From the NCBI RefSeq assembly GCF_024158915.1, contig NZ_JAMZGF010000009.1, positions 1-64,000 on the forward strand: a DNA stretch of 64,000 nt, written 5' to 3'. The DNA comes from Chryseobacterium sp. S0630. GTDB lineage: Bacteria; Bacteroidota; Bacteroidia; Flavobacteriales; Weeksellaceae. Made by a program: the position numbers and the translations under genes. Below are positions 1 through 64,000 of this stretch, one piece after another (position 1 is the stretch's first letter; every line of letters begins with the position of its first letter). The notes under the pieces were generated by a model that made no database searches, had not been told where the DNA came from, and was given only the letters and a program-made list of their open reading frames with translations.

Positions 1-8
1 GTAAAATT

Positions 9-31
9 TTTTGAGCTATAAGGGCTCAAAA
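9..31. terminator. Hairpin terminator after the Avs operon
   Basis: An 8-bp stem (ttttgagc with gctcaaaa) closes a 7-nt loop, with T or A tracts on both sides. It lies about 40 bp past the stop of the leftward small gene, so it probably ends that operon, and it may also stop transcription coming from outside the window. Confidence 0.6.
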
Positions 32-72
32 TTTTCCAGAATAACTTTTTAACTTACACAGTTAGTGAGATA

Positions 73-747
73 CTACCACAAAAACCTATTTATCTCTTCA
101 AACTTTTTTAATTCTGTTATTCTTTTTTGCAGCCTTTGGATTTCATAATTTTTTAAAAATTCTTCATTATGCTCATCATCATAAAACTGGGGATTCTTAT
201 CTAGTATAGTACTAATTATAACTGCATCGGTATTATCAGGAAGATGAACTGCATTTTTAAGCCATTCTATAACTTTTTCATCTATAACATTTTTTGCAGC
301 ATTTTGTAATAAATATTCAATCCATATTTTAGCTGTTTTATCAATTTCTTTAATCATATTAAGGCATTCTTCTACTGAATAATAGTCAAAGTTCTCATTT
401 GTGACTTCGACTGTCTCTGGATTTCTCATTAGGCTAAAGAAATAAGGCTTTTCTCTTTCCGGATCTAGCTCCGTTAACGTTTCAAGTATATTTTCAAATT
501 TTATAAAAGGTCTTCTTTCATAAGGAAGAGAATTCCTATGTTTCCATAATTCTAAAATAGCCTCAAAACATTCTTTCTCTGCATCTTGTTTCTCTAAGCC
601 AGCGGATTCTTCAGCAGCAATAATTTTTTCAGCTATATAGTGAGCCATCCATCGAGATAAAGTATCGACACTTGTTTCTAACTTAAGTTCTTTTACAAAA
701 AGTTTACCCAAGTTTATAATTTTTCTCTGTAGTTCTAAGTCTTCCAT
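73..747 (-). CDS. Small partner of the STAND nuclease (Avs3b-like)
   Basis: This 224-residue protein has no signal peptide or membrane segment. It looks mostly helical and ends in a charged, coiled-coil-like tail. It is the second gene of a leftward operon and overlaps the end of the 2087-residue STAND gene by 44 bp, so the two are probably translationally coupled. AVAST type 3 loci are described as a large nuclease/ATPase (Avs3a) plus a small accessory protein (Avs3b), and size, order and overlap fit that. The SRWMAHYIAE segment near residue 31 resembles what I recall of this family, but that is memory and not a search. Its biochemical role is unknown to me. Confidence 0.6.
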   Translation of the reverse strand: MEDLELQRKIINLGKLFVKELKLETSVDTLSRWMAHYIAEKIIAAEESAGLEKQDAEKECFEAILELWKHRNSLPYERRPFIKFENILETLTELDPEREKPYFFSLMRNPETVEVTNENFDYYSVEECLNMIKEIDKTAKIWIEYLLQNAAKNVIDEKVIEWLKNAVHLPDNTDAVIISTILDKNPQFYDDEHNEEFLKNYEIQRLQKRITELKKFEEINRFLW

Positions 748-3700
748 CTGATGATAATAAAAATAATTGTTGTTTTGGTCTTATATGTTGATAATCGTCA
801 TCGTGTTGACGATACTTGTAGGTAACATCTCTTTTAATCTCGACTTCAATAATAAAATCGCAATCGAGAGTTGTGCACACATCTCTTAAAAAACTTAATG
901 ATGCGCTTAAGCATTTACCTGATTGATCGGGATTTTCATCTAATCGATTTCGATGACTACTCCAAATCTTACAAGTCATTGAAGGTTGATCAGAAGATGG
1001 TGAATACCATTCCTTCGCAGTTTCATTTGAATTTAAATGTAACGTGTTAATAATTTCTTCTCCTATTTCATATGGAGGATAATCAATATTATCAGCATAA
1101 GGATCATACTCGTCAAATCTTTTAGAAGAGTACGAATCTTTGATCCAACCATTTAATTTAAATTTATTTGAGTAAATTTCAACATTTCCCTCTTTATAAT
1201 GTGGAAGTTTGTAATCATAGGGGTCAATACATGTTTGCAAAGCATTCATTAATGCTGAAGAACTTTCCTTAGAAACCAATGCTGATCTTATATGAACACT
1301 TTCAGTTTTATCGCGTTTTTTTTCTTCCCAACCACCTTCAATATTAATCCAAATATCATCACTTAAAGAATCTGATATTAAAGTATCATAAAAATATTGT
1401 TCTGAAATTTTAAATCTCCAATTATCGTCGTCATCCTTAAACATCCACTTGGGGCGGGAAAGAGGTACAGGATCACGAAAATCTGATAACCACAGACCAT
1501 CTTCGCAGGTTAAAAGATATCTATCTAACCAATATTCAAATCCATCATTCCAATCCCCTTTAGCTATAAGAGGCATTTCCTTGAGTAATTTTGAAGCAAC
1601 TACCATCATTGAATGATAAGATAAATAGAAGTTTGCATCGTCTGATCTTGGATAATCTGTTTTGCTATACCAGGTTTCTCTTTCACCATAGGATCTATCC
1701 CATAGAATATGTCTAGGATCATTCATATATCCATTTAGTTTCCCCAACCCCCATTCATTAATGATAACTTCAGCCGCCAAATCTTCGACTTGTTTAATAG
1801 AGATCCCAAATGCTTCCCCCAAGTATTTGAACCAATAATCACCTATGTCAAGCCCGAAATGGAATCCATGTTCAGTATTAACTTCATTGTTTATATGCCA
1901 GTAGCTATTTACGGTCTCATTATATGCCAAAGTTAACATTGGTAAATTACTTTTTTTGAATATATCTAGCTGGCGAACATATTGATCAAAGTTATCATTC
2001 TTATTGGATGACATATTGAAAACTATTTCTGCGGCAAATTTTTGAATGAGTATATGCTGCTCTTCTTCATTGATTTTTACAAACAAATCCTTGTACGATC
2101 TTAATATTTCTTCATTTTCTTTAGAAACCTTTGCAAAAGCAATTAAAAGGTACATTTTCGCATGAAGTTCATAGAAATGAAATTTATAATGTCCAAAAGC
2201 TCCTGTTTTCCCAAATTCCAACCATTTAATTAAATCATCGAGAATGTCGGAACAATTCAATTTACCTAACATTCTAATGGTATGAACGGCATTCCAACGT
2301 TCATTTGATCGAGGAGAACCAAGAACAGACCAAATAAAACCAGCAATTTGATTATTAATAGAATCGGAAGTCTTTAACCACTCTGCCCATTCACCATCAC
2401 CAAAATCTTTTTCTATGTGAATTTCACATCTTTTTAATGCATAGTCAGTTAATTCTAACGCATCATTAGGATCAATAACAGGACTTGCAACGCTTATAAA
2501 ACCAAAGAACATTTCAGCATTAGAAAACTCATATCCACTTGCCAAGCCATCAAACATACCTTTCTTAAGAATATCAACATCTTGTTCATTTAAATTCAAT
2601 TCCTCAATAAGTATATTAAATGAATATTTATTAGTGAGCTCATGTGCATATTTTTCACCAATCCTTTTCAGAATGATTGGCCATTTTTTCTTAAAACTTA
2701 TCTTGTCTTTCCAAATATCAAGGAGTAACTTGAAAAAGAAACTAATCTCATAGCGATTTAGAGTAGAAATAAAAACTACGTCAATAAATTTAAAATAATC
2801 CTTACTATCTAACCTTTTAAAAACCTCAACCCAAAAATCTTCAATATTTGAAAATGTACGTTTTCTTTTTATTCTAAATAATTGTAAACATTTTTCAAAA
2901 TTTTCACCGATTAGTAAATCTACATCTTGAAATAGATCAGTCCATTTTATATCATTGATATTTTTATGTGATTTCGGAACAATACTTTCAACGGATTGTT
3001 TTGATTTACTATCTGCTCTAGTTTTTTCAACAAAAAGTAATATATGATTTAAAGCTGAATCATTGATATTTGAGTCTTTAGCTAATTGTTTAATTATTCT
3101 ATAATATTCAAGTTCTACTCCGCCAATCTGGAGCAGATTTACAGCATCTGCAAAAATTTCATTTTTAATTTTCTCTTCCTTTTCTTTATTTAGACATAAA
3201 GAAAGTAAGTTTTCAAATTTATTGTCTGAAAAGAGCCTCGACATTGCCCATGCCGTAGATGGAGATATTTTATCACTCTTTAAAAGTTCATATAAGAGAG
3301 CTTTTAGCTGATAATCAAATCTACCAATACTTCTATCGCGCCATCTGCTTACTGCTGCTATACCCACACCACTAGACATTCTCGTACAAATCGCAATTGC
3401 CTTACCTCTATCTATAAGATCATTACCACCATAATCTCCGACCACTTCAGCACAACGAATAAACCTGTAAGCTAGTCTATCAGAAACATTATGTGATAAA
3501 CATCCATGTTTAGATAATGAACTTATCCCTTCCCATCTCAAGGCAACCTCATCTCCAAATTTCGACAAAATAGCTAAAGCCTCTTCAAAATATATGGATG
3601 CATCTTCGGGAGCCGAACTCAACACAGCTCTTGCTAGACCGATAAATCTCTCACCTTTTTGCGTAGGATCATCATCAGCCATAGTTTTAATTCGAGTATA

Positions 3701-6700
3701 AAACTTTTGTTCGAGATCCTCTTTAATGAATGCAAGATGAGAAACTCTGAATGCTGTTCTAACTATTGCGAGTTCATCAGGAATCCATAAACTATTATTA
3801 TCTTTTATATAATTTTCATAAAAATGCTTTATATTATCATAATTCAAATTTCTAGATAGTATAATTATCTCTGACTGCACAAACGCAATTTCGTTAGGTA
3901 GTGTATCATAAGATTTATATCTGCCTGATCGAGCTTTTATTGATTCTTCTTTTACATTAGTAACTTCCGCCAAAAAATTTATATCGATCGAACCAATAAT
4001 CTTTATTCTAACAAGATACCATGGTAGTAATCCCAAAATAACTTGTTTAAAATCCTTGACCTCATTGCTTTGCTTATAATTCTTTTTATTTTTATCAATC
4101 AAATTCTTTGGTAATATTGACTCAAAATCAACTTCTGACCTTCCGGTAAAAAAACTTCTAATCGCTAATGTTCTAAGGTAAATAGTTCTTTCTGTTGATT
4201 GATGGTCACTATGAACCAAAGAAGAGGCTCTTTCGGGAACATAATGCCTTAATATTCTAAGAAGTACACAAGCTTCAAAGTTATGGTAAACACAAGCCTC
4301 AACAAAGGATATAATCGAAGACGTTAACCTTGTATTTCTATGAAATTGATCTAGTTTTTTTATTCGATATTTTGAGGCGGATAAAAGGATAATACAATTT
4401 TCAAGATATTTTTTTTCTGGAAAAACTCCAACTTTTAAAAGTTCATCAACTATTGCAACCATATAGTAAGGTTCTCTTGTACAATGTTCTAGAAAGCTGT
4501 TAATATCCTTAAAATTACCTATATCAACCAATCTTTTAATTAGGTCTTTGATAATAACGAAAGCATAGTTTTTATCAGTTAAACGATCAATAAACGCAAC
4601 ACATTCTTTAACACCATTGATATTGAATGATGAATAAGCTATTTCTAAAAAATCGTTTGAGGTAACCAGATTTTGACGAATATGATGCTCATTATTATCT
4701 ATATCCTCGTAATAGATTTGCAGCCAATTTATGGCAGCTCGTAAATATCCTCTCGCTTCTCCTTTATACTCTTCAATTCCTGAAAGTAACGAAGCTGTAT
4801 AAATATTTTCAGAACCATTCCATTCTCCTTTTAGTACTCTTTTAAATGCAATATCCTGAACTTTCTGTTTTTCTTGCAAAGCAATTAGCAGATCTATATT
4901 GGTTTTAAAAAGATCAAGCTGTCTCTGATTGCCTGCCATCTCTTCTCCCGCTCTAATGGCAATTTTGATTGCATCATTATAGTTTTTAGCACGCAAGCTT
5001 GCACGAAAGGCAAATTGTAATCGATATACCTTGACATTTCTTGCATCAATTGGATTGTCTTCTGGCAAATAGTCTTCAGACAAAGAAAGTTGTATAAGCT
5101 CTTTATATTTTTCTGCGTGTAAATAAAAATGGGGTAACACTTCTGAAACATAAGGATAGCGAATTGCTAATGGTTCTAATAAATTAATGTATGTCTCGAA
5201 TTTTTCCTTCTTTGCAAAAAATGTTTTTCTAAACCAAGTTTCAGTAGGCTCATCACGAAATTGCACAGATTCATCATAGAGCCACAAAGAGCGACCCATA
5301 TCTGAAATAAAGCTTTTGATTGCATCTACACTTACGCCAGCCGCTATAGCTAAAATTTTTATAGGAATATAAGGAGGTAAACTTGCTAATCCTATGCATA
5401 TTGCTTGTATTTGTGTCTGATACGAATCAGATAACAAATCTTTTATTTTTGCAACTGCGTTGTTCAATTGAAATTCTATTTGATCTTCAACCGTTTTTCC
5501 ACCTGGACCTAATTGACTTAGTAAATCAGAGACGCATGAGGCACCAATTGCCAAAGCATTAGCCTGAACTCGGGGATTTCCACTTGTCAGGCGGTGAAAC
5601 TCAACTCCATCCTTATGACTCGCAGTTGGAAACCATCTTTTTAAATTTAATATTGTTTCCTCTTTCGAAAAGGGTTTAAGCTGTAACTGACAGATGATAG
5701 ATGAAGGTCTTAACATTTCTATTCGTTCAGTTCGACATAATAAAACAAGCTTACATCCTTCAGGTATTTCTTCTCTCAGTAATTCGCTAGCAAAACAAGG
5801 ATTATTGTACTCCTTTGCCGCCATTTCAGCATTATCAGCAGCATCTATTAATATATATAATATTGCAGAATCATCAATTTCTTTCAATTTTTTTACTGCT
5901 TGTCTAACCCTCAATAGAAAATTCATCATTATACTACTTTCAAGTGAATTTTCTTGAACGACAAGTGTCTCACAAAGTCCTTTTATTGCTAATTCATTTA
6001 TTATTTGAACTAGCCCATCACGATGCCTATGTCTAGGTTCGCTTCGATTTCTATAGCTCCCAGCTCCAAAACAGTCATAAGCTATTGCCAATGAACTAGA
6101 AGATATTGACTCAACAAGTTTTTTACAAAAAACAGATTTACCCACACCTCCAGGCGCATGTAAAATTATTGGATGTGAGGAATTTTGAATTTCTGTAATA
6201 AGGCTATTATGCTCCTCTCGTTCAATAATAGTTTCAATATTTTCCCACCTTGCTGGCGCTGGAAATAATACTTTTTCAGAAAAAATGTGAAATCGTTTTA
6301 AAATATCTTCACGATTAATAATTCCATTCGAATGGGGCAGTACTCTTTCTTGTACAAGAGCAACAACACTTTCAACTTGAGCAGTATCTATAGCTCCAGC
6401 AAAAAGCTGTGACATTTCCCATTGTAACTCATTTTTTTGAAAATTATAATCCCCTTCTCCATCTTGAAATTCTAATATCGAGCAGAAATGAGATAGATTT
6501 TCGGAATTTAACCCTGTATATTTTTCAATAGTCTTTAAAAATCTCTTATTAACAGTGTTATTTGTTGCTAAAGAGAATATGTTTTGTTTGAAAAAACTGT
6601 CTACTGGTCTATTTGTTACAATATGGAAAGAGAAACGGGTAACATCTTTTTCTTTTAAATGCTGAGAAAATCTCTTTGCAAACTGTTCTATAGTACTTTG

Positions 6701-6967
6701 TAAATCACTAAGAACAAAAGGGCTATCTTTTTGCTGTGTCGTATGCTTAAGTTGATAATATTTAATAATCTTGAGATCATTCTCTTCTTTATAGTACTCG
6801 GAAACGTCGATAGCATACTCTCCTTCTTTTTCATTTTCTTCAGATCCTTCTATTACTATAGATCTTAAAGAAGGATTTGGATGTATTAGTGATAAACAAC
6901 GGCGTGCAGCCCATCTGTAATGGAAAACATCACCTGCTCTCGAATAAGCAACTAAATCATTTGACAT
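704..6967 (-). CDS. Antiviral STAND NTPase with Cap4-like nuclease domain (Avs3a-like)
   Basis: This 2087-residue cytoplasmic protein has three parts. Residues about 1-200 look like a Cap4/DUF4297 dsDNA endonuclease: acidic residues E40 and D54 precede a QLK motif at 72-74 (YYQLKHT). A P-loop ATPase follows, with Walker A at 270-278 (HAPGGVGKS) and Walker B around 370-377 (YILIDAAD). About 1500 helical-repeat residues then form the presumed sensor. Known Avs proteins use the C-terminal repeats to recognise a conserved phage protein (terminase or portal), then oligomerise and activate the N-terminal nuclease; the target here is inferred, not seen. Type 3 rests on the nuclease type, the length and the overlapping small gene. 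It starts at the ATG 182 bp from the divergent traE, which suggests cargo within the conjugative element. Confidence 0.8.
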   Translation of the reverse strand: MSNDLVAYSRAGDVFHYRWAARRCLSLIHPNPSLRSIVIEGSEENEKEGEYAIDVSEYYKEENDLKIIKYYQLKHTTQQKDSPFVLSDLQSTIEQFAKRFSQHLKEKDVTRFSFHIVTNRPVDSFFKQNIFSLATNNTVNKRFLKTIEKYTGLNSENLSHFCSILEFQDGEGDYNFQKNELQWEMSQLFAGAIDTAQVESVVALVQERVLPHSNGIINREDILKRFHIFSEKVLFPAPARWENIETIIEREEHNSLITEIQNSSHPIILHAPGGVGKSVFCKKLVESISSSSLAIAYDCFGAGSYRNRSEPRHRHRDGLVQIINELAIKGLCETLVVQENSLESSIMMNFLLRVRQAVKKLKEIDDSAILYILIDAADNAEMAAKEYNNPCFASELLREEIPEGCKLVLLCRTERIEMLRPSSIICQLQLKPFSKEETILNLKRWFPTASHKDGVEFHRLTSGNPRVQANALAIGASCVSDLLSQLGPGGKTVEDQIEFQLNNAVAKIKDLLSDSYQTQIQAICIGLASLPPYIPIKILAIAAGVSVDAIKSFISDMGRSLWLYDESVQFRDEPTETWFRKTFFAKKEKFETYINLLEPLAIRYPYVSEVLPHFYLHAEKYKELIQLSLSEDYLPEDNPIDARNVKVYRLQFAFRASLRAKNYNDAIKIAIRAGEEMAGNQRQLDLFKTNIDLLIALQEKQKVQDIAFKRVLKGEWNGSENIYTASLLSGIEEYKGEARGYLRAAINWLQIYYEDIDNNEHHIRQNLVTSNDFLEIAYSSFNINGVKECVAFIDRLTDKNYAFVIIKDLIKRLVDIGNFKDINSFLEHCTREPYYMVAIVDELLKVGVFPEKKYLENCIILLSASKYRIKKLDQFHRNTRLTSSIISFVEACVYHNFEACVLLRILRHYVPERASSLVHSDHQSTERTIYLRTLAIRSFFTGRSEVDFESILPKNLIDKNKKNYKQSNEVKDFKQVILGLLPWYLVRIKIIGSIDINFLAEVTNVKEESIKARSGRYKSYDTLPNEIAFVQSEIIILSRNLNYDNIKHFYENYIKDNNSLWIPDELAIVRTAFRVSHLAFIKEDLEQKFYTRIKTMADDDPTQKGERFIGLARAVLSSAPEDASIYFEEALAILSKFGDEVALRWEGISSLSKHGCLSHNVSDRLAYRFIRCAEVVGDYGGNDLIDRGKAIAICTRMSSGVGIAAVSRWRDRSIGRFDYQLKALLYELLKSDKISPSTAWAMSRLFSDNKFENLLSLCLNKEKEEKIKNEIFADAVNLLQIGGVELEYYRIIKQLAKDSNINDSALNHILLFVEKTRADSKSKQSVESIVPKSHKNINDIKWTDLFQDVDLLIGENFEKCLQLFRIKRKRTFSNIEDFWVEVFKRLDSKDYFKFIDVVFISTLNRYEISFFFKLLLDIWKDKISFKKKWPIILKRIGEKYAHELTNKYSFNILIEELNLNEQDVDILKKGMFDGLASGYEFSNAEMFFGFISVASPVIDPNDALELTDYALKRCEIHIEKDFGDGEWAEWLKTSDSINNQIAGFIWSVLGSPRSNERWNAVHTIRMLGKLNCSDILDDLIKWLEFGKTGAFGHYKFHFYELHAKMYLLIAFAKVSKENEEILRSYKDLFVKINEEEQHILIQKFAAEIVFNMSSNKNDNFDQYVRQLDIFKKSNLPMLTLAYNETVNSYWHINNEVNTEHGFHFGLDIGDYWFKYLGEAFGISIKQVEDLAAEVIINEWGLGKLNGYMNDPRHILWDRSYGERETWYSKTDYPRSDDANFYLSYHSMMVVASKLLKEMPLIAKGDWNDGFEYWLDRYLLTCEDGLWLSDFRDPVPLSRPKWMFKDDDDNWRFKISEQYFYDTLISDSLSDDIWINIEGGWEEKKRDKTESVHIRSALVSKESSSALMNALQTCIDPYDYKLPHYKEGNVEIYSNKFKLNGWIKDSYSSKRFDEYDPYADNIDYPPYEIGEEIINTLHLNSNETAKEWYSPSSDQPSMTCKIWSSHRNRLDENPDQSGKCLSASLSFLRDVCTTLDCDFIIEVEIKRDVTYKYRQHDDDYQHIRPKQQLFLLSSDGRLRTTEKNYKLG

Positions 6968-6994
6968 TTATTCCTGTACTTTAAAATTAAAAAG

Positions 6995-7024
6995 CAAATA
7001 CTAATATAGAATTTTTTAGTCAAA
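6995..7024 (-). promoter_or_regulatory. Likely promoter of the Avs operon
   Basis: On the minus strand a TTTG (7021-7024) is followed after about 17 bp by TAGTATTTG, close to the Bacteroidota -33/-7 pattern (TTTG, then TAnnTTTG). The start codon is at 6967, giving a short leader. The -7 box has one extra base relative to consensus, so the call is tentative. Confidence 0.4.
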
Positions 7025-7148
7025 AAAGTCTTTCAACGACAAACAATTCCCCATAGTACAAGATATTTAAAAAGCATTTCTATATCAAACACCTTTGTCT
7101 CAGAACCCTTAAAGCACGGGTTTTCATAATCATAAAAATCTATTCATT

Positions 7149-7454
7149 ATGAAAAGACAAAGAAAAAAAATCGTGTTAACAGCATTGCTTCTGTTAATCG
7201 GATTGAGTACGAATGCTCAGGGAAATGGTTCTGCCGGAATCAATGAAGCAACTCAAATGGTTACTTCCTATTTTGACCCTGCAACGAAACTGATTTATGC
7301 CATTGGTGCGGTGGTCGGCTTAATTGGCGGGGTCAAGGTTTACAACAAATTCAGCAGTGGTGACCCTGATACCAGTAAAACTGCTGCCAGCTGGTTTGGA
7401 GCTTGTATTTTTTTAATAGTTGCAGCTACCATCCTACGTTCATTCTTCCTTTAA
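7149..7454 (+). CDS. traE: Conjugative transposon protein TraE (DUF4134)
   Basis: This 101-residue protein has an N-terminal signal peptide ending near NAQG, then two hydrophobic helices around residues 48-62 and 85-101. This is the layout of TraE/DUF4134 in Bacteroidetes conjugative transposons, comparable to VirB2/VirB3-size inner-membrane subunits of the type IV secretion channel. It opens the tra operon and is followed 8 bp later by traF. Length and gene order match the family. Confidence 0.9.
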   Translation: MKRQRKKIVLTALLLLIGLSTNAQGNGSAGINEATQMVTSYFDPATKLIYAIGAVVGLIGGVKVYNKFSSGDPDTSKTAASWFGACIFLIVAATILRSFFL

Positions 7455-7462
7455 AATCATTG

Positions 7463-7798
7463 ATGATGAATACCTATCATATCAACAAGGGAATAGGAAG
7501 AACGGTTGAGTTCAAAGGATTGAAAGCACAGTACCTGTTCATTTTTGCAGGAGGATTATTGGGAATACTTGTATTTATCATGATCATGTATATGGCTGGT
7601 GTCAATACCTATATCTGCTTACTTCTTGGAGGAACTACTTCTGGTCTTCTCATTTGGAAGACCTTTTCTCTCAACAGAAAGTATGGAGAACATGGATTAA
7701 TGAAATTGGGAGCAAAAAAGAAGCATCCAAGGTACATCATCAGCCGAAAATCCATTTTCAGGTATATCAAGGTACACTCTAAAAAAGCTACAGCATGA
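7463..7798 (+). CDS. traF: Conjugative transposon protein TraF (DUF4133)
   Basis: A protein of about 111 residues with two closely spaced membrane helices (around residues 25-60) and a basic C-terminal tail rich in Lys and Arg. It fits DUF4133/TraF, a small VirB3-like component of the mating-pore complex. The open frame runs upstream into traE, but the ATG-ATG pair at 7463/7466 just after the traE stop is the sensible start. Its TGA overlaps the traG ATG (ATGA), which implies translational coupling. Confidence 0.9.
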   Translation: MMNTYHINKGIGRTVEFKGLKAQYLFIFAGGLLGILVFIMIMYMAGVNTYICLLLGGTTSGLLIWKTFSLNRKYGEHGLMKLGAKKKHPRYIISRKSIFRYIKVHSKKATA

Positions 7799-10305
7799 GA
7801 AATCAATCCAAAGCGACAACGCTGGAAAGCAGATTTCCACTGCTAGGTGTAGAAGAGAACTGCATTATTTCAAAAGATGCTGATGTTACGGTTTGTTTCA
7901 AGGTAAGGCTTCCGGAACTGTTTACGGTAGCGTCAGCTGAGTATGAAGCTATCCATTCGGCTTGGTTTAAAGCCATAAAGACATTACCTGATTACAGCAT
8001 CGTTCACAAACAGGATTGGTTTATCAAGGAAAATTACCGTCCCGATTTATCTAATGACGATCAAAGTTTTCTATCCAAGTCTTTTGAAAGGCACTTTAAC
8101 GAAAGACCTTTCCTGAATCATTATTGCTATCTGTTTCTTACCAAAACAACAAAGGAAAGGATGAGAGCGCAGAGTAATTTCTCATCACTTTGTAAAGGAG
8201 TTTTGATTCCAAAAGAGATCAGGGATAAAGAAGTGATCAGCAGATTCATGGAAGCGGTTGATCAGTTTGAAAGGATTATGAATGACAGTGGGTATGTTTT
8301 TCTTGAAAAAATGACCGCTGATGAAATTACGGGAACAGCAAAACAATCGGGATTGTTAGAACAGTATCTGACTCTGTCGAGAGAAATTAATCCACCTCTC
8401 CAAGACCTCAACTTAGCAGCAGAAGAAATGCGTATTGGTAACAACCGCATCAGCATGCACACTCTTTCGGATACGGATGATCTTCCGGGTACAGTTTCTT
8501 CGCACAGCAGATACGAAAAGTTAAGTACCGACAGAAGTGACTGCTTACTCTCATTTGCATCTCCGGTTGGGCTGCTACTCAGCTGCAATCACATCTACAA
8601 TCAATATCTGTTTATTGATAACAGTGATGATAATCTGAACAAGTTTGAAAAATCCGCCAGAAATATGCATTCACTGGCAAGGTACAGCAGAGCCAATCAG
8701 ATCAATAAAGAATGGATTGAGAAATACCTCAACGAAGCTCATTCTTTTGGATTACAATCCATCCGTGCTCATTTTAATGTGATGTCGTGGTCTGACTATC
8801 CCCATGAATTGAAACAACTTAAAAATGACACAGGAAGTGCTTTGGCACTTATGGAATGTAAGCCACGGCATAATACAACAGATACTGCCACATTATACTG
8901 GGCAGGAATTCCCGGGAACGCAGGAGATTTTCCGAGTGAAGAAAGTTTCTACACGTTTATAGAACCTGCCTTATGTTTTTTCACTGAAGAAACCAATTAT
9001 CAGGATTCCCCTTCACCTTTTGGGATAAAGATGGCAGACCGATTGACGGGAAAACCTATCCATCTGGATATTTCAGATCTTCCGATGAAACAGGGAATCA
9101 TTACCAATCGAAACAAGTTCATTTTGGGACCTTCGGGGAGTGGGAAGTCTTTTTTCACCAACCATATGGTGAGGCAGTATTATGAGCAGGGAGCCCATGT
9201 TCTGTTAGTCGACACCGGAAATTCCTATCAGGGGTTATGCGAACTGATCAAAGGTAAAACAAAGGTTGAAGATGGAGTTTACTTTACTTATACAGAAGAC
9301 AATCCGATTGCTTTCAATCCATTCTATACTGATGATGGAGTTTTTGATATAGAAAAACGGGAAAGCATCAAAACACTTATTCTCACACTATGGAAAAGAG
9401 ATGATGAACCGCCAACCCGCTCCGAAGAAGTTGCTTTATCCAATGCAGTCAGCGGCTATATTGATCGAATCAAAAATAATGAACAGTTCCCTTCATTTAA
9501 TGGCTTTTACGAGTATGTAAAAAATGATTATCAAAAAGTATTAGAGCAAAAAAAAGTCAGGGAAAAAGACTTTGATATTGCCAACTTTCTGAATGTTTTA
9601 GAGCCTTATTATAAAGGCGGAGAATATGATTTCTTATTGAATTCAGAAAAGCAATTAGATCTTCTTTCTAAGCGATTTATCGTTTTTGAAATTGATGCGA
9701 TCAAGGATCATAAAATCCTTTTTCCCATTGTAACCATTATCATCATGGAAGTTTTCATTAACAAAATGCGAAGACTGAAAGGAATCAGAAAACTGATCCT
9801 GATTGAAGAAGCCTGGAAGGCAATTGCTAAAGAAGGAATGGCTGAATACATCAAATATCTCTTCAAAACTGTAAGAAAATTCTTTGGAGAAGCCATTGTT
9901 GTTACACAGGAGGTGGATGACATCATTCAGTCTCCTATTGTTAAGGAAAGCATCATCAACAATTCAGACTGTAAGATCCTTTTGGATCAGCGGAAATACA
10001 TGAACAAGTTTGATGATATTCAGTCTATGCTGGGTCTTACAGACAAAGAAAAAGCACAGGTTCTTTCCATCAATATGAATAATGATCCGAAAAGACTGTA
10101 TAAAGAAGTCTGGATCGGATTAGGAGGAACGCACTCTGCTGTATATGCCACGGAAGTCTCCACAGAAGAATATTTGGCCTATACCACAGAAGAAACGGAG
10201 AAAATGGAAGTCATGCAATTGGCTTCTGAACTTGATGGCAGTGTAGAGCATGCCATCAAGAGGATTTCTCTTAAGAGAATCAAATCGAATACAAAAGAAA
10301 CTTAA
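7795..10305 (+). CDS. traG: Conjugation ATPase TraG (VirB4-like)
   Basis: This 836-residue VirB4/TraC-type ATPase powers assembly and substrate transfer of the type IV secretion channel at the cytoplasmic face. Walker A is near residues 443-451 (GPSGSGKS) and Walker B near 666-672 (LILIEEAW), followed by a region reading VVTQEVDDI. The approximately 830-residue length is typical of Bacteroidetes TraG. It starts in ATGA overlap with traF and is followed by traI after 20 bp; the small traH gene found in CTnDOT-type operons is absent here. Confidence 0.95.
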   Translation: MRNQSKATTLESRFPLLGVEENCIISKDADVTVCFKVRLPELFTVASAEYEAIHSAWFKAIKTLPDYSIVHKQDWFIKENYRPDLSNDDQSFLSKSFERHFNERPFLNHYCYLFLTKTTKERMRAQSNFSSLCKGVLIPKEIRDKEVISRFMEAVDQFERIMNDSGYVFLEKMTADEITGTAKQSGLLEQYLTLSREINPPLQDLNLAAEEMRIGNNRISMHTLSDTDDLPGTVSSHSRYEKLSTDRSDCLLSFASPVGLLLSCNHIYNQYLFIDNSDDNLNKFEKSARNMHSLARYSRANQINKEWIEKYLNEAHSFGLQSIRAHFNVMSWSDYPHELKQLKNDTGSALALMECKPRHNTTDTATLYWAGIPGNAGDFPSEESFYTFIEPALCFFTEETNYQDSPSPFGIKMADRLTGKPIHLDISDLPMKQGIITNRNKFILGPSGSGKSFFTNHMVRQYYEQGAHVLLVDTGNSYQGLCELIKGKTKVEDGVYFTYTEDNPIAFNPFYTDDGVFDIEKRESIKTLILTLWKRDDEPPTRSEEVALSNAVSGYIDRIKNNEQFPSFNGFYEYVKNDYQKVLEQKKVREKDFDIANFLNVLEPYYKGGEYDFLLNSEKQLDLLSKRFIVFEIDAIKDHKILFPIVTIIIMEVFINKMRRLKGIRKLILIEEAWKAIAKEGMAEYIKYLFKTVRKFFGEAIVVTQEVDDIIQSPIVKESIINNSDCKILLDQRKYMNKFDDIQSMLGLTDKEKAQVLSINMNNDPKRLYKEVWIGLGGTHSAVYATEVSTEEYLAYTTEETEKMEVMQLASELDGSVEHAIKRISLKRIKSNTKET

Positions 10306-10325
10306 ATCATTAAAATTTTAAAACA

Positions 10326-10958
10326 ATGAAAAATTCAATCATTACAACAGTTATGGTTATTGTATTAGCTATAACATCATTTGCAAAAGCGCAATTTGTG
10401 GTTACTGATCCGGCTAATCTGGCTTCAGGAATACTCAACTCCGCCAATGAAATTGTACAGACCTCATCGACTGTTTCGAATGTAGTTAAGAACTTCAATG
10501 AAGTTAAAAAGGTTTATGAGCAGGGTAAGGAATATTATGACAAACTGAAAGCAGTAAACAATTTAGTAAAAGATGCCCGTAAAGTTCAGCAGACTGTTTT
10601 ATTGGTGGGTGATGTTTCCGAAATGTATGTCAATAATTTCGGAAAGATGCTGAATGATCCCAATTTCAATGCTCAGGAGTTGACCGCTATCGCTAACGGT
10701 TATTCAACACTATTGAACGAAAGCACTGAACTGCTTAAAGAACTTAAGCAGATTGTCACTTCTACCAATCTATCATTGAATGATAAGGAAAGAATGGAAA
10801 TTATTGACAGAGTATATAAAGAGGTGAAAGATTATCACAATCTGGTAAGATATTACACCAATAAGAATATCTCTGTCAGTTATCTGAGAGCCAAAAAGCA
10901 GAACAATACGCAGAGAGTTCTCAACCTGTATGGTACTGTTAATCAAAAATACTGGTAA
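10326..10958 (+). CDS. traI: Conjugative transposon protein TraI (DUF4141)
   Basis: This 210-residue protein has a cleavable signal peptide ending around KAQF, followed by a long helical, coiled-coil-prone body. It matches DUF4141/TraI, a VirB5-like periplasmic part of the mating apparatus. The reading frame is intact with a normal length for the family. The next gene, traJ, begins one base after the stop codon, consistent with one transcript. Confidence 0.9.
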   Translation: MKNSIITTVMVIVLAITSFAKAQFVVTDPANLASGILNSANEIVQTSSTVSNVVKNFNEVKKVYEQGKEYYDKLKAVNNLVKDARKVQQTVLLVGDVSEMYVNNFGKMLNDPNFNAQELTAIANGYSTLLNESTELLKELKQIVTSTNLSLNDKERMEIIDRVYKEVKDYHNLVRYYTNKNISVSYLRAKKQNNTQRVLNLYGTVNQKYW

Positions 10959-10959
10959 G

Positions 10960-11952
10960 ATGGAACCTACTAATTTACATGAGGTGCTTCGTTCCGTGTA
11001 TGAAGAGATGATGCCGATGTGTGCTGACATGGCAGCAGTAGCAAAAGGAGTTGCAGGGCTAGGAGCATTATTTTATTTGGCTGTAAAGGTTTGGCAGGCA
11101 TTAAGCCGTGCCGAACCGATTGATCTCTTTCCTATGCTCAGACCATTTGCCATCGGAATCTGCATTATGTTCTTTTCAACAATTGTCTTGGGCAGCATCA
11201 ACGGAGTATTAAGTCCGGTCGTTCAAGGCAGCCACTCCATGCTGGAGGGTCAGGTATTAGATCTTAATGAACTCCAGCAGAAAAAAGATCTGCTGGAAAG
11301 GGAGGCTATGCTTCGAAATCCTGAAATGGCCTATCTCATTTCTGATGAAGAATTTGACAAAAAATTGGAAGAACTAGGATGGTCACCTTCTGATTTGGTG
11401 ACGATGTCGGGAATGTATATAGAGCGGGAAATGTTTGCCATTAAAAAAGATATCAGAGACGGTTTCAGAGAGTTTCTGGAAATACTCTTTCAGGCAGCGG
11501 CATTGGTGATTGATACAATCAGAACTTTCTTTCTCATTGTGCTTTCGATCCTTGGTCCTATTGCATTTGCCATATCGGTTTGGGATGGTTTTCAGTCTAC
11601 GCTTACCCAATGGCTGACCAGATACATCAGTGTGTACTTATGGTTACCGGTGGCTGATATGTTCAGTGCTATCCTGGCAAAGATTCAATCCCTTATTATA
11701 GAAAGGGATATTGAAATGCTGGCAGATCCTAACTTTATTCCAGATACTTCCAATACGGTCTACATTATCTACATGATCATTGGAATCATTGGCTATTTCA
11801 CTGTGCCTACCGTTACAGGCTGGATCATTCAGGCGGGCGGAGCCGGAAACTTTATGCGTAATGTTACCCAGATGACACAAAAGTCAGGAAATGTTGCGGG
11901 TGCTACTGCTGGCGCAGCGGCAGGTAATATTTCAGGACAACTCCTTAAATAA
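10960..11952 (+). CDS. traJ: Conjugative transposon membrane protein TraJ
   Basis: A polytopic membrane protein of about 330 residues (VirB6-like). Hydrophobic segments appear near residues 25-45, 55-75, 175-200 and 260-290, and the C-terminus is Gly/Ala-rich. TraJ is thought to form part of the inner-membrane channel. The open frame extends into traI, but the ATG at 10960, one base after the traI stop, gives the family-typical start (MEPTNLHEVL). Confidence 0.9.
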   Translation: MEPTNLHEVLRSVYEEMMPMCADMAAVAKGVAGLGALFYLAVKVWQALSRAEPIDLFPMLRPFAIGICIMFFSTIVLGSINGVLSPVVQGSHSMLEGQVLDLNELQQKKDLLEREAMLRNPEMAYLISDEEFDKKLEELGWSPSDLVTMSGMYIEREMFAIKKDIRDGFREFLEILFQAAALVIDTIRTFFLIVLSILGPIAFAISVWDGFQSTLTQWLTRYISVYLWLPVADMFSAILAKIQSLIIERDIEMLADPNFIPDTSNTVYIIYMIIGIIGYFTVPTVTGWIIQAGGAGNFMRNVTQMTQKSGNVAGATAGAAAGNISGQLLK

Positions 11953-11968
11953 TCAAAAAAACAAAAAA

Positions 11969-12592
11969 ATGGAATTTAAAACCTTAAGAAATATAGAGAA
12001 CAGTTTTAAGCAAATCAGATTGTTCACCTTTGTTTTTGCCATCCTTTGTTTTGGAGTTGTCGGCATTGTTGTGTACAAATCGTACAGTTTTGCGGAAGAA
12101 CAAAGACAAAAGATATATGTCCTTGACAATGGTAAATCACTGATGGTTGCCCTATCCCAGGATATGTCTATCAACAGACCTGTAGAAGCCAGAGAACATG
12201 TAAGACGTTTTCACGAACTCTTTTTTACAGTAGCTCCTGATAAAAGTGCTATTGAGAGCAATGTAAAAAGAGCTTTTAATATGGCCGACCAATCTGCATT
12301 CAATTACTATAAGGATCTCTCTGAGAAAGGGTATTACAACAGGATCATCAGCGGAAATATTCAACAGCGAGTTGAAATTGACAGTGTAGTAGCAGATTTT
12401 AACAACTATCCCTATGCTGTAAAAACTTATGGGAAGCAATTCATTATCCGCGCAAGTAATTTAACGATCCGAAATCTTGTAACGAATTGTCAACTGGTCA
12501 ATTCCGTGAGGTCAGACAGCAACCCTCAGGGGTTTACGATTGAAAAATTCAATGTCATTGAGAACAAAGATGTTGAAACTGTTAACCGATAA
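11969..12592 (+). CDS. traK: Conjugative transposon protein TraK
   Basis: This 207-residue protein has one N-terminal membrane anchor (about residues 15-37) and a soluble domain. The opening MEFKTLRNIENSF is typical of Bacteroidetes TraK (VirB8-like), which links inner-membrane and periplasmic parts of the channel. An upstream in-frame extension overlaps traJ and is ignored in favour of the ATG at 11969, which follows a purine-rich stretch. Confidence 0.9.
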   Translation: MEFKTLRNIENSFKQIRLFTFVFAILCFGVVGIVVYKSYSFAEEQRQKIYVLDNGKSLMVALSQDMSINRPVEAREHVRRFHELFFTVAPDKSAIESNVKRAFNMADQSAFNYYKDLSEKGYYNRIISGNIQQRVEIDSVVADFNNYPYAVKTYGKQFIIRASNLTIRNLVTNCQLVNSVRSDSNPQGFTIEKFNVIENKDVETVNR

Positions 12593-12602
12593 AAACAGCT
12601 AT

Positions 12603-12881
12603 ATGAAAAAATTAAGATTAAAAATAGAGGAATTCGTTAAAAAAGCAGAACGGAAATGGAAATCTTTACCTACCAAACGACAACGCTCTTTGACCAAGAT
12701 ATTTTTTTCAGGGTATGCGATAATGACGATTTTAACGGTTATTCATCTATGGTCAAAAGATTCAAAAAGTCGAACCATTCTTTCAGTTGGACATATCAAT
12801 AACATTCCAAAGAAGATAAAGATGCAACATCAGCCGCTTGAAAAGCCAGCTAATTATTCACCCCATAAAACATCCCCATGA
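12603..12881 (+). CDS. traL: Conjugative transposon protein TraL (DUF3989)
   Basis: A short protein of 92 residues: a basic N-terminus, one membrane helix near residues 35-50, and a short Pro/Lys-rich tail. This layout and its place between traK and traM fit TraL/DUF3989, a small bitopic mating-channel protein. It starts at the ATG 10 bp after the traK stop, and its stop overlaps the traM start (ATGA). Confidence 0.8.
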   Translation: MKKLRLKIEEFVKKAERKWKSLPTKRQRSLTKIFFSGYAIMTILTVIHLWSKDSKSRTILSVGHINNIPKKIKMQHQPLEKPANYSPHKTSP

Positions 12882-14170
12882 AAGAGACAAGTCAAATCAG
12901 AATCACTGAAGGAAGTATACATTCCTCAGACGAAAATGAACCTTTGGATCGTAAGCCAAGGTGGGAAAAATTTAAAAAGCCGATCATTTACTTTTTAATG
13001 TTCATTGCTTGTATGGGATCCTTGTATCTGATTTTTAAACCAAAAGATGATAAAACAACTAATCAAGAGGTAGGTTTAAATGCTGAAGTACCACAAGCCG
13101 CGGATGACAAATTACAAGCAGATAAGCAGAAGGCGTATGAGCTAGAATTGTTGGAGCAGAAAAATGAAGAAAAAAGAAATGCTATGACAAGCCTCTCAGA
13201 TTATTGGAGTGAATCAAACGGCTCGAATCAGCTGACCGCTCTATCTCCAGAATCTTATAACAATACGAACGCAGATCAGAATGCTTTAAACAGCTACCGT
13301 AATGCACAACAAACATTAAGCTCATTTTACAGAAAAGACGACCATGAGGTTACCCAATTAAAAAGGGAAATTAACAGGCTTAAGAATGAAATTTCACATA
13401 AGGATGCAGTTCCAAGTACTGTAGGAATTAATGATCAGTTAGAATTGATGGAAAAGTCTTATCAGATGGCTGCAAAATATCTACCTGCGCCAAAACAGCA
13501 GGAAGAGCCTGAACCAAAGAAAACCTCTGAGGCAAAGCCTGAAGAAAACAAAGTTAAAATAACGGCAGTACAACTTCAAAAACGCAACGTCGTATCCAGT
13601 TTGTATCGAGAACCTTCAGACAGTACGTTTTCAGCATCCATCAGTCATAACCGATTTTTGGGGTTACGGAATGAACAGGAAAATACTGTATCGCAAAATC
13701 ACAGCAGTATCCATGCAGTAATACATGAAACCATGACATTGGTAAATGAAAGTGTTGTACCCTTACGACTAACACAAGGTTTGCTCCTTGGAAAGATAAC
13801 CATTCCTTCAGGTACTGTACTAAAAGCAGCAGGAAAACTTCAGGGAGGAAGACTGTTACTCGCAATTTCAAGTATTGAATATAAAGGCACTATAACCCCT
13901 GTCGAGATTAATATTCATGATAATGATGGGCAGTTGGGGCTTTACGTTCCCTACTCTTCAGAACAGACCGCTATTAAGGATATAGCATCCAACATGAGCC
14001 AGAATTCCGGCACCAATATTATGATGACCCAATCGGCAGGACAACAGGTTGCTGCCGATCTCACCAGAGGTTTGGTTCAGGGAGTTTCAGGATACTTTCA
14101 AAAGAAAGTAAGACAGCCTAAAGTTACTGTTAAGGCAGGGCATCAGGTGCTTTTAGTTTCAAAAAAATAA
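12878..14170 (+). CDS. traM: Conjugative transposon protein TraM (VirB10-like)
   Basis: This 430-residue protein has a cytoplasmic N-terminus, one membrane helix near residues 36-52, a long charged linker with coiled-coil and Pro/Glu/Lys-rich stretches, and a C-terminal beta domain (residues about 270-430). That is the VirB10/TraM arrangement, in which the protein spans the envelope and forms part of the outer core with TraN. The linker is the usual variable segment. The frame is open throughout and coupled to traL. Confidence 0.9.
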   Translation: MKETSQIRITEGSIHSSDENEPLDRKPRWEKFKKPIIYFLMFIACMGSLYLIFKPKDDKTTNQEVGLNAEVPQAADDKLQADKQKAYELELLEQKNEEKRNAMTSLSDYWSESNGSNQLTALSPESYNNTNADQNALNSYRNAQQTLSSFYRKDDHEVTQLKREINRLKNEISHKDAVPSTVGINDQLELMEKSYQMAAKYLPAPKQQEEPEPKKTSEAKPEENKVKITAVQLQKRNVVSSLYREPSDSTFSASISHNRFLGLRNEQENTVSQNHSSIHAVIHETMTLVNESVVPLRLTQGLLLGKITIPSGTVLKAAGKLQGGRLLLAISSIEYKGTITPVEINIHDNDGQLGLYVPYSSEQTAIKDIASNMSQNSGTNIMMTQSAGQQVAADLTRGLVQGVSGYFQKKVRQPKVTVKAGHQVLLVSKK

Positions 14171-14191
14171 TTAACCTTTAAATTAAAATTA

Positions 14192-15091
14192 ATGAAAATA
14201 CGACTTAATATATGTTTCTCGGTTCTGTTGATACTCTTCGGTATCTGCAGATTAGCAGCTCAGGAAAATTCAGGTTTCGCATCGCTTTCTCAGGCCAAAC
14301 TGGAACCGTACAAGATGGAAGTTACGTACAATAAAACAACACATTTATTATTTCCATCTCCCATCCGATACGTGGATCTGGGAAGCGAAAATTTGATTGC
14401 CAATAAAGCGGACGATGTAGCGAATGTTCTCAGAATAAAATCCTCAGTAAGAGATTTCGACGAAGAAACAAACTTTTCGGTCATTACTGAGGATGGTAAA
14501 TTTTACAATTTTGATGTTTTTTACAGTTCATACCCAGACACTCTGAATATTGACCTTCTGAAATTACAACGAAATCAGGAAAAAGAATACTCTACAGATG
14601 TCCTGTTTGAAGAACTTAAGGGAGAATCTTCATCATTGACTGAATTATTGATAAAAACCTTGTACCAACTTCCCAAAAGAACAGTAAAGCACATTGGTTC
14701 AAAAAGTTTTGGAATTCAGTTTCTGTTAAAATCTCTGTATGTACATGAAGGAAAGTTTTATTTTATTTTTCAAATTAAAAACAAAAGCAATGTTTCTTTT
14801 GACGTTGATTTTGTCACTTTCAAAATTACCGACAAAAAGAATCTAAAAAGAACTGTCGTTCAGGATAGGGTATTATCTCCTCTCAGGACTTATTCTCCTA
14901 ACCCTACAGTCAACTACCAATCCGACGGTGAATTTCTTTATCTCATGGACCAGTTTACGCTTTTAGAAGATCAGATAGTAGAGATTGAATTGATGGAAAA
15001 AGATGGCGGACGACATCAGAAGATTCAGATAGAAAATTCAGATTTGATCAGTGCCAAAGTGGTCAATGATATTCAATTAAAACTAAACTAA
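14192..15091 (+). CDS. traN: Conjugative transposon protein TraN (VirB9-like, DUF4138)
   Basis: This 299-residue protein begins with a signal peptide (cleavage near AAQE). Its beta-rich body starts with the family-typical block around residues 45-70 (HLLFPSPIRYVDLGS). TraN/DUF4138 is the VirB9-like outer-core partner of TraM. Length and order are normal, and traO follows after one base. Confidence 0.92.
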   Translation: MKIRLNICFSVLLILFGICRLAAQENSGFASLSQAKLEPYKMEVTYNKTTHLLFPSPIRYVDLGSENLIANKADDVANVLRIKSSVRDFDEETNFSVITEDGKFYNFDVFYSSYPDTLNIDLLKLQRNQEKEYSTDVLFEELKGESSSLTELLIKTLYQLPKRTVKHIGSKSFGIQFLLKSLYVHEGKFYFIFQIKNKSNVSFDVDFVTFKITDKKNLKRTVVQDRVLSPLRTYSPNPTVNYQSDGEFLYLMDQFTLLEDQIVEIELMEKDGGRHQKIQIENSDLISAKVVNDIQLKLN

Positions 15092-15092
15092 C

Positions 15093-15647
15093 ATGAAGAG
15101 TTTGTTATCGTTAATAACAGTGTTTTTATGTTTTTACATAGTCAAAGCACAAAGAATGTTACCGAAGCAAAAAAGTATCGGAATCAATACAGGATTACTG
15201 TTGAAAAAGTCATCCGGAAATTATTTCGTCAATACCGATTTTATTATCTATTCAAAAAAAGGGAACTATTCGATTTATTCATTTCAATACAGCAGACAGA
15301 CCATTCCGTAGAAAACTATTGATGTTCCAGTTGAAAACTGCAGTCTTGAAGTCGGTTATAGTTTTAATTTGATTGCGGGTCTGACAAAAAGCTTTTTAAT
15401 CAATTCTACATTTTCCGCCACCGGAGGATATGAGAATATTAATAAAAGTGAGACACTACTCTATGACGGAGCCGTACTCTTGAATGAATCATCGTGGGTG
15501 TATGGGGGAAGTGTAAAAATTAGTGTTGAAACCTATCTGTCGGATAGGATTGTTTTAACAGGCTTTTATAAAGCAAAAATAGTATGGAATACTTCACTTG
15601 AAAACATAAGACCTGGCGTTGGTCTTGGAATCAGATTTAACTTATAA
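15093..15647 (+). pseudogene. traO: traO interrupted by one in-frame TAG
   Basis: TraO is an outer-membrane-associated protein of about 185 residues in these elements. Here the frame opens at 15093 with a signal peptide (ending KAQR) and the typical QRMLPKQK start. It meets a TAG at 15309-15311, then continues in the same frame through the rest of the family sequence (EVGYS, then GLGIRFNL) to 15647. No frameshift is needed. A single C-to-T change in a CAG codon (Gln) explains the stop. The expected product is a 72-residue fragment unless the amber codon is read through. A sequencing error cannot be excluded, but flanking genes show no similar damage. Confidence 0.85.
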
Positions 15648-15660
15648 AATAAAGATTATT

Positions 15661-16119
15661 ATGAAAAATGTAATCAATATCAAAAAACATTTTTTTGCAA
15701 CTATGTATGTTTTAGCAACCTTATTTGTTGTAGAGTTTTGTTTTTCATCTTGTTCAGAAGATGAATTACAGCTACAGAAAAATTTTCCCTTTGAAGTCCA
15801 GATAATGCCTGTTTCAAAATACATTGCTAACGGAGAAACTGTGGAAATCAGATGTCGCATTATTTCTGTTGGTAACTATAGTGAAACTGAGTATTTCTTC
15901 AGGTATTTTCAGTTTGATGGAAAGGGTACATTACGTTTATTCAATGAACCTCATTTTTTACCCAACGATTCATATCTCCTGGCTGAAAAGGAATTTAGGT
16001 TATATTATACTTCTGAATCAACAGTATCTCAAAGTTTTGACATTTGGATTTCAGACAATATGGGAAATGAGCAAAAGCTGAGCATACAGTTTAGTCCTCA
16101 AAACGCAGAAACTGTATAA
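15661..16119 (+). CDS. traQ: Conjugative transposon lipoprotein TraQ (DUF3872)
   Basis: A protein of 152 residues with a lipoprotein signal (hydrophobic stretch, then FSSC with the lipidated Cys near residue 31). A beta-rich domain follows that matches what I know of DUF3872/TraQ (QKNFPFEVQIMPVSKYIANGE-type opening). It is the last gene of the tra operon and 13 bp from traO. The ATG at 15661 is preferred over an upstream in-frame extension. traP-like primase genes are not found nearby. Confidence 0.8.
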   Translation: MKNVINIKKHFFATMYVLATLFVVEFCFSSCSEDELQLQKNFPFEVQIMPVSKYIANGETVEIRCRIISVGNYSETEYFFRYFQFDGKGTLRLFNEPHFLPNDSYLLAEKEFRLYYTSESTVSQSFDIWISDNMGNEQKLSIQFSPQNAETV

Positions 16120-16276
16120 TGTAAAATATAATGTATTAGGCTATTTTATTAGAAATAACCTTTAATTTTTCTTCACATTACAGGCTATAAGAAGTAGCCT
16201 CTCGAAATAACTGTAACCTTTTTGAAAAAATTTAAGTGAAAAAATTTTTATCAATAGGGTTACTCTTAATGACTTG

Positions 16277-16317
16277 CGAAAAGACGTTTCCGACCACAGG
16301 AAGGAATTGTCTTTTCG
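16277..16317 (+). other. Nested inverted repeats downstream of traQ
   Basis: A 9-bp perfect inverted repeat (cgaaaagac at 16277-16285, gtcttttcg at 16309-16317) encloses a shorter one (ttcc with ggaa around 16288-16301). It sits between traQ and the bidirectional terminator. It could be an RNA structure in the tra 3' untranslated region or a protein-binding site; I cannot tell which. Confidence 0.4.
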
Positions 16318-16329
16318 CCGAAAATTTTA

Positions 16330-16360
16330 AATAAACGACAATTCAATATTGTCGTTTATT
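16330..16360. terminator. Bidirectional terminator between traQ and radC
   Basis: A perfect 13-bp stem (aataaacgacaat with attgtcgtttatt) has a 5-nt loop and is flanked by A- and T-rich DNA. It separates the rightward tra operon from the leftward radC-like gene, so it can serve both directions. Confidence 0.8.
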
Positions 16361-16375
16361 TTATTAGTTAGAAAT

Positions 16376-16819
16376 TTACAAATATCCGTTATCAGCAAAA
16401 GACAGATAATCTGTCGATGTTAAAATGCAATGATCTAGTAATTTAATATTTAAGAATTCGGATGCATTTTTTATATTCTTTGTAATTTTTAAATCTTCAT
16501 TAGAGGGTTTTAAATTTCCAGATGGATGATTATGTGCTACAATTATAGAAGAAGCATTACAGAGAAGGGCTGTTTGCATAATTATCCGAACATCCACTAT
16601 AGTTGAAGAAATTCCGGATTCAGAAATCTTTCTGATTCCTAAAACCTTATTACTCTGATTTAAATATAAAGCGAAAAAAGATTCTCTATAATCTATTTCA
16701 TCAGAATCAAAATGTTGTCGAAATACCTCTGCCGCATCATATGAATTACTGATTACTATGTCGGAATTACCTTTTCGTGAATAACTTAATTTTATTTCAT
16801 TAACAATTTTGAATTTCAT
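16376..16819 (-). CDS. radC: RadC-like JAB/MPN-domain protein
   Basis: This 147-residue protein has the JAB metalloprotease-like signature of the RadC family: H96 and H98 in AHNHPSG, then S100 and D109. The family folds like deubiquitinating metalloenzymes, but its function is unsettled, and copies of this size are common on conjugative elements beside DUF932 and SSB genes, as here. It lacks the N-terminal HhH region of chromosomal RadC, which is normal for mobile-element versions. It starts at the ATG at 16819. Confidence 0.85.
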   Translation of the reverse strand: MKFKIVNEIKLSYSRKGNSDIVISNSYDAAEVFRQHFDSDEIDYRESFFALYLNQSNKVLGIRKISESGISSTIVDVRIIMQTALLCNASSIIVAHNHPSGNLKPSNEDLKITKNIKNASEFLNIKLLDHCILTSTDYLSFADNGYL

Positions 16820-16882
16820 TTGATATGCTCCTATACGGTGGAGACTTGCATTTACCGCATGTTTTTAATTACTAAATTATTT

Positions 16883-17956
16883 TCAGTTCATTTTTAAAAT
16901 GTCTACTCCAAAATGAGCAACGTTTTCACAAAGCTCAAACGCTTTTTGAGACTTCATTTGAGCTGTTCCGCCCATAACTATGGATTGTAATTTGGCTTCG
17001 TCATCTTTGTAGGTTTTTACATTCTGATAGAAACCTGTCACTGCATTGTAAGCACCGAATAAAGTTCCTTTCGTGGTTTCCATTTGTTGGGCATCACTCA
17101 TCATTGCATAGGCAAATGCATCCTCCACCGTGTTTTTAAAAACCGTAGACAATTCTTCAGCATTTCCTTTCTGCAGATGGTTTAAAGTTTCTTTATTGGG
17201 GTAAAGTGCTAATTGAATTAATTTTTTCATTTCAGCGTCACCAATCTTAATTTTTGCCCAATAATTAAAAGTTTCCTCTAATTGAGTACTTAGTTTATTT
17301 GCTAACCCCATGACTTTGTGAGCATCTTCCAAACGTTGTTTTGCGCCTGATGTATGTCTTATTCGTACGACGTTACTCATATTTCTTAATGACGCATTTA
17401 AAGTATTTTGGCAAACAATACGAATGGGTGTAAATGCGGCGGTAATGCTTCCGCTTCCATCATGTGAGGTCGTCAAAAAAATGTATTTTTCTGTGATGTC
17501 GTCCCCGTTTCCGACACGGATATAGTCGGGAAGTTTAGCTGTTATAAAAATTCGCTCTCCATTTCCCAATGCTCCCGCAGTCTCATACAGAATACCATTA
17601 CCACCTCCTACAATAGAATCGAAGAAAGAAAATGCTTCAAGGTTTTGTACAATATGATAATCTTTACCAACTACACCTAATACAGTATTATTATCAGTGC
17701 GGATATTGGCAAAATAGTTTGGAACTTCCAATTCGGAATCACTCAATTTTAGTCCATCTTGAGATTCTACTAGCTCTGTACCTTTCGTAAATAGAGGAGA
17801 TTTTTCTACCTCGTAGTCAAGCCCCGCAAATTTAATGGCTTCTTCACTTGTCGGATGTTCTTGTACAATCTGCCCTAAGTTGTGCCATACTTTTTCTTTT
17901 ACGCTGAAAAATGAATATTTTCCTGTTCGGTTGTTGAAATTTAAATTATGTGCCAT
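16883..17956 (-). CDS. DUF932 (phage/plasmid-like TIGR03299) protein
   Basis: This 357-residue soluble protein matches the DUF932 family found on plasmids, phages and conjugative elements. Supporting parts are the N-terminal KVWHNLG block, the central LTTSHDGSGSI-type segment and the IRIVCQNTL block, all hallmarks of TIGR03299. The molecular function is not established; carriage with SSB and RadC suggests a role around single-stranded DNA during transfer or early establishment. It lies 40 bp downstream of ssb and is probably cotranscribed with it. Confidence 0.85.
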   Translation of the reverse strand: MAHNLNFNNRTGKYSFFSVKEKVWHNLGQIVQEHPTSEEAIKFAGLDYEVEKSPLFTKGTELVESQDGLKLSDSELEVPNYFANIRTDNNTVLGVVGKDYHIVQNLEAFSFFDSIVGGGNGILYETAGALGNGERIFITAKLPDYIRVGNGDDITEKYIFLTTSHDGSGSITAAFTPIRIVCQNTLNASLRNMSNVVRIRHTSGAKQRLEDAHKVMGLANKLSTQLEETFNYWAKIKIGDAEMKKLIQLALYPNKETLNHLQKGNAEELSTVFKNTVEDAFAYAMMSDAQQMETTKGTLFGAYNAVTGFYQNVKTYKDDEAKLQSIVMGGTAQMKSQKAFELCENVAHFGVDILKMN

Positions 17957-17995
17957 GATATTGTTATTTAATGTTATAAAATTGTTTTGATTGAC

Positions 17996-18406
17996 TTAAA
18001 ATGGAAGGTCATCATCCTTATCACTTTCGTTGGATTTAGGTTGACCGATTTCCTTATCATTTTTCTTGTTGACGGATGTAGACTTGCCTTCAGTTCTTTT
18101 ATGACTACTGTGTAATTTAATTTGTGATGTATGGAAGTTCAGACCTGCGTTTGCTTCTCCATCTTTTCCAATCCATGCTCTTGTGTAAACTCTTCCAATT
18201 AGCTCTACTAATGTCCCTTTCGTAAGCAGCTCAGCTACTTTTGAAGAAATCCAATAGGAGCAGTCAAAGAAAGTTGTCTGTTCGATTCGCTCGCCTTGTT
18301 TGTTGCGATAATTGTCATTGGTAGCAATAGAGAAATTGACTACTTGTTTTTTGTTTGACAGAGTACGGACTTCCGCATCTCTTGTCAGTCTTCCGATAAT
18401 GTTCAT
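17996..18406 (-). CDS. ssb: Single-stranded DNA-binding protein (element-encoded)
   Basis: This 136-residue SSB has an N-terminal OB fold (MNIIGRLTRDAEVR, later VELIGRVYTRAW), a low-complexity charged linker and the acidic tip DDDLPF that recruits replication and repair proteins. It is an element-borne copy likely to protect transferred single-stranded DNA. It leads a leftward set with the DUF932 gene; radC is also leftward, 63 bp further on. Confidence 0.95.
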   Translation of the reverse strand: MNIIGRLTRDAEVRTLSNKKQVVNFSIATNDNYRNKQGERIEQTTFFDCSYWISSKVAELLTKGTLVELIGRVYTRAWIGKDGEANAGLNFHTSQIKLHSSHKRTEGKSTSVNKKNDKEIGQPKSNESDKDDDLPF

Positions 18407-18767
18407 AACTGTTTTTTTTGATTATACATTAAAATCACTTCTTCTCTTTTCCAATCTCCCAAGCCTCTCAGGGCTTCGCTGAATATTTTTCAAAAGAAAA
18501 CCGGAAAAAAGAAAGCAGATATGAAGTGTTGGCAATGAACAAGAGCAAAAGGAAACGGAATAATTGGAGGGAACCTTTAGGGAGGAAACCGTTTATGCCG
18601 TAGTCTTTTGCTGACAATAGGAATGGCTGTCAACAATACCTTAGCTGCCTTTTTACCGGTTGATTATGAAAAATGTAAACTTTTCAACTAAACAATAAGA
18701 CAGAAGAAGCCAAAGTACCCTTGAAAGTGAAATATCCTGTATTTACGAACTGTTAGAAATAATTTTA
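18407..18767. other. Divergent intergenic region of the ICE (about 360 bp)
   Basis: This gap lies between leftward ssb and the rightward HTH gene and has no convincing ORF. It holds several purine-rich blocks and a short inverted repeat (tgaca at about 18613, tgtca at about 18630). Promoters for both directions must lie here, and an origin of transfer is conceivable in such a spot, but I see no nick-site motif to support it. Confidence 0.4.
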
Positions 18768-18785
18768 TTGAATAATATCAATAAC

Positions 18786-19055
18786 ATGGAATATTTAACA
18801 AAAGATGATTTAAGTGAATTTAAGAAGGAACTGTTTGACGAATTACAGAAAGTATTTGTAGAAAACAGAAAGAACTTAGATAAAAATGAAAATAAATGGG
18901 ATTGGCTTAGAAGTAAGGAAATTCGGAAATTACTTGCAATCTCACCTGCAACCTTGCAAAATCTTCGTATCGGTGAAAAAATCAGGTATAAAAAAATACT
19001 GGGATCTTATTACTATAACAGAAATGATTTAGAACTATTATTTAAAACAGAATGA
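18786..19055 (+). CDS. Helix-turn-helix (excisionase-like) DNA-binding protein
   Basis: An 89-residue protein: a charged helical N-terminus of about 40 residues, then a MerR/excisionase-type winged helix (WLRSKEIRKLLAISPATLQNLR, followed by a YYYNRNDLELLF end). Such proteins sit near integrases on Bacteroidetes elements and are presumed to act as excisionase or regulator. A TTG at 18768 extends the frame, but the ATG at 18786 gives the usual MEYLTKDDL-like start. It overlaps the next gene by ATGA. Confidence 0.8.
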   Translation: MEYLTKDDLSEFKKELFDELQKVFVENRKNLDKNENKWDWLRSKEIRKLLAISPATLQNLRIGEKIRYKKILGSYYYNRNDLELLFKTE

Positions 19056-19336
19056 TAATGGATAAGTATTGGAAAATATTTTTGAAAAGAATTTCGGAAG
19101 ACGAAAGACTCAATGTCTGGCATCTTGTTCTTCTAATGGCAATTATGCAATTAGGTATAGATCAGCATGAAACAAAAACCATTAGAGTCAGCAGAAGTAT
19201 ACTTATGAAGAAATCACACATCCTAACTTTACCCACGTATCATAAATATTTTAAAGAACTACAGGCAATCGGTTACATCACCTACTATCCTTCCTATCAT
19301 CCAAAAGTGAGAAGTTATATACGGATGCAATCTTGA
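19052..19336 (+). CDS. Small conserved ICE protein of unknown function
   Basis: A 94-residue soluble, basic protein without obvious catalytic motifs. The middle (RVSRSILMKKSHILTLPTYHKYFKEL) looks like a winged-helix segment, so a DNA-binding or replication-regulatory role is possible. It overlaps the HTH gene by ATGA, which implies a two-gene cassette, and ends before a strong terminator facing the integrase. I recognise the arrangement from other Bacteroidetes elements but not a named function. Confidence 0.6.
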   Translation: MIMDKYWKIFLKRISEDERLNVWHLVLLMAIMQLGIDQHETKTIRVSRSILMKKSHILTLPTYHKYFKELQAIGYITYYPSYHPKVRSYIRMQS

Positions 19337-19380
19337 CTAATTCACTTGACGAATTCGGATATTGAATTTCAGCAAATAAA

Positions 19381-19410
19381 AAAGAGAGCTTTAATCATTA
19401 AGCTCTCTTT
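19381..19410. terminator. Bidirectional terminator between HTH cassette and integrase
   Basis: A perfect 11-bp stem (aaagagagctt with aagctctcttt) closes an 8-nt loop, with A- and T-rich sides. It separates the rightward regulator pair from the convergent integrase gene. Confidence 0.8.
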
Positions 19411-19428
19411 CGTTTAGGCATTAGCTCC

Positions 19429-20658
19429 CTATATTTTTTCAGTCTTAAGTTTCTCTTTTAAAATTTGCATTTCTCTATTGATCATTTCTTGGGTTGTAAT
19501 CGCATAATCTTCAGTTTGTGTAACTGAATGATGCCCCATCATTTCCTTTACAACATGAATTGGAACACCATTTTTCAAGGTCACTGTGCTACCAAATGTT
19601 CTGCGTGCTCTATGGGTATTTAAATCTCCCTCAATTTCACAAATCGAAGCAATTTCTTTTAGGTATTCGTTCATTTTTTGATTTGATTTTACAGGAAGGA
19701 CTAAATTAGTTTCTAAACAAAAAGGATGCTTTCTATACTTATTTATAAGTAAGACTGCTTTTTCAAGCAACGGGATATCTGTTCGAGATTTAGTTTTCTG
19801 ACGTTTAGAAATAATCCACATCGATCCATCAATTCCATCTTTAATATCAGTTTTCCTAAGTTGTTTTACATCAATATATGCAAGACCGGTATAACATTGA
19901 AATACGAAAATATCTCTAATAGTATTTAATCTGTCTGTTGAAAAAACTTTATTCTCAATTTTGCTTAACTCTTTACTAGTTAAAGGTTTTTTATCAAGTT
20001 TTGTTTTTTGAGATTTAAACAGTTTAAATGGATCTTTCGTTATAATTTCCTTGGCTATGGCACGCAAAACTATTTTTTTAAAATTTGCAATATATTTCAG
20101 TGTTGTATTATTAGAACACTTTCTTGTTGTTTTAAGGTAAAATTCATAATTGATGATAAAACTATAGTTTAAGTCACGGAATTCAATATCGTCACATTCA
20201 TAGTGATGTAAAATAAAATCCTTCACATGGGATCTTGCCGTTAAATAACGATCATGTGTTCCTTTAGCATAGTCACCAACTTCAACTAAAGCTAACATCT
20301 CGTCATTATGTTTTTGAAATTCTTGCAGTACAGTTGTTTTAGCTATTGTATTTCCCTGAATAAAATCAATAATAGCCTTTGTAGTAATGGATTTTCCATT
20401 AGTTATCAATTCTGTTCTAAAATTACTGATTCTTAGAATAATTGAATCTAAATATTGATTTAAAGATCTGGCATCTTCCTTGTTACCTATTGCTCTCTCA
20501 ACATTCTGATTCCATCGCTGGCTATCCCACTTTCTTTTTGTCGAGATTTCTTTTGGTACGCCATCAACTGTAACTCTTAGATACACAAATCGGAAACTAT
20601 CACCTTTTTTCCAAGGCGTCTTTAAAAAAAAAGAAACGCCTAAACTTTTTTCTAACAT
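19429..20658 (-). CDS. int: Tyrosine site-specific recombinase (ICE integrase, IntDOT-like)
   Basis: This 409-residue integrase has an arm-binding N-terminus (1-90), a SAM-like core-binding domain (about 110-215) and a catalytic domain (about 225-405). Visible catalytic residues are a Lys near 290, H349-x-x-R352 (HRAR), a His at 376/377 and the nucleophile Y385 (EDYA). The first Arg box reads YTGLAYIDV, with Ala260 where most family members have Arg; IntDOT of CTnDOT also lacks this Arg, so the enzyme may still work. It should integrate and excise the tra element. The gene is at the right edge of the module, as expected for an element end. Confidence 0.9.
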   Translation of the reverse strand: MLEKSLGVSFFLKTPWKKGDSFRFVYLRVTVDGVPKEISTKRKWDSQRWNQNVERAIGNKEDARSLNQYLDSIILRISNFRTELITNGKSITTKAIIDFIQGNTIAKTTVLQEFQKHNDEMLALVEVGDYAKGTHDRYLTARSHVKDFILHHYECDDIEFRDLNYSFIINYEFYLKTTRKCSNNTTLKYIANFKKIVLRAIAKEIITKDPFKLFKSQKTKLDKKPLTSKELSKIENKVFSTDRLNTIRDIFVFQCYTGLAYIDVKQLRKTDIKDGIDGSMWIISKRQKTKSRTDIPLLEKAVLLINKYRKHPFCLETNLVLPVKSNQKMNEYLKEIASICEIEGDLNTHRARRTFGSTVTLKNGVPIHVVKEMMGHHSVTQTEDYAITTQEMINREMQILKEKLKTEKI

Positions 20659-20851
20659 AATTCGAAAATTTTGGATTATTAAAATTCGAATTAAATTACC
20701 ATAAAGTCAAGTCGTTAACTACCTTAACCAGTTCATCTACAGACATTTGAACTCAATTCTATGGCAGTTTTTTGATCGTATTTAAACTGCCACGATTCTG
20801 CCAGAATAATTATAAGCAATTTTAAAAATTATGCACATATAAAAAGCATAA

Positions 20852-20884
20852 AAAAAGCTGTAATTAATTAAATTACAGCTTTTT
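20852..20884. terminator. Strong hairpin upstream of the integrase gene
   Basis: A perfect 14-bp stem (aaaaagctgtaatt with aattacagcttttt) has a 5-nt loop, with T tract or A tract on each side. It lies upstream of int and just beyond the tRNA-like scrap, in the place a tRNA terminator would occupy on the minus strand. Confidence 0.75.
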
Positions 20885-20927
20885 AATAGATTTTTGTGTG
20901 GTTTTGAAAAATTTACTTTTCCTACTC

Positions 20928-20958
20928 TGCGGGATGAGAGAGAGTCCTGTCGAACCCC
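20928..20958 (-). other. tRNA 3'-end-like fragment, candidate attachment scar
   Basis: Read on the minus strand this stretch has GGGGTTCGA, resembling a T arm, and ends in ATCCCGCA, resembling an acceptor end. T-stem pairing is poor and no tRNA body follows on the 5' side. It lies 270 bp from the integrase start, where an att site would be expected. Low confidence. Confidence 0.25.
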
Positions 20959-21442
20959 TTATACCCCTCTTGAGTCTCTTGAATAAAATTAAATAATTGA
21001 AAATCAATCATTTATTCAATATTCATGAAAATAAAAATCTTCTTTACTTATAAAATTATTAATTCTATTCAAAATTGAGCTGCTTACTAATCATATTAAA
21101 TTATTTAATCTTTCAAGACTTATATTATAGCCAACTTTTAGAGAGAAATATAATTGAAGTTAAATATCTGCTAGAAGTCGGATGGATTTTAAACCAGTAC
21201 ATATAAATTAAAACATTGAAGTTAAAATAATCGTTCTCATCTTTCAACTATAACAGTCTAATAAAAAGTTCCAGATTTTCTCAATAAATAGAAATGGAAC
21301 AGTTAATTACCTATGCGTGATTTCTTTAAAGTAAAACGAAACATCTTAATTGAGTTTTTGTATATTTACTAATAAAGAATTAGAATATTTTGAATAAAAT
21401 ATAAAAATCTTAAAGGATTGTAAAATTTCAAAACTAATAATT

Positions 21443-21832
21443 ATGAAAATTAGAAATGATTTTGTCTCCAATAGTAGTTCTGTCAGTTATATCATAACAA
21501 TGAAAAAAGAACTGTTGGAAACAATGGAAAGAGCCTTCGGACATCATGCTGATAAAGAGATGGCAAAAATTAGAGATTTCGTAAAAGAGGATTTGATTCA
21601 AAATGGAACCAGAGTATATCTTGGAGATGAAGACATTTACTACAAAAAAATTGAATTCGATACGGATGGTGGTACCAATACGAAAGAATGGATAGAAGCA
21701 GAAGGAAAAGAAGTTGATCTTTCCCAAATGGATGATGAAGAAATATGGAAATATATCTATGGTGAGTATATCATGAAAGGAGAGCTAGGTAAAATTTACG
21801 GATTCGGTGTAACCCAAACACAAACTTATTAA
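21443..21832 (+). CDS. Small acidic protein with N-terminal FVSNSSS-type motif
   Basis: A 129-residue soluble protein. The first 20 residues contain MKIRNDFVSNSSSVSYIIT. I recall very similar N-termini (KIR.DFVTNSSSSSFI) on many unrelated small bacterial and phage proteins, but not a proven function for them. The rest is acidic and helical, with no catalytic motif seen. The radical SAM gene starts 2 bp after its stop, so the two are almost certainly co-expressed. A working idea is that the Ser/Asn-rich N-terminus is a recognition or modification site for that enzyme; this is inference. It could equally be a regulator or sensor subunit. Confidence 0.7.
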   Translation: MKIRNDFVSNSSSVSYIITMKKELLETMERAFGHHADKEMAKIRDFVKEDLIQNGTRVYLGDEDIYYKKIEFDTDGGTNTKEWIEAEGKEVDLSQMDDEEIWKYIYGEYIMKGELGKIYGFGVTQTQTY

Positions 21833-21834
21833 TT

Positions 21835-22884
21835 ATGAACTTAATTAGAAGACATAGTGATGGTTATAATTTCATAGCTGACCAAGACTCAGGCGTAACC
21901 ATGCGGTGGGGAAAAACTGTTAATGATGATCCTTATCGGGCTCCAATTCCTGAACTGGTAGATATTTCAATATCAAACCATTGTACAAAGGGGTGTACCT
22001 TTTGCTACCGAGATAGTATACCAAATAATGTTTTTATGAGTTTGGATGATTATGAACATGTAATCCAGTCCTTAAATGATGAACGTTGGGGAAATGTTTT
22101 TCAAGTAGCATTGGGTGGTGGTGAGCCATTGGAACATCCAGATTTTATTGAAATATTGGAAATTACAAGAAAATACAATGTAGTTCCAAACTTCACTACA
22201 AATGCAATGCATATTACTAAAGATATTGCAGAAAAAATAAAACCACTTGTTGGGGCTGTTGCTATATCTTTTCCAAATATTAGATCGATACCATTATCAA
22301 AAGCTCATATTTTTATTGATGAAGGAATTAAAACAAACATTCATTTTATTCTTGATAAGAAAAGTATAAAACAAGGAATAGAGATTTTAGAAGGAAAATA
22401 TAATCATCTTCTTAATGGTTTTAATTCAATAATTTTCCTAACATTTAAACCTATGGGAAGAGGCAAAGAAGACCTCTGTTTAGAATTGAATGATGATTTG
22501 AAAAAATTTTGCAAACTAATTGATGGTCATTCTTGTCATCTCAATATAGGCTTTGATTCTTGTTTTATGCCGATGTTGATGCACTTTACCGATACTACTA
22601 TTGACTTTATTGAACCATGTGAATGCGCTTTTTTCTCTGCTTACGTAGATGAGAACCTAAACGTTAAACCTTGTTCATTTGCCAATCACAACAGAGATAC
22701 TTATAGTTTAAAAGAAAAAAACTTCTCCGAAATATGGAATAGTCATTGGGAAACTTATAGAAGTGCCCAAGTAAATACTTGTGAGAGATCATGTAAAAAC
22801 AGTAGCAACTGTAGAGGAGGCTGCCCTTACTATAGCCAAATTAACTTATGTAAAACAGAAAATCCGGCAGAAGCACTGATATGA
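21835..22884 (+). CDS. Radical SAM/SPASM enzyme of a three-gene operon
   Basis: This 349-residue enzyme has the radical SAM cluster motif C50-x3-C54-x2-C57 (CTKGCTFC) and a SAM-binding GGEP-type motif (GGGEPLEH, 94-101). A C-terminal Cys-rich SPASM-type region (C262, C264, C280, C316, C320, C326, C330, C339) suggests auxiliary Fe-S clusters. Known SPASM enzymes mostly modify peptides or proteins (anSME, PqqE, RiPP maturases). The nearest candidate substrate is the 129-residue protein 2 bp upstream. The stop overlaps the start of the NACHT-like gene (ATGA). It is not viperin-like, because viperins lack this SPASM layout. The actual reaction is unknown. Confidence 0.85.
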   Translation: MNLIRRHSDGYNFIADQDSGVTMRWGKTVNDDPYRAPIPELVDISISNHCTKGCTFCYRDSIPNNVFMSLDDYEHVIQSLNDERWGNVFQVALGGGEPLEHPDFIEILEITRKYNVVPNFTTNAMHITKDIAEKIKPLVGAVAISFPNIRSIPLSKAHIFIDEGIKTNIHFILDKKSIKQGIEILEGKYNHLLNGFNSIIFLTFKPMGRGKEDLCLELNDDLKKFCKLIDGHSCHLNIGFDSCFMPMLMHFTDTTIDFIEPCECAFFSAYVDENLNVKPCSFANHNRDTYSLKEKNFSEIWNSHWETYRSAQVNTCERSCKNSSNCRGGCPYYSQINLCKTENPAEALI

Positions 22885-25800
22885 CGAATATTTCATGGAG
22901 TCAATTTGACATTAACCAGCAGGCAAAAGATATAAGTTTTGAATCCTTTTGTTTTCAACTTGCATACCTACGTTATCATGAATTCGGTTATTTTGATAAT
23001 TTTTATAACACTCCTGGTTCAGAATTTTATTTACATCTCCATACAGATTGCCAGGAATTGAACCTCAAAGCAGGCGACGAAATTGGTTGGCAGGTGAAAT
23101 GGTGGTATAACACGGAGGACAATACAAGTCTTTTAAAAGATAGGCGAGAACAACTCATCAACAATTTCAATACAACTCTCAATGAACATGCCCATATAAA
23201 ACTTTGGATTATTTGTACCCCTTCCAGTTTTAAAGAAAGTACCTTTAAAGATCTAAAGATTAGCTTAAAAGCGATATCACCCGCAACAGAAATTTTGCAT
23301 TGGAATAAAGAGACTTTTAAAAATTTCCTTTCAGATAAGCATTCAAAATTCGGAGCAATATTTCATCATTACTTTAATACTAGCTTCATAAATTTTGAAA
23401 TAGTAAAAGAATATACGGAAAGACAAATTGAATACTTACATACCAAATTTGACACAGATCTATATGTTCCTTCAGACTATGACAAGGAAATATTATATCT
23501 ACTTGATTACAAAAAAATCTTCAGCGATTTAGAAATAAAAAGTACATATATAAAAGATGATATCAAGGATGCAAGACGAAGCATTCAAAGAAATGATTTA
23601 GAATCCTTTTTAGATCCGAGCTATTCAAAAAACATATTGGAACTCATAGACTTTATTTGTAAAACGTTAGACGAAGTTATTACAACATTAGTTTCAAAAT
23701 TGAATATAGAAAAGTGTAAATATTTAAATGATAAAATTGATATTTATCTTAAAACATATCGTACCTACGCTAATAAGTTAAACAAGACTATTCAAGAAGA
23801 CAAGTGGGCAAAAAACAAAAAGCTAAAACAATATGATTGGCAACACCAAGATATCATTGAACAAATCAACATTCTACACAGCCATTTTGTACAAATTAAA
23901 GAATTTGAAGAAAGGATTCATAGTCATAGACCAATTCCTACTCCACTTACAAAGTTATTAGACCTTGTTTTTCAAAAAGAAGTACATATATTAAGTAGTG
24001 CAGGATACGGTAAAACTAATATAGCATGTAACATAGCTCAAAACTGTATTGAAAAAAATATACCTGCAGTTTTAATATTAGGTTCAACGTTTAGAAAGCT
24101 AGATTTTCCACAGAAAATAATCTTAGAATCTATAGGAATTGACAAAGACTATAGTTTTAAACAATTCTTGCAAGCATTAAATACATTGGGCTTCAGCAAA
24201 GGAGTTAAGATACCTATAATTATTGATGGACTTAATGAAAGTAATCCTTACAAAGATATTTGGAAAACCAATATCTTTGATATAATTGCTGAAATAAAAA
24301 AACTGGACCATATTTGTTTGATTACAACCTGTAGAGACCGATATATCAATACCATATTTGAAAAAGAAAATATTTCCGATATCAAAAATAAATTCGTTTT
24401 AGAAGGGTTAACTGAAAAACAGAAGCGATCAGCCATACCAAAATATTTTGAGAAATATAATATTGTTCCAACCTCCTGGAATTTTAATAAAGATTTGTTT
24501 AAACATCCGTTATTGTTAAAAATATTCTCCGAAGCCAATCAGGAAAGCGAAAATATTAATATTTCTATTGATAATATTTTTCAAAGTTTTGACAGATATT
24601 ATGATAATATTATAAAAAAGATTACAGATGATGACATAGTACTTAAGCACAAAATAAATAAAAGGATAGCACAGTTATGTGAAAAACTATGGAATGACAA
24701 TTCTAGAGATGTAGACATTATTGATTTTGCTACTATCATTTCACCAGAAAGTCATAAACTTTATAATACTCCCGCTGATAAAATACTGGATGAAGGACTA
24801 TGCTTATTTCAGCGAAACTTGGATGAAAGTGATAATGAAAGAATTCAGTTTGCCTATGATTTGGTTGCAGGTTATCTAATAGCTTCAAAAATTTTATTAG
24901 CAGAAGTCAAAACCGTAAAAGAAATAGAAACCAGGCTTTATAATATTGATATCCAAAATAAATTATTCTCCGGGGATTCTGCACATTCTTTGGCTGAAGA
25001 TATAATGATTTCCCTGCTATATTTGCTACCTTCAAAATACAATATTGAGTTTTTTGAAGTATTTGAAGATGCTACGGCTTTAGAAATCTGCTATCGAAAT
25101 ATAGATTATTACATCGGTAATGATTCAGGCCAAGAGAAAATAAGGAAAATATGCGCAGATTTATCAAAAGATCACCCTACCCATCATCTTCTTTTGAACA
25201 AGTTATATGAGAACATTTATCAGAAAAAAGTTCATGGGCTTTCTCTATTTGCAATTTCTATATTGCTCCCCTTAAATCAAATTGAAATTGATATCAGTTG
25301 GACAGAAATTATTAGAAAAAATAATTCTGCAACTTATAATCTATTAGAAACAATTAATAAAAATGTTCAACGAGAGGCACTGACTTCGGTTGATGCTGAA
25401 GAATATTTTTATACTTCCTTTATTAGTACAGTTTCCTCCAATCAAATCCTCAGAGATCTTGCTACAGAAAACCTATATTTAATTGGCCGAAGAGTTCCTG
25501 AACAATTACTTAGTTTTTGCAAAAAATGTTATGATTTTAAGGATACAAATGCATTAGAATCACTTACCGCAGCACTGTGTGGAGTTTTAATATCAATTAG
25601 AGAGAAAGAAATAACAGAAAAAGCATTGATATTTTTAACCAATAATTTTTTAACCACATGGAAAAATACTCATATTGGGATTATAGAATACATTCTAACC
25701 ATAATAGAATTTGCTAATAATGTTTTTAAACTCGACTATCATAAAAAATTAAAATTTAACAGCAGAAGTTTTAGAATTTCTACAAAGTTTAGAAAAGGAA

Positions 25801-26894
25801 AACAATATTCTCGTTTTAATACATTTCTTGCGGGTGTTGATATGTATGATTTTGTGAAATATCAGATTGCAGGAATTACATCTCAAAGCACTTTTTCAGA
25901 AAGTGACTGTATAGAAATTATTTTGAATAGGGTAAAAGAAAATGGATATGATGAAAAATTGTTTGAATCCATTAACGAAGAATTTAAAGAGAATAAAAAC
26001 TATGGGTATGGGTATGGTCCTCAAATTAAATTCTATTCTGAAAAGTACCTTTGGCAGGCGTATTTTGAATTTATAGGATATTTATTTTTAGAGAATAGAC
26101 TTACATCAGAAGATAAGAACAGATACCGATGTTTAGATTTGTATTATGATCCTGGCTTTCCAAGACTACCCAAACGAAATCAGATTATAGCAGATTGCTT
26201 TTTCCCACCTAAAGAAGGAGATGTACAGGGATGGATAAATTCTGAAGATCAGAATTTTATTGATTCTTATTACATACACCACCTCTTTTCAGATGAAGAA
26301 TGGGTATTGATGTCTGCCTCTATTAGCCAAAAAGGAAAAGAAAATGATACACGGTTTGACCTATCTTTACATGCTTATCTAATTCCTAATGAAAAGGCTG
26401 CTAGCTTTGAAAAAAGTATTAAAAAATGCAATTATTATCCGACCGACAGCAATTCGCTGTACAATATTTATAGTGGAGAAATTAGCTGGAGTAACTTTCT
26501 AAAAAAACGAGAGAAATCTTATGGCGAGATTGATTTTAATATGGATGAGCTTGTTTGGAATTACAGATGGGCAAGCTGGTCTAATAATCGCTCACAAAAT
26601 CCAAACTTCCCATTTTTAAATCCTAAAATTTCTAATGCTGATAAATTGGAATTTAATCTACTAGACTTATCTTTTTATAACAATAAAAATGAACAAGTAA
26701 CTCAATTCATCTGGACTGAATCCGCTAAACTCTATTACATTAAAAGAACAGTAATTGAGAGACTTATTAAACAACAAAAGAAAGAATTAGTTTGGTATCA
26801 ATTTGCTTCCAAGTCTGGAAAATATGATGATAGTAGTTTGAACCCTGTTTACAAAGATTTACGTAAGTTTTTGCGTTATTCTGCTATTATATAA
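22881..26894 (+). CDS. PD-(D/E)xK-like nuclease fused to NACHT-type STAND NTPase
   Basis: A 1337-residue cytoplasmic protein. Residues 1-150 look like a restriction-endonuclease fold: E48 in PGSEF, D66 in AGDEIG, and Q71-x-K73 in WQVKWW. A helical linker follows. The NTPase has a Walker A at 371-379 (LSSAGYGKT), a NACHT-like Walker B at 445-454 (PIIIDGLNES) and a CRDRY sensor block near 484-488. About 800 residues of helical repeats end in a segment (EKYLWQAYFEFIGYL, about 1054-1068) that recalls other antiviral STAND proteins. By analogy with Avs and bNACHT proteins it should sense an invader component and trigger the nuclease. It is coupled by ATGA to the radical SAM gene, which is unusual for this class. 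Confidence 0.8.
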   Translation: MTNISWSQFDINQQAKDISFESFCFQLAYLRYHEFGYFDNFYNTPGSEFYLHLHTDCQELNLKAGDEIGWQVKWWYNTEDNTSLLKDRREQLINNFNTTLNEHAHIKLWIICTPSSFKESTFKDLKISLKAISPATEILHWNKETFKNFLSDKHSKFGAIFHHYFNTSFINFEIVKEYTERQIEYLHTKFDTDLYVPSDYDKEILYLLDYKKIFSDLEIKSTYIKDDIKDARRSIQRNDLESFLDPSYSKNILELIDFICKTLDEVITTLVSKLNIEKCKYLNDKIDIYLKTYRTYANKLNKTIQEDKWAKNKKLKQYDWQHQDIIEQINILHSHFVQIKEFEERIHSHRPIPTPLTKLLDLVFQKEVHILSSAGYGKTNIACNIAQNCIEKNIPAVLILGSTFRKLDFPQKIILESIGIDKDYSFKQFLQALNTLGFSKGVKIPIIIDGLNESNPYKDIWKTNIFDIIAEIKKLDHICLITTCRDRYINTIFEKENISDIKNKFVLEGLTEKQKRSAIPKYFEKYNIVPTSWNFNKDLFKHPLLLKIFSEANQESENINISIDNIFQSFDRYYDNIIKKITDDDIVLKHKINKRIAQLCEKLWNDNSRDVDIIDFATIISPESHKLYNTPADKILDEGLCLFQRNLDESDNERIQFAYDLVAGYLIASKILLAEVKTVKEIETRLYNIDIQNKLFSGDSAHSLAEDIMISLLYLLPSKYNIEFFEVFEDATALEICYRNIDYYIGNDSGQEKIRKICADLSKDHPTHHLLLNKLYENIYQKKVHGLSLFAISILLPLNQIEIDISWTEIIRKNNSATYNLLETINKNVQREALTSVDAEEYFYTSFISTVSSNQILRDLATENLYLIGRRVPEQLLSFCKKCYDFKDTNALESLTAALCGVLISIREKEITEKALIFLTNNFLTTWKNTHIGIIEYILTIIEFANNVFKLDYHKKLKFNSRSFRISTKFRKGKQYSRFNTFLAGVDMYDFVKYQIAGITSQSTFSESDCIEIILNRVKENGYDEKLFESINEEFKENKNYGYGYGPQIKFYSEKYLWQAYFEFIGYLFLENRLTSEDKNRYRCLDLYYDPGFPRLPKRNQIIADCFFPPKEGDVQGWINSEDQNFIDSYYIHHLFSDEEWVLMSASISQKGKENDTRFDLSLHAYLIPNEKAASFEKSIKKCNYYPTDSNSLYNIYSGEISWSNFLKKREKSYGEIDFNMDELVWNYRWASWSNNRSQNPNFPFLNPKISNADKLEFNLLDLSFYNNKNEQVTQFIWTESAKLYYIKRTVIERLIKQQKKELVWYQFASKSGKYDDSSLNPVYKDLRKFLRYSAII

Positions 26895-27064
26895 TTGTGG
26901 TATTAATATAGTTAATATATAACAGGGAACCTTATAAGAGAGACTATAACATCACTCTAATAAAGTCCAAATTTAGTTTACTTGATGGTACAAAACTCGA
27001 ACTCCCTACTAGAGGATTTGAGGCGACTATGCAATCTTGGCGTATAACATTTAGTTACTTTAAA

Positions 27065-27103
27065 GGATGCTGAAATAATATAGATGATATTCTTTCAGCA
27101 TCC
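27065..27103. terminator. Hairpin between the radical SAM operon and CBASS
   Basis: An 11-bp stem (ggatgctgaaa with tttcagcatcc) and a 17-nt loop sit in the 319-bp gap between two convergent operons. I see no gene in that gap. The hairpin probably ends the rightward operon, although its T tract is weak. Confidence 0.6.
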
Positions 27104-27213
27104 CTTAAACCCTAAACAGTATTAACTAATACTTCTATCTCATTTAAAGACAGAAGATATTTTTTTTTGTATATTAATAAATACCGAGAATATGAGTCGC
27201 TACTTCAATTCTG

Positions 27214-28239
27214 TTACAGGTTGTTTATATTGAACAAATTAAATATTTCATTTTTATATTGTGCATAAACACTTAGAGCTCTTTGTTCTAATAATGCTAG
27301 CCTATCTTTGTTAACCTCATCCATTTGAATAGCATCTTCCTCTTTTGCAAAAGTTGTATTCAATCGTAAATATCCAAAGTTATCAGGTTCTGCTTTATCG
27401 ATACCATTTTTCAAAAGGCTAATCAGATTTTCTGCTTGTTGAGATTGTCCCTGCATAAAAAGCTCAATAATTCTTTTCTTCTTACTAAGCACCCAATAAT
27501 AAATACCAAATCTTTTGGTTCTGTTTTCCTCTAGAAAAACACTTTGCCCAGTACCAATTGATAATAGGTTGATATCTTTAAGTTCCTTTTTAAAGGCTTT
27601 TTGAGCTTCAATAAGAGCTATAAGTGACGGATTATTTGCCCATACACCACCATCTACTTTGTACTTAAAATCCACATTATTTCCATCAAGATCTAAGTAA
27701 CTTTCAGAGGAATATGGATCAAAATAAGTTGGTGCAGATGATGTTGATAATGCTGCTTTAAATAATGGCAGATTAGGATCTCTCGTAAACCGTGGATGAT
27801 ACATACTTTTTAAAACAGAAGGACACCCCTTGTGTAAATCATAAACAGAAACAGCCACAGGAACTTTACAATCTTTCAATAGTGGAATTTTGCCTCCATG
27901 GTTTTCTTGAAAAATCTCAACAATTAATTTTTCTAAGGAATTTCTTTTATGTGTGGCTCCAAATAAGGAGCAAAACTTGTTTCTCCTGTTACCAAAAATT
28001 TTTTTCGCATTTTCAAAGTATAAATCTTTGATTCTAGAAGCAGGAATTCCGAGGGATAATGCCAATGCAAGAATGCCGCCGGTCGATGTCCCGAAAATAA
28101 GATTTACATTTTGATATATCTGCCAATCTTTCTTTCCTTTTTCCTTAAGTTCTTTTTCTATTTCTGCCAAAATAACTGCTGGAAAGATCCCTCTTATACC
28201 CCCTCCATCAATTGATAATACATTAAATTTTTCACTCAT
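27214..28239 (-). CDS. capV: CBASS effector: patatin-like phospholipase CapV
   Basis: This 341-residue protein has the patatin signature: oxyanion loop DGGGIRG (11-17), nucleophile elbow GTSTG with Ser52, and the dyad Asp196 in DGGVW. In CBASS, CapV is bound by the cyclic dinucleotide made by the CD-NTase and then degrades inner-membrane phospholipids, killing or arresting the infected cell. It is the third gene of a leftward operon, 15 bp after the E2-like gene. A TTG at 28245 would add two residues; the ATG at 28239 is preferred. Confidence 0.92.
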   Translation of the reverse strand: MSEKFNVLSIDGGGIRGIFPAVILAEIEKELKEKGKKDWQIYQNVNLIFGTSTGGILALALSLGIPASRIKDLYFENAKKIFGNRRNKFCSLFGATHKRNSLEKLIVEIFQENHGGKIPLLKDCKVPVAVSVYDLHKGCPSVLKSMYHPRFTRDPNLPLFKAALSTSSAPTYFDPYSSESYLDLDGNNVDFKYKVDGGVWANNPSLIALIEAQKAFKKELKDINLLSIGTGQSVFLEENRTKRFGIYYWVLSKKKRIIELFMQGQSQQAENLISLLKNGIDKAEPDNFGYLRLNTTFAKEEDAIQMDEVNKDRLALLEQRALSVYAQYKNEIFNLFNINNL

Positions 28240-28254
28240 AATCAATCCTACTAA

Positions 28255-28683
28255 CTATCTTTTATCACTTGTATGAACTATTCCCCCGCCAGTCCATTCT
28301 CCAGTCATTAACCAAATCTCGTAATGATACAGCCATTCAATTGCCCAGGGCATAATAGTATGTGAAATATACTGTGAACTTGTCCATTCTTTTGCTTTAG
28401 GATAATATAAACAAAGCTCCTGCTTGTCTTGATTATACACATGTTTTAGCCTTGATTCTTCCTCAGGTAACTCTAATGGTATAGGTTCTAAAACAAAAAC
28501 CTGGGGCACATCATTAAGTTTGTAAATTAGGCGTACTAAATATTCATCACCAAGCGGAGATGACTTAAGATATCCTTCCCATTTGATTTTATTTCGGCAA
28601 AGCATAGTTGTTTTTCCAAAGCTGTACTCCTTTTTTAATGATGCCAACTGCTCAATTACACTTAACTTATTCTTCTTTATCAT
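28255..28683 (-). CDS. Stand-alone E2-like conjugating protein of CBASS
   Basis: A 142-residue protein with the pattern of prokaryotic ubiquitin-conjugating E2 domains. The candidate catalytic Cys91 is in ELCLYYP after an HVYN block, followed by a W, the TIMPWAIEWL helix and the YEIWLMTGEW..GG end. CBASS type II-short loci carry an E2-only protein instead of the E1-E2 (Cap2) and JAB (Cap3) pair. There the E2 conjugates or primes the CD-NTase through its C-terminus and raises second-messenger output. It overlaps the CD-NTase gene by 17 bp. The family call is from motif recall. No E1 or JAB gene is visible, although an unrelated RadC-like JAB gene lies 11 kb away. Confidence 0.75.
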   Translation of the reverse strand: MIKKNKLSVIEQLASLKKEYSFGKTTMLCRNKIKWEGYLKSSPLGDEYLVRLIYKLNDVPQVFVLEPIPLELPEEESRLKHVYNQDKQELCLYYPKAKEWTSSQYISHTIMPWAIEWLYHYEIWLMTGEWTGGGIVHTSDKR

Positions 28684-29950
28684 TCCCAAAAAAATTGTGA
28701 GGCTTTATTTTAGAAACAGCAGAAAGTCCTGATGTAGCTGTTCCAATTACACCTAGATTACGATCTACGTGATTATTCCCACTTTCAGTTAACCATCTCA
28801 TTTTATTGCCAATATCCGAAAAAGTCTTTTTGACTGGTTCACTTCCAAAATAGCTTTGTAAAGACTCATTAAGCATTCTTTTATTTTCTGGAAATCGAAG
28901 ATTAAGAAAGTCCTCCTTAGCTTTATCCAGCCAATCATTAAAGAACTGCTCTCTTTTTGAGCCAGGAAGAGGCCAACGATCAGCAAAATTCTCAGTAGGG
29001 TTTACAGGATTGGAAATCCATTTTATATTTCTATACAGTTTTTCATCAAAACGATCTTCAATATAATTTCGCATATTACTGACAATATTTATAAGCGCAT
29101 CCGTAACATTATCTTCCCCATTGTATGCATGAGCAGCTAGAGTTGTTATGATACAGGATATAGGTTTTTCCTTTTTGTCTTCTTCGTTATAATCCTTAAA
29201 CATTATATCACGGTGCCTTTTAAGCAATTGTACCGCCCTTTGTAAGGGTAATCTATCCGCCTGATATTTAGGCGTAGGATTAACAGACTCATTTAGGGAA
29301 AACATTTTGCTCTTAAATCCTTTAATATCTTCTGCTATACTCATAAACCATTTCGCATAACCAAATGGATTACTCTGGAGCCAATCAGCAGGGTTTATTG
29401 AATAGTGGTACTCAGGCCTCTCATTATCTGTAATACTTAGTACCAGTTCATCAATATTCTGGTCTTTAAGATTACTATAAGCTTTCTCCAAAATTACAGA
29501 ATACCCCTTCGTATTAATAGCGGGCAAAATATCCATATGATAACGTTCATTCGGTACTCCATTTTCCCGATATCGCAATGTCCAGCATCTCCTACCTTCC
29601 TCATCTAGCAATGATTCATATTTTTTATGTTTAGACAATTGTCCCCCTACGAGTTCTTTAACATCTTTCTGTGTCCAATTTACCCTTTTTCCATTCAATT
29701 CACATACAATATCAAGATCCAGATCACCATCTGGATCAACAGTTTGAATAGTGGTCCCGATTATAAAAGAACCTTGTGGGCTAATTACTGGATTATATTC
29801 TGCCAGCTCCGAATCATCACCTGTTAGCCATGCCCCTACAGCTTTATAGCTTCTTACTGCTGCATCATGTTGACTTTCCGTAATACTGAGATTTTCGCCC
29901 AATGTATCTAAGATTTCTTCTAATTCGTTTTTTTCTCCTATTGTTATCAT
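28667..29950 (-). CDS. CBASS cGAS/DncV-like nucleotidyltransferase
   Basis: A protein of 427 residues counted from the ATG at 29950; an upstream in-frame extension to 30094 has no ATG near a ribosome site and is ignored. The catalytic motif is G60-S61 (QGSFIIGT) with the Asp pair D78/D80 in DGDLDLD and a third Asp at 140 (YHMDIL). CD-NTases make a cyclic oligonucleotide on phage infection; pairing with CapV suggests 3',3'-cGAMP or a related dinucleotide. It leads the operon CD-NTase, E2, CapV. I do not assign a clade. If the E2 works as in type II-short CBASS, the C-terminal residues near FFGNDKEE should matter. Confidence 0.88.
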   Translation of the reverse strand: MITIGEKNELEEILDTLGENLSITESQHDAAVRSYKAVGAWLTGDDSELAEYNPVISPQGSFIIGTTIQTVDPDGDLDLDIVCELNGKRVNWTQKDVKELVGGQLSKHKKYESLLDEEGRRCWTLRYRENGVPNERYHMDILPAINTKGYSVILEKAYSNLKDQNIDELVLSITDNERPEYHYSINPADWLQSNPFGYAKWFMSIAEDIKGFKSKMFSLNESVNPTPKYQADRLPLQRAVQLLKRHRDIMFKDYNEEDKKEKPISCIITTLAAHAYNGEDNVTDALINIVSNMRNYIEDRFDEKLYRNIKWISNPVNPTENFADRWPLPGSKREQFFNDWLDKAKEDFLNLRFPENKRMLNESLQSYFGSEPVKKTFSDIGNKMRWLTESGNNHVDRNLGVIGTATSGLSAVSKIKPHNFFGNDKEE

Positions 29951-30048
29951 GGTTATTATAAATTTCTTTTTAATATTATTGTGGTGTAGGATTAGATAAT
30001 TAAAATCACCTACATTCTCAAAAATAAAAAAAATTGGCTTAACGATGA

Positions 30049-30062
30049 TACGGGAACCCGTA
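30049..30062. promoter_or_regulatory. Inverted repeat upstream of the CBASS operon
   Basis: Arms tacggg and cccgta are separated by 2 bp, about 100 bp upstream of the CD-NTase ATG. It could be an operator half-site pair for a dimeric regulator or a weak hairpin. No regulator gene is linked to it directly. Confidence 0.35.
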
Positions 30063-30072
30063 ATAAAATATA

Positions 30073-30367
30073 TTAAATTGGTATACCACAACATATAGAG
30101 ATAACATAAGGTATGTTATCTTTATAAGTTACGGTTGACTTCAGTTTTTCATCTTGATCATAATATCTAACTTCCTGTATACTATCATCTTTAAAAAGAC
30201 ATTTCTTTGGTTAACTTACCATTTTCATCAAAAGAATTGCTTAAAACCAGTGATCCATTTTTATATGAATGAATTGATAAGTCAGAATATTCATCATTAA
30301 GTTGATAAGCCATCCATAGGTCTATAGGTATCAGTTTCTTTATTATATTAAACCAAAGAATAAGAAA
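30073..30367 (-). pseudogene. Frameshifted remnant with YwqK/MORN-like repeats
   Basis: On the minus strand a frame reads MAYQLNDEYSD..., then YKNGSLVLSNSFDENGKLTKEMSF before a stop. One base back, the frame continues with KDDSIQEVRYYDQDEKLKSTVTYKDN and stops at 30073. Repeated units of the form Y.NG.L....FDENGKL resemble MORN/YwqK-type antitoxin-like repeats. A one-base slip in a T run near 30193-30200 explains the break. No ATG-started N-terminus is found upstream, so this is a decayed fragment, not a working gene. Confidence 0.55.
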
Positions 30368-30513
30368 TTAATGTTTACATTCTTAATATTGGTGACATTT
30401 CTATTTTATAATATTTCTCGAATTAGTTGTGCCAACTTTGTTAATAATTTTTTACATTTATATAGCAAATAACCAATTAAAGAAAATGTAAAATTAATCC
30501 CCCACAATAAAAG

Positions 30514-30586
30514 AGCCCAACGCTAATTTATTTTGATAATATTCTCAACAGGTATCAAAAAAATACGATGGGCTGTACCTAGCGTT
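30514..30586 (+). other. Structured intergenic segment (nested and crossing repeats)
   Basis: The arms agccca (30514-30519) and tgggct (30569-30574) enclose an 8-bp hairpin (ttttgata 30531-30538, tatcaaaa 30553-30560). In addition aacgcta (30519-30525) can pair with tagcgtt (30580-30586), crossing the outer stem. This lies about 130 bp upstream of the ferritin-like gene and may be part of its leader RNA or a separate small RNA. Computed by eye only. Confidence 0.35.
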
Positions 30587-30712
30587 ACAAACACTTATAT
30601 CTCCTTACTCCGGTACTATTTACACTATTGGATCAATTAAAAGAAATATACTAGGTATAATTTCATCGTAGCTGTAATCAATTATCCTTCAACCCAAAAA
30701 AAAACTATAATT

Positions 30713-31891
30713 ATGGACAATATCATTAAACTAGCAGACAAAGCAAAAGAAGAGTTGGCAAAAGCTTTTGTTAATAAGCCAGAGATTGAATTATGGAACT
30801 GGCTTAATATAGGTTTAAGACGAGAAGGTCTGGTAAGTGAATTGTATAAAAGACCACATATTGAAAAGAGCATTATAGCATTTCCAAATATTGGCAATCA
30901 CGAAAAGGACCTGATAATTACTTGTATATCTCAGATATGGGCTCAAGAAACAAGTCACCAGAAATTACTTGATAGCTTTTTTAAAGCTGTAATTCCACCC
31001 ACAACAATTATAGAAAAAGTCAGAAACATAAATGACGAAATAATGGGCCGCCTCGAAGGATTTGTTACAGCTGGTATCATTGCTCCCAAAAATATTGCTC
31101 ATGAAGCACTTGCGAAAATCGGGATCGTTATGGGACGTTTGTCAGATTCTGTTCCTGATTTCATCAATGATATTGATAAGTCTGACTTCTCAGTTTTATG
31201 TGATTTCAGTGCTAGTCTTGAATATACAGCTCAAGTTGGGTATGCAAGAATGGTAGAATTAATAGAACGACTCCCAAATAATACTGCTACTTTTGGACTA
31301 AAGATCATAAAACGGGATTTAGAACATATTTACAGAGAAGAACTTTATCACAATTTATTTTTCAAACATTTGACCGCCTGGCTACAATTATCAAATAGAA
31401 ACAATACAGTTAATTCCTTCGAAAAGTTTGTATTTGAGGCATCATTAAACAAAAGCAATAATTCATCAATTATAGACATTCCTTTAAATTCTCATTTATT
31501 TAATACCCGAAAAAATGTAAAACAAATTTTAAAAACAAATGCTAATTCTTTAGATAAGAATACAAACATGGGGTTGACTAAAATTAATATGGGGTTAGAA
31601 ATAATCAGTAATCCAATGAACTATAATTCGCAGGACGATTTTCAATATGGTCACAAAAGTCTAGCTGAGGGGATTCATATTTTGGCAAAGAATAATTTTA
31701 ATAATGATTCTAGAATTGAAATAGTCGTTAATGAAGCTGTTTCAATAAACCAACATTTAAATTATATTAATAGGGATTTTGATTTTATCGACATCAGCCG
31801 ATTTAAACCCAAAGATATAAAACCAACCGACTTTACTGAGACCATTTCTAAGATTGAAAATAAAAAAATCAATTTCAATATTTTTAATTAA
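30713..31891 (+). CDS. Ferritin-like (di-metal) domain protein, function unknown
   Basis: A 392-residue soluble, helical protein. Two E-x-x-H motifs (E79-T-S-H82 and E210-L-Y-H213) with acidic residues on other helices (for example E170, E182) give the ferritin-like di-iron pattern. The C-terminal 170 residues look less conserved, with many Asn and Lys. I cannot name the family. It stands alone between the CBASS remnant region and a strong terminator, is transcribed away from CBASS, and has a long 5' region with possible RNA structure. Position in a defence island suggests a defence or stress role, but this is only guilt by association. A structural ferritin fold without metal is the alternative. 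Confidence 0.55.
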   Translation: MDNIIKLADKAKEELAKAFVNKPEIELWNWLNIGLRREGLVSELYKRPHIEKSIIAFPNIGNHEKDLIITCISQIWAQETSHQKLLDSFFKAVIPPTTIIEKVRNINDEIMGRLEGFVTAGIIAPKNIAHEALAKIGIVMGRLSDSVPDFINDIDKSDFSVLCDFSASLEYTAQVGYARMVELIERLPNNTATFGLKIIKRDLEHIYREELYHNLFFKHLTAWLQLSNRNNTVNSFEKFVFEASLNKSNNSSIIDIPLNSHLFNTRKNVKQILKTNANSLDKNTNMGLTKINMGLEIISNPMNYNSQDDFQYGHKSLAEGIHILAKNNFNNDSRIEIVVNEAVSINQHLNYINRDFDFIDISRFKPKDIKPTDFTETISKIENKKINFNIFN

Positions 31892-32014
31892 AGACAAAAA
31901 GAAAATATAAAGCAACATCATTGATTCACTCCTTATTTCCGTAGAAGCCCTACTTTTTACACAATCTTGGTGAGTCAATAAAGTTATTGGACAAATCTTT
32001 TTTTCTTTTACTAG

Positions 32015-32051
32015 AAACAGGAAAACTTCGCGTATTGCGAAGTTCCTGTTT
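32015..32051. terminator. Strong hairpin after the ferritin-like gene
   Basis: Nested arms aaacagg/cctgttt and aacttcgc/gcgaagtt form a stem of about 15 bp with a small bulge and a 5-nt loop, preceded by a T-rich run. It lies between convergent sequences, the ferritin-like gene and the aldo/keto reductase fragment. Confidence 0.75.
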
Positions 32052-32062
32052 AGCTATAGCAT

Positions 32063-32326
32063 CTATTCTTCTGACATTGTTAGGAGGTCTTCATTTAAAC
32101 GTGCTCCTTGAATTGTCATCTGTGATAATGCTTCATCAATTTCTTTTAAATCATTAGGTAAAATTTCTACCTCCAATGATTTTAAATTGTTGTCGATGTA
32201 TTCAATCTTATCCATTCCAGGAATAGGAACAATAAAAGGTTTTTGAGCCAAAAGCCAGGCTAATGCAATCTGTACTGGCGTTCCATTTTTTCTTTTTGCA
32301 ATTTTCACAAGTAACTCGACTAGTAC
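32063..32326 (-). pseudogene. C-terminal fragment of an aldo/keto reductase
   Basis: The last about 87 residues of an aldo/keto reductase are intact (PVQIALAWLLAQKPFIVPIPG, then a DLKEIDEAL-type end), but the TIM-barrel N-terminal two thirds with the catalytic Tyr and Lys are missing. Upstream of about 32326 the frame runs into unrelated sequence that is antisense to another remnant. It is a deletion or recombination scar and no functional enzyme is expected. Confidence 0.8.
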
Positions 32327-32340
32327 ACTCCTTTTATTAA

Positions 32341-32661
32341 TATCAGAAAAGAAAGAACAGAACATTATAATAAAGAACAGATTCAAATTCACATTAGATT
32401 TTGGGACAAGATAAATGATGTTATACCCTACTATTACAAAAAGAACTTTTTTAAAACACAAACTCCAACAAATGCTCACATTACGAAGCTAAAGGAATTA
32501 CGAGATGCTATTGTGCATACAAAATCAAATCACCTATTTTCAAACTCATCGAAGCTTTACTTAAGTTTAAATATGATGAAACATTTATAGCAATTAGAAA
32601 GTTTATGAATTTTTACAAAGAAGAATATATTGTAGATTGCGATTGCAGTGCAGATTTTTAG
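32341..32661 (+). pseudogene. Truncated, frameshifted remnant with an RxxxxH motif
   Basis: On the plus strand an open frame from 32341 reads through FWDKINDVIPYYYKKNF and LRDAIVHTKS. It shifts frame near 32555-32565 and continues as KLIEALLKFKYDETFIAIRKF to a TAG at 32661. RDAIVH fits the R-x4-H motif of HEPN RNases, and the end is Asp/Cys-rich. Both the N-terminus and frame are lost. The original family is not recognised. It begins about where the aldo/keto reductase fragment stops, marking a breakpoint. Confidence 0.5.
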
Positions 32662-32747
32662 AAATACCTTTTTTTATTTACGTCTAAAATCTTATTTCAA
32701 ATAAAGCAGTACTATTTAACCGTTGATATTTCATAAACCCTATATTT

Positions 32748-34436
32748 ATGAAATCAGCGTATTTATATGTCAGAGTTAGTACTGATGAACAAATGAGAAA
32801 AGGCTATTCTCTTCCTGAGCAGGAGGAAAGGCTGTTGAAATATTGTGAACTGAATCAAATTGCTGTTAAAGGAATCTTCAGAGAAGACTTTTCAGCAAAG
32901 GACTTTAATCGGCCTGAATGGAAAAGGATTATTAAAACTTTAAAAAATAACAGAAAAAGACCTGCAGAGAATATACTATTTATTAAGTGGGATCGGTTCA
33001 GCCGTAACATTGAATATGCCTATCAAATGCTTGGTATATTAAGAAGTTTAAACACAAAACCATTCGCTATTGACCAACCAATCGATTTTAATGTTCCTGA
33101 AAGTATAGTGATGCTTGCTGTCTATCTTTCAATTCCTGAAGCTGAAAACAACAGAAGAGGACGAAATGCTTCGGATGGAATGCGTAGAGCCAGAAAAATG
33201 GGGAGATGGCCAGGAAAAGCTCCAATGGGATATATAAACCAGTCAACACAAGATGGCAGAAAAATCATGAGACCTAAACAGCCACAGGCTGATTTAATTA
33301 AATGGGCTTTTGAGCAGTTTGCTACTGGTACCTATTCAATCAATCAGGTGAGAACTATGACCGTCCAAAGAGGTCTACTGTGCAGTAAAAATAATTTTTG
33401 GAAGATACTGCATAATCCCATTTACTGTGGAATAATTACGGTTAAAGCAACTAAAACTGAAGATATTCAATATGTAAAAGGAATTCATAAGCCAATCATA
33501 ACAGAAAACCTTTTCCGAACTGTCCAATTATTACTCAAAAGTAAACGCAAACAGAATGAGTCAAAACTTCAATCAAAACTTCTATTCCCACTCAGAGGGT
33601 TCATAAATTGTCCTTTCTGCAGGCGAAAGTTGACAGGAAGTACATCTCAGGGCAAAAACAAAAAATACAGGTACTATCATTGTAGTACATCTAAATGCAA
33701 AGGCAGGTTTAGAGCAGATCTTCTAGAAAAATCATACGAAAGTCTTTTAAAAAAAATCTCGTTACTTCCTAGTGTACATGAACTTTTTGACCTCATTCTC
33801 GAGGACGAAAATATATTCACAGCAAGAAGGCAAGCATTGAATGATAAAAAAGTCGTCCTTGCGGAAATTTATCAGAATAAGGAGCTTCTAGCAAAAGCAA
33901 GAAGGTATTTATTGGCTGGAAAAATAGACTTTGAAGATTTCAGAGATACTAAAAAAGAGTTTAATCAAACCTCTCATAATTTAAACGAGAGATTACAGCA
34001 TCTTATACAGAAATTGAATATGGATTTTTATAAAGACAAAGAAATAGAGTCAAAAGATTGGATTAACATTTTTCAAGTCTATAACATTCAAGACTTCGTC
34101 GGTAAAAGACATATTGTAAGTATGTTTATGCCTTCTGAAATAAATATATCCCAAATGGATTTTAAGACCATACAAGTCAATCCTATTCTAAAAAAAGTAA
34201 CAATGTGTGATGGATTAATCAGTAAAAGATCTGATAACACTCAAAGACTCGTCGAGAAAAATATCAACAGGATTACAAAATTCTTTTCTGGACGAATGGT
34301 TTCTACTATTCAGGCAATGAAAATCCTGAAAAATAATGGAGTACGTGTCAATGAAGATGAAGCAATTGTTATCTTAGATTTCTTATACATGCTGGCTACT
34401 ATCTTCAAACAAAAAGATCTTGACCTACAAGATTGA
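32748..34436 (+). CDS. Large serine recombinase
   Basis: A 562-residue recombinase: resolvase catalytic domain (1-150) with nucleophile Ser11 in YVRVSTDEQ, a recombinase domain (about 165-270, GRWPGKAPMGY start), a zinc ribbon (CPFC near residue 288 and HCSTSKC near 311), a coiled-coil region (about 360-430) and a C-terminal domain. Such enzymes integrate and excise mobile elements without high-energy cofactors. The frame is intact. A segment of about 185 bp right after its stop recurs next to tRNA-Ser 6.9 kb to the right. It is preceded by two truncated genes, consistent with integration or deletion events. Confidence 0.9.
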   Translation: MKSAYLYVRVSTDEQMRKGYSLPEQEERLLKYCELNQIAVKGIFREDFSAKDFNRPEWKRIIKTLKNNRKRPAENILFIKWDRFSRNIEYAYQMLGILRSLNTKPFAIDQPIDFNVPESIVMLAVYLSIPEAENNRRGRNASDGMRRARKMGRWPGKAPMGYINQSTQDGRKIMRPKQPQADLIKWAFEQFATGTYSINQVRTMTVQRGLLCSKNNFWKILHNPIYCGIITVKATKTEDIQYVKGIHKPIITENLFRTVQLLLKSKRKQNESKLQSKLLFPLRGFINCPFCRRKLTGSTSQGKNKKYRYYHCSTSKCKGRFRADLLEKSYESLLKKISLLPSVHELFDLILEDENIFTARRQALNDKKVVLAEIYQNKELLAKARRYLLAGKIDFEDFRDTKKEFNQTSHNLNERLQHLIQKLNMDFYKDKEIESKDWINIFQVYNIQDFVGKRHIVSMFMPSEINISQMDFKTIQVNPILKKVTMCDGLISKRSDNTQRLVEKNINRITKFFSGRMVSTIQAMKILKNNGVRVNEDEAIVILDFLYMLATIFKQKDLDLQD

Positions 34437-34442
34437 ATAATC

Positions 34443-34626
34443 AAGGGAATATTGAATACATAATAATGGATAATAGGAATATTCTAATGGTAAATATTTT
34501 TTATATTAAGAAACATTCAAAAACTCAACCATATTTTTACATTATTCCAAAACAACATAATCAACTGAAATTCAATTAACAAAAAATATAAAAAGGAGAC
34601 ATTAAAAAATAAACGTCTCCCTAAGC
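34443..34626 (+). repeat. Direct repeat copy A (after the recombinase)
   Basis: About 185 bp that align almost end to end with 41319-41507, with scattered substitutions and few gaps. Shared blocks include ggaatattgaa, cataataatggataatagg and cgtctccctaagc. It starts just after the recombinase stop and ends with a tRNA-terminator-like hairpin (ggagac 34595-34600, gtctcc 34615-34620), but no tRNA adjoins this copy. The remaining bases to 34731 hold nothing I can assign. Confidence 0.85.
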
Positions 34627-34731
34627 TTATTAACATTCTTCAAAAATTCCATCAACGATAATTCGTACATTGTAATAGATATGACTTAATCTAATAGTTA
34701 GCCATTAATAAACTACCCACAATGTACATTT

Positions 34732-35412
34732 CTACAACAGGATAGGTAGAAGCTGAGCCAAACTTTCTATCTGTAAAAAATTATTTGGTTTGACTTTCTC
34801 ATCATTTTTTTCATGCTCCCAAGTTATATGATACGGAACATGTATTGCTTGCGCTCCGACTTCTAAAACGGGCAAAATATCTGAATTTATTGAATTCCCA
34901 ATCATCAAGAAATCTCCTGCCTCGCATTCAAGTTTACTCATGAGCTTTAAATAATCATTATTCTTTTTATTACTCATAATCTCAACATGATGAAAATACT
35001 TTTGGAGACCCGAATTATTTAGTTTCCTTTCCTGATCCAAAAGATCGCCTTTGGTGGCTACTATCAATTTGTAGTTTTTATTAAGTTGAGCCAATGTATC
35101 TTCTACACCATCCAACAATTCAATTGGCATCCTTAGTAGATCCTGTCCAATTTCTATAATCTTATTAGCCGTTTTTAAAGATAATTGGCCTGCTGAGATT
35201 CTACTCGCTGTTTCTATCATACAAAGTATAAAACCTTTCACTCCATATCCATATAAGGATAGATTATTCATTTCCGTTTCAAACAGTTCTTTTGATATTG
35301 AATGTTGAGGAAGATAATTTTCTAATAATTGGCAAAATTCAACCTCTGCCTTTTGGTAATAGGGTTCATTTATCCATAAAGTATCATCCGCATCAAAGGC
35401 TATAATCTTGAT
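34732..35412 (-). CDS. HAD-superfamily hydrolase with no regular start codon
   Basis: The frame encodes a HAD phosphatase of about 227 residues. The nucleophile motif FDADDTLW lies upstream of the first ATG (35271), so the ATG-started version of 179 residues would lack the catalytic Asp. Motif II-like IVATKGD and motif III/IV-like MIGNSINSD follow. The frame is open back to a stop at 35437-35439 but has no ATG, GTG or TTG before the motif; ATC at 35412 stands where homologues would have a start. Either a rare start codon is used or the start codon is mutated and the gene is dying. Substrate unknown; small phosphorylated metabolites are typical. Confidence 0.7.
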   Translation of the reverse strand: MKIIAFDADDTLWINEPYYQKAEVEFCQLLENYLPQHSISKELFETEMNNLSLYGYGVKGFILCMIETASRISAGQLSLKTANKIIEIGQDLLRMPIELLDGVEDTLAQLNKNYKLIVATKGDLLDQERKLNNSGLQKYFHHVEIMSNKKNNDYLKLMSKLECEAGDFLMIGNSINSDILPVLEVGAQAIHVPYHITWEHEKNDEKVKPNNFLQIESLAQLLPILL

Positions 35413-35449
35413 GGATTCTCTATTTATATTAATTATTCAATTTTTAATA

Positions 35450-35938
35450 TTATCTAATTTGGGTATTACTGTACTGTTCCCATAAAGATATCAGATTTAA
35501 TTCTGAATCATAGATAGCATTAAACGCAAAAACCTCACCTTTAGAAACATAATCATATATATATAAATCAGTTAAAGGTGTTGGAATATCCGCCAAATTT
35601 TCAGCTTCTATCCATTCTAGTTCTCCTTCATTACAATATGGGGCATCTACAAATTCGATATCTGATACATATACATAACTTATCCAATTGTATTTCACAG
35701 GTGATGTTTCAGTTAAAATCCCACAAAACTGTTTCGAAGTAATATGAATTCCCGTTTCTTCCATTACTTCACGTACCACAGCATCGTCAGGATTTTCAAA
35801 TGGATCTATTTTTCCGCCAACAGGAACATACATATCTTTATTTGGTTCTTTTAGTCGTTTTAGCAACAAAAATTTATCCTTGTTTCTTAATATACATAGC
35901 GTAGCTACCTTCTTCATTCCATTCACACAATTATTCAT
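35450..35938 (-). CDS. NUDIX hydrolase
   Basis: A 162-residue protein counted from the ATG at 35938. It has a complete Nudix box (G-x5-E-x7-REVMEETG-I: GKIDPFE...REVMEETGI) that binds Mg and hydrolyses a nucleoside diphosphate linked to another group. The size and the opening VATLCILRNKDKFLLLKR resemble MutT-like 8-oxo-dGTPases, but the substrate is not settled. It is leftward, 37 bp upstream of the HAD frame, perhaps cotranscribed. Confidence 0.88.
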   Translation of the reverse strand: MNNCVNGMKKVATLCILRNKDKFLLLKRLKEPNKDMYVPVGGKIDPFENPDDAVVREVMEETGIHITSKQFCGILTETSPVKYNWISYVYVSDIEFVDAPYCNEGELEWIEAENLADIPTPLTDLYIYDYVSKGEVFAFNAIYDSELNLISLWEQYSNTQIR

Positions 35939-36046
35939 GTTTTTTACCTTTTTAAACAAAAATAATAAAATTCCAAAAGAGTTTTCAATACCTGAACTGC
36001 ATATATCTTCAACAAAATTATAAATTACCTCTTGTATCTTGAGCAA

Positions 36047-36401
36047 AACTCAACATACGTCAGAATATTTTATAGTTATTAATATCAATTTCCAAAATTT
36101 TTGACAATTAGCTTGTTTGCGTTGTGAATAAACTTCTGGTCGTGATACTTCCCAACACGCACTGCAAAACACAGTAAATCAGTTGGTCTTGAAAAATCAA
36201 CATACATCATTTTAAAGTTTCATTCGACCTTCTTTTATTTAGATGTGAAAAGTTCTGCTCCTGAAAGAATAAAGGATTTTTCCAAGTAAAATCTGATCTT
36301 TTTTGGGTTCCTTTAACAAAAACTGTAAGCTTCGATTTCAGATGAATGGTGGACCTTTGCAGGAATTATTTATCTAACATATTACGTTGTTTTATCCAAA
36401 A
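36047..36401. other. Intergenic region upstream of nudix and araC
   Basis: The two genes diverge from here. The only coding hint is a 41-residue minus-strand frame (36085-36210, MMYVDFSRPTDLLCF...) that resembles a scrap of a protein but matches nothing I know. The right end leads into the repeated motif and promoter of araC. Confidence 0.35.
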
Positions 36402-36443
36402 CAGTAAAATGTTTCGTTTTTACAGTTGAACGTTTCATTTGTA
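36402..36443 (+). promoter_or_regulatory. Candidate AraC-family operator, upstream copy
   Basis: The 21-mer cagtaaaatgtttcgttttta (36402-36422) recurs with one mismatch at 37331-37351, just before the first operon gene. Within the upstream copy, atgtttcgttt and acgtttcattt repeat with 21-bp spacing (two helical turns). It lies just upstream of, and overlaps the -33 box of, the araC promoter, so autoregulation is likely. Confidence 0.5.
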
Positions 36444-36466
36444 GCTATTTCATTTTTTTAACTTTG
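36438..36466 (+). promoter_or_regulatory. Bacteroidota-type promoter of araC
   Basis: TTTG at 36438-36441, then 17 bp, then TAACTTTG at 36459-36466 match the TTTG / TAnnTTTG consensus exactly. Transcription should begin about 5-7 bp later, leaving a short leader before the ATG at 36491. Confidence 0.65.
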
Positions 36467-36490
36467 CAGGATAAACAGTTTTTTGTAGCA

Positions 36491-37336
36491 ATGGCAAAAT
36501 CTTACAACATACCAGCGTTTTTAAAGTACATCAATATTAATGGTAGAAATGACGATGGAGTTCAGGTAATTCATTATGATGAGCACAAAAATATATTGTT
36601 GAAATCGCCCCCTGTACAACTGGAATTTTACCTGATGGCTATCAAAAGCAACATAGATGTATATCCCCCTGTTGAAGAAATGTCAAGTTCTTATCTCTTT
36701 CTTGATAAACCGGGAAATAGTATGGAATGGGATTTGTCCGGTCCATTTATCGGTTATGGTATTTTTGTGAATGCAAAATTATTGGATAAGTTTGCAAAAG
36801 ATTATACTTTCACAGGCTATACCCGCCATGAAGCACTTTTTTTGACTGACAGGGAAAGTAAAATTTTATATGACCTTTTTATAAAAGCTTACGAAGAATA
36901 TCAACGAGATGGTTTTTCACAAGATGTGCTTATCTCCTATGCCACTTTAATTCTTTCTTATACACAAACTTTCTATGAACGTCAGTTTGAAGCCCGAAGT
37001 AAAGTTTACAATAAGGTTGTGGCTGACTTTTATAAGCAATTAGACCAATATTTTGAAAATGATAGTAAAGAGGAATTCCCTACAGTCAACTATTTTGCAT
37101 CAAAAGCCAATCTTTCCGTTAATTATTTTGGTGATGTTATCAAACATTTTACTGGACAATCACCAATAGAACATATTCATCAATATATTATTCAAATAGC
37201 AAAGAAAAAACTGCGGGAAACCAAACTTACCATCAATGAAATTGCATATAGTCTAGGTTTTGAATATCCCACTTATTTTACACGCTTCTTTCGCCAAAAA
37301 ACAGGAATCTCACCTAAAATATTTAGAAATCAGTAA
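36491..37336 (+). CDS. AraC-family transcriptional regulator
   Basis: This 281-residue regulator has an N-terminal cupin-like sensor region (about 1-160) and a C-terminal AraC double helix-turn-helix (about 185-281: FASKANLSVNYFGDVIKHFTG, then TINEIAYSLGFEYPTYFTRFFR). A TTG at 36464 would add nine residues; the ATG at 36491 downstream of a consensus promoter is preferred. The same 21-bp motif precedes it and the next gene, so it probably controls itself and the oxidoreductase/hydrolase operon that follows. The effector is unknown. Confidence 0.9.
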   Translation: MAKSYNIPAFLKYININGRNDDGVQVIHYDEHKNILLKSPPVQLEFYLMAIKSNIDVYPPVEEMSSSYLFLDKPGNSMEWDLSGPFIGYGIFVNAKLLDKFAKDYTFTGYTRHEALFLTDRESKILYDLFIKAYEEYQRDGFSQDVLISYATLILSYTQTFYERQFEARSKVYNKVVADFYKQLDQYFENDSKEEFPTVNYFASKANLSVNYFGDVIKHFTGQSPIEHIHQYIIQIAKKKLRETKLTINEIAYSLGFEYPTYFTRFFRQKTGISPKIFRNQ

Positions 37337-37366
37337 AACGTTTCGTTTTTAAAGTATTTTGTTTTC
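37331..37366 (+). promoter_or_regulatory. Candidate AraC-family operator, downstream copy
   Basis: The motif cagtaaaacgtttcgttttta overlaps the araC stop codon, and a weaker copy (tattttgtttt) follows at about 37355-37365. The block ends about 22 bp before a TACCTTTG box (37389-37396), in the right place for an activator of a promoter with no clear -33 element. Confidence 0.5.
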
Positions 37367-37388
37367 AAATATAGCTTAAAGGTCTGTT

Positions 37389-37396
37389 TACCTTTG
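37389..37396 (+). promoter_or_regulatory. -7 box of the alpha/beta hydrolase operon
   Basis: TACCTTTG fits TAnnTTTG exactly, 53 bp before the ATG at 37450. No good TTTG stands 17-20 bp upstream; the AraC motif occupies that side, which suggests activator dependence. Confidence 0.5.
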
Positions 37397-37449
37397 TTCT
37401 ACCAAAAAGGTTGAATGTCTGGCATTCAATTTAAAAAAAGAACAAGACA

Positions 37450-38355
37450 ATGAAACAGTCCATAAAATTCAAGAATGGAGAAATCGACATAGCTGGAAAT
37501 ATTTTCCTTCCTGAGGATTTCAATACAACAAATAAGTACCCCGCAATTGTAATTGGTCATCCTGCCGGAGGCGTAAAAGAACAGACAGCCGGAATATACG
37601 CTTCAAAAATGGCAGAGAAAGGATTCGTAACGCTTGCTTTTGATGCCAGTTATCAAGGTGAAAGCGGTGGTCTTCCAAGAAACACTGAAAACCCGTCAGC
37701 CAGAGTTAGTGACATTAGTGCTGCTGTTGATTTTCTGACAACATTAACCTACGTAGATTCAGAACATATCGGTGGAATTGGTATCTGTGCTAGTGGAGGA
37801 TATTTTGTTGCCGCCACAAAAGAAGATAAACGTATCAAAGCCCTGGTAACAGTAAGCGGTGTTGATATCGGACAGATGTACCATGAGGGATGGAACGGAA
37901 AAGGAGGAACAGTCAACATACAGGAAATATTGAAAGCTGTCGCAAATCAACGTACAGCTGAAGCTGAAGGAGCAGAGCCTATATTCCTGAATTGGTTGGG
38001 TGACCGCAATCCTGAATATGGTAAAGAAGCAACAGACGGCTATGATTACTATCGGACAGAAAGAGCACAGCATCCGAATTCTACAGGAGCATTTCTATTA
38101 ACCGATTTAAGCAGACTTATTAATTTCCGGGCATTTGACCGGATTGAAAGCCTACTAACACAACCCTTACTTGTGATTGTAGGTAGTGAAGCTAATTCCA
38201 AATGGAACAGTGATTACCTCTATGCCAACGCAGGAAGCAAGATTAAGGAATATTTTATTGTGGATGGAGCCAATCATTTTGATTTATATGACATTCCACA
38301 ATACGTAGATCAGGGTATTGAAAAAATCACCCAATTTTTCGGAAACAACCTCTAA
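37450..38355 (+). CDS. Alpha/beta hydrolase (dienelactone-hydrolase/YcjY-like), paralogue 1
   Basis: A 301-residue alpha/beta hydrolase. The nucleophile elbow is GICASGGY, with Ser in the third place after the Cys. An oxyanion segment HPAGGVKEQ and a C-terminal His (GANHFDLYD) complete the likely triad. Members are annotated as dienelactone hydrolase-like or YcjY-like esterases of unknown substrate. It leads a rightward set with a second hydrolase, cupin, NAD(P)-binding protein and MdaB-like reductase, a cluster often seen under AraC control and likely related to detoxifying electrophiles or quinones. Confidence 0.85.
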   Translation: MKQSIKFKNGEIDIAGNIFLPEDFNTTNKYPAIVIGHPAGGVKEQTAGIYASKMAEKGFVTLAFDASYQGESGGLPRNTENPSARVSDISAAVDFLTTLTYVDSEHIGGIGICASGGYFVAATKEDKRIKALVTVSGVDIGQMYHEGWNGKGGTVNIQEILKAVANQRTAEAEGAEPIFLNWLGDRNPEYGKEATDGYDYYRTERAQHPNSTGAFLLTDLSRLINFRAFDRIESLLTQPLLVIVGSEANSKWNSDYLYANAGSKIKEYFIVDGANHFDLYDIPQYVDQGIEKITQFFGNNL

Positions 38356-38391
38356 ACAACAAATAAATATTAATTTCTAAAATTTAATACA

Positions 38392-39303
38392 ATGAAAAAA
38401 TCAGTAAAATTTAAGGCACTTTATTGGGATATTGCAGCAGATCTTCTTTTCCCACCAAGTTTTGATGAAAGCAAAAAATACCCTGTTATCATCAGTACGC
38501 ACCCAATTGGAAGTTGTAAAGAACAGACTTCAGGAAACGTTTACGGACAGGCATTTGCTGATGCAGGTTTTGTAGTACTAGTTCCCGATGCTTCTTTTCA
38601 AGGTGAAAGTGGCGGCGAACCAAGGTTTTTAGAAGATCCCTCATTTCGAGTAGAAGATTACAGCTATGCGTGTGACTATCTTGTAACGCTTCCTTTTGTT
38701 GATGAAAACCGTATCGGTGCATTAGGGATGTGTGGTGCAGGTGGCTATGTTATCAGCGCAACAATGAAAGAACGCCGTATTAAGGCAGTTGCAACACTTA
38801 CTGGGGCAAACTATGGTCGTGTAATGCGTGAGTTCGGTGATCCTATTGCCAACCTTGAAGCGATTGCAGCACAAAGAACTGCCGAGGCAAGAGGCGCAGC
38901 TCTTAGAGTTGACCAGGGGCTTTATCCAACCTATGAAATGGCAAAAGAAGCAGATGCGGACATTGACCTTTTAGAAGCAACAGAATATTACCGTACTTCA
39001 CGCGGTGAAAAACCAAATGGGGTAAACAAGACCTTATTCTCTCATAATGCATCAGCATTGACCTGGGATGCATACAATTTAGCGGAGAAATTATTAACAC
39101 AACCATTATTGGTCATCGTAGGCCGCAAACCTGGAGCTTTCGGTGCCTATAGAGATGGCTTCGAAATCATTCGCCGTGCAGCTTCTACCAAAAAAGAATT
39201 GGTTGTTGTTGATGGATGGTCACACTATGATCTTTACGACAAACCTGAACCCGTGAAAATTGCATTAGAAAAATTGATCCCGTTCTATCAAGAAAACCTT
39301 TAA
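38392..39303 (+). CDS. Alpha/beta hydrolase, paralogue 2 with altered nucleophile elbow
   Basis: A 303-residue paralogue of the preceding gene, 36 bp downstream, sharing HP.G..KEQT, DASFQGESGGEPR and a C-terminal WSHYDLYD His block. The elbow reads GMCGAGGY, so Ala stands where paralogue 1 has Ser (GICASGGY). Either the Cys two residues before acts as nucleophile, as in dienelactone hydrolases (GxCxGG), or this copy lost hydrolysis. A hairpin follows the gene. Confidence 0.85.
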   Translation: MKKSVKFKALYWDIAADLLFPPSFDESKKYPVIISTHPIGSCKEQTSGNVYGQAFADAGFVVLVPDASFQGESGGEPRFLEDPSFRVEDYSYACDYLVTLPFVDENRIGALGMCGAGGYVISATMKERRIKAVATLTGANYGRVMREFGDPIANLEAIAAQRTAEARGAALRVDQGLYPTYEMAKEADADIDLLEATEYYRTSRGEKPNGVNKTLFSHNASALTWDAYNLAEKLLTQPLLVIVGRKPGAFGAYRDGFEIIRRAASTKKELVVVDGWSHYDLYDKPEPVKIALEKLIPFYQENL

Positions 39304-39322
39304 TTATTAACAGTAAATAATA

Positions 39323-39353
39323 CCAATGACTTTATCTATTGTAAGGTCATTGG
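39323..39353 (+). terminator. Hairpin between hydrolase 2 and the cupin gene
   Basis: An 8-bp perfect core (ccaatgac with gtcattgg) with further pairing inside sits in the 72-bp gap and is followed by a T-rich run. It may end or attenuate the two-hydrolase transcript before the cupin. Confidence 0.5.
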
Positions 39354-39375
39354 CATTTTCTATTCAATTAAAAAA

Positions 39376-39777
39376 ATGTATACAGAAAAAGAAATAACGG
39401 CAATGGGCTACAGCCCTGCTCCGGAGAGTTATTTTACAGGAAGAGCTTTCCTAAAAACATATGTAAATCCGGATGAAAAAACCAATGCCTATATCGGTGA
39501 GGTCCTATTTGAAGCAGGAACTCGTACCAAGTGGCATACGCATGAAAGTAACCAAATTTTATTGGTACGTGAAGGTATTTGTTTATATCAGGAAGAAGGA
39601 AAGCCGATACAAAAAATAGAAGCAGGGGATTTTGTAAACGTTATGTCCGGTATAAAGCATTGGCATGGCGCATCCCCCGATAGCATTATGATCCATACAG
39701 CAATCGGGCTTAATGCCGAAAAAGGTCTCGTGAACTGGATGGAACCAGTGTCTGATGAAGAATACAATCAATACTAA
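39376..39777 (+). CDS. Cupin-domain protein
   Basis: A 133-residue single-domain cupin. Motif 1 holds the metal ligands in TKWHTHESNQ and motif 2 includes GIKHWHGASP. Such small cupins accompany quinone oxidoreductases and carboxymuconolactone-type proteins and may bind a metal and a small ligand; no catalytic assignment is possible. It lies within the AraC-linked cluster, 20 bp before the NAD(P)-binding gene. Confidence 0.85.
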   Translation: MYTEKEITAMGYSPAPESYFTGRAFLKTYVNPDEKTNAYIGEVLFEAGTRTKWHTHESNQILLVREGICLYQEEGKPIQKIEAGDFVNVMSGIKHWHGASPDSIMIHTAIGLNAEKGLVNWMEPVSDEEYNQY

Positions 39778-39797
39778 TTACAGATTAAATATTAAAG

Positions 39798-40433
39798 ATG
39801 AAAACAAAGGTTTTAGTGTTAGGTGCTGGAGGAGCTATTGCCTATCACGTCATATCGTTTCTTCAGAAAAATGAAAATATAGAATTGACTTTGTTTGCAA
39901 GAAACAGTGAACACCTGAACAATTTTAAATCAACAGCGAAGATTATCGAAGGGGACGTATTGAGCAAGGAAGATATAAACAACGCTATTAAAGGACAGGA
40001 TATTGTTTATGCCAATCTTTCCGGAGCAGTTGACCAAATGGCAAAAATAATTATAGAATCAATGCATGTTAATGGAGTCAATAGATTGATTTTCGTAACT
40101 GCTTTGGGTATTTACAATGAAGTTGCCGGAAAGTTTGGGGAATGGAATAACCGCATGATAGGTTCTGAATTAGTAAGATACCGAAAAGCTGCTGATATTA
40201 TTGAAAAATCAACACTTAACTATACTATTGTACGCCCATCCTGGTTGACCGATAAGGATGAAACAGATTTTGAAACCACACAAAAAGGCGAAAAGTTTAC
40301 CGGAACAGAAGTCGCAAGAAAAGCCGTTGGGGTATATATTGCTTCTGTTATAGAAGAACCTTCAAAAGGTATCAAAGCAAGTATAGGTGTACAAAAACCG
40401 GGTTCCGAAGGTGACAAACCAGCATTTTATTAA
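39798..40433 (+). CDS. NAD(P)-binding atypical short-chain dehydrogenase (NmrA-like)
   Basis: A 211-residue Rossmann protein with the nucleotide-binding start VLVLGAGGAIAYHVI and a SDR-like central region (VTALGIYNE). NmrA/atypical SDR proteins of this size act as redox sensors or reductases; the usual YxxxK pair is not clear (a YRKAAD segment near 133 may correspond). Its stop overlaps an ATG of the following frame (TAATG), indicating one operon. Confidence 0.8.
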   Translation: MKTKVLVLGAGGAIAYHVISFLQKNENIELTLFARNSEHLNNFKSTAKIIEGDVLSKEDINNAIKGQDIVYANLSGAVDQMAKIIIESMHVNGVNRLIFVTALGIYNEVAGKFGEWNNRMIGSELVRYRKAADIIEKSTLNYTIVRPSWLTDKDETDFETTQKGEKFTGTEVARKAVGVYIASVIEEPSKGIKASIGVQKPGSEGDKPAFY

Positions 40434-40456
40434 TGTTAAACTATTTCCGAAGACAA

Positions 40457-41053
40457 ATGGACAATAAAACAGTATTACTCATCAATACACATCTGACCTA
40501 TCCGAATAGATCAGAAGGGAAACTCAATGCGTCCTTTCAGCAGGTCGCACGGGATTTTTTTATATCCAGTGGATATCATGTACTGGAAACCAAAGTGGAA
40601 AACGGCTATAACCCAGTGGAAGAGGTTGCAAAGCATCTGAAAGCAGATATTATTATCCTTCAAACTCCGATAAATTGGTTTGGCGCTCCCTGGATTTACA
40701 AAAAATATACGGATGAGCTGTTCGAAGCCGGATATGCCAATCATGAGTTTTTAGAAGGTGATGGACGCAGCAGACAAGATGTGAGCAAACAATATGGTTC
40801 CGGAGGTAAACTAACCGGGAAAAGGTTTATGGTATCTGCTACATGGAATGCTCCAGAAGAAGCATTCGGTAATATTGAGCAAAGGTTAATGCAAGGTAAA
40901 ACAACCGATGACCTGTTGCTGAACATTACTAGTAACTACGCATTTTGTGGCAGTAGCATCCTTCCGGGATTCAACAGCTTTGATGTGGTTAAAAATGGTA
41001 CACCAAAAGATGACCTTGAAAATTACAAAATGCATCTGGCAGGTATTCTATAA
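40457..41053 (+). CDS. NAD(P)H-dependent quinone reductase, MdaB-like
   Basis: A 198-residue flavodoxin-fold protein. It starts MDNKTVLLINTHLTYP, has the QTPINWFGAPWIYKKYTDE block and the GGKLTGKRFMVSATWNAP block of the MdaB/NQO2-like family, and should bind FAD and reduce quinones with NADPH. An ATG at 40433 would add eight residues; homologues start near MDNK and a GAAG lies before it, so 40457 is chosen. It is the last intact gene before a decayed reductase and the tRNA-side repeat. Confidence 0.85.
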   Translation: MDNKTVLLINTHLTYPNRSEGKLNASFQQVARDFFISSGYHVLETKVENGYNPVEEVAKHLKADIIILQTPINWFGAPWIYKKYTDELFEAGYANHEFLEGDGRSRQDVSKQYGSGGKLTGKRFMVSATWNAPEEAFGNIEQRLMQGKTTDDLLLNITSNYAFCGSSILPGFNSFDVVKNGTPKDDLENYKMHLAGIL

Positions 41054-41105
41054 ATACAAAATAATTAAACAGAAAAATTTTAAAACTAGAAAATTGGAAT
41101 TGTAA

Positions 41106-41249
41106 GTTATTATAACCGGAGCTACTGGAATGGTAAGCGATGGTGTAATACAGGAACGTATAGCCAATGCATTAGTTAAGAAAATATTACTTATCAATCG
41201 CAGCCCGAGTGGTTACTCTGACCCTAAAATTGAAGAAATACTACACTAG
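41106..41249 (+). pseudogene. N-terminal scrap of an NAD(P)-binding epimerase-like protein
   Basis: The frame reads VIITGATGMVSDGVIQE and INRSPSGYSDPKIEEILH, then a stop. That is the first 48 residues of an NAD(P)H-binding/epimerase-like protein whose remaining length is gone. The start region is also damaged (a stop precedes the Val). It borders the right-hand direct repeat, so it probably was cut when the region was rearranged. Confidence 0.7.
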
Positions 41250-41318
41250 CAATCCTACCCGTGGTTAAATTACCTCATCATCATTTTTATTGAAATCTTA
41301 AGTTGCGAGATTAATTGG

Positions 41319-41507
41319 TTAAAGGAATATTGAACACATAATAATGGATAATAGGAATATTTTAATCACAAATATTTTTATATATTAAAAAACATTCGAA
41401 AACTCGAACACATTTTTACATTATTCTAAAACAATATAATTAACTGAAAATCAACCAACAACAAACATAAAAAAAGGAGACGTTTAAAAATAAACGTCTC
41501 CCTAAGC
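41319..41507 (+). repeat. Direct repeat copy B (tRNA-Ser 3' flank)
   Basis: The segment aligns with 34443-34626 and ends in ctaagc, reaching the last base (discriminator) of tRNA-Ser. It contains the tRNA terminator. Copies A and B lie in the same orientation and bracket about 6.7 kb. Confidence 0.85.
41476..41501 (-). terminator. Terminator of tRNA-Ser
   Basis: A perfect 10-bp stem (ggagacgttt with aaacgtctcc) has a 6-nt loop, immediately downstream of the leftward tRNA, with a following A tract on the plus strand (T tract on the transcript). Confidence 0.75.
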
Positions 41508-41591
41508 GGAGAGTGAGGGATTCGAACCCCCGGACCTGTTACAGTCAACAGTTTTCAAGACTGCCGCAATCGACCACTCTGCCAACTCTCC
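41507..41591 (-). tRNA. tRNA-Ser (anticodon TGA)
   Basis: Read on the minus strand: acceptor GGAGAGT pairs with ACTCTCC plus discriminator G, a D arm with GGCAGAGTGGTCGA, an anticodon loop CTTGAAA giving TGA, a long variable arm typical of serine tRNAs, and T arm GGGTTCGAATCCC. CCA is not encoded. It is the likely anchor of the neighbouring island. Confidence 0.95.
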
Positions 41592-41809
41592 TTTAACTCC
41601 GGTAGTACCGTTGTTTTCAGTGGTGCAAATATAGAAAGTTTTTTATTACTGACAAAATATTTTTTCAATAAAATTCGAATTTTCTAGAGTTTTAAAGGGA
41701 TAGCGGTGTTCTCAATCAAAGAAAACACAGGTATTATGATCTCAACATCAGACATTTGAATTCAGAAATAAAAACATTTCTATCTGGATAATTTTTTTAA
41801 AAATATTTT

Positions 41810-42304
41810 TTATCCATAGTAATATTCGGTAGTGACATCTCCGCTAAACGCCGGGTACGCCTCCTGTTTTTCCATATGCAATTCGAATAACCGGTCTCCG
41901 TTTTTACTTCCTCCCCGAATTTTTAAAGAATACCACCCATTTTCTAAAGATAAAGTAATACTGTTTTCTTCATTTATTGTGGTAATATCTTTTAAATAGC
42001 CAATTCCTACAATTTTCACTTCATTATTGGCCGTCTGGAATACCCAGCCTCTGGACTCTACCTCTACTTCATCATCATTCAGAATTTTTTCTTCATTTAC
42101 AGAAACCCGGAATGCATAATAGTCTTCCTCTACCCCTATGATTGGAATAGCAATTCCTGATTTTGTTATTTCATCCCCATGTTCGTTTTCTACAAAATAT
42201 TTTAAAATATTATTACCTTCAAGATGATTTTCTTCCAGATATTTTGCTAAAAGCTGTGGACTAAACACCACAAAACCTTTAAGTTCTGAGAATATTTTTT
42301 TCAT
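41810..42304 (-). CDS. Unknown protein, possible orphan immunity protein
   Basis: A 164-residue soluble protein with alternating beta-strand pattern and many acidic residues; no signal peptide. I do not recognise a family. It is the last gene of the leftward VgrG/Rhs set, 168 bp beyond the first immunity candidate, a place where spare immunity genes accumulate. That is the only hint to function. It could as well be an unrelated cytoplasmic protein. Confidence 0.5.
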   Translation of the reverse strand: MKKIFSELKGFVVFSPQLLAKYLEENHLEGNNILKYFVENEHGDEITKSGIAIPIIGVEEDYYAFRVSVNEEKILNDDEVEVESRGWVFQTANNEVKIVGIGYLKDITTINEENSITLSLENGWYSLKIRGGSKNGDRLFELHMEKQEAYPAFSGDVTTEYYYG

Positions 42305-42472
42305 ATATGGATTGGATTTGGGTTAGTTTTCGTCTGCCATTTTAAGTATAACAGACAGATCTGTCAGATAATTATAGCAGGAACTGCAGTCTTTATTGAG
42401 CAAAATCTTCTGATATCTTTCTCTGACAGTTTTATCTTTGGAATGAAGTGTGTTATGAATATTTTTCTTTTA

Positions 42473-43063
42473 TTAATTGACCCTGTTTTCTTCATTAAAT
42501 GTTATAAAATCATTTTGTGAAATATTGTCAAGAATATCTATCAGTCTATCTTCTGTAGCTATTTCCTTATCATAAAACTGTTCAAGATATTCTTCACTTT
42601 CTTCATCATCTCCATCTGGATTATCAGTAAAAAACTCTTCAGATTTCAGGTTATTGATTATATCTAAAGTATAATCAATTGTTGATTTTATCTTCGACTC
42701 CTCTCCTTTTACAATTTTGATGATATTGGTTGCAACCAAGACAATATTTACTGCAATGGCTGCCTGATAACTACTGTATTCATCATCTTCAGGAGCTAAA
42801 TTATCAAGAATAGTAAACTTCTCTACATCTGAATAACTCAGTTCATTACCCATAAAGATCTGGCTTAAAACATAGTCTGAAAACTCAGTAAGCTGCACAC
42901 TCCCATTCTTAAAACGCTGAGCATAATCATAATCATCATCTTTAATTTCTTCTTCAAAAAGTTGATACAGGTCTTTAATTCTTATAAGTGATGACAGATT
43001 AAATTTGATTTTATTTTCTTTACTAAGATTTAATGATTTTTCTTTAACTGACTTTTCGCTCAT
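42473..43063 (-). CDS. Candidate immunity protein for the Rhs toxin
   Basis: A 196-residue helical, strongly acidic cytoplasmic protein beginning 6 bp after the Rhs stop codon. Immunity genes sit directly after Rhs toxin tips, and an acidic protein suits neutralising a basic nucleic-acid-acting toxin. The central part (PEDDEYSSYQAAIAVNIVLVATNII) loosely recalls DUF416 proteins, which I could not verify. Function is inferred from context. Confidence 0.65.
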   Translation of the reverse strand: MSEKSVKEKSLNLSKENKIKFNLSSLIRIKDLYQLFEEEIKDDDYDYAQRFKNGSVQLTEFSDYVLSQIFMGNELSYSDVEKFTILDNLAPEDDEYSSYQAAIAVNIVLVATNIIKIVKGEESKIKSTIDYTLDIINNLKSEEFFTDNPDGDDEESEEYLEQFYDKEIATEDRLIDILDNISQNDFITFNEENRVN

Positions 43064-43069
43064 GTCTGT

Positions 43070-46000
43070 TTATTTATATTTTGGTTGATACTTTCCTTCA
43101 GGAATATGGTACTTCCCTCCTTCCTGTCTATTTTTACTAAACTTGCCGGTTGTTCCTTCTTCAAATTTAACATTATTATTGTTCATGTGATGCTCACAAT
43201 CAATACAAATTTTCGTGCTAGGTTCAATTTCCTTAATTCCTTTTTTAGCATTAATTAAAGCTTCTTCAGCGTGAACATTGTCTGCTTTGCTTTGTATCAC
43301 AGTGACTCCCATTTCTTTTGCCCATTCTTTTATCTGCCTAGGCACATATTTTTTACTTGAAGAAACATAGTAATTACCATTGCCATCTGTACCTACTGCT
43401 GTGACACTAAACCCTTTGGCATCACCAAGTGTACTGTGTGCATCCCTTACCAGCTCCTGTAGAAAGTTAACAGGATCATTATGCAGACCAAAAACATCTA
43501 CCCAGGTATTGGTGTCACTCACGAAAGCATACATTGTATCATTATTACCTAATAATCCAATAGGATCTTTTGATATATACATTCCAGAAGCAGCATCATA
43601 ATATCTCCATCTGTTATAATAATGTCCTTCTATTTCCTGATCTGCATACTGGCCAAGTTGCCTGAATGGAATAAAATAAAGATCTCCTGTACAGTTTCTC
43701 AAGTTTCCATAGATATCAAACTCTGCTTTCCAGATTAACTCTCCTTTTTCATTATAGGACTGTAGTGGTCTTCCGATATAATCTGAAATGATACTGAAGC
43801 GCTCTCCATTTATCATTTTTGCACAAGGAAAAAGTGCCCCTCTTTCATATACCCATGTAATAAGATTTTCTGTTTTTTCATCTTCTGTTTCCAATTCACC
43901 TGCCTCATTGATGTGTGTTTTAGGAATTTCTTCTATGTCATAGCTCCATTCATGTAAAAGAACATTGGCATCCCATACAAATCTGGTTATTTTATTTTCT
44001 ATGATTTTTGAAATTCTCCGTCCAAGTGCATCATATTCAAAACTTACTTCTTTACCATCAGGACGCTTTACTTTTGCCAGCATTCCGTTGGCATTCCAGA
44101 TGTACGCCCAATCTCCGGATTCCCATTCTGGATTCTGGATTTCTTCTGAAAGCACAGTATGTATATTGGGCAGGTCGGTTTCTTTCAGCATTTTCGGATT
44201 ACTTAACCAATCTGAAGCTATGGGTTTATAATAAGGGTGTACATGCTCTTGTTGTTCTGTATGCTCCTGCTTGGCATTGTTGATCGGCCGTTTACTTTTT
44301 AACAATAAATTTCCTTCTTCATCATAGTGATAAAACCAGTTTTTATCCCGCATCAGCTTTCCACCTTTGTCGTAGATTCGGTCTGTCTGGCGGACACTTT
44401 CATGTAAGCATCCTGTAGCATCCGGATTTTTATACTGTACCTCCCCGTTGGAATATTCTGCAGCCAGAAGGCTTCCGAAAGCATCGTAATCAAACCTTGT
44501 TCTTCCGCCCGTTACTCTATCCAGGGTATGCAGCAAACGGCTTCCTGCTGCCCAGTCATAATCTTTATGGAAAGCGGTATGAGTTTTATTCACTGTTACT
44601 TTCTGACTTACAGGCATTCCAATGTGATCAAATTCAAAGATACTTTCTACTCCACCAGTCATTTGACGGGAATACATCTGTCCGTTACGGCTGATCTCAA
44701 GATTCATTTCCCAGGGTAGAGCTGAACTTTGACTGGCAGCAGAAACTGTTATAAGCTGATCAAAATCATTATAGGAATAATCGATTTCTGCACCCAAACT
44801 ACTCTGTAAACTGATCAGATTACCATGATTATCGTATTCATATTGAATGGAATGCTCACCTTGCTGCTCGCTGGTGACTAATCCCAGTTTATTTCTCTGA
44901 AAGATAACGCTGCTGTTTTCATTATCTGCCCTTACCAATAACCCTGAAGTATTATACTGATAAGCTTCCCAGGTTCCGTCTGGATAGTGGCTCTGTGTCA
45001 ATCTTCCCGCCAGATCGTATTCATAAAAAATATCTTTTCCGTGAGGAGTTCTGCTTTGGGTTACCATTCCGTCTTTATCCCTTACAAAGAATTTTTTCTG
45101 ACCATCGAAGCCTGTTTCTCCAATGATTTCATTGTTATTATTTCTTTCAAAAGAATAGCTTTCTCCTTTTTCATTGGTAATACTCATTAAATTTTCATAA
45201 GCATCATATCCGAAGACTAAAGTTTCTTCTTTTTTATGGGTCTGTGCATTCCGTCGAATCTGACGTTTCAGGCTTCCCATCGGTGTATAACTCATCAACC
45301 ATTCTGCACGCCCGTCTGTAGCATATACAGGAAGATCATAAGCATCATAACTGAGTTTTAACGGCAATTGCCCGTGTTCATTCATTTCTACAACCCTTCC
45401 TATTTTATCTCTGTTCCAAAGAGTTTTGGTCAAAGGTTTTGGACTATAAATCAGAAGTCTACCATAAGCATCATACTTCCAGTACTGCTCCGCTCCAGCA
45501 CTATTCGTAAGCAGGATAAGCTGCCCTCTGTCATTATATCCATAATGTGTAATAATATCTCTTTTTAAACTTCTTTCAGGGATTTTCCCTCCCTCAGGAT
45601 ATTCATAGCTGATAGTTTCTTCTGCAGGATCGGTGTAGCTTAACAGTTTTCCATCTTGATCATAATGCCATATTTCCGAAGCTCCTGAAGGGGAAAAGCG
45701 GGCCGTAACCTGTCCGTATTCATTGTAATGATAATAATATTCTTCACCATCCGGAGTATGGAATATTGTAATATTTCCCATTTCATCATAAGTATACCCC
45801 TGAACCCGTCCTTCCGGTGTTCCCCACATCTTTAGTTCGTTGTGAGCAGTATAATCATACCAGGTTTCTCCACCTTCTCCATCTACTTTTTTATACACCA
45901 GAAAGTTTTCATCGTAATGATATTCCTCTGTTTTATTGTTTTGTTTCGGATAGATCACTTCTGTAAAGCCTTCCTCATCATGATAATGAAGTTTCCCTTC

Positions 46001-47863
46001 CATATATCCATCTACTCCTTTGGTATGTACTACCCTTCCTTTTTTATCATACTCCCACTGATAGCTCATTCCGTTTCGGTTGGTTCTTTTCACCACCTGA
46101 TTTTTTCTATCATATTCAAACATAATGGCCTTTTTGTGGACATCCCAAACATGAGTGAGATTACTCCGTTCATCATAACTGTAACGAACCTGCAGATCTC
46201 TTTGGTTTTTATAGCAATAATAAACTTCTGTTATCTTTTTATGTTCAGGGTGAATCGTTGTTTCTATACTCGTTTCAGTATTAACATCTTTTATCTTTTT
46301 TAGAACAATGCTACGACTTTCATACTCATATTCACGAATGGTTCCGTCACCATATTCGATCCTGGCTACTTTGTATATCACTCCTTCTGTAGCATGGTGA
46401 AAGCGTTTATAAGTGTAGATATCAGTACCTTTTCGGATAACCCAAATACTGCTGTCAGGTCTGTACTGCCAGATTTTGTGATCTCTGAAATAGGTCATTT
46501 CCTCTCCAATTTCTGGTGCAGGAATGAGCATTGCTATATTTTCATCGGGATGCATCCACCCTGCAAACTTATGATCTTCTTCAGGCAGAATAAACAGGTC
46601 ATGATTATTGAAAACACCATTTCCAAGAGGTCCAAAATCATAAGGCCTGTCACTGTGCCATATATTTTTCCAGGTTAAAGGTGTACTGCCCTGAATGATA
46701 AAATCATCCCATTCGAAAACCATTGCTCCTGTTGCAAAATTCACAGGTTCAAGTCCGTAATGACATAATTTCTTGGATAGGGCATTGGCAAATTTGAATT
46801 TATTGAAAGGAGCTTTTTTAAGGACACTGTTATTGAGTTTTTTTAAACCATTCGCTCCCAGTTTTCCTATTTTCTTGGTTAAACTTCTCATTAAAAACAT
46901 TCCGGCAAGACGCATGAGCATTTCTCCAGGGGTATAAGTATGAGGAACAAATGCTCCTCCCACCAATACAGGGCCGCCCGTATTGATCTGGATATACATG
47001 CTTGAAAAATTATTGTAGAAAGCAAAGTATGCCAACGGATTTTTCTTTGGTTTATCCGGCATGGCAGGCAGCATGGTCATTCCGAAAGGGAATCCCATAC
47101 AGGTTAATACCTGTTGAGGCTGATTTCCGCTCATTTTACTTCCCTGTGCCAGAACGGTCTGTGAACCGTAATACACTTCTCCTTCATGGGGAGCTTCCTG
47201 AGGAAAAGGAATGAGATACACCGGAATAAGCGATGTAACGTGTCTGAATGGAATAACCACTCCCATCACACTGGTTGTAGTGGTTGCTTTATGCCTTCCG
47301 TGAACATATATTGAGCCTCCCATCGGAATACTTTCCGGAAGAGAGGGCATCAGATTTCTTGCAAATTGCGGAACCGGAATCTTGATGGTAATATAATCCA
47401 TAATATCAAAAACAATCCCGATAAACGGATGCGGCAATGGCAAGGGAATAAACATGAATGAAGGTGGCGGCGGAATGAGAGTCCAATGGATATCAATGGC
47501 CAGCACGATATCAAAATGTTTACTTGTATGCTGAATGGCTGTGGAAGGCATTGCAGGGTTATTGACCTTAATCAGTTTTACTTTGCTTTCCGGAGCTGCG
47601 CGCTCTGCAGTCACCGCACTGTCTCCACCTCCGCCTCCGCTGCTTTTTGCGGGCTGATCAGGCTCTCCGCCCGCAATGGACTTCACCATAGAAACAGGAT
47701 TCAGGGAATCAAAATTATTTTTCATTCCGTTCTTCCAGCCCTGTGTGGTTTTATCCCAACTTACCGAAGTAACGTCTGCGTTTACCTTCCAGGAGCGGTC
47801 CGGGTTCATGTCCGGCTTTGCTACCTTGATCGGTTTTACTGTTTTTTTATTCAGATCTGCCAT
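43070..47863 (-). CDS. Rhs polymorphic toxin with deaminase-like C-terminus
   Basis: A 1597-residue Rhs protein. Residues about 100-330 resemble the PAAR-like/N-terminal module of T6SS Rhs effectors (IYVHGRHKA, GSQTVLAQGSKMSG). Many YD repeats form the Rhs cage (about 420-1400). The core ends near DPIGLLGNN. The last about 130 residues are the variable toxin: HAEEALINA with a CIDC motif 20 residues later gives the H-A-E / C-x-x-C zinc pattern of nucleic-acid deaminases. So the toxin probably deaminates cytosine or adenine in DNA or RNA of a rival cell. Delivery should use the VgrG encoded two genes upstream. Confidence 0.85.
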   Translation of the reverse strand: MADLNKKTVKPIKVAKPDMNPDRSWKVNADVTSVSWDKTTQGWKNGMKNNFDSLNPVSMVKSIAGGEPDQPAKSSGGGGGDSAVTAERAAPESKVKLIKVNNPAMPSTAIQHTSKHFDIVLAIDIHWTLIPPPPSFMFIPLPLPHPFIGIVFDIMDYITIKIPVPQFARNLMPSLPESIPMGGSIYVHGRHKATTTTSVMGVVIPFRHVTSLIPVYLIPFPQEAPHEGEVYYGSQTVLAQGSKMSGNQPQQVLTCMGFPFGMTMLPAMPDKPKKNPLAYFAFYNNFSSMYIQINTGGPVLVGGAFVPHTYTPGEMLMRLAGMFLMRSLTKKIGKLGANGLKKLNNSVLKKAPFNKFKFANALSKKLCHYGLEPVNFATGAMVFEWDDFIIQGSTPLTWKNIWHSDRPYDFGPLGNGVFNNHDLFILPEEDHKFAGWMHPDENIAMLIPAPEIGEEMTYFRDHKIWQYRPDSSIWVIRKGTDIYTYKRFHHATEGVIYKVARIEYGDGTIREYEYESRSIVLKKIKDVNTETSIETTIHPEHKKITEVYYCYKNQRDLQVRYSYDERSNLTHVWDVHKKAIMFEYDRKNQVVKRTNRNGMSYQWEYDKKGRVVHTKGVDGYMEGKLHYHDEEGFTEVIYPKQNNKTEEYHYDENFLVYKKVDGEGGETWYDYTAHNELKMWGTPEGRVQGYTYDEMGNITIFHTPDGEEYYYHYNEYGQVTARFSPSGASEIWHYDQDGKLLSYTDPAEETISYEYPEGGKIPERSLKRDIITHYGYNDRGQLILLTNSAGAEQYWKYDAYGRLLIYSPKPLTKTLWNRDKIGRVVEMNEHGQLPLKLSYDAYDLPVYATDGRAEWLMSYTPMGSLKRQIRRNAQTHKKEETLVFGYDAYENLMSITNEKGESYSFERNNNNEIIGETGFDGQKKFFVRDKDGMVTQSRTPHGKDIFYEYDLAGRLTQSHYPDGTWEAYQYNTSGLLVRADNENSSVIFQRNKLGLVTSEQQGEHSIQYEYDNHGNLISLQSSLGAEIDYSYNDFDQLITVSAASQSSALPWEMNLEISRNGQMYSRQMTGGVESIFEFDHIGMPVSQKVTVNKTHTAFHKDYDWAAGSRLLHTLDRVTGGRTRFDYDAFGSLLAAEYSNGEVQYKNPDATGCLHESVRQTDRIYDKGGKLMRDKNWFYHYDEEGNLLLKSKRPINNAKQEHTEQQEHVHPYYKPIASDWLSNPKMLKETDLPNIHTVLSEEIQNPEWESGDWAYIWNANGMLAKVKRPDGKEVSFEYDALGRRISKIIENKITRFVWDANVLLHEWSYDIEEIPKTHINEAGELETEDEKTENLITWVYERGALFPCAKMINGERFSIISDYIGRPLQSYNEKGELIWKAEFDIYGNLRNCTGDLYFIPFRQLGQYADQEIEGHYYNRWRYYDAASGMYISKDPIGLLGNNDTMYAFVSDTNTWVDVFGLHNDPVNFLQELVRDAHSTLGDAKGFSVTAVGTDGNGNYYVSSSKKYVPRQIKEWAKEMGVTVIQSKADNVHAEEALINAKKGIKEIEPSTKICIDCEHHMNNNNVKFEEGTTGKFSKNRQEGGKYHIPEGKYQPKYK

Positions 47864-47881
47864 GATTCTTTTAATTTGAGA

Positions 47882-49141
47882 TTACCCTGCTTTTGGTTTT
47901 TCTACACTCACCTTCCAGTCATCACCAAAATAAGTCTTCATTTCATTGTCCAGTATTCTTTTTTTATCAGTGTCGCCTTCATATTTTAGAATAAGCATTG
48001 AGGCTACAAACCTCAGACTGCTCAGTTCTCTTGCTGAAGAATCCATTACTTTTGCTATATCCAGACATTTTTCAAAATATCTGATCATTTTATCTTTTGT
48101 CAGAACCGTATCATTCAATGTAGCGATGATTCTGTAACACTCAATCGCCATTGCATATTCTCCTATTTTCTGAGCGGTTTCTGCAGCTTTTTCAAATATT
48201 TTTTCTGCTTTGGATTTTTTGGAGTTTCCTAACAGATAACTACCATAATTCATATACATCTGAACTGCTAAAGGGCTATCCGGTTCTACTTCTTCTAATA
48301 TTGTGCGGTAGGTATCTTCTGCCTTTTCTTTCTTCCTGTCTGCGGTATAAGCCTGTGTAAGCATAAAATAAGCAGAAATCTCTCCTTGTTTATTCTTTTG
48401 TTCTTTAGCAAGTTTCACTGCTGTTTTCAATGCATGCTCTGCTTCTTTGAATCTTTCTTTGCTTAAATGATTACTTGCGATAAGAATCTGCTGTTGAAAA
48501 TCCGTATCCGGGCTGTTCTTCTTGCGATTGGTATGAGCTGCCGTATTCTGCATTAACTGATGAATGTCTACTTCCACTCTGAAGCGATGTGCGGAAGAGA
48601 TATTGGGTAAGGTTCTGTAGGTATGATGTTCTGCCCAAACCAGTTTAATATCTTTATTTTCTGAGTTCTCACAGATCCTGCACCACTCTTTCACCCACAA
48701 AGAAAGTTCCTCGGTATCACTGATCCTGAGTGGAGCAATGTAGATGTAAATTTTAGAATCCTGAATATTAGGGAAGTTCTTCTTTAATTCCATTAAAGGA
48801 TAAAATGCCTTATACGCATCTGTTTTAAAGTTTTCTTCCGGGTTTTTCAGATCCCATTGGGGAATATTCTCTTCGCTTTTTTTCAACATCTCATAGAACT
48901 CAGTCCATTCATCCAATAAGGTTTGTCCGAAAGAGTTCATTCCGTTAAATTCCTGATAGTGGAGTAAAAAAACATCATCATTTTCTTCATCTTCAGAAAG
49001 CTTCGACTTGATAAATCCGTCAAAAAGATCCGTTTCATGTTTTTCTCCTATACAGATCAGCATAGGTTTTTCTTCATTCTTTGAAACGACTTTCTGCCAT
49101 TGTCTTTTTAACTTCACCAACTCCAAATCTACTGGATTCAT
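47882..49141 (-). CDS. TPR-containing T6SS effector adaptor candidate
   Basis: A 419-residue soluble protein. The N-terminal about 200 residues hold a conserved-looking globular domain (KPMLICIGEKHETDLFDGF); residues 215-395 are TPR-like helical repeats. It lies between vgrG (5 bp) and the rhs gene (18 bp), the usual slot for chaperone/adaptor proteins that load an Rhs effector onto VgrG. That role is inferred from position; no T6SS adaptor signature such as DUF4123 was seen. Confidence 0.65.
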   Translation of the reverse strand: MNPVDLELVKLKRQWQKVVSKNEEKPMLICIGEKHETDLFDGFIKSKLSEDEENDDVFLLHYQEFNGMNSFGQTLLDEWTEFYEMLKKSEENIPQWDLKNPEENFKTDAYKAFYPLMELKKNFPNIQDSKIYIYIAPLRISDTEELSLWVKEWCRICENSENKDIKLVWAEHHTYRTLPNISSAHRFRVEVDIHQLMQNTAAHTNRKKNSPDTDFQQQILIASNHLSKERFKEAEHALKTAVKLAKEQKNKQGEISAYFMLTQAYTADRKKEKAEDTYRTILEEVEPDSPLAVQMYMNYGSYLLGNSKKSKAEKIFEKAAETAQKIGEYAMAIECYRIIATLNDTVLTKDKMIRYFEKCLDIAKVMDSSARELSSLRFVASMLILKYEGDTDKKRILDNEMKTYFGDDWKVSVEKPKAG

Positions 49142-49146
49142 CTGTC

Positions 49147-51309
49147 TTAATTCAGTTTTACAGTTCCACTTACAATATTTGTTTCACTTCCGCCTCCAAC
49201 ATTGATTTTTCCTCCACTGCTAAGATTGGCTTCAGTATCACCCCTCATAGAAAGTGTATTGGTTCCGATATCGAGCGTATCAGATTTGATTCCGACACCT
49301 GAAGTAGGTTCACCGTCTTCAGGTCCTACTCCTACTCCGATACTCGTTGTTCCACCAACACCAATATTGACTCCCTGTACAAATATTTCTTTTCCTTTAA
49401 TCTGAATATTACCCTCTTTATCCATATAGATCGAACTGCTTCCACAATTCAGCGTAATGGAAATTTTGCTGTCTATCGTTATATTTCCGGCTCCATCCAG
49501 AAAAACAGAATTTTGATCTTTATCTTTTACGGTAATTCCACCAGCATCATCCAGACTCATCGTATGTCCGCTTTTACTGCTTAAGCTTTTAATATTATTT
49601 CCGGCTCCTCCGCCTCCGCCAACTCCTCCATGGAACATTCCTCCCATCACAAACGGGCGGTCAGGATGTTGATGGGCAAAATTGACCACTACCTGATCTC
49701 CTTCTTCAGGAATCGCCATGAAACCACGATTTTTACTCACTTTTTCGCTTCCTCCGCCATCCGGAGTCATTACTCTGATATATTCTGTTGTGGTAGAACC
49801 ATTTTGCCAGTCGAACTGTACTTTAACTCTACCCTGATTCAAAGGATCTACATTGGAAATTACTTTGGCAAATTGTGCATCTGCTTTTGGGGTATGGAAC
49901 TCCGGACGAGGGATAAATCCGGTATCAGAAGCTATTGCCTCAAAAGTTCCGGTATAATATCCTCTGGCATCTACCTCATGATACATATCTGTAATCATCA
50001 GTTTAGTAAAATAGGTCGTTTCGCTGCTTTCAGCTTTTCTCATTTCAATATCAGCAATACAGCCAGGGTAAAGAAATGGTACCGTGGTAATTCCTGAAAT
50101 AACAAATACTTCAGCGGCCTTACTTCCTGCAGTTCCTTTTTGAGAATTTTCCACATCCATGAAAGACACAGCTTTTATGGGAGCCACTCTTAACGATGGA
50201 GTTGTAAAAGTTTTTTCTGAAATTTCATACGCTCTTTTGGCTATATCTGAAGTATGATTAATTTTTGAATTTCCTGCTGTTAATTTTTCATTTTTACTGC
50301 TGTTATAGCCATAAAATGAAGGATTCACGTGCTGAGCTTTCATTTTTATCTTGACATCACTCACACTGCTTCCATACGTAAGCTTCACAGGTTTTTCCTG
50401 AGGTGGAAGCTTTCCGAAATGCAATACTTCACCATCGTAATAGAACTGTTCACCGTAGGCTTCTGCAATTCTGGCCAGATAGTTATAATGAGTCTCTTCA
50501 TATTGTGAGCTGTAAGAAACATTTCCATGGGCTGCATCTACCCTGAAATCAAAACTGTTTTGTCCGAGTCCTTCTTTGATCACCTGATCTGCAATACTGT
50601 TGAGACTGATTTCCTGTGCTCCGCCAAAACTTTGAATATGAGGAGCTGCATCCAAAAGAACCGTAGGGCTTGATCCTGTAAGAACAATATTTCCCAGACT
50701 TCCTTTTTCCTGGCTGAAACCTACTTCTGTGATCACTCCTACAAAATTTCTTTCCGGGCCGTCTTCAACGTCTTTATATCTGAAAATCACAGTAATTCTC
50801 TTTCCAAGAAAGTTTTGTGCTTCTTCAAGATTATGATTTTCTGAGCTTCCTAAGGTATCGTGGGCCAGCATCAAATCAAATTCATGATGTTTTACAGCAC
50901 TTTGTTTAAGCTGAAAATGCTTGAAATGTTTAATTACCTTTCCGTCAATTACAATTTCAAGTTTTACCACACGATTAATTCCTGCAACCTGATTTCCAGG
51001 AATTGTATTGGCATTATAAATTCCTGAAGTTGGCTGTTTGGACCATACTTTATCTTCTACCAGTGTGGGAGGGTTCGGTTGTTTAACCTGATTCATAAAC
51101 ATTTGAGAACCGTTTTGAACCAGACCTGTATACGCCTGAGCCTGAGCCATTTTTTCTGTAGCTTTCTTAACGGTTCCGCTCGATTTTTCCTGTACTTCCT
51201 GAGCAGCTTTGCTGACAGCCTGATCTGTCAATGTTTCTTTAATATTCTTTACAGCTGAAATTTTATCTTTGGAAACAGGCATTTTGGGTGAATGATCGTC
51301 CTGAAACAT
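49147..51309 (-). CDS. vgrG: VgrG/TssI spike protein (type VI secretion)
   Basis: A 720-residue VgrG with N-terminal gp27-like part (about 70-430; AEAYGEQFYYDGE block), gp5 OB fold (VISNVDPLNQGRVKVQFDWQ, about 460-560) and C-terminal beta-helix with repeated strands and Gly-rich turns. It forms the spike tip of the T6SS and carries Rhs effectors. It leads the leftward set vgrG, TPR adaptor, rhs, immunity. No sheath or membrane tss genes are in the window, so this is a satellite vgrG island. Confidence 0.9.
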   Translation of the reverse strand: MFQDDHSPKMPVSKDKISAVKNIKETLTDQAVSKAAQEVQEKSSGTVKKATEKMAQAQAYTGLVQNGSQMFMNQVKQPNPPTLVEDKVWSKQPTSGIYNANTIPGNQVAGINRVVKLEIVIDGKVIKHFKHFQLKQSAVKHHEFDLMLAHDTLGSSENHNLEEAQNFLGKRITVIFRYKDVEDGPERNFVGVITEVGFSQEKGSLGNIVLTGSSPTVLLDAAPHIQSFGGAQEISLNSIADQVIKEGLGQNSFDFRVDAAHGNVSYSSQYEETHYNYLARIAEAYGEQFYYDGEVLHFGKLPPQEKPVKLTYGSSVSDVKIKMKAQHVNPSFYGYNSSKNEKLTAGNSKINHTSDIAKRAYEISEKTFTTPSLRVAPIKAVSFMDVENSQKGTAGSKAAEVFVISGITTVPFLYPGCIADIEMRKAESSETTYFTKLMITDMYHEVDARGYYTGTFEAIASDTGFIPRPEFHTPKADAQFAKVISNVDPLNQGRVKVQFDWQNGSTTTEYIRVMTPDGGGSEKVSKNRGFMAIPEEGDQVVVNFAHQHPDRPFVMGGMFHGGVGGGGGAGNNIKSLSSKSGHTMSLDDAGGITVKDKDQNSVFLDGAGNITIDSKISITLNCGSSSIYMDKEGNIQIKGKEIFVQGVNIGVGGTTSIGVGVGPEDGEPTSGVGIKSDTLDIGTNTLSMRGDTEANLSSGGKINVGGGSETNIVSGTVKLN

Positions 51310-51804
51310 AATTGTAATATTTTGATTGATTGAGTGTCCGTTTTTTTAAGTCTGAAATTGATCTGGACAACAAAGTTCAGATACATTTTTCGTTATCCGC
51401 ACTCCATTGGTAATGGTGAAATCCGGATATTGAGGTCAGAACAGGGTGTTAAAAAGGAAAAATATAAGAGTAAGCTTACTTTATAACCCTGTTGAATTTC
51501 AAGATTTCTCTTGATGTTATTCTTGTAATATGTGGGTTTTAATCATTATTAATTTTTTGTAATTGGATTGGTGGTATTACAAAGATAAAACGGTAATCGC
51601 TATTCAGAAAATTTTCATCATGTAATCTGAAATTTTGTCGTAGTTCTACGACTTTTTATAAATAATTCTAAAATGAATGATTAAAAAAAAGAAATAAATA
51701 CCTCTATACCAAATAAATAATTAACAATTTTTAATAATTGAAAAACATTAATTTATCACTTAAAATAGAAATAATCTAAAATATTTTTGCTGATTGAAAA
51801 TAAA
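51310..51804. other. Intergenic region upstream of vgrG
   Basis: About 500 bp with no supported ORF and very AT-rich right half. It should hold the vgrG promoter; a GAACTTTG on the minus strand around 51370-51380 resembles a -7 box but has no matching -33 element. Confidence 0.4.
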
Positions 51805-51839
51805 AAAGCAGCTGTACACTTTTAATGTACAGCTGCTTT
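51805..51839. terminator. Terminator after the S41 peptidase
   Basis: A perfect 13-bp stem (aaagcagctgtac with gtacagctgcttt) and 9-nt loop, flanked by A and T runs, 24 bp past the stop of the leftward peptidase gene. Confidence 0.85.
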
Positions 51840-51862
51840 ATAGATATGACTGAGTTTCTTTA

Positions 51863-53626
51863 TTATTTTCTGATTTCTGATATTTTTTTCAGATAAACAT
51901 CGGTCTGATCCAAAAATTCCTGATCAGTCTGCTGTATTGTAATATGAGGAATAATCCCCTGTCCTTTTTTCTGATCAGGAAGGTTTTGAGCATCCTGAAT
52001 GACATGAACAATAGAAAATCCCGTCTGAATTCCTGTATTGGGTAGTTCATACACTAAGGGAAGATGTCCATTATGTTCATAATATCCGCCTACAGTTTCT
52101 TTTCCAATCACAACCGCATTGGTGTATGATTTAATAAGAGAGGCCAAATGTGAAGCTGCGGAAGCAACCCTCTGGTCTACAAGCAAATAAAGTTGTCCGT
52201 TAAAAGTTCTTTCATTAGGCATAATGGAAGAGTTTTTGTCATCTGCCCAATAATATTTTCCCTGAATACTTTTAGGGTAAAGCTGTTTCAAATAGGCATT
52301 CAGTCCATGCTTATCCTGTACACCGTTAGAAAGGAAAAGAGGTGTAATAACCAGTTTTTCTTCCAAAGGAACTTCATTGAATTGGGTATACGCATAGTGA
52401 CTATCCCTGAAAGGTCTTTGCGTAAGATAAGAGAATACTTTTTCATAAAGAGCTCCTGTGCCTCCTGTATTTCCTCTGAGATCAATAATCAGATTCTGTA
52501 TCTTCTCTTTTTCCAGAGTATCCATCATCTGCTCAAGAAAAGCACTGAATTTTTTATAGGCGGGATCTTCTTTTCCGGTTGCAAAATCAAACCCTCTCAA
52601 AGATAACCTATAAATATCTTCCCCTTCTTTGCTAAAACTATATTTTTCAGACAGCAATTTTTTGTCAAAAGCAAGCGAATATCTGGATTCCTGGAGTTTT
52701 TTAAAATTTTCCAATGGTATTCCCGGCATAGAAATTTCTTTTACAATTTCATTCCATTTATACTGAATCACATAGTTTTTATGGTTTCCGAATTCCATAT
52801 AAAATTTATCCAACATTCCTCTTTCAAAACCTGTTGTTTCCTTGTAAGGCATAGAAAATCCGTCAGAAAAATAGTATTGAGAAAACCTGCTGATTATTTC
52901 TTTTGCGGAAACCCCGTTGATAGAAAGAATTTCGCTCCCAAGAGGGATGGCATTATCTTTAGAATCCTGAAGAAGACGGCCATCAATATTCTTTAGTGTA
53001 ATGGGTAAATATTCTGGTTTCTGAGTGAGATAATACGAAGCATGGTTGGGTAGATCTGTATAATTGTGACAGCTTCCTTCAAATGCGGTAAGTTTGGCAA
53101 TGACTTTATAGAAATCAAAAATATTTTTACTGTTTCTGGCCTCTGCTTCCGCCTGCTGGTAGATGCTGTCTATCTGCTTTTTGTTTCTGTATACATAGAG
53201 TCCGGAATTTGCTTTTTCTCTGATAGAGCGGAATGTTCTTAGATCTTCTACAAACTGATCGGAACTGAACTGGCCATTCAGAACCGTTACACTTTTGGAC
53301 TCTGTAATAGAGACTTTCGCGGTTTTACTTTTTTCAAGATAAGATTTAGCCCATATTTTCACTTCATATTTTTTTCCTTTTTCAGGAGTGAAATACAAGC
53401 GTTCAATACTTTTTATTCCTCTCGAATCATCCTGCTCTCTCATTTTTTTTCCATCTGTGAACAAAGCAATTCCCAGATTAGCATCAACTGACTGTACTGA
53501 GATCCACGATGATTTACGAGACTGTGGTAAATATTTCAGGGTGTCTCCCGGTTTAAGATCCAAATTGGTCTGTGCATATACATTGTTTAAGAATAACAAA
53601 AGAGGGAGTATAAGAGGTCTGGCCAT
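51863..53626 (-). CDS. S41-family (C-terminal processing) peptidase
   Basis: A 587-residue secreted protein: signal peptide ending NVYAQ, an N-terminal accessory region, and an S41 peptidase domain. The conserved LRGNTGGTGALY block and the catalytic-site segment DQRVASAASHLASLIK (Ser in ASAAS, Lys further on) are visible. It is probably a periplasmic or exported serine protease with a weak PDZ-like segment near 200-260 (IPLGSEILSINGVSAKE). The substrate is unknown. It stands alone, leftward, followed by a strong terminator. Confidence 0.85.
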   Translation of the reverse strand: MARPLILPLLLFLNNVYAQTNLDLKPGDTLKYLPQSRKSSWISVQSVDANLGIALFTDGKKMREQDDSRGIKSIERLYFTPEKGKKYEVKIWAKSYLEKSKTAKVSITESKSVTVLNGQFSSDQFVEDLRTFRSIREKANSGLYVYRNKKQIDSIYQQAEAEARNSKNIFDFYKVIAKLTAFEGSCHNYTDLPNHASYYLTQKPEYLPITLKNIDGRLLQDSKDNAIPLGSEILSINGVSAKEIISRFSQYYFSDGFSMPYKETTGFERGMLDKFYMEFGNHKNYVIQYKWNEIVKEISMPGIPLENFKKLQESRYSLAFDKKLLSEKYSFSKEGEDIYRLSLRGFDFATGKEDPAYKKFSAFLEQMMDTLEKEKIQNLIIDLRGNTGGTGALYEKVFSYLTQRPFRDSHYAYTQFNEVPLEEKLVITPLFLSNGVQDKHGLNAYLKQLYPKSIQGKYYWADDKNSSIMPNERTFNGQLYLLVDQRVASAASHLASLIKSYTNAVVIGKETVGGYYEHNGHLPLVYELPNTGIQTGFSIVHVIQDAQNLPDQKKGQGIIPHITIQQTDQEFLDQTDVYLKKISEIRK

Positions 53627-53685
53627 TATTATTTTTTGAATGGGCTAATATACAAATTAACCTCAACCGATTGAACATTCTTCAA

Positions 53686-54204
53686 TTATTCCCTTTGAAC
53701 ATTAACTTTCACACTGATCTCCTGCACTTCCTCTGCAGAAAGTCCATAAATCTGAGGTGTTTTTACATCCAAAAGATTCAGATAGATATATAATTCTGCC
53801 CTGTGGTGGATTTCATGTTCTATCATAGCACGAAGCCATTTCCATACGGAAATTTCACTGTTGGCTGGAGTAAGACATTTCCTTGTGAGATCTTCATCTG
53901 AAAGACTGCAAATAATTTCCAGAGTCTGTCTGTGCATTTCATTGAAAAACTTAACTGTATTTTCATAACCGTCGGCAAGATCCTTACCACATCCGGGATA
54001 AGCACTTCTCCTTCCCATAATGGTTTCTCCATACATATACCGTTCAATGGCAGCAATGTGCCTTATCTGATCGCCAATAGTAAATTTCCCAGGTTTATAA
54101 GAAAAATCAATATGTTCAGGAGGAACAACTTCAATAATACGATTGGTTCTTTCTCTTATTTTCCCATAATACTCCAGGAATGAGTGTACAGTTTTTATTT
54201 CCAT
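53686..54204 (-). CDS. DinB-family protein
   Basis: A 172-residue four-helix-bundle protein of the DinB/YfiT superfamily. Typical blocks are IGDQIRHIAAIERYMYGE and the EHEIHHRAELYIYL helix with His residues that bind metal in this family. Members include thiol-dependent transferases and stress-induced proteins; the exact reaction cannot be read from sequence. No partner gene is close. Confidence 0.85.
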   Translation of the reverse strand: MEIKTVHSFLEYYGKIRERTNRIIEVVPPEHIDFSYKPGKFTIGDQIRHIAAIERYMYGETIMGRRSAYPGCGKDLADGYENTVKFFNEMHRQTLEIICSLSDEDLTRKCLTPANSEISVWKWLRAMIEHEIHHRAELYIYLNLLDVKTPQIYGLSAEEVQEISVKVNVQRE

Positions 54205-54361
54205 ATCTTTTGCTTTTTCTATAAAGTGAATATAAGAAATCTAATAATATTGGGTTTAGGGTTTTATCGTAAATCAGTCATAAGATTAAAAAAATCCCCA
54301 ATAAGTGAGTCTAAAATTTGGAAGCTCAATAAATAACCAATATTTTAGTTAAAAAATAACC

Positions 54362-55498
54362 ATGATGAAAAGAGGAATTTGCTTGTGTATTATTCTATTA
54401 AGTTTTAAAAATCTTACTGCCCAGTCTGCAAAAATTGATACTGAAAAACTTCTTGAATATTATGAAACACAACGTTATGCTGATGCAGCTACTTATCTTC
54501 AGAGCATATATCCCGGAGATACACAGGATATAAAAGCCCTTTCACAAATTGCTTACTGTAATATGATGGCTGGAAAACTGCCGGATGCAGAGAAAAGTTA
54601 TCTGAAAATCAACACCATTCAACCCAACAACCTGCCTACTCTATTCAGCTTAGCAAGTATCAACTCCAGACGTGGAAATGTTTCTAATGCCAAAACCTAT
54701 CTTCAACAGATTATTCAGCTTGACAGTCTTAATTTCAGTGCTTATAAACAACTTGCTGGTTATGCAGAAACACCTGAATCCAAACTTAATTATCTTAAAA
54801 AAGCCAATACCTTGAATGCCACCGATCCTGATGTAGCTTATGATCTTTCCATTACTTACAGCGGTCTCAAGCAATATCAACCCGCTTATGATGTATTGAA
54901 AACAGCAATCGCTGCTGATACTGAAAACTTTACTTTACAACAAGCTCTACTGCCGGTTGCCAATCAGCTCACCAAATATCCAGAGGTGATTGAGATTGGT
55001 GAAAAGCTTCTGAAAAATCATGCTGATGTCAATGTAATGAACGATATGGGACAAGCTTATTTTTATGTAAAGGATTATCAGAAATGCATTATGCTTTACA
55101 AAGCGATGGAAGATATGGGTATACAAAATGAAGGCACATTATATTTTCTGGCACTGAGCTATCGTGAACTGAAAGATTATAACAATGCGGCCATCTATGC
55201 ACAAAAAACTATTGATGAAGCTATTTCAGACCACACCAACCTTTACTATGCTGCGCTGGCGGGTATTTATGAAGCCCAAAACCAATATAACGAGGCGGTA
55301 ACAGCCTATAAAAGAGGACTGACTTTTGGTACCAGCAATATTATTTATTACCGTTTGGGACTTCTTTATGATCTCAACCTGAAACAGCCTAAGAATGCAG
55401 CGACATACTATCAGATGTATCTTAAAAACAATCCGGATCAGAACAAAGAAAAAGAACAGATTGCCTATGCAAAAGGAAGAATTCCCGTATTAAAATAA
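54362..55498 (+). CDS. Secreted TPR-repeat protein
   Basis: A 378-residue protein with signal peptide (ending LTAQS) and about nine tetratricopeptide repeats covering nearly the whole length (for example ALSQIAYCNMMAGKLPDAEKSYL, and the final ASIYEAQNQYNEAVTAYKRG-like unit). It is probably a periplasmic scaffold. No enzyme motif is seen, and it is transcribed alone. Confidence 0.85.
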   Translation: MMKRGICLCIILLSFKNLTAQSAKIDTEKLLEYYETQRYADAATYLQSIYPGDTQDIKALSQIAYCNMMAGKLPDAEKSYLKINTIQPNNLPTLFSLASINSRRGNVSNAKTYLQQIIQLDSLNFSAYKQLAGYAETPESKLNYLKKANTLNATDPDVAYDLSITYSGLKQYQPAYDVLKTAIAADTENFTLQQALLPVANQLTKYPEVIEIGEKLLKNHADVNVMNDMGQAYFYVKDYQKCIMLYKAMEDMGIQNEGTLYFLALSYRELKDYNNAAIYAQKTIDEAISDHTNLYYAALAGIYEAQNQYNEAVTAYKRGLTFGTSNIIYYRLGLLYDLNLKQPKNAATYYQMYLKNNPDQNKEKEQIAYAKGRIPVLK

Positions 55499-55591
55499 AT
55501 TCAAAAAGAGATAAAAGCATTTTGTGATTATAGTCACAAGGGAATGCTCAGTGAACCTTTAATTTTGTATTCAACAATAAAAACAATCTTT

Positions 55592-55927
55592 ATGAGCAAT
55601 ACCATTCAAAACGTTGCAGAACAGTTTATCCACTATTTAAATGAAGAAAATTTTGACAAGGCTGAAAGCTGTCTCGATCCTGATTTTAAATTTATAGGAG
55701 TATTGGGTAAGAGAGAAGGAGCTTCTGTTTATATGAAAGATATGAAGCAGATGAAATTTAAGTATGAAATTCTCAGGACTTTTACTTCCGGTGAAGATGT
55801 ATGTTTTTGGTATAATATTAACATGGGAGAAAAAACTATTGAATCTTCAGGATGGTATCACGTACAGAATGGAAAAATCAAAACATTAAAAGTTCTGTTT
55901 GATCCCAGACCTTTATTGGATAAATAA
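55592..55927 (+). CDS. NTF2-like (SnoaL-type) small protein
   Basis: A 111-residue protein with the NTF2/SnoaL cone fold: VAEQFIHYLNEENFDKAESCLDPDFKFIG, then a beta sheet ending in SSGWYHVQNGKIKTLKVLFDPRP. Such proteins bind small ligands or act as isomerases; no active-site set is clear. The ATG at 55592 is preferred to an upstream in-frame start. A TAATTTTG box (55559-55566), matching TAnnTTTG, lies 26 bp before it. Confidence 0.8.
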   Translation: MSNTIQNVAEQFIHYLNEENFDKAESCLDPDFKFIGVLGKREGASVYMKDMKQMKFKYEILRTFTSGEDVCFWYNINMGEKTIESSGWYHVQNGKIKTLKVLFDPRPLLDK

Positions 55928-55985
55928 AAACACCTTAAAAACGTTGTCCCTGTTCATCTATCTTAATCGTCATAAAAAAAAGAAT

Positions 55986-56336
55986 ATGATTATGAAAGAA
56001 TTTGCATTGATCTTCAGACTGAAAGACATTTCTGATTTTAAACCTTCTCCTGAACAGATCCGGGAGCGTATGATCTGGCTTGGAGACATTGCTGCACAAA
56101 ACAAACTGGTGGATGAAGGAAATACTTTAATACCTACTTCTGGAGCTGCCAAAACCGTAAAACCAGATAATATGGTAACGGATGGCCCTTATACCGAGAT
56201 TAAAGAATTCATTAGTGGATATATTATTGTACGGGCAGAATCTATTGATGAAGCCGTTGAAATAGCGAAAGGAAACCCAATTTTTAAAATTGGAGGAAAT
56301 ATTGAAGTTCGTGAAGTCTTGAAGACCGGCAAGTAA
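55986..56336 (+). CDS. YCII-related (DGPF) domain protein
   Basis: A 116-residue protein with the YCII/DGPF signature: DGPYTEIKEFISGYIIVRAESIDEAVEIAKGNP. The fold is a ferredoxin-like dimer; functions proposed range from sigma-factor accessory to minor enzymes. It is rightward, 58 bp after the NTF2-like gene, perhaps cotranscribed. The start at 55986 (MIMKEF) gives the family length. Confidence 0.85.
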   Translation: MIMKEFALIFRLKDISDFKPSPEQIRERMIWLGDIAAQNKLVDEGNTLIPTSGAAKTVKPDNMVTDGPYTEIKEFISGYIIVRAESIDEAVEIAKGNPIFKIGGNIEVREVLKTGK

Positions 56337-56397
56337 GGTGGAATTTGGGAGGAATTACAGTTTAAGTTGAAAATTTCTTCATGCATTCAGCATTGCT

Positions 56398-56961
56398 TTA
56401 AATCCATCCTGCTTTTTTTCTCCAAACTGTATATTCAACGTCTTTGCTATCAATTTCCGGAATGTCTTCAGGTTCCGGAATTTTGTTAATATCTGATTCA
56501 GGCAGGACCCGCAGATTTACCTTTTCACGCTCTGCATTTAAGTTTTCTTTGTTTTCTACGGGATAAATTGTTCCTTCAGAGGTCAACTGTGTCCCATATT
56601 TTTGAGGTTTACTCTGAAAAACCTGAATCCTGTCGTATAAATAGGCTTTATGCAAAAGATTAATATCATTGGAATGCTCTTCCATCATAGCATAACATGT
56701 TTTCATAAATTCAGGTTCACCGATGGCATGCTGGATAATCAGCCAGGTTGCATCATTAGCATTCTCGCCCACTTTTGAGATGGTAGGATAACCTATTTCT
56801 GCTATAATTTCCCGCAGCCGTTTCGCATTGGCTCTATGAATATTTTCCATTTCAGGATGATAGCTTCCGGATAATTCTCCAGCCAGCAATAGTTTTTCTC
56901 TGACGGACAGATCCTGGCCAGCCATTTCGATCAGTTCTTTTTCAAAAGGAAGATTGTTCAT
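56398..56961 (-). CDS. DUF6624 protein
   Basis: A 187-residue cytoplasmic protein. The block HRANAKRLREIIAEIGYPTISKVGENANDATWLIIQHAIG (about 42-81) is the pattern I associate with DUF6624, whose function is unknown. The C-terminal end is acidic. It is leftward, 42 bp downstream of an AAA ATPase gene with which it may share a transcript. Confidence 0.75.
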   Translation of the reverse strand: MNNLPFEKELIEMAGQDLSVREKLLLAGELSGSYHPEMENIHRANAKRLREIIAEIGYPTISKVGENANDATWLIIQHAIGEPEFMKTCYAMMEEHSNDINLLHKAYLYDRIQVFQSKPQKYGTQLTSEGTIYPVENKENLNAEREKVNLRVLPESDINKIPEPEDIPEIDSKDVEYTVWRKKAGWI

Positions 56962-57003
56962 ATAGTAGTTGATAAATGATGATTGATGAATGAGCGTCTT
57001 TCT

Positions 57004-57555
57004 CTATGTGATTCGATCAAGAATAAAGTGCGCTCTGTTTTCTACTGAAACTTTAGGAACTTCGATAACAGTATAACCATATTCATGATAAATGTCTTTC
57101 ATACACTCAAAGGTTTCTACCGCTTTTTCAAAGGTTTGTTTTCTTTCAGGATCGTTTTCATAAATCTCTTTCCATGGGGGAAGAATGAAAACATTATGAT
57201 GATAAACCATTTCTCTTGCTTTTGCTACCATAGATACCGGAATTGAAATGTGTTCAAGTTTCATATAGCCCAACGTATCCAATATCCCACGGTCAAAGAG
57301 AACAGGTTTCTTATGGGGCATCTTACTTATTTTCAGGTAGGTTTTTACAGATTCCTTAAACATCAGTTCTGCAAAAAGTTCTTTGTTAAGCCATGGAAGT
57401 CCTTCACCACAGGAATCTATCTGTTCTTTAATGATTTTTCTTCCTTCTTCAGGCACAGTTATCAATTCATGTCGGTTTAGTTCATCCAGCAACGTTGTTT
57501 TTCCTGCTCCCGGACCTCCTGTAAGGATATATAATGTTGATATATTCTGTTTCAT
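57004..57555 (-). CDS. Small AAA/P-loop ATPase (AAA_28-type)
   Basis: A 183-residue P-loop protein: Walker A GGPGAGKTT near residues 13-21 and a later VLFDRGILDTLGY segment that serves as Walker B and lid. It resembles predicted nucleoside or small-molecule kinases of the AAA_28 family. It lies upstream of the DUF6624 gene on the same strand. The substrate is not known. Confidence 0.85.
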   Translation of the reverse strand: MKQNISTLYILTGGPGAGKTTLLDELNRHELITVPEEGRKIIKEQIDSCGEGLPWLNKELFAELMFKESVKTYLKISKMPHKKPVLFDRGILDTLGYMKLEHISIPVSMVAKAREMVYHHNVFILPPWKEIYENDPERKQTFEKAVETFECMKDIYHEYGYTVIEVPKVSVENRAHFILDRIT

Positions 57556-57613
57556 GGATTTGAATTATAGTATAAAAACTCCATAGCACAACAGAAATTT
57601 CATACTGTGGAGT

Positions 57614-58609
57614 TTATCTATTATTTTTAATGATACTTTTATAAGTGTTAATACGATCTTCTTCCCGGTACATATTACATAAGATCAGAAGATCATCTGT
57701 ATTGTACTTTTGGGAAATTTCAACTAATTTCTGATCAACAGATTGTGGTGTTTCTATAATAATTCTGTTTAAAATAGTAAAGAATTCTTCTTCATCCTTT
57801 GTTCCCAAAATTTTCTGTTCCACCGCTTCCGGAGAAAGAACCGCATTGGGACTTGCCAATTGTCTGGATTGCAAAAACTGATAGGCCATTCCATAAGCAT
57901 TCCGTCTGGCATCTTCAATTTTATCTGCTACGGATACAGCCACAGCAACCTGTAATGAAGGCTGAGGAAAATATTGAGTGCTATCAAATTCTTTGAGATA
58001 AGTATCGGTATTTTCCTTTCCATTTTCACTATTCATAAACGCTGCGAATGAATATCCGATCCCATGCCTGGCCGCTTCTTTGGCAGAAGTTATTCCTGAA
58101 CCCAGCCACATGATTCCTGGGATATGCTGTACATGAGTCGGCTGTGCAATAAGCCCATCATATATCCCTTTTTCGTCTTTTATGAATTGAATGATCTCTT
58201 CCAGTTTGGTTTCCATATTGGATAAAATGACTGGTTTATGATTGTTCAGTGCCATTACAGCATCTTTTAATCCTCCCGGAGCTTTTCCCAATCCGAGAAT
58301 AAAACGTTCAGGATACAAGGTAGACAGCATTTTGGCCCACTCTGCAATTTTATAGGCAGAATAGTTTCTCATCATAATTCCTGCCGTTCCTACTTTGATC
58401 CGGTTTGTTTTGCTGAGAACAATGGCTGCTAAAAGTTCAGGGCTGGAGCTTGCATACGCTTCTACACCATGATGTTCAGAATACATAATGCTGTGAAATC
58501 CTGTTTCTTCCGCTAATAGAGCAAGATGAAGACTGTTTTTCAATGCAGATGCCGCATGATCTCCCATTATTGCAGGTGACTGATCTAATATCCCCAATTT
58601 CAGCTTCAT
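57614..58609 (-). CDS. Luciferase-like flavin-dependent oxidoreductase
   Basis: A 331-residue LLM-class flavoprotein of the TIM-barrel family. Features are an N-terminal LGILDQSPAI strand, the FHSIMYSEHHGVEAYASSSPELLAAIVLS block and ERFILGLGKAPGG. It should use FMNH2 supplied in trans to oxidise an unknown substrate. It is often called MsnO8-like in related genomes; I do not commit to that. It is leftward and alone. Confidence 0.85.
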   Translation of the reverse strand: MKLKLGILDQSPAIMGDHAASALKNSLHLALLAEETGFHSIMYSEHHGVEAYASSSPELLAAIVLSKTNRIKVGTAGIMMRNYSAYKIAEWAKMLSTLYPERFILGLGKAPGGLKDAVMALNNHKPVILSNMETKLEEIIQFIKDEKGIYDGLIAQPTHVQHIPGIMWLGSGITSAKEAARHGIGYSFAAFMNSENGKENTDTYLKEFDSTQYFPQPSLQVAVAVSVADKIEDARRNAYGMAYQFLQSRQLASPNAVLSPEAVEQKILGTKDEEEFFTILNRIIIETPQSVDQKLVEISQKYNTDDLLILCNMYREEDRINTYKSIIKNNR

Positions 58610-58643
58610 ACTATTGAATCAATTTTATGGTGAAGTTATGAAA

Positions 58644-58668
58644 AAACCTTCCGCTTATCGGAAGGTTT
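58644..58668. terminator. Terminator after the small GG-leader peptide gene
   Basis: A 10-bp stem (aaaccttccg with cggaaggttt) and 5-nt loop, with a T-rich end on the plus side and A run on the other. It lies 15 bp past the stop of the leftward peptide. Confidence 0.8.
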
Positions 58669-58683
58669 CTTTATAAAAAGTGA

Positions 58684-58848
58684 TTATGCACATAAAAGGG
58701 TTCCACAGCCTCCACCGCCGCCGTTTCCATTAAGATAATAACAGATCGGGGTTGGACAACCACATGCCATGCATTCACTGGCTGCAGGCGGGCGACCTCC
58801 TGTGATTGATTTTAAATTTTGTCTTGCGATTTTCTTTAGATTTTTCAT
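58684..58848 (-). CDS. GG-leader bacteriocin-like / RiPP-like small peptide
   Basis: A 54-residue peptide from the ATG at 58848 (the longer upstream frame lacks support). The leader MKNLKKIARQNLKSITGG has the conserved double Gly (17-18) of Bacteroidota bacteriocin-like precursors. The core has six Cys (26, 29, 31, 36, 48, 53) and a Gly run GNGGGGGCG. It should be cleaved after GG and exported or modified. The leftward ABC ATPase and membrane gene lie upstream, but no C39 peptidase or modifying enzyme is adjacent. Bioactivity is unproven; many such peptides have no known activity. Confidence 0.75.
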   Translation of the reverse strand: MKNLKKIARQNLKSITGGRPPAASECMACGCPTPICYYLNGNGGGGGCGTLLCA

Positions 58849-58948
58849 AATAAATAAGTTATTAGTTTGAAATGGAAAAATAGTAAAAAAATGGCAAAGC
58901 ACCTTTAGCACAGACTGTTAAATAGTAATAAATTTTGCGATTCTATTT

Positions 58949-59584
58949 TTAAAATTTAAGAGCATTCAATTGACCAAAATCTTCTTTTCTGTAGATCTTT
59001 TCAATTTTCCCATCTTGAAGAAGAGCAATTTTATCACAGGTATGAAAAAGGGTTTCAATAATATGGGAACTTACCACCACCACTTTATTTTCAGATTTCA
59101 ACTGTCTGATAATATCATAAAGAATATGAACTCCTTCAAAATCTACTCCGTTGAAAGGTTCATCCAGAATATTAATAGGCTTATCCAGCATGAGCATTCC
59201 CGTAAGGGCCAGCTTTTTCTTCATTCCGCTGGAATAATACTGTACATATTTTTTTAAAGGAAGATTAAATCTTTCAAGGAAGCCTTTAATTTCTTCTTCT
59301 TTTTTTGAGGTGAAATAAGCAAGGTATTCTTCTCCTGTAATGTAGGGATAAAAATAGTTTTCAGTTTCAAGATAGGAAATCATTTCCCGTTTCAGCTGTT
59401 CGTTCTTCCATGTGATCTTTCCGGAAAACGGAGTACTTTGGTACAGAGATTCAAACAAGGTGGTCTTTCCAGCTCCGTTTTTTCCAAGCAATCCTAAAAT
59501 GCAACCTTCTTCTATGGTTAGATTCAGATCGTTTAAAACGTTCTGATTTTTAAAATGAACATGTACGTTTTTAATCTCCAACAT
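58949..59584 (-). CDS. ABC transporter ATP-binding protein
   Basis: A 211-residue ATPase with Walker A LLGKNGAGKTT, signature YSSGMKKKLAL, Walker B INILDEPFNGVD and a switch His (VVVSSH). It is a single-domain ABC-2-type ATPase. It overlaps the preceding membrane gene by 14 bp, so the pair makes one transporter. The peptide gene 100 bp downstream could be its cargo; that is inference. Confidence 0.9.
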   Translation of the reverse strand: MLEIKNVHVHFKNQNVLNDLNLTIEEGCILGLLGKNGAGKTTLFESLYQSTPFSGKITWKNEQLKREMISYLETENYFYPYITGEEYLAYFTSKKEEEIKGFLERFNLPLKKYVQYYSSGMKKKLALTGMLMLDKPINILDEPFNGVDFEGVHILYDIIRQLKSENKVVVVSSHIIETLFHTCDKIALLQDGKIEKIYRKEDFGQLNALKF

Positions 59585-60482
59585 AAGTTTTGATATTTTG
59601 AGAAGCTTCTTTTATATTTTTTTTCAATATAAATACTGCCGGAATGATGGTCATACTGCATATTGTATATTCAATAAAAACTCCCATATTAAAGTAATTC
59701 CCCTTTTCTTTATAATGATAATGTTTGTATTTTCTGGTCAGAATCAGTAAGAAATACAGATTCATAAAGACGAAATAATAAAGGATGTACAACGTTTCAG
59801 CAGGATGCAGAACGAGAAATAAACCATATGCAGGCAATAGCAAAATATTAAAAAACAGAGAATTTCTTCTGAGCTTTTCTTTTAAAGTATATTTCCTGAA
59901 ATACATTTCAAGCATTTCTTTATTTTCATTAAGCTCATAAATATGTGAGACATAATCCAGCGCAAATACTCCCGCAAGAATCAACGTTACAGGATGATAA
60001 GCAGAGCCCCAGATCACCAAAAAGCCTAAAATGGCTAGCCAGGTATTTTTTCTCAGAAAACTTTTCCATTCAAATAAATCATCCGGAATATAATTCCATT
60101 GTAATGCCAGCCAGGATCTTGTCCTTGGCGTGATAAAAGCCAGCAAGACCAATGCAGGTAATGAAAACAATGCGGTTTTCTCCAGTTTATAATGGATGTT
60201 TCCACAAAGTAAAATACTGTAAATAAATGCAGCCTCCAACATAATAACCCATCGCCAGCTGGTGACAAAAACTTTTTTCAAAAAAGGAATGTCTTTTCTT
60301 TCATAATGAAACAGCAATGCCAGTATAAAAAACAAAGGTGGATAATAACAGGCTTCAGGCAGCTTCACGACAATCAGCGCTCCAAGTATGATCAGAACAG
60401 GAATACTTGCTCTTGGATTCAGGTTTAGCAGCCTGAAACTTTGATGTAGTCTGAATTTTAAATGGTGTAAAAGTTTTTTCAA
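59571..60482 (-). CDS. Membrane partner of the ABC transporter
   Basis: A 303-residue integral membrane protein with about eight hydrophobic helices and basic loops; no known domain recognised. Gene overlap with the ATPase shows it is the permease-like subunit. The only in-frame start before an upstream stop is a TTG at 60482 (the next ATG is about 80 residues in), so a TTG start is assigned. Substrate unknown. Confidence 0.75.
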   Translation of the reverse strand: MKKLLHHLKFRLHQSFRLLNLNPRASIPVLIILGALIVVKLPEACYYPPLFFILALLFHYERKDIPFLKKVFVTSWRWVIMLEAAFIYSILLCGNIHYKLEKTALFSLPALVLLAFITPRTRSWLALQWNYIPDDLFEWKSFLRKNTWLAILGFLVIWGSAYHPVTLILAGVFALDYVSHIYELNENKEMLEMYFRKYTLKEKLRRNSLFFNILLLPAYGLFLVLHPAETLYILYYFVFMNLYFLLILTRKYKHYHYKEKGNYFNMGVFIEYTICSMTIIPAVFILKKNIKEASQNIKTYVGD

Positions 60483-60587
60483 TGGGGACTAAAAGTTCTA
60501 TTTTCAGAATATTTTCACCTGAAGGTTGCAGATTTTTGATGCTAAAGATAAATATTTTTCATCAGCATACCTGAGATTCATAAAAAA

Positions 60588-60607
60588 CCCCTTGTTTGTG
60601 CAAGGGG
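60588..60607. terminator. Terminator after putP
   Basis: A 7-bp stem (ccccttg with caagggg) with a 6-nt loop lies 40 bp past the putP stop in the leftward direction, with A/T-rich flanks. Confidence 0.7.
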
Positions 60608-60647
60608 AAATTCTATTTAATAAAATGTAATATCTAAGTTTTGGGTT

Positions 60648-62144
60648 TTACTCCTGCATGATCTTTTGAACTTCATTAAATTCACTTTCAATAACAGCAT
60701 CTGGTTTATATGTTGATAATGAAACAATCACGTTAGTCAACAGAGAAAGCGTAAACCCAGGAATGATTTCGTACCAGTCTTTCAGTGGGTGTTGTAGATA
60801 AACCCAAGCTAATACAGTAATTCCTCCTACCATCATCCCGGCAAAACCTCCCTGCCATGTTGCCTTTTTCCATAAAAGAGACAGCAGGATCAGCGGTCCG
60901 AATGCAGATCCAAAGCCCGCCCATGCATTACCTACCAGATTAAGAATACTATCCTTAGGATCCAGAGATAAAAGTACCGCAATTACGGCTACAAGTAAAA
61001 CAGAAAGTCTGCTCGCCATTAATAATTGCTTAGACGTTGCTTTTTTATTCAGAAAGGCTTTGTAAATATCTTCTGTTAAGGAGCTTGAAGTCACCAATAA
61101 CTGAGAAGAAATCGTACTCATTACCGCTGCAAGAATGGCTGTAAGTAAAAATCCTGCAATAAACGGATGGAATAATATACGGGAGAAATAAATGAAAATA
61201 GTTTCTGCTTCTGTCTTTGATCCGTCAAATTTCATCATGGTATTCATATCGAACTTTTGCAGATAAGCGATTCCTACCAATCCTATGGCTAAGGCTCCGG
61301 CAACAGTAAAGATCATCCATGTAATCCCTATACGTCTTGCTTTGATCAGATCTTTCGGCTTATCAATGGCCATAAAACGTACCAGAATATGAGGCTGACC
61401 GCAATATCCTAATCCCCATGCCAATAAAGATACAATACTTACAGTGGTGGTTCCTCTGAACAGATCCAGATATTTTGGATTTTTTGCTTCAATCAGAGAA
61501 AACGTCTCTCCCACGCTTCCGATTTGGGTAATGGCTACAATCGGAACAATCACCAATGCCAATACCATGATGGTGCCTTGCACAAAATCAGTAAGACTAA
61601 CCGCCAGAAACCCACCTAAAAATGTATACAGCACTACCACCAGACTTGTCAGGAGCAAGCCTACAGTATAATCCATTCCGAAGGCTGATTCGAATAATTT
61701 TCCTCCGGATACCATTCCTGCAGAAGTGTACAGGGTAAAAAATACCAGAATGAAAATAGAGGATGTGATTTTCAGAAGCTGATTTTTATTTTTAAACCTG
61801 TTTTCGAAAAATACAGGCAGCGTAATGGCATTCTGTGCCACTTCTGTATAAATTCTGAGCCTTGGGGCTACAATAATATAATTGAGATAAGCTCCAATGG
61901 TTAAGCCTATTGCAATCCAGGAACTTGAAATTCCGGACAGATACATTGCTCCGGGAACGCCCATCAAAAGCCATCCGCTCATATCGGCTGCTCCTGCAGA
62001 CAATGCTGTTACGGCAGCTCCCATTTTTCGGCCACCAATTAAAAATTCTTCTGAATTACTTGTTGATTTTCTATAAGAATATATGCCTATACCTATCATT
62101 AATAACAGATACAACCCCACAGAAATCCCTTCATATACTTGCAT
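60648..62144 (-). CDS. putP: Sodium/proline symporter PutP
   Basis: A 498-residue solute:sodium symporter with about 13 membrane helices. Marks of PutP include the N-terminal GIYSYRKSTSNSEEFLIGGRKMG region, the GLGYCGQPHILVRFMAI segment and length near 500. It couples Na+ influx to L-proline uptake at the inner membrane. No putA is adjacent in the window. It is transcribed leftward as a single gene between terminator hairpins. Confidence 0.9.
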   Translation of the reverse strand: MQVYEGISVGLYLLLMIGIGIYSYRKSTSNSEEFLIGGRKMGAAVTALSAGAADMSGWLLMGVPGAMYLSGISSSWIAIGLTIGAYLNYIIVAPRLRIYTEVAQNAITLPVFFENRFKNKNQLLKITSSIFILVFFTLYTSAGMVSGGKLFESAFGMDYTVGLLLTSLVVVLYTFLGGFLAVSLTDFVQGTIMVLALVIVPIVAITQIGSVGETFSLIEAKNPKYLDLFRGTTTVSIVSLLAWGLGYCGQPHILVRFMAIDKPKDLIKARRIGITWMIFTVAGALAIGLVGIAYLQKFDMNTMMKFDGSKTEAETIFIYFSRILFHPFIAGFLLTAILAAVMSTISSQLLVTSSSLTEDIYKAFLNKKATSKQLLMASRLSVLLVAVIAVLLSLDPKDSILNLVGNAWAGFGSAFGPLILLSLLWKKATWQGGFAGMMVGGITVLAWVYLQHPLKDWYEIIPGFTLSLLTNVIVSLSTYKPDAVIESEFNEVQKIMQE

Positions 62145-62337
62145 ATTATTATTTTTACGAAGCCGAATATAACCTTTTTTTGAAAAAGGCTGAATTTCCT
62201 CCCATCCATAGAATCTTATGAAAAGGCTGAAAAAACCATAAAATCAATAAAATTTTAACACACAACTAATAATATAATCAAGGATAAAAGAAATTAATTT
62301 TCAAATCCCTCTTGTTAACACTCCGTTCATAAACAAA

Positions 62338-63633
62338 CTATTTATTGCCGGTTTTAAACTTGATAAGAAGTTTCTCATCTCTCAGAAGATAACCTTCTTT
62401 AGAAATAAAGCCTTTGTTGGTAAGTACAAACTCATACTCTTTATTCGGTTTAAGATCTACTAATACCAGCAACGTTTTATTATTATTTTCCATCCCTGCT
62501 ATTTTGGTCATCGGGTTATATTCTTTTCCCTTATCGGATAGGTTGAAGGAATATTTTCCGGGAATCATTTCCTGCGAAAAAGTAATTCTAAGTTCTTTGG
62601 TATTGGCACTTACCTCTACGGAACCATTGGCTGGCTCTATTTTCACTACATACGGTAATTGATTTTGATATTCTTTAACAAGCGTACTGGCCTTTTCTTT
62701 GAAAAACTTTGATTTGTCCAGAAAGTCTTCAACAGCTTTATTATCACTATAGTTCAGTTCAATAATATCTTTTATAGCCTGTTTTTTATCTTTGGTATTC
62801 TGGTAATACATTTTACTGATCACATAGCCTACATAATATCCTAAATCCGCACCCTCTTCTTTTTGTCTTCCATTATAAAACCAGTTGGCAAGATTACCGG
62901 TAAACATTTCTTTTTTAAATTGAGCTTTAATTTCAGCTTCATGAGCCATTCCGTAAGAAATATATTTTCTTTGCGGAGATTCATTCATCACAAGTCCGGC
63001 AATCAGATCGCATGATCCTTCTTTAATGGCCTGGTTTAAAACCCTATTTTGGTATCCGGTCTGCTGAGTATGTATATATTCGTGAATATTGAGAGAAACG
63101 ATATTATCCAGAGACTGATTGGCAAACATACCCTTCAGCCATTCATCTTTAAATTCTGAGACATCTGTAGACCCAATTCCCGTAGCAAGTTCAGCGCCTA
63201 CCAATACCATATTTCCACTCACAGTTCCTCCAGCGTTAAGCCCGCCAATTGTAAAATACATTTCAGCATCTTTAAGTTCAGGATACAATTGCTTCAGCCT
63301 GACAACCCCAGCTTCCAACTCTTTGGTCTTGGTTTTTATCGTTAAGGTATTCGGTCTTACCGAATTCCAGAATTCAGGATATTTTTCTATGACTTTTACA
63401 TACACACTATCATTATAATCTCTGGCATTCATAAAAGCTTTTAAACCTTTTGTTGCTTTATCAGTATATAATCTTTTGATAAGATCCAGCTTTCCGGAAT
63501 AATCATTTGTTTTTTGAATGCTGTCATAAGCCACCCAAAAGTTATCAATATCTGAAGTGAAAATCCTGGTTGATTTCTGTGAAAAAGCAGTGGCAAATAC
63601 AAGTGAAAAAATAATTGTAGTAAAACGTTTCAT
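62338..63633 (-). CDS. Secreted gluzincin-like metalloprotease with C-terminal Ig-like domain
   Basis: A 431-residue protein with signal peptide (ATAFSQK). The middle has a zinc motif HEYIH in NIHEYIHTQQ (about residue 188) and a downstream Glu in KEGSCDLIAG (about 213), consistent with a DUF2268-like gluzincin. The last about 100 residues resemble a bacterial Ig-like domain (RITFSQEMIPGKYSF, then LKPNKEYEFVLT). It probably acts in the periplasm or outside the cell. Substrate unknown. Confidence 0.75.
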   Translation of the reverse strand: MKRFTTIIFSLVFATAFSQKSTRIFTSDIDNFWVAYDSIQKTNDYSGKLDLIKRLYTDKATKGLKAFMNARDYNDSVYVKVIEKYPEFWNSVRPNTLTIKTKTKELEAGVVRLKQLYPELKDAEMYFTIGGLNAGGTVSGNMVLVGAELATGIGSTDVSEFKDEWLKGMFANQSLDNIVSLNIHEYIHTQQTGYQNRVLNQAIKEGSCDLIAGLVMNESPQRKYISYGMAHEAEIKAQFKKEMFTGNLANWFYNGRQKEEGADLGYYVGYVISKMYYQNTKDKKQAIKDIIELNYSDNKAVEDFLDKSKFFKEKASTLVKEYQNQLPYVVKIEPANGSVEVSANTKELRITFSQEMIPGKYSFNLSDKGKEYNPMTKIAGMENNNKTLLVLVDLKPNKEYEFVLTNKGFISKEGYLLRDEKLLIKFKTGNK

Positions 63634-63869
63634 GGTTATTTTTAATACGGCAATTATACATACAATTATTGTATCTCACAACCATCTTTTACCTTGTAAA
63701 CACTATAGATTTTAAAAGAACAGAAGGTAAAATCATATCGTAATAACTCTAAAAAAAGAACAACCGAAATAGGGGTTTTATTATTTATTTATATTAATTC
63801 CAAATAATTTTAATTCTTTCCATTTTATTGTCGCAAATATTTAATACTTTAGCTTAATAATTTGAACGA

Positions 63870-64000
63870 ATGGGAATAATCCTTAAACCAATTGATATTG
63901 TAGATGACATTTCACAAGAAGATTTCCGTGAAAAATATCTAAAGCCATGTAAGCCAGTGGTAATCAGAAATATGGCAAGAAAGTGGCCCGCCTATCAAAA
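63870..64000 (+). CDS. Cupin-like (JmjC-type) protein, N-terminal part only
   Basis: The first about 43 residues of a protein cut by the window end: MGIILKPIDIVDDISQEDF, then KPVVIRNMARKWPAY. The KPVVIR..A..WPA block is the start of cupin_8/JmjC-like Fe(II)/2-oxoglutarate oxygenases, which hydroxylate proteins or small molecules. The catalytic residues lie outside the window, so activity cannot be judged. Confidence 0.75.
   Translation, partial: MGIILKPIDIVDDISQEDFREKYLKPCKPVVIRNMARKWPAYQ

What the first reader, a model, noticed from the sequence alone, without database searches (positions are those of the whole stretch)
42473..43500. Rhs tip with HAE/CxxC deaminase motif and adjacent acidic immunity candidate
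The variable C-terminal about 130 residues carry the zinc-deaminase pattern, and a 196-residue acidic protein follows after 6 bp. Bacterial deaminase toxins can mutate DNA or RNA and are of wide interest; the subfamily here is not obvious.
Basis: partly seen in the sequence, partly recalled or inferred. Interest (0 to 1): 0.5.

Follow-up and report, generated by a model that had tools for sequence, protein, structure and literature searches.

The report
Unclassified deaminase-like tip on Rhs weapon
A Chryseobacterium bacterium carries an injected weapon protein whose swappable tip looks like a base-changing enzyme of no recognised subfamily, next to a gene that probably protects its owner.

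Summary
The last 137 residues of a 1597-aa Rhs protein (tip 43073-43483, minus strand) carry HAE (residues 71-73) and CIDC (93-96); a 196-aa protein of pI 4.2 starts 6 bp after the Rhs stop. The motif spacing arises in 85 of 1,000,000 shuffles of the tip. VgrG, a TPR protein, Rhs, tip and 196-aa gene form a module at one chromosomal site; among 28 Rhs genes seen at that site I count 13 kinds of tip. This tip is in 5 of 173 genus genomes and was not found elsewhere in what was searched. It changes far less in protein sequence than its cage or the 196-aa gene. No Pfam, NCBIfam or PDB sequence match was significant. AlphaFold models were too weak (pLDDT 55 and 41) to prove a fold. Best reading: a T6SS-delivered antibacterial deaminase of an undescribed subfamily. 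Fold, catalysis, target and the protective role of the 196-aa protein are inferred, not shown.

The parts
43073..43483 (-). Rhs tip, 137 aa, candidate zinc deaminase (stop codon at 43070-43072)
   Evidence: boundary behind VDVFGL shown by tips of other kinds following the same core motif in related loci
43262..43273 (-). codons for H71-A72-E73-E74
43196..43207 (-). codons for C93-I94-D95-C96
43484..47863 (-). Rhs cage (YD repeats, DUF6531, Rhs-associated core)
   Evidence: Pfam PF05593 E 1.5e-46 and PF20148 E 2.2e-9; NCBIfam TIGR03696 E 8e-10
42473..43063 (-). 196-aa acidic protein, candidate immunity protein
   Evidence: follows this tip in 5 of 5 genomes; predicted mostly helical at low confidence
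41810..42304 (-). 164-aa protein at the fixed edge of the site, present with many other tips and without Rhs; not specific to this tip
   Evidence: 52 of 171 genus genomes
47882..49141 (-). TPR protein of the module
   Evidence: TPR_12, E 6e-10; conserved in 6 of 6 Rhs-bearing long stretches
49147..51309 (-). VgrG-type spike protein
   Evidence: PF04717 E 7.8e-16, PF05954 E 4.5e-11; conserved in 6 of 6 Rhs-bearing long stretches
51863..54204 (-). S41 peptidase and DinB-like genes that border the module on its other side
   Evidence: in L140 the S41 and 164-aa genes lie about 330 bp apart without the module

Best explanation
An antibacterial, contact-delivered Rhs effector of a Bacteroidota type VI secretion system. 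The Rhs cage rides on the neighbouring VgrG, is cut behind VDVFGL and releases a 137-aa tip in the recipient. The tip is a small zinc-dependent deaminase, most likely of the C-terminal-hairpin division because only 41 residues follow the CxxC: H71, C93 and C96 hold zinc, E73 activates water, and a base is deaminated, most likely cytosine in nucleic acid. It belongs to a subfamily that the family models searched do not describe. The 196-aa acidic, probably helical protein blocks it in the owner and its kin. Shown: gene order, motif, constraint, cassette swapping, VgrG and TssD/Hcp genes. Inferred: deaminase fold, catalysis, target, cleavage, delivery, neutralisation.
For: HAE...CxxC spacing rare by chance and unchanged in 5 genomes despite near-saturated silent sites against G270. 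Tip dN/dS 0 to 0.05 in the 5 of 6 pairs where it could be computed, against 0.09-0.16 for the cage and 0.09-0.23 for the 196-aa gene. In 10 of 10 pairs the tip has relatively fewer amino-acid changes than the 196-aa gene (Fisher p 8e-6 to 0.045) and than 400 codons of cage (p 6e-6 to 0.039); the pairs are not independent. Weak models put a helix start at or beside H71 and C96, and strand-strand before the HAE helix. Tip and 196-aa gene are exchanged as a unit within an otherwise syntenic VgrG-TPR-Rhs module. VgrG next door, five TssD/Hcp genes in the genome. SsdA, a proven deaminase toxin, likewise has an insertion between strand 2 and the next helix and an all-helical immunity protein (PMC7901873 section 9).
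Against: No deaminase family matches by hmmscan, and the PF00383 deaminase profile finds 5 genes in the genome but not this tip. The tip model has pLDDT 54.8, and everything from residue 90 on, including both cysteines, is below 50; fold searches show no deaminase above chance. In the second model strand 83-88 is absent. No solved-structure sequence match. The 196-aa protein matches no known immunity family.
Confidence: 0.62

Rival explanations
1. The tip is a zinc-binding toxin of another fold (a nuclease or other hydrolase) in which His, Glu and the Cys pair bind zinc but no base is deaminated.
For: No family or fold match to deaminases; many other tips at this site look like nucleases by eye.
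Against: Both motifs occur together at deaminase-like spacing; weak models place them at helix starts with two strands before the HAE helix.
Confidence: 0.2
2. The tip is a true deaminase but its target is RNA or free nucleotides and nucleosides, so it kills by blocking translation or draining a pool and does not mutate DNA.
For: Nothing here fixes the substrate; the deaminase superfamily includes nucleotide- and RNA-directed members (PMC7901873 introduction passage).
Against: The three toxin members tested in PMC7901873 (DddA, SsdA and one BaDTF3 protein) act on DNA (passages).
Confidence: 0.12
3. The immunity protein is the 164-aa product, and the 196-aa protein has another role.
For: It lies in the same direction further downstream and is acidic, pI 4.64.
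Against: The 164-aa gene is in 52 of 171 genus genomes, beside many other tips and, in 16 of 49 fetched loci, beside the S41 gene with no Rhs gene found.
Confidence: 0.04
4. The tip is a decaying or inert remnant.
For: It was found in one genus only.
Against: Between window and G233 no amino-acid change against about 23 silent ones; the frame is intact in 5 of 5 genomes.
Confidence: 0.02

Closest known systems
sce3516-like toxin deaminases (Zhang et al. 2012, PMC3482391; passages and section 30)
   Same: HAE signature, CxxC, short C-terminal-hairpin type, at the end of Rhs and other polymorphic toxins, T6SS among the delivery routes.
   Different: Listed there with SUKH immunity and from actinobacteria and proteobacteria; no sequence of that family was in hand, so kinship is untested.
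SsdA / BaDTF2 (DYW-like deaminase toxins; PMC7901873 section 9)
   Same: Compact toxin deaminase, insertion between strand 2 and the following helix, all-helical immunity protein.
   Different: The SGW motif of BaDTF2, and the PG, DYW and CxC motifs of DYW proteins, are absent from the tip; no Pfam match.
DddA / BaDTF1 (SCP1.201-like; PMC7901873 passages)
   Same: T6SS-delivered toxin with zinc-deaminase residues and an adjacent immunity gene.
   Different: No Pfam match of the tip to an SCP1.201-like or other deaminase family.
RhsA of Pseudomonas protegens (PMC8765631, passages)
   Same: VgrG-linked Rhs cage with a C-terminal aspartyl-protease region and a cut-off toxin. Its catalytic aspartates (D1324, D1346) are 22 apart; the Asp of KDPIGL and that of WVDVFGL here are 23 apart (counted by eye).
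   Different: No Pfam PAAR match in the Rhs protein here; a TPR gene, not an Eag chaperone gene, lies between VgrG and Rhs.

Membership tests
Deaminase superfamily | [HC]xE and CxxC zinc motifs in this order | tested here: met
   H71-A-E73 and C93-x-x-C96; identical in 5 genomes
Deaminase superfamily | Core fold with the motifs at the starts of two helices | tested here: inconclusive
   Secondary structure fits in part, but pLDDT 54.8 and 40.7; fold searches gave nothing above chance
Deaminase superfamily | Match to a curated deaminase profile | tested here: not met
   No deaminase family among Pfam hits at E up to 10, nor NCBIfam at E up to 1; PF00383 finds 5 other genes in the genome, not this one
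Deaminase superfamily | Deamination of a base | not testable with these tools
   Needs a biochemical or mutation assay
BaDTF2 (SsdA-like) | SGW motif in the insertion after strand 2 | tested here: not met
   No SGW in the tip; motif named in PMC7901873 section 9
DYW proteins | C-terminal DYW, CxC and PG motifs | tested here: not met
   None in the tip; motifs named in PMC7901873 section 9
sce3516-like deaminases | HAE signature with C-terminal hairpin | tested here: inconclusive
   HAE present; only 41 residues follow C96, but the hairpin is not modelled (pLDDT below 50 from residue 90)
sce3516-like deaminases | Sequence kinship to the family | not tested
   No sequence of the family was in hand
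T6SS-linked Rhs polymorphic toxin | Rhs repeats and Rhs-associated core before a variable tip | tested here: met
   13 kinds of tip (grouped by eye) behind related Rhs proteins at the same site
T6SS-linked Rhs polymorphic toxin | VgrG beside it and T6SS genes in the genome | tested here: met
   VgrG 49147-51309; five TssD/Hcp genes; other T6SS parts not searched
T6SS-linked Rhs polymorphic toxin | Secretion, self-cleavage and toxicity | not testable with these tools
   Needs experiments
DUF416 (YjaG) for the 196-aa protein | Profile similarity to DUF416 | tested here: inconclusive
   No Pfam match; hhalign probability 0.3% and 0.7% over 24-25 columns, with only five close rows in the query

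The most novel reading that the evidence does not exclude
The tip founds a new deaminase subfamily, found so far only in Chryseobacterium, with a helix-strand insertion before the catalytic helix, a helical immunity protein of no known family, and a substrate or sequence preference unlike DddA and SsdA; it would add a 137-aa natural scaffold for base-changing enzymes.
Probability: 0.4. Interest if true: 0.6.

Novelty: new variant of a known kind. Interest (0 to 1): 0.43.

Why it matters
Bacterial deaminase toxins can mutate cells that survive them and have become base-editing tools (PMC7901873 and other papers seen as listings). An unclassified compact member may bring a new substrate. Here tip, likely partner and swap site are delimited, so toxicity, rescue and mutation spectrum can be tested directly. 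The slowly changing tip beside a faster changing immunity candidate also poses a testable question: do immunity proteins that are only 62% alike (window and G270) still protect against tips that are 88% alike?

Tried and rejected
Distant relatives. Protein searches of plasmids and phages gave no match: the tip with its last core residues in plasmids at E up to 0.01 and phages at E up to 1, an 89-aa core in plasmids at E up to 10, the tip in phages at E up to 10, the 196-aa protein in plasmids at E up to 0.01. Viral-contig scans gave no relative; a motif pattern there gave 3 stretches whose frames I judged unrelated by eye. The genome-contig scan used two short peptide patterns, so it reaches close relatives only: 130 stretches, 3 relatives. 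The family search with the tip listed 5 of 296 genomes, one of them weak (G171). The genus search listed 22 of 173 at E up to 0.1: 5 at E 6e-85 or better, and 17 at E 4e-4 to 0.09 that I dropped as chance. Of the 17 I read only L005, whose listed long frame shows no HAE/CxxC; the other 16 were not examined. The phylum profile search listed 6 of 395: the window and 5 weak partial hits, not examined. The 196-aa protein gave 2 of 197 family genomes (window and G142), and its profile 3 of 395: itself and two weak partial hits in frames of 717 and 761 aa, not examined, taken as chance.

Structure. Tip alone pLDDT 54.8; this job used 4 of the 5 known tips, because the fold tool's text does not name the tool that brought in G300. 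Foldseek: 0 matches at E <= 0.001, best E 0.023; one cytidine deaminase chain at rank 25 of the 50 rows shown, E 0.83. VIA-align: best row Z 5.1, no deaminase among the 50 rows shown. Tip and 196-aa protein folded as one chain: pLDDT 40.7, used only for secondary structure.

Families. PF14440: 1 of 148 phylum genomes at E <= 0.001, 0 over cut-off. PF14424: 4 of 198 at E <= 0.01, 0 over cut-off. Neither found the window's tip. DUF416 was suspected by eye for the 196-aa protein and not supported; its family search found 1 weak hit in 22 relatives, below cut-off. PHROGs: nothing below E 0.02 for tip, 196-aa and 164-aa proteins. A second tip kind (L036) matched PF14427 at E 0.031, below cut-off, and no solved structure better than E 1.1. 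An E. coli-strain accession was absent. The script failed to orient the loci; it was redone.

Literature. Searches; in the listings shown I saw no paper on this tip. Apart from PMC3482391, PMC7901873 and PMC8765631 (passages or sections), papers were seen only as listings.

Full report
What is there. On the minus strand, a DinB-like gene (53686-54204) and an S41 peptidase gene (51863-53626) are followed by VgrG (49147-51309), a TPR protein (47882-49141), a 1597-aa Rhs protein (43070-47863), a 196-aa acidic protein (42473-43063) and a 164-aa protein (41810-42304). The Rhs core is recognised by Pfam and NCBIfam. The 137 residues after VDVFGL are not. They hold HAEE and CIDC, with 19 residues between HAE and the first Cys (counted by eye).

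Is it more than chance? Shuffling the tip gives HAE-x(15-40)-CxxC in 85 of 1,000,000 trials, and the looser pattern occurs at one place only in the window's 68 open frames of 100 aa or more. In the five genomes with this tip the motif residues are identical. Against G270 the tip's silent sites are close to saturation (pS 0.66-0.75), so this reflects selection on the protein. Between window and G233 there are about 23 silent changes and no amino-acid change in 137 codons. In 10 of 10 pairs the tip has relatively fewer amino-acid changes than the 196-aa gene (Fisher p 8e-6 to 0.045) and than 400 codons of the cage (p 6e-6 to 0.039); pairs share branches and are not independent (four genomes).

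Site and swapping. The 164-aa gene is in 52 of 171 genus genomes. I fetched the 8 kb upstream in 49 of the 51 genomes other than the window's, leaving out G314 and G319, whose matches are only about 30% identical; for G072 the contig allowed only 1.3 kb. By motif search in a script an Rhs gene is there in 27 of 49, the S41 gene without Rhs in 16 of 49, and neither was found in 6 of 49. With the window this makes 28 Rhs genes, which I group by eye into 13 kinds of tip: this tip 5 times, others that look like GIY-YIG, NucA-like or restriction-type nucleases, two more kinds with HSE...PPC patterns, and several of unknown kind. Only three of the other kinds were scanned against Pfam. Longer stretches from seven genomes show DinB, VgrG, TPR and Rhs in the same order in 6 of 6 Rhs-bearing ones; the S41 gene has no match in three of these (L135, L136, L139). 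In two genomes with other tips (L138, L139) VgrG is 99% and the 164-aa protein 96-97% identical to the window, while tip and 196-aa gene have no match at E 1e-10. In L140 the S41 and 164-aa genes lie about 330 bp apart with nothing of the module between. So the 196-aa gene travels with this tip, and the 164-aa gene belongs to the site.

How widespread. By tblastn the tip is in 5 of 173 genus genomes. A profile search of 395 phylum genomes found no further convincing match, nor did the genome contigs pattern scan beyond three of the same species, nor the plasmid, phage and viral-contig searches. These searches are limited by a query of five sequences that are 87-99% alike.

What fold. AlphaFold with four sequences gave helix 4-19, strands 27-33 and 38-42, helix 49-57, strand 60-64, helix 72-78 beginning beside H71, strand 83-88 and helix 96-103 beginning at C96; mean pLDDT 54.8, and below 50 from residue 90 on, so the CxxC helix is poorly supported. 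The joint model repeated these elements at lower confidence except strand 83-88. The order strand, strand, HAE helix, strand, CxxC helix is that of the deaminase core (recalled, and in outline in PMC7901873 section 9); the helix-strand between strand 2 and the HAE helix would be an insertion. SsdA also has an insertion at this place, with an SGW motif that is absent here. Fold searches were inconclusive. I therefore call the tip deaminase-like by motif and predicted layout, not by proven fold.

How it most likely works. Reported for relatives: Rhs effectors ride on VgrG, form a cage and cut off their tip (PMC8765631, passages); DddA, SsdA and a BaDTF3 member are toxic and cause C-to-T changes in DNA (PMC7901873, passages and section 9). 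The genome has five TssD/Hcp genes, so a Bacteroidota-type T6SS is likely present; its other parts were not searched. By inference the tip is released behind VDVFGL in the recipient, binds zinc through H71, C93 and C96 and uses E73, and the acidic (pI 4.2), probably helical 196-aa protein covers the basic (pI 8.5) tip in the owner. The substrate is open.

Comparison with the known. It is a T6SS-linked Rhs polymorphic toxin by each feature that could be tested. It is not a recognised member of any deaminase family tested. By its description the sce3516-like clade (HAE, C-terminal hairpin, T6SS and RHS) is nearest, but it is listed with SUKH immunity and from other phyla, and its sequences were not in hand (PMC3482391). 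The 196-aa protein matches no family; a DUF416 likeness noticed by eye was not supported by profile comparison.

Verdict. A real, intact, cassette-borne toxin tip with a deaminase signature and no assigned subfamily: a new variant of a known kind, of moderate interest, whose decisive tests are simple.

Noticed in passing
window 27214-28245 and 28667-30094 (-): Patatin-like phospholipase gene beside a CD-NTase-like nucleotidyltransferase gene, which looks like a CBASS defence pair (by eye).
   Followed up: no
window 7795-15091 (+): Run of conjugation genes resembling TraG, TraI-TraN of Bacteroidota conjugative transposons (by eye).
   Followed up: no
window 704-6967 (-) and 21835-26894 (+): A 2087-aa P-loop protein, and a 1337-aa P-loop protein next to a radical-SAM-like gene; both look like large defence-type NTPases (by eye).
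   Followed up: no
L085, L091, L104, L099: Two other tip kinds at the same site carry HSE...PPC patterns and may be further deaminase-like toxins; one matches PF14427 weakly (E 0.031, below cut-off).
   Followed up: partly
window 42473-43483 against G233, G142, G270, G300: The tip changes much more slowly in protein sequence than its immunity candidate (for example 100% against 86% identity to G233), the reverse of what one might expect for a toxin under diversifying selection.
   Followed up: partly
L041, L044, L046-L049, L052, L054, L056: Several loci carry two or more small genes between Rhs and the 164-aa gene, some of them shared between loci with different tips; these may be orphan immunity genes left by earlier cassettes.
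   Followed up: no
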